Below are positions 1-32,813 of a stretch of DNA of 32,813 bases, piece after piece; positions within the stretch are counted from its first letter, which is position 1, and each line of letters starts with the position of its first letter. The stretch spans positions 1-32,813 of the forward strand of contig CASDRY010000146.1 of NCBI GenBank assembly GCA_949283235.1, in the 5' to 3' direction. The translations under genes were made by a program, and so were the position numbers. This DNA comes from an uncultured Spirochaetales bacterium. Its GTDB lineage: Bacteria > Spirochaetota > Spirochaetia > Sphaerochaetales > Sphaerochaetaceae. The notes under the pieces are model-generated. The model searched no databases, was not told the origin of the DNA, and worked only from the letters and a program-made list of their open reading frames with translations.

Positions 1-276
1 CAGCGTATCTGTAAGCTTTATACTGGATGAGATCTCCCATAGCACTCTGACAATTCCTATCCTTTTCTCGTCTAGAATGCTGAGCTGCGAATCCTCTGTC
101 ACCAGGTGTTTCTTCTTAGGGATGAAGTTTCCTTCATCATCTATCTTCCCGACATATTCGAGCGATGTCCCTGCCTGTTTCTTCTCCTTGTTCCACACAT
201 GGGACTTCTGTATATATGCATATTTCCGGCCATTGACTTCGTTGATGTAATAGCCGGTCTTCTCATCTTTCTTCAT
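1..276 (-). CDS. DDE-type (IS4/IS1634-like) transposase, N-terminal part, runs off the window
   Basis: The minus strand is open from an ATG at 276 to the window edge, giving 92 codons of an N-terminus. The protein begins MKKDEKTGYYINEVNGRKYA and continues through a KSHVWNKEKKQ stretch to EYVGKIDDEGNFIPKKK. This layout (a short beta strand, then a WxKEKKQ-type motif, then a GK-D-E-G-x-F/I-P-x-K segment) is what I recall from the start of IS4/IS1634-type DDE transposases. The catalytic DDE part would lie beyond the left edge and cannot be seen. Just upstream of the ATG lies an A+T-rich imperfect palindrome (about 274-295), which could belong to the end of the element, but no terminal inverted repeat can be paired inside the window. 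Family assignment is from memory of the motif pattern and is moderately secure. Confidence 0.6.
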   Translation of the reverse strand, partial: MKKDEKTGYYINEVNGRKYAYIQKSHVWNKEKKQAGTSLEYVGKIDDEGNFIPKKKHLVTEDSQLSILDEKRIGIVRVLWEISSSIKLTDTL

Positions 277-356
277 AGTTATTAATATTACTATGAAAAC
301 AAAGAAACATCAACTGAAACTGCACTAGGATTTCATTAAAATAAAAAGAATTATGA

Positions 357-776
357 GAAATTTGGCTTTTTTACATAGTTAATAAAATAGAATTCAGGTA
401 CAAATCATTAAAATCCTTATCTCAGCCATTTGAGTTGCCAGATTTTTGCATATTGACAGGCAAAAACGGGAGCGGTAAGAGTCATTTGATGGAGGCAATG
501 ACAAACCCAGAGGTGTCACAGGTCTTTTCAAGCAGCAGCATTGCAACTAGCATTAGATATGTGCCATTTAATGGACTTAATCCTAAAATCGAATCCGATT
601 GTCAATATCTAGGATTGACAAACAAAAGAAAGCAAGAATGGAATCAAATTCTTTCTATAAAGAACGAATATATTAATCGGATAAGCAGACTTCAAAATCT
701 TCCAGAAAAGCAGATAATGCAGAGAATTTCTGGAAACGAAAAAAATAAGAAGCAATTTTTTAGACTGCTAAATTAA
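357..776 (+). pseudogene. AAA ATPase with TOPRIM-like tail, N-terminal fragment (split by IS110)
   Basis: The frame is open from 357 to a stop at 774-776. It encodes a typical AAA15/OLD-type N-terminus: KIEFRYKSLKSLSQPFELPD followed by the P-loop LTGKNGSGKSHL (about 466-501). No ATG lies in frame between the upstream stop (354-356) and the P-loop. The only standard start is TTG at 435, which would delete the first beta strand, so the 5' end is either damaged or uses an unusual codon near 375-381. The frame ends with FFRLLN at the left edge of the IS110 element. The rest of the protein (signature, Walker B, H-loop, TOPRIM-like domain) resumes in another frame at 2359. Joining base 770 to 2401 would restore one continuous frame, as expected of a simple insertion, although the exact ends of the element are not proven. 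As it stands, the gene cannot make the full ATPase. Confidence 0.8.
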
Positions 777-784
777 GATGTCCT

Positions 785-1035
785 TAGCTGAGAAGTAAAA
801 GCGATGCTAATCTTCTGGTGACGGCCGGAAGAGGCTGAAGCAAGCCATAGCTTTTTAGTGATGGAGTACAGAATATCTGTAACTACCTCTTTGCTAAAAA
901 TAGGCAGCTTCAGTTCATCGATTACTTATTCAGGGGGACTGGTCAGCGCTAAGCGCAGGCCAGAGCCCAATAATAAAATTGAAGGAGCGTTGCTTACTTC
1001 CACGATGAATGGATCGTTTCTTTCTTGGCTGAATA
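785..1035 (+). ncRNA. candidate bridge RNA of the IS110 element
   Basis: This is the non-coding leader between the left end of the element and the transposase start. It contains several potential hairpins. One at about 813-834 pairs TCTTC with GAAGA and has a GG/CC extension. One at 939-963 (CTGG ... GCGC-TAA-GCGC ... CCAG) forms a strong stem. A short one lies near 1003-1016 (CGAT ... ATCG). IS110-family elements are known to express a structured bridge RNA from such a leader, with loops that pair with target and donor DNA. The frame is open through 858-1055, but a good ribosome binding site only precedes 1056, so this stretch is better read as RNA than protein. The ends of the RNA and its loops are not determined. 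Confidence 0.4.
927..937. repeat. left copy of an 11-bp inverted repeat inside the IS110 element
   Basis: TATTCAGGGGG here is the exact reverse complement of CCCCCTGAATA at 2210-2220, which starts three bases after the transposase stop codon. The two copies bracket the transposase gene. Subterminal inverted repeats are better known from the IS1111 subgroup, whereas the long 5' leader looks like the IS110 subgroup, so the role of this pair is unclear. Confidence 0.6.
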
Positions 1036-1055
1036 CAATCAAAGGAGGCATATCC

Positions 1056-2207
1056 ATGAAAGGAGTGCCAAAGGACATCGGCAGGTTTCATCGCATCATA
1101 GGACTGGATCTCGCAAAGAAGACCTTCAAAGGCTGCATCCTCACTCAGGAGAAGAACTTCGAGGACAGGAAGATCATCACAGGGGCGATGGATCCAGACG
1201 GAAGGATGCATTTCATCACTGAAGTGGCGAAAGATGAGGATCTTATAGCGAAGGAAGGAGGGACATCGTCCTTCAATTTCGCAAGGGAGCTTATGGAATA
1301 CTCGCCTGCATCGGTTGTCGTTCTGAATCCTGGGAAGCTTCATAAGGCTTTTGAAGCCCAGATCAAGACAGACAAGCTTGATGCGGTGAGGATCGCGCAT
1401 TATGTGAGGGATACCAAGGAATCGTCATGGTGCACGGTACAGGTACCTACACAAGAGGAATCGGAGCTGAGGGCGATAATCAATTCCTACAACCTTGCGA
1501 AGAAGGACAGGACGATGAACATAAATAAGCTCCATGCGACGTTCAATCAGAATGGGATCCCTTTCCTCAGGAAGTCCGATCTTCAGAACAATTCAGACAG
1601 GGTCGAGAATATAGCGAAATACCTGAAAGGAATAGCAGTCAATGATGCCTGCATGGTAGAGGCAAGGATAACACTCATAGAATCCCAGATAGAGGAATAT
1701 GTAGCTTTGATGCGGCAGGCTCTCATGAGACATCCGGAGATTTCCCTCGTCTGGCTGTCGCTCCCGGGAATAAGGACCATCGTGGCGGCATCCCTCCTTG
1801 CATATATCGGTGATGGAAGCCGCTTCTATTCCGCCTCGCAGCTCAGGAACTATGTCGGTCTTGTCCCTATGGTGCAGCAGTCAGGTGACTATAATTTCCA
1901 GGGGAATGTCTCATGGAGAGGATGCAAGCCTGTAAGGAAGAACATAATGCAGGGCGCATGGAGCATCGTGAACCTCAAGGCTGCTTGCCCTCTCCGGGAT
2001 GAATGGGACTCCCTTGCAGCAAGGAATAAGAAGGAATCCACGATTGCCGTGCATATTGCCAATAAGATGCTTTCCATAGGATGGATACTTCTCAGGAAGA
2101 AGGAGCTCTATAACGGATTCGGAGACTACAGCAGGCTGAAGAGCAAGCTAAGAGAGGAAAAGCTGAGTGCTATCGATTCCAGCATGTTTCCAGAACTGAA
2201 CGGATAG
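1056..2207 (+). CDS. IS110-family transposase (DEDD-type, bridge-RNA-guided recombinase)
   Basis: The ATG at 1056 is chosen because an excellent Shine-Dalgarno sequence (AAAGGAGG, 1041-1048) precedes it at the right distance; the frame is open back to 858 but without such a site. The product is 383 residues, a normal length. The N-terminal RuvC-like DEDD domain shows IIGLDLAKKTFKGCIL (first Asp near residue 15) and IKTDKLDAVRIAHY, the usual TDxxDA motif. The C-terminal IS116/IS110/IS902 domain carries LPGIRTIVAASLLAYIGDG, LRNYVGLVP and QQSGDY, whose Ser is the expected nucleophile. All key residues look intact, so the enzyme may be active. It acts on the ends of its own element with the guide RNA encoded in its leader. 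The codons look G+C-richer than the interrupted host gene, in keeping with separate arrival. Confidence 0.95.
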   Translation: MKGVPKDIGRFHRIIGLDLAKKTFKGCILTQEKNFEDRKIITGAMDPDGRMHFITEVAKDEDLIAKEGGTSSFNFARELMEYSPASVVVLNPGKLHKAFEAQIKTDKLDAVRIAHYVRDTKESSWCTVQVPTQEESELRAIINSYNLAKKDRTMNINKLHATFNQNGIPFLRKSDLQNNSDRVENIAKYLKGIAVNDACMVEARITLIESQIEEYVALMRQALMRHPEISLVWLSLPGIRTIVAASLLAYIGDGSRFYSASQLRNYVGLVPMVQQSGDYNFQGNVSWRGCKPVRKNIMQGAWSIVNLKAACPLRDEWDSLAARNKKESTIAVHIANKMLSIGWILLRKKELYNGFGDYSRLKSKLREEKLSAIDSSMFPELNG

Positions 2208-2358
2208 CACCCCCTGAATACTTAGCAGGTTCAGGATAACTTCCATCAGTTCTTTGTACAACCCTCATTTCATGCAGGGACGCTTCTTCATGCCTTCTTT
2301 ATGCTATTTTCTTGAGTTTTTTCTATCCATTGATACGCATGAATTTCTAGGTTCTTGA

Positions 2359-3801
2359 ATCACTGTAACCAATTGCAATTTTGTACTTGACAGCTTCGGA
2401 CAAATAAAACTTGCTGACAACAATGTTAACGATATAACTGAAGATTTATTTGAAAAGAATTTTGACATATCCATAACAGATGCTGACGATGTTTTTGCAT
2501 CATCCTTTGCAGCTATTTTTAAACTCTACTATACAAGGATGGATGACAATAGATATCATGAATTTCTAAATAAGGAATATGGCAAATCCTATGCTGTATT
2601 ACGTGAGGATGAGTTCGAAAAGAAATATGGACCCCGCCCTTGGGAATTGATAAATACTATGTTGTCAAATGCTCGCCTTCCGTATCAGGTAAACAATCCT
2701 GAAGGGCAATCAAGGGAATCAGATTTCCATCTTTTCCTTATCGATAAATCTAAAAACATACAAATCCAGGTCAATGATTTATCGACTGGCGAAAAAGTTC
2801 TTATGTCTCTTGCCTTGGCTATATATAATGTTTCCGAAAGCGAGACAAAACCAGATATTCTGCTACTGGATGAACCAGACGCATCATTGCATCCTGAGTA
2901 TTCAAAAGTATTAATTAACGCAATTAGAGAATCCATAGTCCAGTCTGCAGGTGTAAAAACAATTATAACAACACATAATCCTACAACGGTAGCACTTGCA
3001 AATGAAAGCGAAATTTATCAAATGGATAAAGAGCTTGGATATCCTATAAAAATCTCTAAAGAGAATGCCCTGAATTTCCTTACGAAGGATTTAGATAATC
3101 TGAGAGTCTCTGTAGAAAACCGGAGACAAGTTTTTGTAGAGAGTAGTAACGATGTAAGTTATTATGAGAAGGTCTTCAGACTACTTGATACAGAATTTTC
3201 TACACGTCCTGTTTTTCTCGCGCCTCATAATAGGGATGGGGCAAACTGTGAAGATGTGGTTAGTATTGTAAATAAACTCAGATCTTTGGGAAATAATCTG
3301 GTATATGGTCTTATTGATTTTGATAATAAAAACAAAGATTCTGCTTATGTATATGTACTTGGAACCAATCAACGCTATGCAATAGACAATTACATTTTCG
3401 ACCCTATATTTGTAGCATTTCTGTTGATTAGAGAAGGAATCATCAAGACAGTCGAGATTGGGATTGGTACATACTCATTCTCCAACTTGCGAAGTTTACA
3501 CACCAATGAATTGCAGAGTCTAATTGATTATATCTCGATTCAATTAGATTTATTTTCAGCTAATAAAGTTATTTGCCAGACACATAAAGGTCAAGAATAT
3601 CAACTAAGCAAAGAATATCTTGAAATCTATGGACATGACTTGGAAACGAGAATAATGAACAAATGGCCAGCCTTAAACAAGGTGAAAGGGGGGAAACAAC
3701 AAGAAAACATCATGAAGAATTTTGTTCTTGATCGGGTTATTAGTGAATATCCGGAATTTCTCTCAATCGACTTTGTTAACACATTAAATAAGATTGTATG
3801 A
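2359..3801 (+). pseudogene. AAA ATPase with TOPRIM-like (OLD/DUF4435-type) nuclease domain, C-terminal fragment
   Basis: The frame is open from 2359 (after a stop at 2356-2358) to the TGA at 3799-3801; the first ATG is at 2539 and lacks a convincing ribosome site. It continues the ATPase begun at 357. Visible motifs are the ABC-like signature NDLSTGEKVLMSLALA, Walker B DILLLDEPDASLHPEY and the H-loop TTHNPTTVALA. A C-terminal domain follows with VFVESSNDVSYYEKVFRLL (Glu plus Asp of a TOPRIM fold), YGLIDFDNKN (the DxD) and YAIDNYIFDP. The last two resemble the DUF4435/OLD type. This ATPase-plus-TOPRIM combination is known from OLD nucleases and from PARIS, where AriA and AriB are sometimes fused. 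Membership of PARIS specifically is an inference. The neighbours (BrxA, DUF1016, restriction enzyme) support a phage-defence role. The C-terminal half is itself undamaged, which suggests the insertion is recent. Confidence 0.8.
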
Positions 3802-3809
3802 ACAAAAAG

Positions 3810-4032
3810 ATGCACACAAAGATATATCTACCCACCATTGGGACTTAGAATCAACGAAGTCTCAAAAATAACTGAACTTTTCAAAGAAACAGGGAGTTGG
3901 GATAAAGTCCGCTTCTCATATACCGAAACCAACATTTCACAATCAACTAGGAATGCTACGTCCAAGCGATATTTCTCATACATGAAGGGCTTGATTTCCT
4001 CATGGTCTGACGATGAGCTGAACAGCAGGTAG
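3810..4032 (+). pseudogene. BrxA-like (DUF1819) remnant of a BREX locus
   Basis: About 65 codons in the frame from 3838 encode GLRINEVSKITELFKETGSW, then TETNISQSTRNATSKRYFSY and MKGLISSWSDDEL, ending at a stop at 4030-4032. This follows the N-terminal pattern of BrxA: a helix of the type 'EExRKIAELL', a Trp, then 'EN-LxQxRxxxTAKR' and 'LSDEEL'. BrxA is normally about 200 residues, so only the first third is present. An ATG at 3810 reads MHTKIYLPTIGT and would join the fragment by a one-base shift at about 3843-3848, so the start also appears frameshifted. No brxB, brxC, pglX or pglZ is visible nearby. The gene lies immediately after the ATPase/TOPRIM gene. Identification rests on motif resemblance and is only moderately sure. 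Confidence 0.5.
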
Positions 4033-4074
4033 CAATAATGGAATCAATGAATCAGTCATGGGATTCCAATGTGA

Positions 4075-4490
4075 TTGAGGGGGTTCGATTCAGATTTCGA
4101 TGAAGAAAGCTTCAATATCTTCAGAGAGGAAGCAGTCAATGCGGAAATGCTCAAAGGTAAAAACCTTGATAGTCCTGCGAGAAGACTTGAAGAACTTGAG
4201 CTGATTAAGAATGGAAAGCTCACTACTGCTGCCATCCTTCTTTTCCATAGACAACCATCGAAAATAATTTCTGGAGCAAAAGTCGAAATCGGGAAGATGC
4301 GTAATGACGGCGATGTTGTCAGCAAGAAGGAGATAAAAGGCCCCCTTATGCAACTGAGCAGGAGCATCATGGAAATCCTCCAGCTGAAATATCTGTATGC
4401 CCTTATTTCCTAAGATGGCGTTCTAAGAATTGAAAACTTTCCCTATCCTTTCAACGAACTCAGAGAGGCTGTGTTCAACTCTCTTATGCA
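4075..4490 (+). pseudogene. Schlafen/AlbA_2-type ATP-binding protein, internal fragment with a stop codon
   Basis: The frame 4075-4413 encodes FDEESFNIFREEAVNAEML, then LEELELIKNGKLTTAAILLF and a KGPLMQLSRSIMEIL helix. These match the middle of the 'ATP-binding protein / RecG-like' family that begins with an AlbA_2 (Schlafen-type) domain. A TAA at 4411-4413 interrupts it. The same frame then continues with IENFPYPFNELREAVFNSLM up to about 4490, the family's conserved 'YPxxALREAxxNAxxH' motif. After that His the sequence no longer resembles the family. The N-terminal AlbA_2 domain and the C-terminus are absent, so this is a relic with both ends deleted plus a nonsense mutation. Family members act as regulators or nuclease-like defence proteins; no function can be claimed for the remnant. 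Confidence 0.7.
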
Positions 4491-4601
4491 CTTTTTATGT
4501 AAAGTTTACATAATCTGTGAGAGAAACTTATTACGGCATTGTAAAACGGGCTTCCTCTGTTTCATATCACATAAGCAAGAGAGGGGCTGGGAATTCTGTC
4601 A

Positions 4602-5165
4602 TCAGCATACTAGCAAAATCAGAGATACCTGTAAATTCATTGTTTCATTTGTTTTTTTCTTGCTGCTCCAATTATTCACAACCGCTTCCACCTGTGCGAT
4701 CAACTGTTCTTTATCTGGCATATAGAGAACATATCTGGAGGCGAATATGTTGTTTGATAAACCACCCAATGCGTATTCAGCAGCAACGCTATCCTTCTTT
4801 GTACGCAAGATAATGCCGATAGGCGGATTGTCTTCAGGATCATTTACTTCTGATGAATAGTAATTTAGATACATATTTATCTGACCGCCAGCTTCTGGGG
4901 TAAAGCTTTGTGGTTTTCAGCTCAATAAGAACATATGCATGTAGAATTTTATTGTAGAATACCATGTCTACATAGTAATTATGTATTGTTGACTGTTACT
5001 CGCTGTTGAATACTTACAAACATGAAGCCTCGGCAAAGCTCTAACAGGAAGTTTTCAATCTGTGCTACAAGTGTCTTCTCAAGATCGCTCTCCAGCATGG
5101 GTTTTGTCTCAGGCAGTCCAAGGAACTCAAACACATAAGCTTCCAAAACGATTACCATATAAAGT
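4602..5165 (-). pseudogene. DUF1016 / YhcG-like PDDEXK nuclease, C-terminal remnant with two frameshifts
   Basis: Read on the minus strand from about 5165, three frames in turn give consecutive pieces of one DUF1016 protein. The first is YVFEFLGLPETKPMLESDLE with IENFLLELCRGFMFV. After a shift near 4985 comes HNYYVDMVFYNKILHAYVLI followed by ELKTTK. After another shift near 4905 comes PEAGGQINMYLNYYSSEVND, then NPPIGIILRTKKD and YALGGLSNNIFAS. The nuclease core residues (Asp of VDMVFY, Glu and Lys of ELK) are recognisable. The N-terminal half of the family (usually about 330-380 residues in total) is missing: homology stops where the neighbouring ATPase gene ends at 5172. Such proteins occur beside restriction-modification genes. 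This copy cannot be translated intact. Confidence 0.8.
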
Positions 5166-5171
5166 CCACAA

Positions 5172-6329
5172 TCAGATAATCTTCCCGTCCCAAAGCCTAT
5201 CTAGGAATACTTTCCACGGCATTATCCTGATTCCATCCTCTGTTGTTCGTTCAAAGATCTCTCTACATACAATGACGTAATCCTTCACAGCATCCTCATC
5301 CTTGAAAGCCCTGAGTCCCTTGAGTTCCTTGTTTGTAATGTTCTTTGAGGTTTTCACTTCGATGGCAACCTTATGTTCTATGACGAAATCAACTTCATAG
5401 CCTTCACGTGTCCGCCAGAAATAAAGCTCATCGTCAGTCATGTTGTAATCAATATAAGCCTTCAGCTCCATGAAGATGTAGTTCTCGAACATCTTGCCGT
5501 ACTCAGTCATTGTCTCTGATGGAACAGGCATCCTGGCAGCTGCTCTTGCAACTCCGATATCGAAGAAATAGAACTTTGAGGTATTCACAGGTATTCTCTT
5601 AGATCCTTTTCTGTATGGCCTGAGATAGTAGCCGATGAATGTGTCTACAAGTATCTGATACCATTCCTTAATCGTGTCAGCCGACATCCCGATATCCCTG
5701 GATATATTCGAGAAGTTCATCAGCTCAGTGTTCTCGGAAGCTGCAAAGATAAGGAAGTTGCTGAATGCCCCAAGATTACGTCTTTCTCCTTCAGCTGCAA
5801 TTTCATTATCAAGATAGCCTCTGACATAGTTCCTCAGCTGTGTCTGATATGACTTAGACATGAATGCCTTGGGAAGCATCCCCGTAGCAAAGATAGAATC
5901 AAGCTCCGAATTCCTGTCCTTTATCTCCTTCCATACAAGAGGGTGCATCGAAACTATCCCAGCCCTTCCTCCAAGGAGATTGCTTCCGCTTTTCTTTAGC
6001 TTCCTTGCACTTGATCCTGTAAGAAGGAATTGTATATCGCTGTGCGTCATTATATGCTGGATATCGAGAAGCACAGGAGGAAAGAGCTGAACCTCATCGA
6101 CAATGACAAAGCCCTCTGTCTTTCCATTTAGCATCGACCGAAGAAGTATAGGGTTGCGTCGGAACGCATCAAGAGTGTCGCCATCAAGAAAAGTGATTGA
6201 GAGAATGGCCTTCTTCTGAAGCTCGTTCTCTATATAAGATGTCTTTCCCGTCATTCTTGGGCCAAAAAGAAAAAGAGAGCTTTCATCAAGCAAGTCTCCG
6301 ATCTCAAGTGCTCTTCTGATGTATTCCAT
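5172..6329 (-). CDS. AAA ATPase with DUF4143 (AAA_14 family)
   Basis: This intact 385-residue protein starts at an ATG preceded by GAGGT seven bases upstream. The N-terminal AAA_14 domain has a P-loop GPRMTGKTS (residues 23-31) and Walker B FVIVDEVQLFP (Asp78, Glu79). The DUF4143 region occupies roughly residues 165-345 and contains YEVDFVIEHKVAIEVKTSKN, which has the D-ExK arrangement of a restriction-like nuclease fold. The size is typical of this large family, common in anaerobes and often in several copies. Its biological role is not established; toxin-antitoxin, transport-regulation and defence functions have been suggested. It is the only undamaged minus-strand gene in the decaying left block. 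A strong palindrome at 6345-6367, just before its start, may be its own operator. It abuts the DUF1016 relic. Confidence 0.9.
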   Translation of the reverse strand: MEYIRRALEIGDLLDESSLFLFGPRMTGKTSYIENELQKKAILSITFLDGDTLDAFRRNPILLRSMLNGKTEGFVIVDEVQLFPPVLLDIQHIMTHSDIQFLLTGSSARKLKKSGSNLLGGRAGIVSMHPLVWKEIKDRNSELDSIFATGMLPKAFMSKSYQTQLRNYVRGYLDNEIAAEGERRNLGAFSNFLIFAASENTELMNFSNISRDIGMSADTIKEWYQILVDTFIGYYLRPYRKGSKRIPVNTSKFYFFDIGVARAAARMPVPSETMTEYGKMFENYIFMELKAYIDYNMTDDELYFWRTREGYEVDFVIEHKVAIEVKTSKNITNKELKGLRAFKDEDAVKDYVIVCREIFERTTEDGIRIMPWKVFLDRLWDGKII

Positions 6330-6344
6330 ATTGCTACCTCTAGT

Positions 6345-6367
6345 CGGAATTTTATCTGAAAATTCCG
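6345..6367. promoter_or_regulatory. 23-bp palindrome upstream of the AAA/DUF4143 gene
   Basis: CGGAATTTT (6345-6353) and AAAATTCCG (6359-6367) form a perfect 9-bp inverted repeat with a 5-base spacer, flanked by TAGT and ACTA. It lies 16 to 38 bases upstream of the ATPase start codon (6329), where an operator or a 5' UTR hairpin would sit. No T-run follows on either strand, so a terminator is unlikely. The rest of 6330-6561 is A+T-rich and shows nothing else I can support. Confidence 0.45.
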
Positions 6368-6561
6368 AATTAGACTAGGATTTTGTTGATTACTGATTAC
6401 ATCATCTTTTTACAATACTATCCAAATTGCTCCAGTGTAATTCGGAGCACAAAATGAAAACTAAAAAGATGTATTGCACAGAATAAAGCATCAATACACA
6501 AGGATTATCTATTCTCCCATAGACAATCAATTGCTATTCATAATACGTTCACTGCAATCAA

Positions 6562-7482
6562 TTGGAATCTCATACATATCTTGATAACATATTCATATGT
6601 TCACATCATATAGTCTCATGCAACAAGCTAAATATTTTTTATGCCTTGAATTATTTCACTACAAATCCAGATAAACTCATCAAGGCTGAGGAGTTTGTGC
6701 AGAAGGAAATCAAGCATTTTGTCGATTCAACCCTCTCTGAAATCGTCCGAGATTATAATGAGGCATCATATCTATATCCTTTCTGGAAGAATTACCCTCC
6801 TAAAGCAAGAGGAAGAAAGCCAAGAGGAGACCAATTCCCCTGGAGTGAAGTTGGTGAAAAGGTTTTGGGTGCAAAACTTTCCCGATATTTCATCAATCAA
6901 TTTCAAATTAGAGATATTGGATTACCTTCTGGTAGTGATTACAGATTTGTCATCTCTAACGAAAAGATAAAAGAAATCCTCGATATTACCGATAGCCTTT
7001 GGATCTTTATTGATATCAAATCTGATGGGCCAAATGACAATTTTCCTCATGTTGTCCTTTCTCCTAATCAAGTATCTGGATCTGGAAATTGGAATGATAC
7101 AGATGCTGCTTTAACAAACAATGTAATCAGAGCTTGCGGAGAAAGAGCTTCTCATGATTTCCATTGCGCAATGTCTCCGATATATGTTGAACATGAGGGG
7201 ACTATCATTCCTTCGATTCATGTTGTAGTCAAACTTTCCTATATTCAGCTAGCAAAAGAAGACGAAGGTGGTGGACAACCTTTAGATACAATTGCCTCTG
7301 TAGTAATTCCCAATGGAATCCTGCTTACAAGAGCTCCCAATTACCTTAAAGACTGCAAAACATTATTCTACCCTGGAAAAGATGCCAAAATAAAAGACGT
7401 TACAAAATTACGAGCTCGTGTTAGTTTCCAGATTTTAAGAGCATTAGCCTCATGGCGTGTTTTAGAATGGCAGATACATTAA
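6562..7482 (+). CDS. BglI-like type II restriction endonuclease
   Basis: Residues 64-106 (DYNEASYLYPFWKNYPP, then GDQFPWSEVGEKVLGAKLSR) match the corresponding stretch of R.BglI almost word for word as I recall it. BglI cuts GCCNNNNNGGC. The catalytic set is present: LPSGSD with Asp126, and IDIKSDGPND with Asp151 and Lys153, equivalent to BglI Asp116, Asp142 and Lys144. LSPNQVSGSGNW and FYPGKD further on also match. The C-terminus is complete at a length close to BglI. The annotated TTG start (6562) has no ribosome site and gives an N-terminus unlike the family. An ATG at 6618 in the +2 frame reads MQQAKYF and would join ALNYFTTNPDK if one base of the T6 run at 6635-6640 were absent. The gene may therefore carry a one-base frameshift, or the run may be misread. 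No methyltransferase lies nearby. The gene is A+T-rich, consistent with transfer. Confidence 0.88.
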   Translation: MESHTYLDNIFICSHHIVSCNKLNIFYALNYFTTNPDKLIKAEEFVQKEIKHFVDSTLSEIVRDYNEASYLYPFWKNYPPKARGRKPRGDQFPWSEVGEKVLGAKLSRYFINQFQIRDIGLPSGSDYRFVISNEKIKEILDITDSLWIFIDIKSDGPNDNFPHVVLSPNQVSGSGNWNDTDAALTNNVIRACGERASHDFHCAMSPIYVEHEGTIIPSIHVVVKLSYIQLAKEDEGGGQPLDTIASVVIPNGILLTRAPNYLKDCKTLFYPGKDAKIKDVTKLRARVSFQILRALASWRVLEWQIH

Positions 7483-7486
7483 CTCT

Positions 7487-7580
7487 CTACTTTGCCGATT
7501 CATTGGTGCGAATATGCTCTGTCCATTACTTGTCTAGATAATGCTCATCGATAAGCTTCCTTACACGATGAGCACATTCC
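7487..7580 (-). pseudogene. short coding relic, possibly the tail of a type I restriction HsdR-like protein
   Basis: Between the restriction gene and argH, one minus-strand frame reads SLDIKECAHRVRKLIDEHYL followed by DK, a stop, then WTEHIRTNESAK and another stop. The 'AxxVRKLIDEH' pattern is strongly protein-like and reminiscent of the C-terminal region of HsdR or related helicase subunits, but it is too short to prove. It contains the inverted repeat TGCTCATCG/CGATGAGCA (7542-7550, 7566-7574). That could instead be a weak hairpin between the convergent genes, though it has no good T-tract on either side. Confidence 0.25.
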
Positions 7581-7587
7581 TTTATAT

Positions 7588-8955
7588 CTAAAGAATAACT
7601 TCACTTATTGATGGGACAAGTGCTGAATAAACATCTTTTAGCCTACCCTTCTCGTTTTCAACCTTTAGAGAAAGAGATGAAAGCCATGAAAGATCATTAT
7701 CAAGACCAAGGTTTCCTGTAGTTCCTATGCTAGTTCTCTTCTTAAGTGATTCTACAGGATCCTCAGCTTCAACGCTCTCCAGATTCAGCCCGACGTTCTT
7801 ATAGCTATCGCGGAAATTACCACCAGAGAGAACCTTCTCCATAACCCTGTCTGTAGCATAAAGCTCAGGCACACAAGCTTTCTTAAGCGCCTCTGGATGA
7901 ACAGTGAGGTTATCTATCATTTCAGTCATTATCAGGACAAGTTCTTCTGTTGTTCTGTATCCCTCAATAAGCGGTTCTTTAGTATCCTGGAAATCCCTGT
8001 TGTATCCAGAAGGGAGTGCCTTTATGATAGCCTTTACCCTCATTGAGCAAGAACCTATGAGAGCTGTTCTGGAGCGAGCAAGTTCCAATCCATCAGGATT
8101 CTTCTTCTGCGGCATTATCGAAGAACCAGTGCAAAGTTCTCTTGGAAGAGAGAAATAACCAAATTCAGGAAGAGTAAACAGAATAAGATCCTGTGCGAGT
8201 TTTGATAAAGTCAGGGCAATATACTCAGCATGATCAAGGAAGAACGCCTCAAACTTTCCTCTGGAATTATTTGCATAAAGAACATTATTCTGAACCTTCG
8301 CAAATCCCATAAGATCAGATGTGAACTTCCTATCCAAAGGAAGTGTGACACCATAGGAAGCTGCAGAACCTAGAGGACTCTGATTCATGACATCATACAG
8401 ACTGAGAAGCATGCCAGTCTCCTCAAGAAGCTCCTCTGCAAAAGAAAGAGACCAGAGAGCAACAGAAGAAGGCATCGCTATCTGCATATGAGTACGCCCA
8501 GGCATCGGAACATCCTTATTCTTCTGTGCAAGCTTAATGAGAGAAGAAGAAGCTTCCAATGTTGCTTCTGAAAGCTTCAGAAGAGCTTCCCTCATATATA
8601 CACGAAGCGCTGTCTGGACCTGATCATTCCTGCTGCGTCCTGTATGTATCTTCTTTCCAGCTTCCCCTACCTTTTCTGTAAGATAGCCCTCTATTGCTGT
8701 ATGACAATCCTCATCGGAGACTGTTATCGGGAAGGAATTCTCCTTTCTGAGCTTTGCAATTTCCTCAAGACCTTCAAGGAGAGCCTTGCATTCTTCTGTT
8801 GAGAGTATACCGATTCTCTCCAAGCCTCTTGCATGAGCTGCAGATCCTATAAGATCTGAAAGCACCAGTTCTTCATCATTTATATAATCATTGCGTACAG
8901 TGAAATGCTCCATCATTGAATCGAGCGTGTAATTCTTCTGCCAGAGTTTTGCCAT
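7588..8955 (-). CDS. argH: argininosuccinate lyase
   Basis: This 455-residue cytosolic enzyme of the fumarase/aspartase superfamily splits argininosuccinate into arginine and fumarate, the last step of arginine synthesis. The length is normal. Family landmarks in order are HTGRSRNDQ (residues 104-112), PGRTHMQ (152-158), the region around SPLGSAASYG (193-202), and the signature GSSIMPQKKNP (277-287) whose Ser is the catalytic base. The ATG at 8955 has AAAGGGGGT about ten bases upstream. No other arginine genes are in the window, so its partner argG must lie elsewhere. It is the first chromosomal-type gene to the right of the degraded defence block and converges on it. It is divergent from the lipoprotein gene at 9045. 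Confidence 0.97.
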   Translation of the reverse strand: MAKLWQKNYTLDSMMEHFTVRNDYINDEELVLSDLIGSAAHARGLERIGILSTEECKALLEGLEEIAKLRKENSFPITVSDEDCHTAIEGYLTEKVGEAGKKIHTGRSRNDQVQTALRVYMREALLKLSEATLEASSSLIKLAQKNKDVPMPGRTHMQIAMPSSVALWSLSFAEELLEETGMLLSLYDVMNQSPLGSAASYGVTLPLDRKFTSDLMGFAKVQNNVLYANNSRGKFEAFFLDHAEYIALTLSKLAQDLILFTLPEFGYFSLPRELCTGSSIMPQKKNPDGLELARSRTALIGSCSMRVKAIIKALPSGYNRDFQDTKEPLIEGYRTTEELVLIMTEMIDNLTVHPEALKKACVPELYATDRVMEKVLSGGNFRDSYKNVGLNLESVEAEDPVESLKKRTSIGTTGNLGLDNDLSWLSSLSLKVENEKGRLKDVYSALVPSISEVIL

Positions 8956-9044
8956 AAAGGTAATCTACCCCCTTTTGCTATTGTTTTTCCATATCTTTCA
9001 TCGAAAAGCTGACAAGAATAGCAGGATAAAGTGCATATCTATAT

Positions 9045-9995
9045 ATGAAAGCATTATTAATCGCAGCTATTACAGCAATAATACTCTCTTCCTGTCCATA
9101 TGGAAGCATAAGAACATTCGATGCCTTTTATGGCAAGGATAAGGAAATGCCGGAGCTCCTGAGCTATGAGCTTGTTGATAACTCATCAATGCGTCTTGTT
9201 TACAGCGAGGATGTGTTCCTTGTTGATATCAATCTGGATGGAGAGTCCCTTGATTACGAACTGCATGGAACTCTCTTCTCAATACCTCTGCAGAGGGAAT
9301 TAAATCGTGGAGAAACTGCAAGATTCTCTGTAACTGCGGAAGATGAAGCTGGAAACACGGCAAGAGCCTCCATTGAAATAGTCGGGAAGAATCTGAAGAT
9401 ACCTGAAGCGGTAATCAACGAGGTATCAATAAAGGGCACTTCCGAATCTCCGGATAGAATCGAGATATTATTTCTCGAAGCAGGAAGCTCCGCGGGAATG
9501 GTAATCACAGACGGACTTCCAGGAGAGGAAAAACATCGCTACATACTTCCTGATATCGAAGTCATGGAAGATGATCTTATCCTTATCTACTGGGATCATG
9601 AAAGCGAAAGCTATGACCCCATCTTTGATAATGGAAGAACAGGATATATTCTCTTTGCAGATAGCCCAGAAACGCTTTCCGGAACAAATGGAGCTCTCCT
9701 TTTGTATGATGAACTTGATGGTGAGATAGCTGATGGGATTATCTACACAACAGGAGAGAGTGAACTATCAGAAGGATATGGCAATAACAGAACGATGAAT
9801 GCTGCAAAGATGCTGCAACGTCTCGGGGAATGGGAAGGAGAGCCTATCTCATCAGTTCCTGTAACATCAAGCAGAGTAATTGCAAGGCTTCCTGGAGGGC
9901 AGGATACAAACAGTGCTGCGGACTTCTTTATAACAGAAGCGAGGAAATCGACATTCGGGAAGATCAATCAGTATCTTCCGTACACAGAGGGCTGA
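9045..9995 (+). CDS. lipoprotein with Ig-like and lamin-tail-like domains
   Basis: The 316-residue product begins with a short hydrophobic signal MKALLIAAITAIILSSC; the Cys at 17 is a good lipobox (LSSC), so it should be lipid-anchored. Residues about 35-110 form a beta-rich segment (SYELVDNSSMRLVYSEDV, EDEAGNTARASIEI) like the Ig-like domains of the SbsA/Big type. Residues about 118-250 (VINEVSIKGTSESPDRIEIL ... YWDHESE ... GALLLYDELDGEIADGI) resemble the lamin-tail domain often attached to bacterial surface proteins. No enzymatic motif is seen. The ATG lacks a Shine-Dalgarno sequence. Transcription probably ends at the hairpin overlapping its stop codon. The specific function is unknown; an outer-surface or periplasmic structural role is likely. 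Confidence 0.8.
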   Translation: MKALLIAAITAIILSSCPYGSIRTFDAFYGKDKEMPELLSYELVDNSSMRLVYSEDVFLVDINLDGESLDYELHGTLFSIPLQRELNRGETARFSVTAEDEAGNTARASIEIVGKNLKIPEAVINEVSIKGTSESPDRIEILFLEAGSSAGMVITDGLPGEEKHRYILPDIEVMEDDLILIYWDHESESYDPIFDNGRTGYILFADSPETLSGTNGALLLYDELDGEIADGIIYTTGESELSEGYGNNRTMNAAKMLQRLGEWEGEPISSVPVTSSRVIARLPGGQDTNSAADFFITEARKSTFGKINQYLPYTEG

Positions 9996-10006
9996 AACCA
10001 GCCCTC
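9987..10006. terminator. bidirectional hairpin between the lipoprotein gene and ssb
   Basis: GAGGGCTG (9987-9994), loop AAAC, CAGCCCTC (9999-10006) is a perfect 8-bp G+C-rich stem-loop. It spans the TGA of the lipoprotein gene and lies just beyond the stop codon of ssb. No clear T-tract follows on either strand, so termination may be weak. Its position between convergent genes supports the call. Confidence 0.6.
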
Positions 10007-10009
10007 GCT

Positions 10010-10444
10010 TCAGAAGGAATAGTAAACCTCAACCTCACAAGCGGTATCGCTCTCATTATTCTCATCATCAAGAATCTCAGTCTTCGGTTTATCCCCTGCT
10101 TTTGCTTTCTTCGCTCTGAACTCAAGATGATTAGCTACAATCTCGATAGTACGTCTTGTACTGCCATCACTTGAAATCCATTTGCAAAGCCTCAGTCTTC
10201 CTACTGTTCTGCATTCCATTCCTTTCGAAAGCTTCTCAAGGCACCTATCGCCAAGACTTCCCCAGCACTGCACTGGAATAAAGACAGTCTCCTTAGCCTT
10301 CTCTCCATTTCGATCGATATAGTAGCGATTGCTGGCTAAATCGAATTTCACAAGCCTCACACCCTCCGGTGGTTCCGACAGCTGTATCTGTCTCGGATCG
10401 GAGACAAGGATACCTTCTAGTAAGATGCTATTAAGATGATTCAT
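10010..10444 (-). CDS. ssb: single-stranded DNA-binding protein
   Basis: The 144-residue protein has an OB-fold of the bacterial SSB type: NSILLEGILVSDPRQIQL (strand 1 with the family's LEGxLVxDP), VKFDLASNRYYID, FIPVQCWGSLGDRCLEKL and GMECRTVGRLR. A very good ribosome site (AGGAGG) precedes the ATG. The C-terminal tail is acidic (EILDDENNESDTACEVEV) but ends YYSF rather than the classical DDDIPF; the terminal Phe and acidity could still serve the partner-binding role. SSB coats single-stranded DNA in replication, recombination and repair. The gene is divergent from the UMP kinase gene and convergent with the lipoprotein gene. The sequence is rather divergent, so it could be a second SSB paralogue rather than the main one. 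Confidence 0.88.
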   Translation of the reverse strand: MNHLNSILLEGILVSDPRQIQLSEPPEGVRLVKFDLASNRYYIDRNGEKAKETVFIPVQCWGSLGDRCLEKLSKGMECRTVGRLRLCKWISSDGSTRRTIEIVANHLEFRAKKAKAGDKPKTEILDDENNESDTACEVEVYYSF

Positions 10445-10509
10445 TTCATCCTCCTAATATCTATACGCTCTAAGTGGCTGATTTGGACAAATTCTGATAA
10501 AATATTCTT

Positions 10510-11202
10510 ATGAAACTCACAGTATTATCTGTCGGAGGATCAATCATCTCCCCCGATAAAGTAGATTACCTCTTTCTTTCATCATTCAGAGATATGATTA
10601 TTTCCCATCTTTCTTCACATGAAGATGAGAAGCTTATCTTCGTAGCTGGAGGCGGAGCTCCTGCGAGAATCTACCAGGAGGCGTTAAGAAAAGTCAGGCC
10701 AGATGCGGAAGCAGAACTGCAGGATATGCTCGGAATAAAAGCAACCCACCTGAACGCCATGCTTCTGAAAGCTATCTTCGGTTCCCTCTCCCCTGATGAT
10801 ATCGTGACAGATCCAACTGATCCTGCCCTCAGATTCACAGGAAGAATACTTGTAGCAGGAGGATGGAAACCAGGATTCTCCACAGACACAGATGCTGTCT
10901 ACCTTGCAAGAAGATTCGGAGGAAAGACAGTAATAAACCTCTCGAACATAAAGAAAGTATATACAGCAGATCCTAAGAAAGATCCGAATGCCGTGCCCAT
11001 CGACAGAATCTCATGGAAGGATTTCAGGGCGATGGTTGGAGACGAGTGGAATCCTGGACTGAACGCACCATTTGATCCTATTGCCTCCCGCCTTGCAGAT
11101 GAAAGCAATATGGTAGTAATCGCAGCAGATGGCAGGAATATAGAGAACACAAAAGCAATCCTCGAAGGCGGGCCATACGAAGGAACAACTATCGGTGCTT
11201 AA
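10510..11202 (+). CDS. pyrH: UMP kinase, archaeal-type amino acid kinase family
   Basis: This 230-residue protein has an amino-acid-kinase fold: LTVLSVGGSIISPDKVD at the N-terminus (phosphate loop GGS), IFVAGGGAPARIYQEAL, FSTDTDAVYLARRFGGKTVI and NLSNIKKVYTADPKK (nucleotide-binding region). Length and motif order fit the shorter archaeal-type UMP kinase better than the common bacterial form. It would phosphorylate UMP to UDP with ATP. There is no Shine-Dalgarno sequence. TGATAAAAT, an extended -10 element, ends exactly six bases before the ATG, so the mRNA is probably leaderless. Its 3' end overlaps the convergent radical-SAM gene by 14 bases. A related amino-acid kinase of other specificity cannot be excluded. 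Confidence 0.85.
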   Translation: MKLTVLSVGGSIISPDKVDYLFLSSFRDMIISHLSSHEDEKLIFVAGGGAPARIYQEALRKVRPDAEAELQDMLGIKATHLNAMLLKAIFGSLSPDDIVTDPTDPALRFTGRILVAGGWKPGFSTDTDAVYLARRFGGKTVINLSNIKKVYTADPKKDPNAVPIDRISWKDFRAMVGDEWNPGLNAPFDPIASRLADESNMVVIAADGRNIENTKAILEGGPYEGTTIGA

Positions 11203-12118
11203 GAGACAGAAAGTATGGATCTGGATCTGCAAATGATGCAGGAAATGGCACATCCTTTGTGAAATCAGGGATCCAGAGGATATCATCATCCGAAGGATCC
11301 TGCATAAAGCCATCATCTATTCCATAGACCTCCATCATATCAACAAGGAGGTCATATTCTTCTTCCGTCATCTTAGGAAAGCCCGGATCTCCCTTTGGAG
11401 GCACGAACTGAGTCATCAGAGAGAGGTAAAAGCTATCCTTATAACGCTCCGAAAAAACTCTCAGGAATTCCAATGTTGATTCCAGCTCTCCAGGGAAGAC
11501 AAGATGGCGAAGGAGCGTTCCCTTCATCTTCTCCAGATCCGTCTTCGGATGCCATTTCTTCACCGCATCAAGAAGAGGGATTATAACATCAGCATAATGC
11601 GCCTTACCGCAGAAACGTGAAGCGGTTTCCCTTGAAAGCGTCTTGCAATCAAGAAGGTATATATCGATATACTCATCAATTTCCTTCATAGCCTCCACGC
11701 TCTCATAACCGGAACTATTCCATACAACAGGAAGAGAAAATCCCTTCCTCTTGGCCTCCTTCAGCGCATTGATGATAGATGGTATGAAATGAGTACCTGT
11801 AACAAGATTCAAAGTAGCAGCTCCATCGCTCTCAAGTGAGAGCATAAGGCGTGAAAGCTCCTCATCTGTTATCTCAATGCCAAGGTTCATTCCATCTGAT
11901 CCTGAAATCTGCCTATTCTGGCAGAACTGGCAATGAAGAGGACAGCCTGTAAAGAAAATCATCCCTGAACCGTGTTCCCCTGTAATAGGAGGCTCCTCTC
12001 CCCTATGTAGTCCTGACCATGCTATACGGACTTTATCACTCTGGCCGCAGATACCAACTGATCTGCTTCTATCAACTCTGCAGAGATTCGGGCATAATTC
12101 GCACTTTGAATAGTTCAT
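11189..12118 (-). CDS. radical SAM protein, pyruvate formate-lyase activating enzyme-like
   Basis: The iron-sulfur cluster motif is GCPLHCQFCQN (CxxxCxxC), preceded by an extra N-terminal Cys pair group in CELCPNLCRVDR and GICGQ. This is the layout of the PflA-like/YjjW-related family of uncharacterised glycyl-radical activases and related radical SAM enzymes. The start is placed at the ATG at 12118 (309 residues), not at the TTG six codons earlier. TGGTATTAT (an extended -10) ends exactly six bases before that ATG and there is no ribosome site, suggesting a leaderless mRNA. Downstream strands (LNLVTGTHFIPS, VVWNSSGYE, IDIYLLDCKT) fit the radical-SAM barrel. The protein would act in the cytoplasm using S-adenosylmethionine. 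No glycyl-radical partner is in the window, so the substrate is unknown. Confidence 0.85.
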   Translation of the reverse strand: MNYSKCELCPNLCRVDRSRSVGICGQSDKVRIAWSGLHRGEEPPITGEHGSGMIFFTGCPLHCQFCQNRQISGSDGMNLGIEITDEELSRLMLSLESDGAATLNLVTGTHFIPSIINALKEAKRKGFSLPVVWNSSGYESVEAMKEIDEYIDIYLLDCKTLSRETASRFCGKAHYADVIIPLLDAVKKWHPKTDLEKMKGTLLRHLVFPGELESTLEFLRVFSERYKDSFYLSLMTQFVPPKGDPGFPKMTEEEYDLLVDMMEVYGIDDGFMQDPSDDDILWIPDFTKDVPFPASFADPDPYFLSLKHR

Positions 12119-12194
12119 AAAGGGATAATACCACAAACAAACTTCACATACACCCTGATTGACCGGACTCTATAGTTTGAAGAAAATCTGAAGT

Positions 12195-13316
12195 ATGAGA
12201 AGTGAGACGAGAAAGGAAAGACGCTTGATACTCTCCATAGATGGCGGAGGAATGAGGGGAATCATCCCCAGCTGGATACTTTCCCGCATCAATGAGGAGT
12301 TGAGAAAAAAGGGAGACAAACGTCCACTCTACTCACACTTCGATCTCATTGCAGGAACAAGCACCGGTGCCTTGATAGCATCTGCCATGTCAATCCCAAC
12401 AGAAGGAACCGCTTTTCCCAAAGAGGACGCAGAAGAATACGCGGTTTACTCGGAGAAAACCGAGAGGAAATTCTTCTTCAGGAAGATAATCAGGGAATAC
12501 AAAGGAAAAGTTATACCATCTGCAGACCCTTCTGCTTTCACTGATTTTTACATCAAGAATGGTCCTAAGATCTTTCCTCAGAAAAGCGTCGGAGCAATCA
12601 TCGGACCGCTTTTCACAGATAAATACAGCGGTTCGGAGTATGAACGATTTTTGAAAGAGCTTTATGGAGAAAGGACGATGGGAGAATTGCTTGTTCCAAC
12701 ATTGTTGCTAACATATTCTTCCAATAACGGTATTTTATTTCCTATAACAAGCTGGAATACCCCAGATATCAAAATATGGGAAGGCACACGAGCCAGCTCT
12801 GCCGCTCCTCTTTACTTCCCGCCATTCACAAAAACATATAATGAAAGGAAACACCAGTTTATAGACGGAGGAGTGGCCGCTAACAATCCATCGCTCATTG
12901 CCTATTCACTAGGAAGAGAACTCTATAAGAATGCAGATGAGTTCTATATTCTAAGTTTATCAACAGGGGCTCCTGTCTACAAAACCCATGATCAGGGGCT
13001 TGGCGGCATAACAGGCTGGGGAAAGGAGATATCCAAAATCTTCCAGAACGCGGAACTCCAGCTTGCGGACACAGTACTTCCCTCCATTCCGGGAGTGCAT
13101 TACACCAGAATCTGGTCTCCAGTCCTCGAAAGGAAGATAAAGCTCGATGAAACAGGAAGAGATACCATGAACACGCTTATAGCCGCCGCTGAAAGAATCT
13201 ATGATGACAACAAAGATGCAATGGGAAGCTGGATAGATATGCTCTCCTCAACTCCTGTCTCAGATGCGGTAAAACTCAGAAACGAGCAAGAATCTCATCA
13301 ACCTTTGCTGTCATAG
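12195..13316 (+). CDS. patatin-like phospholipase
   Basis: This 373-residue protein has a full patatin domain: oxyanion loop SIDGGGMRGIIP (14-25), nucleophile elbow GTSTG (54-58, Ser56), and catalytic Asp224 in FIDGGVAANNPS. No signal peptide is visible, so it is probably cytosolic. It should hydrolyse phospholipid or acylglycerol esters. Patatins of this type also occur as effectors (CapV) of CBASS defence, but no cyclic-nucleotide synthase or other CBASS gene is next to it. The start ATG lacks a ribosome site, and an upstream -10 is not convincing. The last 41 bases overlap the convergent MTA/SAH nucleosidase gene. Confidence 0.92.
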   Translation: MRSETRKERRLILSIDGGGMRGIIPSWILSRINEELRKKGDKRPLYSHFDLIAGTSTGALIASAMSIPTEGTAFPKEDAEEYAVYSEKTERKFFFRKIIREYKGKVIPSADPSAFTDFYIKNGPKIFPQKSVGAIIGPLFTDKYSGSEYERFLKELYGERTMGELLVPTLLLTYSSNNGILFPITSWNTPDIKIWEGTRASSAAPLYFPPFTKTYNERKHQFIDGGVAANNPSLIAYSLGRELYKNADEFYILSLSTGAPVYKTHDQGLGGITGWGKEISKIFQNAELQLADTVLPSIPGVHYTRIWSPVLERKIKLDETGRDTMNTLIAAAERIYDDNKDAMGSWIDMLSSTPVSDAVKLRNEQESHQPLLS

Positions 13317-13833
13317 TCTCTCTCATCGCGCGGAGATTATATCCATAGCTGCCAAGACTGATTCGTTCTCCAACGATATCTGTAATGACCTTAACAGCAA
13401 AACATGGAATCCTCTTCAGATAGCAAGCAAGAGCAACTCCATAGGCTTCCATATCAGTGGCATCGGATGATTCATCTTTTACAGAAGCAAAACTCCCAGA
13501 AGATGAAAGGATGTACTCTGAAGTGCTATCCAATGCAATCGATGAAATTGTGGCCCTTGAAGGAAGGAGGGTTGCTCCAAGAGGAAGATGAAAAGCAGTG
13601 AGATTGCTATCGGGAGTGATCACACGCGAAAAAGACACCACATCTCCTAGTTTAAGCTTCCCCATACTGCCAGCGCTCCCGACAGAGAAGACTATATCAG
13701 GGTCATGCTCAGCTATCGCATAAGCAGAAGACGCTGCGGCTAGCACAGGTCCTACCCCTGACACCACTTTGATATACTCATCTGAAAACGGCTTCAATTC
13801 AGCTTTGTCTGAAGCTACAAGAAGAACTTTCAA
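13276..13833 (-). CDS. 5'-methylthioadenosine/S-adenosylhomocysteine nucleosidase-like protein
   Basis: The protein is 185 residues, short for the family (usually about 230). Landmarks are VVSGVGPVLAAASSAYAI (23-40), FSVGSAGSMGKLKLGDVV (49-66), and the substrate-binding motif SDATDMEAYGVALAC (123-137) with the family Glu at 129. VKVITDIVGE follows, with Asp152 in the place of the catalytic acid. It would cleave adenine from methylthioadenosine or SAH, or act on another purine nucleoside. The TTG start is supported by AAGGAG six bases upstream and by a four-base TTGA overlap with the stop of the pyridoxal kinase gene, which implies translational coupling. It is the last gene of the hexokinase unit. 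Substrate specificity is not certain. Confidence 0.82.
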   Translation of the reverse strand: MKVLLVASDKAELKPFSDEYIKVVSGVGPVLAAASSAYAIAEHDPDIVFSVGSAGSMGKLKLGDVVSFSRVITPDSNLTAFHLPLGATLLPSRATISSIALDSTSEYILSSSGSFASVKDESSDATDMEAYGVALACYLKRIPCFAVKVITDIVGERISLGSYGYNLRAMRETMTAKVDEILARF

Positions 13834-14648
13834 AGCATTCTCCTTCTTATCTCATCCATAACAGGGGAAAGTGCTATTCCTAGTCTTCTTTTCCTTCCCT
13901 TCATCTTTGCATCCAGAACTGCGTTTGTTGAAATAGAAGTGGCATGTCCGACTGAACCGAAGAAGCTACCGCCTTTTACGACAAGAGCGAAAAGAAGCGA
14001 GGCGAACAAATCCCCTGAGCCAGGGTAAGATACGCCAAGATCATCATACTGGAATAGCCTGATCTCATCTCCATCCCAAGCTGCATTTCCAAGCCCTCCA
14101 GCTTCAAGAGGTATTCCTGTTATAACACCACGCTTAGGCCCTAAAGAACGGAGAACAGTAATCTGATCTTTTATAGCTCGAGGTCCCTGCTTTTTAAAGC
14201 CATCATCAAGACCTGTGAGAATCATAGCCTCTGTGAAATTCGGTGTTATGATATCAGCATGCTTTACAAGAGTTATCATCTCACTGCATAGCTCATCGCT
14301 TACAGTCTGATACAGCTCACCATTATCTCCCATCACGGGATCGACAAGAAGGAAAGAAGAGAAGGCTGATGCAGCATACTTTACAGTCTCTATCTCCTCT
14401 GCAGAGCCAAGGAAGCCGGAATAAACACCATCGAATCTGAGTTCAAGGCGCTTGAAATGATCAAGTATCTTCCTCATCGCCTCATGCTCATCCTGAACGA
14501 AAATCCCATCAAACCCATCTGTCTGCGTAGATAAAAGCGCTGTCGGAAGCACAGCAGTCTCCACCCCAAGCGCTTCCAGCACGGGAAGCACTACAGTGAG
14601 GGAAGACTTTGAATAACATGAAAGATCATGTACAGCGAGAACAGCCAT
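13830..14648 (-). CDS. pdxY: pyridoxal/pyridoxamine kinase (ribokinase-fold)
   Basis: The 272-residue product is of the PdxK/PdxY type: MAVLAVHDLSCYSKSSLTVV at the N-terminus, LPTALLSTQTDGF, DGVYSGFLGS, LLVDPVMGDNGELYQ (the phosphate and Mg-binding DPVMGD) and ITPNFTEAMILTG. The ATP/catalytic loop YPGSGDLFAS carries the catalytic Asp. It phosphorylates pyridoxal or pyridoxamine in vitamin B6 salvage. It overlaps the hexokinase stop by one base (TGATG) and the next gene by four, so the three are co-translated. No other B6 genes are present, as expected for a salvage organism. The symbol is assigned on family resemblance; pdxK would be equally fair. Confidence 0.88.
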   Translation of the reverse strand: MAVLAVHDLSCYSKSSLTVVLPVLEALGVETAVLPTALLSTQTDGFDGIFVQDEHEAMRKILDHFKRLELRFDGVYSGFLGSAEEIETVKYAASAFSSFLLVDPVMGDNGELYQTVSDELCSEMITLVKHADIITPNFTEAMILTGLDDGFKKQGPRAIKDQITVLRSLGPKRGVITGIPLEAGGLGNAAWDGDEIRLFQYDDLGVSYPGSGDLFASLLFALVVKGGSFFGSVGHATSISTNAVLDAKMKGRKRRLGIALSPVMDEIRRRML

Positions 14649-15940
14649 CAGATAGCAAGACCTGCAATCGCGGCTCCAAGAGTCGGAGAATTCTCAATGT
14701 TCACAATCTCATAGTATCTTCCATGTTTCTTCTCAAGAAGCTCATCAAGATACAAGCGTGTATAGAACTCAAGGAATGCTGTCTTATAGAAAGTAGTTCC
14801 ATCAGCGTTGATCACAACAGGAAGACGTGGCTCGGCGCCTGCATCGGAGCGAAGGACAGCAGCCGTGAGATTTATAGCAGTAAGTTTTCCAGCCCTCTCG
14901 ATTATGCTTTTTATAATCTTATAAAGCGCTGTAGCATCCTCTTCATTGTCACCAACAGCCTTGACAAGATCATAATCATTGTTGTGGCAATCCTCCAGAT
15001 AATGACTCATTCTTGTTGTATCAAGAGGAAGATAGGCTTCAAAACGCTCTCCAAACGCTTTTGTAAGAACGCCTTCCTTAACTGCAGCTTTTATTACATG
15101 CTCAGCAAATGGCCCAAGATATGCTCCGCTTATCTTCTTCTCAAACCAGTACTTACCAGGATCTTTAGTACCGCTTACAAACTCCTTATCCAGATCTCCC
15201 AGTTCAATAGCAAGACAGCCAGACTCAACATTTATGATTTCCCTGCCATCACTGAGGGAAATCTTTCCTATCCTGTCATTTCTCTCTGTGTATGCTGTAT
15301 TCGTCCCTGTACCGAGAATGAATCCGATATATGAGGAAGCGTAATCAGGACGGGCGGCTTTTGCGGCAAGAAGCGTTGCTACAGTATCATTGACGACAGC
15401 AACTTTCTTTCCGGAAACATCATGCCCACGACGCTTCAGCTCTGCAAGAAGATTCTTTCCAAGAGGTTTTCCTATAACCTCAGGAGCTTTGATCTCCTTT
15501 GAGAATACAATTGGAATACCATCATGATCCTCTGTAATCTTGGCAGCATATGAGAAGCAGAATCCGATTCTATCGCTCTTATCGATAAGACGCTCAATAT
15601 TGTCTGCAAGAATCGAATAGAACTCAGCAGCACTGACCTCTTCCTTGACACCAGGCATTCCCACTTTCCTGAAATCAGAGATGACAGGATGCTTGTTCTC
15701 ATCAAATGTCACAAGGCATGTACGGAAATTCGTTCCACCCGCATCCATTACGATAACGCTCTTTCCGGGGACTATCTCAGCATCAGGCGAGACGTAGGTC
15801 GGTATCATCTGCAGAGAACTTGAATCCTCAACAGCCAGGCCCTTCTCCATCTCTGAGAGAATAAAAGAAAGCGTCTTCTCCTCATCCACTGCAGATGAGG
15901 AAATCATATGTCTCTCGAGAAACTCCTCAGTTTTTCCCAT
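14648..15940 (-). CDS. hexokinase
   Basis: The product is 430 residues from the second of two tandem ATGs, chosen because AGGAGG sits only two bases before the first ATG but five before the second. It is a eukaryote-like, spirochaete-type hexokinase. It has the phosphate-1 motif VMDAGGTNFRTCLV (about 65-78), the sugar-binding/catalytic region KKVAVVNDTVATLLAAKAA with the catalytic Asp, GFILGTGTNTAY (phosphate 2) and NADGTTFYKT plus NIENSPTLGAAIAGL at the C-terminus (adenosine region). It phosphorylates glucose or another hexose with ATP to start glycolysis. It lies nine bases after the secreted-protein gene and is probably transcribed from the promoter at 16609-16637. All expected motifs are intact. 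Confidence 0.93.
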   Translation of the reverse strand: MGKTEEFLERHMISSSAVDEEKTLSFILSEMEKGLAVEDSSSLQMIPTYVSPDAEIVPGKSVIVMDAGGTNFRTCLVTFDENKHPVISDFRKVGMPGVKEEVSAAEFYSILADNIERLIDKSDRIGFCFSYAAKITEDHDGIPIVFSKEIKAPEVIGKPLGKNLLAELKRRGHDVSGKKVAVVNDTVATLLAAKAARPDYASSYIGFILGTGTNTAYTERNDRIGKISLSDGREIINVESGCLAIELGDLDKEFVSGTKDPGKYWFEKKISGAYLGPFAEHVIKAAVKEGVLTKAFGERFEAYLPLDTTRMSHYLEDCHNNDYDLVKAVGDNEEDATALYKIIKSIIERAGKLTAINLTAAVLRSDAGAEPRLPVVINADGTTFYKTAFLEFYTRLYLDELLEKKHGRYYEIVNIENSPTLGAAIAGLAI

Positions 15941-15949
15941 CATATCCTC

Positions 15950-16585
15950 CTAGGAACCGAACACGATAGTAATAGGTTCGATATCAAATACTTCATTATT
16001 GACTTTAAGGTTTTCCGCGCTTATTGTCACTCTTCTTTCTGTCATTCCCTGAACAACAAGAGTTCCTTCAATAACATATCCATGCTCCAGCATCGCGCCT
16101 GTTACCATAAACGAAATTGTGATATCAGCTCTGAATCCTCTCCAATCAGGATTACTTGACATCTCCAGTCTGGTAGTAGTCCCACCCCTGTCTAAGCGCA
16201 CCGAGCCATCAAGGATAATATCCCCGGCATTATAACCATGCTTATTCAGATGGCTTCTAAGAAGCCCATTGGTCTGAGTTCTGTCGGAATAAGCATCCGA
16301 TACACCCACGCCATAATTCACTCCGGCTCCAAAAAAGGAAAGAGAACCAGCGTAGGTCGATACATCAGACCTTACAAAGGAAATAAGCGAAGGCACTACA
16401 CCATCGCCATTCACAACATTAACTCCCTGCAGCGTTATGCGAGGCTCGGACAGATAAGCAGCCATTGATGAGATAAGACCATCGTATGCTCCTTCCACAG
16501 CGACTGCCTTTTCACTGCCAAGCGATGCTGATACAGAACAACAGAAGACCAATAGAACTATGATAAAAGCTAGAGCTTTCCTCAT
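15950..16585 (-). CDS. exported protein of unknown function
   Basis: The start is placed at the ATG at 16585 (211 residues), five codons inside the longest frame, because GGAGG lies at the right distance before it. The signal peptide MRKALAFIIVLLVFCCSVSA ends in a typical SASLG-type cleavage site. The mature part is beta-rich and low in Lys (for example SLSFFGAGVNYGVGVSDAYS, DIILDGSVRLDRGG, FRADITISFMVTGAMLEHGY). No recognised domain or catalytic motif is seen. It may sit in the periplasm or outer membrane. It is the first gene of a unit with hexokinase, pyridoxal kinase and nucleosidase, but nothing in it suggests a metabolic link. Confidence 0.75.
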   Translation of the reverse strand: MRKALAFIIVLLVFCCSVSASLGSEKAVAVEGAYDGLISSMAAYLSEPRITLQGVNVVNGDGVVPSLISFVRSDVSTYAGSLSFFGAGVNYGVGVSDAYSDRTQTNGLLRSHLNKHGYNAGDIILDGSVRLDRGGTTTRLEMSSNPDWRGFRADITISFMVTGAMLEHGYVIEGTLVVQGMTERRVTISAENLKVNNEVFDIEPITIVFGS

Positions 16586-16608
16586 TGTCAAGTCCTCCAT
16601 ATATCAAG

Positions 16609-16637
16609 ATTCTAGCAATGAGAAAATCACTCTGCAA
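16609..16637 (-). promoter_or_regulatory. sigma70-type promoter of the exported protein-hexokinase unit
   Basis: On the minus strand, TTGCAG (16632-16637), a 17-base spacer and TAGAAT (16609-16614) with a TGC extension form a near-consensus promoter. It predicts a start site near 16602 and a short leader that contains GGAGG before the ATG at 16585. Confidence 0.7.
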
Positions 16638-16649
16638 CGGAAAAAACGC

Positions 16650-17927
16650 TTATTCAGAACGCCTAAAGCCATCAAGTTCCTTATCTATGCTTTTATCATC
16701 GACTTTGAAAAGGAGAATTCCTCCAACTGCAAATAGTATGATAAGAGACAATATTCCATAGCGCTGCTGTCCCGTGATAACAGTCACAACACCAAGAAGA
16801 AGAGGCCCTATAATCGCTGCGAATTTTCCCAGCATATTGAAGAATCCATAGAACTGGGAAGATTCCTCTTTAGGAATAAGACGTGAGTAATAAGACCTTG
16901 AAAGCGCCTGTATGCCTCCCTGGAAAAGCCCTATGCAGACAGCCAGGATGTAGAACTGAGTCTCATTCGTCATAAAAAAGCCAAAGCAGGCAATAACTGT
17001 ATACGCTATGATAGCGACTAGAAGCGCATTCTTAACTCCGACTTTATGTCCGAAGATGTTGTAGAGAAGCGCTGCTGGAAATGCCACGAACTGGGTTATC
17101 AGAAGAGCTATGATAAGGCTTGAAGTAGTAAAGCCAAGAGCAGTTCCATAATCCGTTGCCATCCTGATGATTGTGTCCACTCCATCGATATAACACCAGT
17201 AAGCAACGAGGAAGAGAGCGGTGTTTCTCAATTTCTTAAGGGAAGTAAGAGTTTTCTTTACAGCCCCGAATCCATCTTTCACAGCCTGCCCTAGCCTTAT
17301 TCTCTCTCCACCTTCCTCCTTAACAGCGATTGCAAGAGGAATGGTAAAGACAATCCACCAGATACCGACCATTAAAAATGATACTTTTACAGCTGTTATC
17401 TCATCTGGAAGGCCAAATGTAGCAGGGAAAAGATACATAAGCACGTTCAGAAGGAATAGAAGTCCTCCACCGATATAACCAAGTCCATACCCAAGGGATG
17501 AGACGAAATCGACCTTCTTCTCCGAAGCAACGGAAGGAAGAAGAGAATCATAGAAGGTATTAGCACCTGCAAAACCGACATTCGCCAGGATATATAAAAC
17601 CATTGCAACTGGCCAAAGCCCTATCGAAACCCAATATAAGCCTCCTGTCATAACCGCGCCAAGGAAAGCGAAAAGAATCAGGAGCTTCTTCCTGTAACTA
17701 CCTCTATCTGCAATAGCACCAAGGACAGGAGCGCAAACTGCAACTATAAGGGATTCTATTGAGTTCCCTAAGCCAAGGAAGAATGTACTTGTTGCACTAT
17801 CTGCACCATAAGACCAATACTGAGAGAAGAAGATCGGGAAGAACGCAGCCATTACAGTTGTCGCAAAAGCGCTGTTAGCCCAATCATATAAAGCCCATGC
17901 GAATATTTCTTTGCGAGAATCCTTCAT
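16650..17927 (-). CDS. UMF1-family MFS transporter (Atg22-like)
   Basis: This is a 425-residue integral membrane protein with about twelve hydrophobic segments. It opens with EIFAWALYDWANSAFATTV, the hallmark N-terminus of the UMF1 family, followed by FFLGLGNSIESLIVAVCAPV and GAIADRGSYRKKLLIL (MFS-A-like loop). The second half contains LFQGGIQALSRSYYSRLIP, also typical. Bacterial members are little studied; the eukaryotic relative Atg22 exports amino acids from the vacuole, so amino-acid or small-metabolite efflux is possible but unproven. A strong promoter at 17937-17965 drives it. The predicted transcript starts only two or three bases before the ATG, and there is no ribosome site. Confidence 0.93.
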   Translation of the reverse strand: MKDSRKEIFAWALYDWANSAFATTVMAAFFPIFFSQYWSYGADSATSTFFLGLGNSIESLIVAVCAPVLGAIADRGSYRKKLLILFAFLGAVMTGGLYWVSIGLWPVAMVLYILANVGFAGANTFYDSLLPSVASEKKVDFVSSLGYGLGYIGGGLLFLLNVLMYLFPATFGLPDEITAVKVSFLMVGIWWIVFTIPLAIAVKEEGGERIRLGQAVKDGFGAVKKTLTSLKKLRNTALFLVAYWCYIDGVDTIIRMATDYGTALGFTTSSLIIALLITQFVAFPAALLYNIFGHKVGVKNALLVAIIAYTVIACFGFFMTNETQFYILAVCIGLFQGGIQALSRSYYSRLIPKEESSQFYGFFNMLGKFAAIIGPLLLGVVTVITGQQRYGILSLIILFAVGGILLFKVDDKSIDKELDGFRRSE

Positions 17928-17936
17928 AACAGTGTG

Positions 17937-17965
17937 ATTCTACGTTTTCTTCCCCTATAAGACAA
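17937..17965 (-). promoter_or_regulatory. promoter of the UMF1 transporter gene
   Basis: On the minus strand, TTGTCT (17960-17965), a spacer of exactly 17 bases and TAGAAT (17937-17942) lie upstream of the ATG at 17927. The -10 ends nine bases before the ATG, so the mRNA would be nearly leaderless. Confidence 0.65.
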
Positions 17966-18006
17966 TTAAGCTTATATTAATAAGTAGTTAATAAAGGAGA
18001 TAAAAA

Positions 18007-18372
18007 GTGACTATCGCAGCAACTTTTGACAAGGAAAACGGAGAAATCTTCCAGCATTTCGGAAGAACTGAGACTTTCAGGATATATACAATCGAGAATG
18101 GAAAGATTACTGACAAGAAAGATGTCAGTGCAGCTGAGACAGGAGGACATAGCGCTCTCGCACCATTTCTGAAAGAACATGGAGTGGAAGCACTCATTGC
18201 TGGAGGTATCGGAGGGGGTGCAAGAACAGCTCTTGCTGCTTCAGGAATAAAACTCTACCCAGGCGTTTCCGGAAGTGCTGACAAAGCTGCAGAGGCTTTT
18301 GCAGAAGGAAAGCTTCAGTATGATGAAAATGCTGTATGCCACCACCATGATGGCGAGCATCAGTGCCATTGA
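18007..18372 (+). CDS. NifX/NifB-type dinitrogenase iron-molybdenum cofactor domain protein
   Basis: The 121-residue protein starts at GTG, supported by AAAGGAG eight bases upstream. Motifs of the Nitro_FeMo-Co fold are IAATFDKENGEIFQHFGRTE at the N-terminus, HSALAPFLKEHGVEALIAGG and IGGGARTALAASGIKLYPGV. Stand-alone members are common in anaerobes without nitrogenase and are thought to handle metal clusters. The C-terminus ends CHHHDGEHQCH, a His/Cys-rich tail that looks metal-binding. The stop codon is nine bases before the ATG of the CoA-disulfide reductase gene and overlaps its ribosome site (TGAGGA), so the two are co-expressed. Molecular function is inferred from the fold only. Confidence 0.88.
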   Translation: MTIAATFDKENGEIFQHFGRTETFRIYTIENGKITDKKDVSAAETGGHSALAPFLKEHGVEALIAGGIGGGARTALAASGIKLYPGVSGSADKAAEAFAEGKLQYDENAVCHHHDGEHQCH

Positions 18373-18380
18373 GGACACCT

Positions 18381-20036
18381 ATGAAGACTGTAATCATCGG
18401 AGGTGTTGCAGGTGGAGCAACCGCTGCGGCAAGGCTCAGAAGGCTCAGGGAGGATGATGAGATAATCATCATAGAAAGAAGCGGTTACATCTCTTATGCA
18501 AACTGTGGACTACCCTACTATGTCGGGGGTGTAATAGAGGGGAAGGGAGAACTTACCCTCCAGACTCCCCAGAGTTTCTGGAAGCGATTTCGGATAGAAG
18601 CCAGAACACAGCACGAAGCTATAAGCATCGACAGGGAAAGGAAAGAAGTAAGAATAAAAGATCTGACAACAGATTCCGAATACACTGAAAACTATGACTT
18701 TCTCATCCTTTCCCCGGGTGCGGAGGCTATCATTCCATCACTTTCTGGAATCGAAAGCGATAGGATTCTCACCCTCAGACACACTGAAGATGCTTTCCTC
18801 TTGAGAGAGCATGCTGAGAAATTCGGAAACGGCAGCGCTGTTGTAATCGGAGGAGGTTTTGTAGGTCTTGAAAGTGCTGAGAACCTTAAAGAGATGGGGC
18901 TTGATGTAACACTTGTCCAGCTGACAGATCATGTAATGCAGCCTTTTGATGCGGACATGGCCTCTTTCCTCCACAGCGAGATGAGGAAGAGTGGAATCAA
19001 ACTTCGTCTTGGCACAGCTGTAACAGGCTTTGAAGATGGGGATGATGGCTTCTTTGTGCTGGCGGGAGATGAGCGAATCAAAGCAGATTTCGCTGTGATG
19101 GCTGTCGGAGTAAGACCGGATACAGAAATCGCGGTGAAAGCGGGGCTGGAAACAGACAGAAGAGGTTCAATAATAGTTGATGACACAATGAGGACCTCAG
19201 ATCCCTCAATCTATGCAGCGGGCGATGCTGTATCAATCCTGAACAGAGCGACAGGAAAGTATGGCATGATAGCTCTTGCAGGACCGGCCAACAAGGAAGG
19301 AAGAATCGCTGCAGATAATATCGCAGGTCTTGAAAGCCATTACAGGGGAAGTACCGGAGCATCCGTTCTGAAACTCTTCTCGCTTACAGCAGCGGCTGTA
19401 GGTATGAATGAGGAAAGCGCTGAAGCACTGGGAATTGATTACGATACTGTCTTCACCCTGCAAGGAAACCATGCTTCCTACTATCCCGGGTCTCAACCGA
19501 TAATGCTCAAAGCAATATATGAGAAGAAAACCGGAAGGATACTTGGGGCACAGGCTGTCGGCAAAAGCGGTACAGATAAGCGTATCGACACGTTGTCTAT
19601 AGCTGTAGGATATGGACTTACAGCAGATGATCTAGCTTCGATGGATATGGCTTATGCTCCTCCCTACTCATCTGCAAAGGATCCGGTGAATATAATCGGC
19701 TACATTGCAGGGAACAAGCTCAGAGGTCTTCTTGAGGAGTTCTCTTATAAGGATATCGAGAACATCGATCCTGATAAGGAAATGCTTATCGACCTCAGGA
19801 CAAGGAAGGAGACTGAAAGCGACATGATCGCAGGCGCTGTGAATATTCCTCTTGATGAACTTAGAGATAACCTCGACAAGCTCGACAAGTCGAAGACAAT
19901 TCTCGTCTATTGCAGAAGCGGTCAGAGAAGCTACATAGGAGCAAGAATACTCATGGGACACGGCTTCAAGGCAAAAAGCCTCTCCGGAGGGTATTTCCTA
20001 TATGAAAGCATCATGAAGGACAGGCAGAATCGTTAG
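18381..20036 (+). CDS. CoA-disulfide reductase / FAD-dependent oxidoreductase with C-terminal rhodanese domain
   Basis: The start is set at the ATG at 18381 (551 residues). GAGG precedes it closely and the protein then begins directly with the FAD-binding MKTVIIGGVAGGATAAARLR. The active-site Cys42 lies in SYANCGLPYYVGG, the single-Cys arrangement of CoA-disulfide, persulfide or NADH-dependent thiol reductases. A second Rossmann motif AVVIGGGFVGLESAENL binds NAD(P)H, and IYAAGDAV marks the FAD C-terminal motif. Residues from about 455 on form a rhodanese domain (IDLRTRKETESDMIAGAVNI) with active loop VYCRSGQRS. Such fusions reduce CoA disulfides or persulfides and serve thiol/redox and sulfur balance in anaerobes. 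It is co-transcribed with the NifX-like gene, which fits a shared role in sulfur or metal-cluster handling. Confidence 0.92.
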   Translation: MKTVIIGGVAGGATAAARLRRLREDDEIIIIERSGYISYANCGLPYYVGGVIEGKGELTLQTPQSFWKRFRIEARTQHEAISIDRERKEVRIKDLTTDSEYTENYDFLILSPGAEAIIPSLSGIESDRILTLRHTEDAFLLREHAEKFGNGSAVVIGGGFVGLESAENLKEMGLDVTLVQLTDHVMQPFDADMASFLHSEMRKSGIKLRLGTAVTGFEDGDDGFFVLAGDERIKADFAVMAVGVRPDTEIAVKAGLETDRRGSIIVDDTMRTSDPSIYAAGDAVSILNRATGKYGMIALAGPANKEGRIAADNIAGLESHYRGSTGASVLKLFSLTAAAVGMNEESAEALGIDYDTVFTLQGNHASYYPGSQPIMLKAIYEKKTGRILGAQAVGKSGTDKRIDTLSIAVGYGLTADDLASMDMAYAPPYSSAKDPVNIIGYIAGNKLRGLLEEFSYKDIENIDPDKEMLIDLRTRKETESDMIAGAVNIPLDELRDNLDKLDKSKTILVYCRSGQRSYIGARILMGHGFKAKSLSGGYFLYESIMKDRQNR

Positions 20037-20059
20037 GCGATTCATGCTATATTAAGAAT

Positions 20060-21454
20060 ATGAAGACATTTCTCTGGTACGACCTGGAAACATTCGGTCT
20101 AAACCCTCGCTATGACAGGATTGCACAGGCTGCAGCAATCAGGACAGATATGGATTTCAATCAGATCGGAGAGCCTATAGTTCTTTATGCTAAGCTCTCC
20201 CCTGATTACCTTCCCACACCCGACTCATGCCTTATAACGGGAATCACCCCACAGGAGGTTAATGAGAAGGGAATCCCGGAAGCTGAAATGATTGAACGCC
20301 TAAGAGCTGAGTTCATGGTTCCCGATACAATCACTGTCGGTTATAACAACATAAACTTCGATGATGAAGTTATAAGATCTACGCTCTATCGTAACCTGTA
20401 TGACCCATTTGAGAGAGAATATCGCAACAGATGCTCAAGATGGGATATCATAAACCTTGTCAGAGCAACCAGGGACCTGAGACCTGAAGGAATTGTCTTC
20501 TCCAAGCTCAACAGCGAGACAAATGCTCCATCCTTTAAGCTGACGGACCTGACTGAAGAGAATGGCATCGAGCAGATAGGAGCCCATGATGCACTTGTAG
20601 ATGTGAGAGCCACGATTGCCGTCGCAAAGCTCATAAAGGAGAAGCAGCCCAAACTCTTCCAGTGGGCCATAACCCACAGATCCAAAAACGAGATATCGAA
20701 AGAGATTAAGGTTCTTAATCATATTCCGTTTTTGCATACATGTCCCCTCTTCGTCTCTGAGAAGGGAAATACCCATCCGCTATTGCCTCTCTTCTACGAA
20801 GCTGAGAAATCTGCAGCTCTCTACTGTTTCGACCTTACCCATGAAATACCGGAGAGCGCGAAAGGGAGCTATCAGGAGACAGGAATAATGAGGCTGATGA
20901 TCAACAGATGCCCTTTCATAGCCCCTATAAGCACTCTCGATACAGAGAGCGAGAAGAGACTGGGATTCACAAAGGCGCAGATCTGGGATAAGGCAAGCAA
21001 GGCTGTGGCCTCACCTGTGCTTTCAAAGGAATCAATTCTCGCCGCGAAAGAACCATATGAGGAGAATGCGAAAGATCCGGATCTTACAATCTACAGCAGT
21101 TTCACCTCAGATCATGATAAAGGCGTAATGGCCTCCATAAGGGCAATGAAGCCTGAGGAGAAACTAAGCAAGGGTGAGCATCTCTTCGATGAGGATAAGT
21201 ATCATAAACTTTTATGGAGACAGGTTGCCAGGAACTGGCCTGAAGCCCTTTCCGAGAAGGACAGGGAGAGCTGGAAGAATTTCTGCGCGCTCCGTCTTAT
21301 CAATCCACCTGTTGAGGGAACTCCGACTTATGAGCTCTATATGAGAAGCGTTGAAGAAAAACTTGAAAGCACCGACACAGATTACAAAGCGAAGGAAATA
21401 CTCCTGAAGCTGAAGGAATATGGCGAGGAGCTTTTCGATAAAGTAATTAAGTGA
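20060..21454 (+). CDS. sbcB: exodeoxyribonuclease I
   Basis: The 464-residue protein begins with the DnaQ-fold Exo I motif FLWYDLETFGLNPRYDRIAQ (Asp8 and Glu10 bind metal). Next come CLITGITPQEVNEKGI, VGYNNINFDDEVIRSTLYRN (Exo II) and IGAHDALVDVRATIAVAKLI (Exo III, with catalytic His and Asp). The C-terminal half fits the ExoI SH3-like and helical extension. The length is close to E. coli ExoI. It degrades single-stranded DNA 3' to 5' in recombination and mismatch repair. No ribosome site is seen; TGCTATATT, an extended -10, ends exactly six bases before the ATG, so a leaderless mRNA is likely. It heads a tightly packed unit with prfA, prmC and rel. Confidence 0.95.
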   Translation: MKTFLWYDLETFGLNPRYDRIAQAAAIRTDMDFNQIGEPIVLYAKLSPDYLPTPDSCLITGITPQEVNEKGIPEAEMIERLRAEFMVPDTITVGYNNINFDDEVIRSTLYRNLYDPFEREYRNRCSRWDIINLVRATRDLRPEGIVFSKLNSETNAPSFKLTDLTEENGIEQIGAHDALVDVRATIAVAKLIKEKQPKLFQWAITHRSKNEISKEIKVLNHIPFLHTCPLFVSEKGNTHPLLPLFYEAEKSAALYCFDLTHEIPESAKGSYQETGIMRLMINRCPFIAPISTLDTESEKRLGFTKAQIWDKASKAVASPVLSKESILAAKEPYEENAKDPDLTIYSSFTSDHDKGVMASIRAMKPEEKLSKGEHLFDEDKYHKLLWRQVARNWPEALSEKDRESWKNFCALRLINPPVEGTPTYELYMRSVEEKLESTDTDYKAKEILLKLKEYGEELFDKVIK

Positions 21455-21468
21455 TATAAAGATTTGCT

Positions 21469-22539
21469 ATGTCCGAATTAACAGATAAGCTAGAAGGTTT
21501 CAGTGCTCAGCTTGAAGAGCTCGATAAAAAGCTCTCGGGAGAAGCCCTGAATGACATGAAACTATACAAGACGTTGATGCAGGAGAGATCCCATCTCGCC
21601 CCTGTCGTCGATAAGCTTACGGAGATGAAGAATCTTGAGAAGGAAATCGAGGACTCAAAGGAGCTGATAAGATCTGGAGATGATCCAGAGCTTGTCGAGA
21701 TGGCTAAGGAAGAGCTTTCCACACTCGAAAAAGATTATGAGAAGAAAGAGAAGGAATGCAGGATTCTTCTCATACCGCCAGATCCACTTGAGGGGAAGAA
21801 CATCATCATGGAGATAAGAGCGGGAACTGGTGGAGATGAGGCTTCCCTCTTCGCTGCAGATATCTTCCGCATGTACTCCCACTATGCTGAAAAGCAGAGA
21901 TGGAAGATGGAGATAATGTCCTCAAGTGAATCAGGAATCGGAGGCTATAAGGAAATTGTTGTCTCTATTTCCGGAAAAGATGTCTATGGTTCCCTGAGAT
22001 TCGAATCTGGAGTCCACAGAGTACAGAGAGTTCCTGAGACAGAGTCAGGAGGAAGAATCCACACATCTGCAATAACAGTCGCTGTTCTTCCTGAAGCGGA
22101 GGAAACAGATATCGAGATAAAGCAGGAAGACCTCAGAATCGATGTCATGAGAGCTGGAGGCCCTGGTGGGCAGTGTGTCAACACAACAGACTCCGCAGTT
22201 CGTATCACACATATTCCTACAGGACTGGTGGTAATCTGCCAGGATGAGAAATCCCAGATAAAGAACAGGGCAAAGGCTATGAGGGTTCTCCGTTCGCGAC
22301 TGTATGAGATGGAAGAGGCAAAGAAGCAGAAGGAAAGAGCAGATGCAAGGCGCAATATGGTAGGCTCTGGAGACAGATCTGAGAGAATAAGGACATATAA
22401 TTTTCCTCAGAACAGAGTCACTGACCACCGCATTAACCTCACCCTCTATAAGCTCGACTCGATAATGGAAGGAGATCTCGATGAGCTCATAGATGCTCTC
22501 AAGCTTGCAGCTGGCGAGGAGGCGCTTAAGGAAGCGTGA
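21469..22539 (+). CDS. prfA: peptide chain release factor 1
   Basis: The 356-residue protein has the catalytic GGQ motif in [18 protein letters not shown] (GGQ at 233-235), whose Gln is the target of PrmC encoded next. The stop-codon recognition motif stands as PET (189-191) within [20 protein letters not shown], in place of the common PAT/PVT of RF1. The coiled N-terminal domain (residues 1-100) and a normal RF1 length distinguish it from RF2. It ends translation at UAA and UAG. It lies 14 bases after sbcB, with no good ribosome site, and overlaps prmC by four bases. It is thus part of one transcript with both. Confidence 0.97.
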
Positions 22540-23360
22540 TACTCTCCCAGCTCAGAAAGGAGCTACTTTCGAGAATCGATCAAGTAGATGCCAGAATTAT
22601 TGTACGTCTCGCGACAGGCCTTGATGATATCCACCAGATTACGGAATCTGGAATGGAAATCAGTGAGGAGATGTACAATAAGGCAATAACACTGCTTGAA
22701 GAAAGGCTTTCAGGGATTCCCATGGCCTACATCATGGGTGAAAAGGAATTCTATGGCCACACCTTCCATGTAACCCCTGCAGTTCTCATACCCCGCCCTG
22801 ATACAGAAACCCTTGTAGAAACTGCGATAAAGCTTTCAAAGCAATTCAGAAATCCAAGAATCCTCGATCTCTGCACAGGAAGTGGAGCTATCGGGACATC
22901 AATTGCTTATGAATTGGGCTGTGATGTATCGATTTCAGATATCTCCGAAGATGCACTTAAAATAGCGAAGGAAAACTATAAGAGAATTACTGGGAAAACT
23001 CCCGATGCAAGGCTTGGAGATCTATTCGAGCCCTGGAGAGGGGAAATTTTCGACATCATCGCAACAAATCCTCCCTATCTTACAGAGAAATGGTATGAAG
23101 AGACTGAGATAAGCGTAAAGACAGAGCCAGTGGGTGCATTCCTGGGTGGTGGTGATGATGGCTTGACACTTATAAGGAAGATTATCGAACAAAGCCATGA
23201 TTTTCTCACACCAAATGGCTATCTAGCCATTGAGTGCGACTATCGACAGATAGAAATATGTGGTAGTCTTTTAAAAATAAATGGCTTTACCGATATAAAT
23301 ACGGTAAAGGATCTTGGCGATAAGGAGCGTGTGATATATGGCAGAAGACTTCCCGAATAA
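22536..23360 (+). CDS. prmC: peptide chain release factor N5-glutamine methyltransferase
   Basis: The 274-residue class I methyltransferase starts with GTG overlapping the prfA stop (GTGA), behind AAGGAAG. It has the helical PrmC N-terminal domain, [20 protein letters not shown] (the family's GxxEFYG), [16 protein letters not shown] motif [16 protein letters not shown] and catalytic NPPY at 178-181 in IIATNPPYL. It methylates the GGQ glutamine of RF1, made by the preceding gene; the pair is a widespread arrangement. Its last 23 bases overlap the rel start. Confidence 0.96.
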
Positions 23361-25356
23361 AGAACTTGTCGATAAATTCGTGAAGAAAATCATACGCTAC
23401 AGCGATGATGATAAGGATAAGATCGCCGCGGCAGCTGTCTTTGCCTCCAAGAAGCATGGAGAACAGAAAAGAAAGACAGGAGAGCCTTATATAACCCATC
23501 CGATGGCCGTTGCTGAGATTCTCATGCAAATCGGAATGGATGCAGATACAGTCTCCGCGGGGCTTCTCCATGACACGCTGGAAGATACTGACACAACTGA
23601 AGAGGAGATCGCGACAATCTTCGGCAAGGAAGTCGGAGAGATGGTCCAGGCTGTAACGAAGATCTCCAGGATCACAGATGAGAAATCGATACAGGAAGCT
23701 GAGACCATAAAGAAGATGTTCTTCGCGATGTCGAAGGATCTCCGCGTTATCCTCATAAAGCTTGCAGACAAGCTCCACAACATGAGGACCATTGACGGGC
23801 TTTCCCCTGAAAGAAGAAGAGCTTTCGCGGAGGATTGTCTCGATATCTTCGCCCCTATCGCTGACAGTCTCGGTATGCAGACTATAAAGAGCGAACTGGA
23901 AGACCTTTCGCTTAAAGCACTGAAACCCGAATCCTATGATTACATAAATGGTTATCTTCTCGAGAAGAAAGGAGAAATGACCGCTTATATCAAGCAGGTA
24001 TCGAAAGCGATAGCGGAAGCCTGTGCGAAAGCTGGTATTACGGATATAGAAATAACAGGAAGGGTCAAACACGCCTACTCCATCTATCAGAAGATAAAGA
24101 AGAGGAAGAAGGAGATCGATGAGATCTACGATATCCTCGGAATAAGGGTAATCTGCCAGACAACAGTTGAATGCTACACGATTCTTGGCGTTATCCACTC
24201 GATGTGGATTCCTATCGAAGGACGCTTCAAGGACTACATAGCAATGCCTAAGGCAAATAACTACCAGTCGCTTCATACAACAGTTCTTGGGCCTCAGAAT
24301 AAGCATCTCGAAATCCAGATAAGAACCCAGGAGATGCACAAGACAGCTGAAGAGGGTGTCGCGGCGCACTGGGCATATAAAGCAGCTTCAGGCTCTGAGT
24401 CCGGTACATGGAAGACTGTGGATTCAATCAATTACCAGAAGATCATCCGCAAGATAAAGACCTGGTCCAAGGAAATTGCCCAGAGCGAAGATTTCATGGA
24501 TGAGATCAAGAATGAACTCCTGAAGGATTCCATAGTCGTATTCACGCCGCAGGGTCATGTCATTGAGCTTCCAGTAGGATCTACAGCTCTCGATTTCGCA
24601 TATAAAGTCCACACTGAGATTGGCAACCACTGTTCAGGAGCAAGAGCAGATGGTTCGATAATCCCCCTGAATAAACCTCTTGGGAATACCCAGATTATCG
24701 AGATCATGACAAGCCCTAATGCCCATCCTAACCAGCAATGGCTTGAATATGCTCAGACAACATCCGCAAAGAAGAAGATAAGGGCATGGCTTAACAAGAA
24801 CGAACAGACTAATGTACCTATAGCCCAGCCAAAGAAACAGCAGCCGCAGCAACCTTCAGCTGCGATGGAGAGCGCGAAGAAGATCATCCCATCGATGCAG
24901 GGGCTGAGATTCATCTCCCATGAGAAGAAAGGAACTGTAATCATCGGAGAGAACAGCAACATACTCTTTGACTTTGCTAAATGCTGTAACCCAGTTCATG
25001 GCGATGATATCGTTGCTTACATAACGAGAGGAAGGGGCTATGTCATCCACAAAAGGGACTGCCCGAATCTTGCCAACATGCCTGAGGCTGAAGAGAGGAT
25101 AGTTCCTGTCGAATGGGACAGCCAGGAACTTGTAAGAAGGTTCTCCGTCACAGCTAAATTCAACTCCGAGCTATTCAGCGAGATTGACAATGCTGTACGA
25201 AAACACAACAGCCACCTTATACAGGGAGCGCTTGATGTCTCTCCTGAGGGTCTTGTCGGCACCTTCACTATCAGTGCTGACAACGAAGAGGCAATGAAGA
25301 AGACCACTCAGGCGATAAGACAGATTCCATCGATAATAAAAGTCCAGGGAGTCTGA
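23338..25356 (+). CDS. rel: bifunctional (p)ppGpp synthetase/hydrolase
   Basis: This 672-residue long-form RSH protein has, in order, an HD hydrolase domain with HGEQKRKTGEPYITHP (His40, His54) and GLLHDTLEDT (His78-Asp79, Glu82-Asp83). The hydrolase therefore looks active. The synthetase domain has YDILGIRVI, GRFKDYIAMPKANNYQSLHT and EIQIRTQEMH. The RFKD motif is the form linked to bifunctional Rel/SpoT rather than synthetase-only RelA (EFDD). A TGS domain (DSIVVFTPQGHVIELPVGST) and a C-terminal ACT domain (after VEWDSQELVRRFSVTAKF) follow. It makes and removes the alarmone ppGpp in starvation. AAGGAG precedes the ATG inside prmC. Its stop TGA directly abuts the stop of the convergent pyrophosphatase. 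Confidence 0.96.
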   Translation: MAEDFPNKELVDKFVKKIIRYSDDDKDKIAAAAVFASKKHGEQKRKTGEPYITHPMAVAEILMQIGMDADTVSAGLLHDTLEDTDTTEEEIATIFGKEVGEMVQAVTKISRITDEKSIQEAETIKKMFFAMSKDLRVILIKLADKLHNMRTIDGLSPERRRAFAEDCLDIFAPIADSLGMQTIKSELEDLSLKALKPESYDYINGYLLEKKGEMTAYIKQVSKAIAEACAKAGITDIEITGRVKHAYSIYQKIKKRKKEIDEIYDILGIRVICQTTVECYTILGVIHSMWIPIEGRFKDYIAMPKANNYQSLHTTVLGPQNKHLEIQIRTQEMHKTAEEGVAAHWAYKAASGSESGTWKTVDSINYQKIIRKIKTWSKEIAQSEDFMDEIKNELLKDSIVVFTPQGHVIELPVGSTALDFAYKVHTEIGNHCSGARADGSIIPLNKPLGNTQIIEIMTSPNAHPNQQWLEYAQTTSAKKKIRAWLNKNEQTNVPIAQPKKQQPQQPSAAMESAKKIIPSMQGLRFISHEKKGTVIIGENSNILFDFAKCCNPVHGDDIVAYITRGRGYVIHKRDCPNLANMPEAEERIVPVEWDSQELVRRFSVTAKFNSELFSEIDNAVRKHNSHLIQGALDVSPEGLVGTFTISADNEEAMKKTTQAIRQIPSIIKVQGV

Positions 25357-26988
25357 TCACTCCTCAAGTATTCTGAGAATTTCAGGTAGGAGCTGTTTCT
25401 TCCTTGAAAGCACTCCAGGCAAGGAATATGTATTTTCATCAATCTTCTCATAGATAAGATGAGAACATCTCTCAAATGGTGTTGTAAGAAGGATGGAATT
25501 TCCCTTTATGACATCTGAAATGAGAAGCATGCACCAGTCCAGTGCCTTCTCCTCCCTAACCTTCTCAAGTTCCTCAAGGTATCTTGTTTTGATATCAGGA
25601 ACTTCCATAAGCGACATCACCTCAACCTGCCCTATAGCGAATCTCACGCCCTTCTCCGTGTATGATTTCATATCACTGAGAATAACGCGCTCAGGATCGC
25701 GTTCAGCAAGTGAGGTGCCATCTGAGAATAAGGATCTCCCGAATTCCTCATAATCCCCAATACCGCTTATCTCACATAGCCGTCTTGCCACATGCTCATC
25801 GTAGCTTGTGGTTGTCGGGCTTTTCAGGATAACAGTATCAGCGGTGAGGCCAGAAAGAAGGACCCTAGCTGTAAGAGGATCTATCTCGACTCCCCATTTC
25901 TTGAACTGCTCATATATGATAGTACAGGTAGATCCCAAAGGCTCTGAGACGATGTAAATAGGTGTCCTCATGCGGGGAGGAGCCAGTCGATGATGATCGA
26001 GAATCTCTGAAATCTCAGCATCCTCTATACCCTGAACGCTCTGCTCAGCTTCATTGTGATCTACAAGAATAAGACGCTGCTTGGGTTTATCAAGAAAGCA
26101 GCGGCGTGTGACGAATCCCGTCCATTCACCTTTATCAAAGACGGAAAGACCTCTGTAACCACTCTCCTGAAGCTTCTTCTTGGCATCATCGAAGAGCATG
26201 GAGGCTTCTATGTTCATCTCCGGATCCTCTTCCGGAATGATATCAGAGACAGGAGTGGAGAGCTTCAAAAGACGAAGCGTCTCTGCTGTATCAAGATATG
26301 ATAAATAAACAAAACCCTTGAACGAAGAGAAATCTATATCCATCCTTGAAGGATCTGACACACCTGTAATGACAATACCAGGAAGCTGGTTTTCTATCGC
26401 TGCAAGAATATGCTTCTTTCTGTATCCAATGACAAGCACAGGTTTATCTACAAGACGCTCTAAGCGTGAAAGATATACCTGATACTCCATCGCCCCTATC
26501 ATATAAGGAGCTCTTATCTCAACTGCATTTCCTCGCTTAAGATACTCCCCTTCGATTACCCTCTCGATATTCTCCTCCGAAAGAAGATACCTCTGCCTTA
26601 TAACCCCGCTGTTCTCTCTCAGGAAAAATCCATTGATATCATCAGCTGTGAGGAGACCTTTATAGACACCATCATCGATTACAGGGACAACAGAAGGTCT
26701 TCGCCTCTGGAAGATATCCATCAAAAGGTAGAGAGGGTCTGAGGAGGAGATTGTATTTACAGGTTTTCTCTGCACCTCCTTGACCCGTGGTCTTACATCC
26801 CTTAGAAACTGAGGAAGCTCTATTCCCATCCTTGCAAATGCATTTTTCGTATTCCCATTTGCAGGCCCTAGCATTACTGGTATATATTCATTGCTGCTAT
26901 CTATCTTGTTCTTCAGCACTGCATAGGAGTACGCGGCGCATACAGAATCCATATCTGGATTTCTATGTCCTGTGATATATATTCTCAT
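25357..26988 (-). CDS. ppaC: family II manganese-dependent inorganic pyrophosphatase with CBS and DRTGG domains
   Basis: The 543-residue protein starts with the DHH-phosphoesterase motif ITGHRNPDMDSVCAAYSYAV (His8, Asp12, Asp14 bind Mn). The catalytic domain is then interrupted by regulatory inserts: CBS 1 at about 75-125 (PSVVPVIDDGVYKGLLTADD), a DRTGG domain at about 130-230, and CBS 2 at about 245-300. It resumes with LILVDHNEAEQS (Asp310, His311) and EILDHHRLAPP (DHH at 331-333), and ends with the DHHA2 domain. CBS-type PPases hydrolyse pyrophosphate and are controlled by adenine nucleotides, and the DRTGG-containing form also by diadenosine polyphosphates. TACCAT ends exactly six bases before the ATG and no ribosome site is present. 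It is divergent from rpiB. Confidence 0.94.
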   Translation of the reverse strand: MRIYITGHRNPDMDSVCAAYSYAVLKNKIDSSNEYIPVMLGPANGNTKNAFARMGIELPQFLRDVRPRVKEVQRKPVNTISSSDPLYLLMDIFQRRRPSVVPVIDDGVYKGLLTADDINGFFLRENSGVIRQRYLLSEENIERVIEGEYLKRGNAVEIRAPYMIGAMEYQVYLSRLERLVDKPVLVIGYRKKHILAAIENQLPGIVITGVSDPSRMDIDFSSFKGFVYLSYLDTAETLRLLKLSTPVSDIIPEEDPEMNIEASMLFDDAKKKLQESGYRGLSVFDKGEWTGFVTRRCFLDKPKQRLILVDHNEAEQSVQGIEDAEISEILDHHRLAPPRMRTPIYIVSEPLGSTCTIIYEQFKKWGVEIDPLTARVLLSGLTADTVILKSPTTTSYDEHVARRLCEISGIGDYEEFGRSLFSDGTSLAERDPERVILSDMKSYTEKGVRFAIGQVEVMSLMEVPDIKTRYLEELEKVREEKALDWCMLLISDVIKGNSILLTTPFERCSHLIYEKIDENTYSLPGVLSRKKQLLPEILRILEE

Positions 26989-27032
26989 GCTGTAATGGTA
27001 AACTGAAAAGAAGATAGCTGGAAGGAGAATTT

Positions 27033-27473
27033 ATGAAAGTCGTAATTGCCAATGATCATGGCGGAGTTGAACTTGCCAAGGTTATAATGAAGCATCTCGA
27101 TGAAAGAGGAATAGAATACAGCTATCTGGGAACCAGTACCGAAGAGAGTGTCGATTACCCAGATTACGCTGAAATGGCTGTGAATGAGTATAGGAAAGGC
27201 GGTTATGATTTCGGTATTCTCATCTGCGGAACTGGCATCGGAATCTCGATATCAGCAAACAAGATGAATGGAATAAGATGCGCTTTGCCGCAGAACTCCT
27301 ACTCCGCTGAAATGACCAAAAGGCATAACAATGCCAATTTCATCGCATTTGGAGGAAGGGTTGAGTATCCGGAACCTGTCGAGAAAATCCTTGATGCCTA
27401 TATCGATGCCTCATTCGAGGGAGGACGCCATCAGAAGAGAATCGATAAGATGATGGCGCTTCAGGGAAAGTAA
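27033..27473 (+). CDS. rpiB: ribose 5-phosphate isomerase B
   Basis: The 146-residue RpiB/LacA-fold enzyme has IANDHGGVELAKVI at the N-terminus (substrate and phosphate contact), DYPDYAEMAV, and the catalytic loop ILICGTGIGISISANK with the catalytic Cys. It then has IRCALPQNSYSAEMTKRHNN and FIAFGGR. It interconverts ribose 5-phosphate and ribulose 5-phosphate in the pentose phosphate pathway, feeding nucleotide synthesis. AAGGAG precedes the ATG at good spacing. It is divergent from the pyrophosphatase gene with only 44 bases between starts, and its stop abuts that of the convergent exported-protein gene. Confidence 0.95.
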   Translation: MKVVIANDHGGVELAKVIMKHLDERGIEYSYLGTSTEESVDYPDYAEMAVNEYRKGGYDFGILICGTGIGISISANKMNGIRCALPQNSYSAEMTKRHNNANFIAFGGRVEYPEPVEKILDAYIDASFEGGRHQKRIDKMMALQGK

Positions 27474-27998
27474 TCAGAAGGAGTAATCCCTCCATGTTCC
27501 TCTGAGATAGTAATCTATCGAAATGAGGGAGAATGTCACGACAACCTCATTGTTCACGGCATCGTATCCTATTCCTGTCTTTAAAATTCTTTCCCTTCTT
27601 CCCGAGACAGGAGAGCCTACAGAAAGCGGAGTAATGGATATAATAGGTCCAGCTCCGTTATTATCTAGGCGGTAGAATCCACCTATAGATACAAGAGTAT
27701 TGAGTCCACTTCCAGCTACTTTCGAAGCTGTGGAGCGGTCTCCAAGAAGGGCGAAGGTAAGATCGAGACCGAACATATTCGACTGGAATGGCATAGGAAC
27801 AAGCTCTGAAATACCCCAGAGATTCATCTCGAGCCTGGATGTAAGCCCGACATTAAAGCCATAGGTGAAACTGATTCCCTTCTCCGGCCACTTATATGAG
27901 GCTTGTCCGAATGAGAGGGAAACATCGAAGTAATCTGCAGCCATAACTGGCTGTAAGAGTGCAATGAAAAGAAATAATGCAATGAAAACCTTCTTCAT
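27474..27998 (-). CDS. small exported, probably beta-barrel protein
   Basis: The start is taken at the ATG at 27998 (174 residues) because AGGGGGC precedes it and a clean signal peptide follows: MKKVFIALFLFIALLQPVMA, cleaved before ADYF. The mature part alternates polar and aromatic residues (YFDVSLSFGQASYKWPEKGI, VNNEVVVTFSLISIDYYLRG) and ends in Phe, as many outer-membrane barrel proteins do. No named domain is recognised. It is the last gene of a five-gene unit, eight bases after a similar exported protein, and the two may be paralogous or function together. Its role is unknown. Confidence 0.7.
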   Translation of the reverse strand: MKKVFIALFLFIALLQPVMAADYFDVSLSFGQASYKWPEKGISFTYGFNVGLTSRLEMNLWGISELVPMPFQSNMFGLDLTFALLGDRSTASKVAGSGLNTLVSIGGFYRLDNNGAGPIISITPLSVGSPVSGRRERILKTGIGYDAVNNEVVVTFSLISIDYYLRGTWRDYSF

Positions 27999-28006
27999 GC
28001 CGCCCC

Positions 28007-28501
28007 CTAGAAGAAATATGAGAATCTCATTACATACATACCCCAGCCCCACTTTTCAGATGTGAATGAGTATATGGCATATGGTGAAAGGAACTCATAT
28101 ACAAAATGAGTATCCTGAAAAGTGAATGGAGCGATACCGAATAGTAAGCTCCAGTCATTTTTCAATCTGTACTGAGCCCCTGCCATCAGCGTTGGTGCCC
28201 ACAGAACCTGATTACTGAATATCCAAGGAAATGGATGATCAAGAAGAATAAAGAGAGGTGTCGATACATTCATCTTCACCCCTTCAAAGAATGGAGTGAC
28301 TGGGGACAAATCAACAGATACCGAGATATCTCCAGCATGAAGCTCTTTCGAAGGAGAGAAGATAGCAGAGATAGTCAATCCTCCGTAATTGCCTGTCGCT
28401 GTCATAGCTCCAACAGGCGCAAGCGAGTATCCGAAAGAAGGAGCAGCAAAGAGTGAAAAGGATGCTAGAAGCAATAGAAATGCAATGAAAAGCTTTCTCA
28501 T
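28007..28501 (-). CDS. small exported, probably beta-barrel protein
   Basis: The 164-residue protein has a signal peptide MRKLFIAFLLLLASFSLFAA and a mature sequence of short amphipathic strands (YGGLTISAIFSPSKELHAGD, VLWAPTLMAGAQYRLKNDWS). It ends RFSYFF with a terminal Phe. The pattern suggests a small outer-membrane barrel or porin-like protein; no family can be named. GGAGG precedes the ATG. It begins one base after the phospholipase-D lipoprotein gene and ends eight bases before the next exported-protein gene, so it is co-transcribed with both. Confidence 0.72.
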   Translation of the reverse strand: MRKLFIAFLLLLASFSLFAAPSFGYSLAPVGAMTATGNYGGLTISAIFSPSKELHAGDISVSVDLSPVTPFFEGVKMNVSTPLFILLDHPFPWIFSNQVLWAPTLMAGAQYRLKNDWSLLFGIAPFTFQDTHFVYEFLSPYAIYSFTSEKWGWGMYVMRFSYFF

Positions 28502-28502
28502 C

Positions 28503-29759
28503 TCAGCCTCCTACCAGCATAAAAAGATATGCGAGAGGATTTCCCTCTTCATCCTTCAGCTTTGCAGCATCTTCAAGTGTTATATGCTCAGATATCCTGG
28601 CAATCTCCTCAGCATGCTTTTTCAGTAAAGCCGCAAGCTCAGGACTATCGATTACAAGCGCAAGTTCCTCTGAGAGCGACATGGAGCGGAAATTGAAATT
28701 CGAGGAACCTATCACAACATATCTGGAATCAACAATCATAAGCTTCTCATGAAGAAGAGGAAGGATTTCCCCATTCTCATCACTTATAGAGAGGTAGATA
28801 TCACAACCTGTGGATTCCATCAGATCCGGCAGTTCCTGAAAAATTCCGCTAGCGGCATAGCCTCTGAGATCAACAGGCATTATCATGGTGACATCAACGC
28901 CTCTATCGGTAGCGGCCCTGAGAGCGCTTTTCATGTTCTTATCGAGAGCTGGAAGATATGGGAAGACAAGAATCTCATCTTCCGCACTGCCAATTAGGGC
29001 TGAATACATCGAGGAGATATACTCCGTAGAGACAAGATAAGCTGGATACTCTCCACTCCCATCTGGATAAACCCTGAAATCCTCGGTGGAGATTTTCTCA
29101 ACACTTACTTCATTCCAGATATCGACAAACTCATCCATCAAAGCAGAAGCCAATGACGGAGATGAGAAAAGATACATGCTATCCCGCTGAGTCTCCCCTT
29201 CCCCTGCTCCAAGCGAGATGTAATTCATATTCATTCCACCGACAGCTGCAGTCTTTCCATCCACCACGACAAGCTTTCTGTGGTCTCTTATGACTATCGT
29301 TGCAGGATTGAAAAGATGTGTTACTGTCAGAGGGTTGTATTCAGCAAGATGAACACCACTCTGTCTCAGGAAGTAGAGAGGCGTCATGTAATTCTTCGAT
29401 TCGGTCATATCAAAGGATGAAATCCCATCCATTACGAAGTAGACCCTAACACCTCTTTCTGCCGCATTCATCAATGCTCCATACATCTCCTCCAAACGAG
29501 GTGCATTGGAACCAAGAAATGTGGAGAGGAGAATATAATCCTCTGCTTCATTGAAAAGCACTGTAAGCCTATCCAGCCATTCGCTTCCATCGAAATAGAC
29601 TTCAGGAAATGGTACTGAAATACTTACAGCATCTATAGATTCAAGCTTCTCCTCAAAAGAAGCAGCAGGGTTCTGCAATTCAGGTGAAATGAATGCTTCG
29701 GTACTGCTGCAGGAGATGAGAAGAAGTAGTGCTAAAAGCAATAAAAGCAAACGGCGCAT
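28503..29759 (-). CDS. phospholipase-D-fold lipoprotein
   Basis: The 418-residue protein has a signal MRRLLLLLLALLLLISC with lipobox Cys17, so it is lipid-anchored outside the cytoplasm. It has two PLD catalytic (HKD) motifs: RDHRKLVVVDGKTAAVGGMN (His160, Lys162, Asp167) and LHEKLMIVDSRYVVIGSSN (His337, Lys339, Asp344). This is the two-motif layout of cardiolipin synthases and some phosphodiesterases. Cardiolipin synthases usually have membrane helices; here the enzyme is tethered by lipid instead. Extracellular phospholipase, transphosphatidylase or nuclease activity are all possible. The start lies one base after the stop of the HAD-deaminase gene (TGAGATG), indicating translational coupling. 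Confidence 0.9.
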   Translation of the reverse strand: MRRLLLLLLALLLLISCSSTEAFISPELQNPAASFEEKLESIDAVSISVPFPEVYFDGSEWLDRLTVLFNEAEDYILLSTFLGSNAPRLEEMYGALMNAAERGVRVYFVMDGISSFDMTESKNYMTPLYFLRQSGVHLAEYNPLTVTHLFNPATIVIRDHRKLVVVDGKTAAVGGMNMNYISLGAGEGETQRDSMYLFSSPSLASALMDEFVDIWNEVSVEKISTEDFRVYPDGSGEYPAYLVSTEYISSMYSALIGSAEDEILVFPYLPALDKNMKSALRAATDRGVDVTMIMPVDLRGYAASGIFQELPDLMESTGCDIYLSISDENGEILPLLHEKLMIVDSRYVVIGSSNFNFRSMSLSEELALVIDSPELAALLKKHAEEIARISEHITLEDAAKLKDEEGNPLAYLFMLVGG

Positions 29760-29760
29760 C

Positions 29761-30906
29761 TCATCGCATTGTAGGGAAAATGAAAGGCATCGGCAATAGT
29801 TCCTTGAAGGTATATCGCACCGGTTCAGTGCGAGGTGTCACAAGGATAATCTCAGTGTCAGATGCCGCAAACTCAGCTATCACCTGAAGGCAAACCGCAC
29901 ATGGCGGGGCTGGCGGATCATCATCTGAATATACTACCAGGATATCAATACCGATTGCCCCTTCTGCGGCAATTGCGGTGGTTATAGCATTACGCTCCGC
30001 GCATATTGTCGCCCCATAGGAGGAATTCTCAACATTGCATCCAGGATATATTCTGCCAGTAGCTGCAGATACAACAGCCGCACCTACCTTGAAATGAGAG
30101 TATGGAGCATATCCATTCTCCCAGGTCTTTCTCGCAGCTTCTATCGCGCGCTTTTCGGTAAATGATCGAGGCATCTTTCTCTCAAGGGGTCTTATCAGAT
30201 TAGCCCCATACCTTACTGCATCTGTACCTGCAAACACATCAAAAAGCAGCGCCTCAAGCTCTCCAGGTGTTGAGAACTCCTGAATTGCTGAAAGATCAGA
30301 GATAACGGAATCAGCACCCGCCGCTTCTGCAGCAGCACCATCAATGGTTGTCATCATTGAAACGACTCGGCATCCAGCTCTCTTTCCGCTCTCAATTCCT
30401 CCAGTCGTATCCTCAAAAACGACAGATACATCGGAAGATACACCAAGCTTAATCATGGCAAGCTCATAGATATCCTTCTCCGGCTTATTCCTCTTGATAT
30501 CCTCTCCAGAAGCTATGAAATCGAAATCAGCCTTCTCAAGACCGATTCCTTCTATATTTGTCTCAACCTTCCAGCGAGGTGCAGATGAGCATAATGCAGT
30601 AAGAATTCCAGCTTTCTTTGCTCTTTTGACGAAATCAGCACCAGGAAGCGCTATATTCCTATCTCCTATAATCTCCTCATAGCGCCTCTTGAAGAAAGCT
30701 GAAGCCTCATCATAGGAATAGGAAACGCCAAGATTCTCAGCAGCTTTATCGAAGAAAAGCCTCTCACCACAGCCAAGAGCATTCGAGAAAGTATCCCTTG
30801 TCGCATTTACTCCAATCGTTTTGAAGTATTCGATTCCCACCTGGATGGAGATATCCTCAGAATCTGCAAGCACTCCATCCATATCAAAGAGAAGGGCTTC
30901 TATCAT
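29761..30906 (-). CDS. fusion of HAD-family phosphatase and cytidine deaminase
   Basis: The protein is 381 residues. Residues 1 to about 210 form a HAD hydrolase of the beta-phosphoglucomutase/nucleotidase type: FDMDGVLADSE (Asp8, Asp10), CSSAPRWKV (motif II Ser), KRNKPEKDIY (Lys141) and VFEDTTGG (Glu165, Asp166). Residues about 245-381 form a homotetrameric-type cytidine deaminase: YAPYSHFKVGAAVV, NVENSSYGATICAERNA (Cys302 and Glu304) and PPCAVCLQV (Cys336, Cys339), ending FKELLPMPF. All catalytic and zinc residues are present in both halves. A HAD nucleotidase followed by a deaminase could turn CMP or dCMP into uridine in two steps, but the HAD substrate is only inferred. It overlaps the dihydropyrimidinase stop by four bases (ATGA), with GAGGG as ribosome site. 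Confidence 0.93.
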   Translation of the reverse strand: MIEALLFDMDGVLADSEDISIQVGIEYFKTIGVNATRDTFSNALGCGERLFFDKAAENLGVSYSYDEASAFFKRRYEEIIGDRNIALPGADFVKRAKKAGILTALCSSAPRWKVETNIEGIGLEKADFDFIASGEDIKRNKPEKDIYELAMIKLGVSSDVSVVFEDTTGGIESGKRAGCRVVSMMTTIDGAAAEAAGADSVISDLSAIQEFSTPGELEALLFDVFAGTDAVRYGANLIRPLERKMPRSFTEKRAIEAARKTWENGYAPYSHFKVGAAVVSAATGRIYPGCNVENSSYGATICAERNAITTAIAAEGAIGIDILVVYSDDDPPAPPCAVCLQVIAEFAASDTEIILVTPRTEPVRYTFKELLPMPFIFPTMR

Positions 30907-32270
30907 CTCTTAGCCCTCAGGAATTTGCCATCTCCACTGAGGCCAAGGTAGATATTATCTCCCATAATCAGACGCCCACGAAGATAAGTCATCACAACCT
31001 TTCCTGTCACATTAAAGCCCTCGAATGCTGAATACCCCGCTGCAGAGTGAATTGTATCCTTGCTTATTGTCCAGCTGTAATCAGGATCAAATAGCGTGAT
31101 ATCAGCATCGGTACCGACTTCTAGGGAACCCTTTTCAGGATAGAGACCAAATATCTTCGCCGGTCCTGTCGAAAGAAGATTAACAATCTGTGACATCGAG
31201 AGCCTTCCACCTGTCATTCCAAAGGTATGAATCAAAGGAAGCATCTCCTCTGTCCCCGGGATTCCAGGATAGATTGTTCTGCAATCGTCGGAAGAAAGCT
31301 TCTGCTCCCTTGTGAAAGAACAATGATCAGTAGCTACTACCTGTATCTCTCCATTAACAAGCGCTTCCTGAAGCGCTTCATTATCTTCCTCATCACGAAG
31401 AGGTGGTGTCATAACATACAAAGGACCATCATCACCATTCAGCTTTTCTTTAGTCAGGAACAAGTAGTGAGGAGTTGTCTCGACAATAACCTGCACCCCT
31501 TCCATTCTAAGTTTTCTTACACTCTCCAGCCCCTTCTTTGATGAGAGGTGGACAATATAGACTGGCATATCGAGTTCCTTGGCAATTCCGCCAACATACT
31601 CAATAGCAGCAGCCTCAGCCTCTGCAGGACGAAGCGAAGCATGATCTATAGGCTTATATGTACCCTTCCATGAAGAGGCAATCTCTGTAACGATCTTGTC
31701 GTCTTCACAATGGACAGAGACCATTAAACCAAGCTCTTTCGCATCCTTGAAGATTGTCTTAAGCTCCTCCCTATCATCGACAAGGTAGCCAACATCCTTA
31801 TAAGTCGTGAATATCTTAAGAGTACCTATTCCTGCGCGCTTTATAGACTCAAGTTCCTTTTTGATATCATCACGATACTTGTAGACTCCCTGATGAAGAG
31901 CATAGTCTATAGCCATCGGAACCATTTCCTTTCTTCTATGATGAAGAGAATCCAGTAATGAAACTTTGTTATCATCAGCGAAATCAACAACAGTGGTGAC
32001 TCCACCAAATGCAGCAAGTCTGGAACCTTCAACGAAGGAATCTGCTGTAACTGTTCCCCTCGATACCAGATGATAATGCGTATGTGCATCTATCAAGCCA
32101 GGGAGCACACAAAGCCCATCCGCCCTGACAACTGTGGTATCTGCAGGAAGCGTAGAGTAATCAATCGATGGGGCAACTCTCTTAATCTTGGATCCAGAGA
32201 TAAGAATGTCATAGTGCCTCATCCATTCTGTATCAACAACAAGTCCGTTCTTAATCAATATGCTGCTCAT
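30903..32270 (-). CDS. dihydropyrimidinase / hydantoinase-type cyclic amidohydrolase
   Basis: The 455-residue protein belongs to the D-hydantoinase/dihydropyrimidinase branch of the amidohydrolase superfamily. Metal ligands are visible: His63 and His65 (LIDAHTHYH), the carbamylated Lys152 (GTLKIFTTYK), His187 (VSVHCED), His241 (YIVHLSS) and Asp315 (ATDHCSF). HYLFLTKEKL and VMTPPLRDEEDN are also typical. It opens dihydrouracil, dihydrothymine or hydantoin rings; allantoinase is a less likely alternative. It leads a five-gene unit with the HAD-deaminase fusion, which supports pyrimidine breakdown. TATTCT ends six bases before the ATG with TTGCTT 17 bases further upstream, and there is no ribosome site. 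Confidence 0.93.
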   Translation of the reverse strand: MSSILIKNGLVVDTEWMRHYDILISGSKIKRVAPSIDYSTLPADTTVVRADGLCVLPGLIDAHTHYHLVSRGTVTADSFVEGSRLAAFGGVTTVVDFADDNKVSLLDSLHHRRKEMVPMAIDYALHQGVYKYRDDIKKELESIKRAGIGTLKIFTTYKDVGYLVDDREELKTIFKDAKELGLMVSVHCEDDKIVTEIASSWKGTYKPIDHASLRPAEAEAAAIEYVGGIAKELDMPVYIVHLSSKKGLESVRKLRMEGVQVIVETTPHYLFLTKEKLNGDDGPLYVMTPPLRDEEDNEALQEALVNGEIQVVATDHCSFTREQKLSSDDCRTIYPGIPGTEEMLPLIHTFGMTGGRLSMSQIVNLLSTGPAKIFGLYPEKGSLEVGTDADITLFDPDYSWTISKDTIHSAAGYSAFEGFNVTGKVVMTYLRGRLIMGDNIYLGLSGDGKFLRAKR

Positions 32271-32276
32271 ATAACA

Positions 32277-32305
32277 AGAATACTACTTCAAACAAAACCA
32301 AGCAA
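32277..32305 (-). promoter_or_regulatory. promoter of the dihydropyrimidinase unit
   Basis: On the minus strand, TTGCTT (32300-32305), a 17-base spacer and TATTCT (32277-32282) precede the ATG at 32270 by six bases. A transcript starting at the usual distance would begin at or next to the start codon. Confidence 0.55.
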
Positions 32306-32310
32306 AACAA

Positions 32311-32343
32311 ATTGAAACAACAAAGGCCCGGTTTCCCGAGCCT
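32311..32343 (-). terminator. rho-independent terminator of the right-edge gene
   Basis: On the minus strand, AGGCTCGG, loop GAAA and CCGGGCCT form an 8-bp stem (one G-T pair), covering 32324-32343, followed by TTGTTGTTT. It lies 27 bases after the stop codon of the beta-helix-like gene and before the promoter of the dihydropyrimidinase unit. Confidence 0.8.
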
Positions 32344-32348
32344 CCTGC

Positions 32349-32369
32349 GAATCAATATCATATTGATTC
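32349..32369. repeat. A+T-rich hairpin just after the right-edge gene
   Basis: GAATCAATA, loop TCA, TATTGATTC form a perfect 9-bp inverted repeat immediately downstream of the stop at 32370-32372. It may protect the mRNA 3' end or act with the terminator that follows it. Confidence 0.5.
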
Positions 32370-32813
32370 TCATTCTTTAACTGTCAATTTTCCACCAAAG
32401 GTATCTGCTCTCTGATCAGATGAGAGATACCAGACCTGATCGGCTTTATCAGCATGTGTATATGCTGTTAATGCTTTTGCATTGTCAGTAATAGAAGTTG
32501 TCTTAGTCGATACTTCATCTCTCCATGCAGCAGGTACAGTTTCATCTCCACAAGTAAGTTTTGTACCTTCAGCTATCGTGAGATTACTTGTTCCATCTGC
32601 ATCACCTACACTAACCTCGATTCCTCCAAATGCATTTCCACCTACAGCAATATCACCTTCAATCGAAACATCAGAGTTTCCAACAAGAATACCAGCATTG
32701 CAACTTGTAACACTGATATCTTTCAACGTTACAGCAGTAGAACCATAGACCTTTATTCCATACTCGCCACTATGCCAGTTAACATCACCAGCCTCATCTG
32801 GATCATCCCAAGC
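32370..32813 (-). CDS. C-terminal part of a beta-helix-like, repetitive surface protein
   Basis: The minus strand is open from the window edge to a TGA at 32370-32372, giving 147 residues of a longer protein. The sequence has the regular short-strand pattern of a right-handed parallel beta-helix: YGIKVYGSTAVTLKDISV, AGILVGNSDVSIEGDIAV and GGIEVSVGDADGTSNLTIAE, rich in Gly, Val, Ile, Asp and Asn. After the helix comes a non-repetitive tail ending YLSSDQRADTFGGKLTVKE. Such proteins are often secreted adhesins or polysaccharide-binding surface proteins; no catalytic motif is visible in this part. The N-terminus lies outside the window, so a signal peptide cannot be checked. Confidence 0.7.
   Translation of the reverse strand, partial: AWDDPDEAGDVNWHSGEYGIKVYGSTAVTLKDISVTSCNAGILVGNSDVSIEGDIAVGGNAFGGIEVSVGDADGTSNLTIAEGTKLTCGDETVPAAWRDEVSTKTTSITDNAKALTAYTHADKADQVWYLSSDQRADTFGGKLTVKE

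Follow-up and report, generated by a model that had tools for sequence, protein, structure and literature searches.

The window, by which we mean the whole stretch of 32,813 nucleotides analysed here from an uncultured Spirochaetales bacterium, a gut spirochaete of the family Sphaerochaetaceae, harbours five intact minus-strand open reading frames (ORFs) between positions 32270 and 27474 (Table 1). In order, they encode an amidohydrolase, a HAD-cytidine deaminase (HAD-CDA) fusion, a PLD lipoprotein and two exported proteins, OMP1 and OMP2, with gaps of −4, +1, +1 and +8 bases. A preliminary description of the locus had named the same co-directional genes, spacing and protein families, and these were borne out by the ORFs and by matches to TIGR02033 (amidohydrolase), to HAD_2 and TIGR01354 (fusion) and to PLDc_2 together with a lipobox (lipoprotein), and by barrel models for the last two. 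It placed the end of the unit at 32305, which corresponds to 35 bases of leader beyond the first ORF. The OMP2 ORF was mechanically listed from a GTG at 28052, but the ATG at 27998 was taken as its start; this ATG lies 8 bases past the OMP1 stop, is preceded by a G-rich leader and yields a signal peptide. A terminator-like stem separates the unit from an upstream beta-helix gene. A promoter scan gave scores no better than those of shuffled sequence.

Table 1. Coordinates of the five-gene unit and of adjoining features in the window
Feature	Position	Strand	Remarks
Amidohydrolase	32270-30903	-	455 aa
HAD-cytidine deaminase fusion	30906-29761	-	381 aa
PLD lipoprotein	29759-28503	-	418 aa
OMP1	28501-28007	-	164 aa
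OMP2	27998-27474	-	174 aa
Terminator-like stem	32322..32345	-	10 pairs, 6 of them G-C, T-rich tail; consensus match only
rpiB, ribose-5-phosphate isomerase B	27033..27473	+	Convergent conserved neighbour, not co-transcribed
CBS-DRTGG-DHH manganese-dependent inorganic pyrophosphatase	25357..26988	-	Conserved neighbour beyond rpiB

Conservation and separability of the unit

Synteny was not lost among close relatives. The complete five-gene order recurs in 45 further genomes, 30 of them from the same genus and 15 from six other genera of the family, which indicates that the grouping is more than chance. Units of relatives repeatedly show stop/start overlaps of −4 to +1, and the block stays intact at five loci where the flanks differ (L049-L051, L054 and L059), and these two observations favour selected co-expression. 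The flanking rpiB, pyrophosphatase and relA are likewise conserved in position. The PLD-barrel-barrel trio is also found without the enzymes in five genomes; in three of these (G060, G237 and G303) the HAD-CDA fusion is located on a different contig, beside or near rpiB, and the other two (G038 and G106, the latter with a short contig) lie outside the family. Conversely, the enzymes occur without the trio in five genomes (G343, G328, G347, G026 and G342), and at four loci (L121, L264, L268 and L269) rpiB adjoins the HAD and CDA genes even without the rest of the unit. Since trio and enzymes are found apart, a single chain leading from the outside to the inside of the cell is not required.

Three aspects of these comparisons had not been expected: the PLD-OMP-OMP trio, the conservation across the family and the finding that glyA/gcvP adjoin the amidohydrolase in relatives. 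A literature search limited to open-access papers returned no description of this gene combination, and nothing relevant on cytidine deaminase, PLD or a HAD-CDA fusion in Sphaerochaeta. The protein families are all known, but gut and environmental spirochaetes of this whole family share them in one fixed combination.

The HAD-cytidine deaminase fusion and the amidohydrolase

The N-terminus of the fusion (approximately residues 1-210) is a beta-PGM/CbbY-like HAD phosphatase (HAD_2) with all motifs of HAD subfamily I (DxDG, Ser/Thr, Lys and acidic), followed at approximately residues 250-376 by a tetrameric-type cytidine deaminase that scores 127.3 bits against TIGR01354 (cut-off 113.65) and carries the zinc/catalytic motifs CAE and PCxxC. 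The HAD residues D8, D10, S107, K141, E165 and D166 and the CDA residues C302, E304, C336 and C339 are invariant in 25 aligned orthologues. Both domains are full-length with intact active sites, as in stand-alone beta-PGM/CbbY phosphatases and TIGR01354 deaminases, from which the protein differs in joining them in one chain. A first search of relatives had suggested that the fusion was limited to one genus, but the family search overturned this, as it recurs in most genera of the family. At locus L121 and in genome G037, two unfused genes for HAD and CDA lie side by side next to rpiB, and G051 also encodes them separately; outside the family they were seen as separate genes only. The dual activity proposed earlier, dephosphorylation and deamination, is plausible, and the fusion is probably, judging from its sequence, a pyrimidine-nucleoside salvage enzyme. 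A pyrimidine (deoxy)nucleotide or sugar phosphate would probably be dephosphorylated by the HAD domain, and the CDA domain would probably deaminate (deoxy)cytidine to its uridine counterpart. Nucleoside salvage is made plausible also by the uridine phosphorylase encoded elsewhere in the genome (333.6 bits, cut-off 280.3) and by the adjacent rpiB, whose products could then recover base and ribose.

The amidohydrolase passes the cut-off of the dihydropyrimidinase/D-hydantoinase model TIGR02033 (408.6 against 393.25 bits), while an orthologue from another genus falls just below it (392.5 bits). When aligned to the reference residues for metal ligands and substrate contacts (PMC8860565), the di-metal site is intact (H63, H65, K152, H187, H241 and D315) and the substrate tyrosine, Tyr155, is kept as Y157. 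Fold family, metal ligands and this tyrosine are common to the solved D-hydantoinase 1nfg and the Pseudomonas aeruginosa enzyme (PMC8860565), whereas dynamic loop I is rewritten in the window enzyme (YHLVSRG). In contrast to known dihydropyrimidinases, the positions of Ser289 and Asn337 are occupied by Thr288 and Pro335, which are fixed in at least 95% of 65 window-type hydantoinase sequences. Ser289 and Asn337 contact the substrate through the main chain (PMC8860565), so their substitution need not alter the substrate; 1nfg likewise has Thr at the Ser289 position. By these sequence characters the amidohydrolase is a distinct D-hydantoinase/dihydropyrimidinase subfamily. HyuA of Escherichia coli, an anaerobe amidohydrolase of the same family that acts in a reductive uric acid pathway (PMC12507026), is 34% identical and keeps the pocket letters PNG and SPP, which the window enzyme lacks. 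On identity and pocket a HyuA-type role in purine degradation was rejected, and no uricolytic genes lie beside the window amidohydrolase. A function as de novo dihydroorotase was also rejected, because PyrD-PyrK and PyrF are encoded in the same genome and the pyr operon of a congener encodes PyrE and a separate PyrC.

The preliminary description had the amidohydrolase act on reduced pyrimidine rings, as does the dihydropyrimidinase that follows dihydropyrimidine dehydrogenase (DPD; PreTA/PydA) and precedes beta-ureidopropionase in reductive pyrimidine catabolism. A dihydropyrimidinase-family enzyme is shared with that pathway, but neither DPD nor a carbamoylase was found over cut-off in the window's genome. 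PreA over cut-off was absent from this genome, which at 85% completeness does not prove absence from the strain, and from all 13 congeners of at least 93% completeness; it was found in 14 of 91 family genomes. The sole long DHO_dh protein in the genome is a PyrD-PyrK fusion within the pyr operon, and short DHO_dh matches occur in frames of about 330 aa, with Dus-like proteins seemingly present. No hydantoinase/carbamoylase-family amidase (TIGR01879) exceeded its cut-off in the genome or in sampled congeners, and a nitrilase-family protein is encoded in the former. Where relatives possess the reductive pathway, it resides at another locus with another dihydropyrimidinase beside PreA, 35-36% identical to the window enzyme, and these PreA-linked enzymes form a separate clade. 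A PreA-like gene (L105) lies at a separate site in the genome of one congener (G012), and three further genomes (G007, G016 and G021) have sub-threshold PreA-like genes (L104, L106 and L113). By the PreA definition used in the neighbourhood comparison, window-type hydantoinases are never beside PreA; in G059 one overlaps a DHO_dh-Fer4 gene, which resembles a DPD pairing. The proposed action on reduced rings is accordingly not upheld by DPD occurrence or by clade membership, and the substrate is probably not a DPD product in the window organism. The enzyme should therefore not be annotated as a dihydropyrimidinase of uracil degradation.

The PLD lipoprotein and the two barrels

PLDc_2 matches the lipoprotein twice, with the two HKD motifs HRKLVVVD and HEKLMIVD, and its signal peptide ends in the lipobox LLISC. 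Two HxKx4D motifs were present in 71 of 71 full-length relatives. The protein had been proposed as a phosphodiesterase releasing nucleotides, but its best scores are to cardiolipin synthase (Cls) models and not to PLD nucleases, although it fails the cut-offs of both Cls TIGR04265 (107.7 against 290 bits) and the nuclease NucT model (31.9 against 297 bits). Its pair of HKD motifs and a second motif resembling that of Cls, GSSNFNFRS, are shared with the cardiolipin synthase/PLD superfamily, and the protein differs from Cls as a predicted secreted lipoprotein without N-terminal membrane helices. Action on phospholipid, by hydrolysis or transphosphatidylation, appears from these sequence features to be its most likely function. 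It was rejected as the sole cardiolipin synthase of the organism, since a separate true Cls of 525 aa (334 bits, cut-off 290) is encoded on another contig (C49).

OMP1 and OMP2 were both modelled as exported, closed 8-stranded beta-barrels (AlphaFold2, mean pLDDT 93 and 83, respectively). Foldseek alone gave marginal matches, which VIA-align clarified: the models match OprF, OmpA, OmpW and PagL at Z of about 13-16, and against the OprF barrel 4rlc OMP1 had Z 15.2 (rmsd 2.3, 120 aligned) and OMP2 Z 16.1 (rmsd 2.2, 124 aligned). No sequence family matched OMP1, and OMP2 had a weak OMP_b-brl match only. OMP2 is the better conserved of the two and was found in 25 of 27 sampled genomes from other genera of the family. 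Barrels of the OmpA/OprF type normally have a filled lumen without a nucleotide-sized pore, and the predicted fold thus speaks against the earlier suggestion that the small barrels admit nucleotides. Unlike OmpA, OprF, OmpW and PagL, with which this predicted fold is common, the window barrels are paired beside the PLD lipoprotein wherever the trio is complete. On the models, they are most likely anchors or partners of the PLD protein rather than nucleotide pores.

One pathway or two modules

We lean towards the interpretation that the five genes are a real, family-wide operon composed of two modules with separate histories. One module would be cytosolic and consist of the fusion and the cyclic amidohydrolase; the other would reside in the outer membrane and consist of the two-HKD PLD-type lipoprotein and its two dedicated 8-stranded barrels. 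Against this stands that the modules are together in most of the family and may be functionally linked. The scavenging pathway proposed in the preliminary description, running from nucleotide release by PLD and entry through the barrels to dephosphorylation and deamination by HAD-CDA and the opening of reduced rings by the amidohydrolase, survives as a conserved unit with plausible HAD-CDA salvage. Its tight spacing, family-wide co-conservation, intact HAD-CDA active sites and the amidohydrolase score above the dihydropyrimidinase cut-off all agree with it, but against it stand the separation of the modules in several genera and families, the DPD not found in the genome, the different dihydropyrimidinase in genomes with DPD, the 8-stranded barrels and the cardiolipin-synthase-like PLD scores. 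As a whole that pathway is improbable, and the five genes are probably not one import-and-destroy route for pyrimidines. Mere gene order could instead account for the unit if the trio had been inserted into, and shared a promoter with, a housekeeping series of glyA/gcvP, amidohydrolase, HAD-CDA, rpiB and pyrophosphatase. The positional stability of the flanks and the independent occurrence of each module suit such an uncoupled arrangement, but the five genes that remain together where flanks differ and the recurring overlaps render it unlikely.

Two other possibilities concern the amidohydrolase. In 26 loci from several genera, the gene immediately upstream of the hydantoinase is glyA or gcvPB, and gcvPA-gcvPB are also neighbours of the hydantoinase in relatives, which would be accounted for by a role in glycine/one-carbon metabolism, for example in opening hydantoin or a related ring to N-carbamoylglycine. 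The altered substrate pocket is consistent with this, but the lack of a hydantoinase/carbamoylase-family amidase over cut-off, and the fact that adjacency by itself shows no pathway, leave it with a low probability. Still less probable is a clean-up of modified pyrimidines such as dihydrouridine from tRNA turnover, which would take dephosphorylation by HAD and ring opening of the free dihydrobase by the amidohydrolase, but no DPD. The DPD result, the uridine phosphorylase and the apparent Dus-like proteins agree with this, whereas the pocket is unlike that of known dihydropyrimidinases. With the fusion and this divergent hydantoinase by glyA/gcvP, such substrate questions are testable in cultured Sphaerochaeta.

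Returning to the two-module operon, its outer-membrane part invites a more tentative suggestion. PLD and the two barrels might be an undescribed phospholipid-processing machine of the outer membrane, shared by three or more families of the class, that in Sphaerochaeta-type bacteria came under the same promoter as glycine/pyrimidine enzymes, by which lipid turnover could be co-regulated with nucleotide salvage. The PLD-barrel-barrel trio provides a genetically defined entry into outer-membrane lipid handling in spirochaetes.

Conservation of the five-gene unit

The unit is best described as a two-module operon, its functions being read throughout from sequence and structural models: one module would combine probable pyrimidine-nucleoside salvage with an amidohydrolase of unassigned substrate, and the other is a predicted outer-membrane trio that is probably active on phospholipid. 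The source MAG is spirochaetal, of 2.2 Mb and 85% completeness, and its genus takes in Candidatus Ornithospirochaeta stercorigallinarum, since the hydantoinase tree places locus L120 within the congeners. The five genes are spaced by -4, +1, +1 and +8 bases, and the unit was rightly recognized in the preliminary description and is conserved more widely than could then be known. The complete order was found in 30 further congeners and, beyond the genus, in 15 family members from six genera (g29, g33, g34, g116, g117 and g122; the g117 hydantoinase is truncated by a contig end), and at five loci (L049-L051, L054 and L059) the genes stay together despite other flanks; synteny, whose loss in relatives had been named as evidence against the unit, has therefore not been lost. 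Overlaps and spacings of -4, -1 and +1 recur among the relatives' units and point to translational coupling. Conservation often extends to the flanking genes, namely rpiB, pyrophosphatase and relA.

Features of the window and of loci in relatives
Sequence	Position	Strand	Feature
Window	32270-27474	-	Unit, in order: D-hydantoinase/dihydropyrimidinase-family amidohydrolase, HAD-cytidine deaminase fusion, two-HKD PLD lipoprotein, two small exported proteins
Window	32345-32322		Terminator-like stem between the unit and the beta-helix gene upstream
Window	32370-32813	-	Beta-helix-like protein, C-terminal end only, truncated at contig end
Window	13276-13833	-	Short phosphorylase-superfamily protein, 185 aa (PF01048, profile positions 47-232 only)
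Window	13830-14648		Phosphomethylpyrimidine-kinase-like gene, adjoining the preceding
Window	14648-15943		Hexokinase-family gene (PF00349/PF03727), same neighbourhood
Window	858-2207	+	IS110-type transposase, close to contig start
Window	2539-3801		AAA-ATPase with weak DUF4435-like stretch, after the transposase
L054 (G030)	6979-14176		About twelve similar-sized same-strand genes (179-210 aa) upstream of hydantoinase; no Pfam match in the one gene tested; similar runs in G005 (L055) and G012 (L094)
L096 (G029)	6234-6656		Together with L091 (next row): in G029, fusion lost, 1.2 kb gap between hydantoinase and PLD genes; separate cytidine deaminase gene at another place
L091	4692-5891		Together with L096 (row above): fusion loss and separate deaminase gene of G029
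L056 (G002)	6437-8948		PLD lipoprotein gene duplicated in tandem
L098 (G059)	6998-9471		Window-type hydantoinase and overlapping DHO_dh-Fer4 gene (362 aa); xylulokinase and dehydrogenase genes upstream
L213	1371-4174		glyA or gcvPA-gcvPB directly upstream of window-type hydantoinase

Pyrimidine salvage, ring degradation and the amidohydrolase

A single chain had been proposed in which an outer PLD protein frees nucleotides, barrels admit them and the two enzymes degrade the pyrimidines, and this is not supported as one pathway. Dihydropyrimidine dehydrogenase was not found in the window's own genome (85% complete), where the only long DHO_dh protein is a PyrD-PyrK fusion adjoining PyrF and where carbamoylase-family amidases scored below cut-off; in a congener, a pyr operon includes a PyrC of its own. 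Of 91 family genomes, 14 had a genuine PreA over the cut-off, all of them outside the window's genus; 13 congeners of at least 93% completeness had none over it. One congener, G012, has a gene resembling PreA at a separate locus (L105), which makes the trait patchy in the genus and not absent from it. Recovery of uracil and ribose is more likely than ring degradation, because a uridine phosphorylase is encoded in the own genome.

The amidohydrolase exceeds the dihydropyrimidinase cut-off, with its six metal ligands and the Tyr that binds substrate all intact (reference positions from PMC8860565); in at least 95% of 65 window-type sequences, however, Ser289 is replaced by Thr, Asn337 by Pro, and loop I is altered. 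The PreA-bearing genomes include G343, G328 and G303, in which PreA clusters with a dihydropyrimidinase and a carbamoylase of its own; this dihydropyrimidinase paralogue shares 35-36% identity with the enzyme of the window, and the PreA-linked dihydropyrimidinases form a separate, fully supported group in a midpoint-rooted tree with long branches. G343 and G328 also possess the window-type enzyme, away from the PreA cluster and adjoining the fusion. A counter-example is G059, in which the gene of a window-type hydantoinase overlaps one encoding DHO_dh-Fer4, possibly a different pathway for this subfamily. A role in glycine or one-carbon metabolism is hinted at by glyA or gcvPB directly upstream in 26 loci of several genera (among them, glyA or gcvPA-gcvPB at L212-L217, L219, L222, L233 and L272; glyA at L044, L046, L057-L059, L218, L223, L265, L266 and L271); the window has no such neighbour upstream of its hydantoinase.

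The predicted outer-membrane trio

Both small exported proteins are modelled by AlphaFold2 as 8-stranded barrels (mean pLDDT 83 and 93), closest to OprF, NspA, OmpA, OmpW and PagL (Z about 13-16), a kind of barrel that usually lacks a pore of nucleotide width. In the PLD lipoprotein, two HKD motifs are kept in 71 of 71 full-length relatives. Its best score is to cardiolipin synthases (107.7 bits, far below the cut-off of 290), a true one being encoded elsewhere in the genome, against a poor 31.9 for PLD nucleases, and among PDB entries it resembles, weakly in each case, a phospholipase as well as the Nuc endonuclease; phospholipid is the substrate that we would favour.

Separable modules and their likely history

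A trio unaccompanied by the enzymes is present in G060, G237 and G303, which carry the fusion at another place next to or close to rpiB, and also in two genomes of other families (G038, and G106 on a contig of just 4.5 kb). The reverse, enzymes with no trio, holds for G343, G328, G347, G342 and G026. Two g29 species (L209, L234) keep the deaminase at the locus and lack the HAD half there, and two members of the window's genus (G029, G172) have the other four genes without the fusion. At L121 and in G037, HAD and cytidine deaminase are separate adjacent genes next to rpiB, followed at L121 by pyrophosphatase. Adjoining HAD, deaminase and rpiB genes are the likely ancestral state; the first two probably fused in an ancestor of the family, and a position between them and rpiB was likely taken up by the trio. 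A second PLD copy adjoins a gene of 286-291 aa in G005, G030, G012 and G021.
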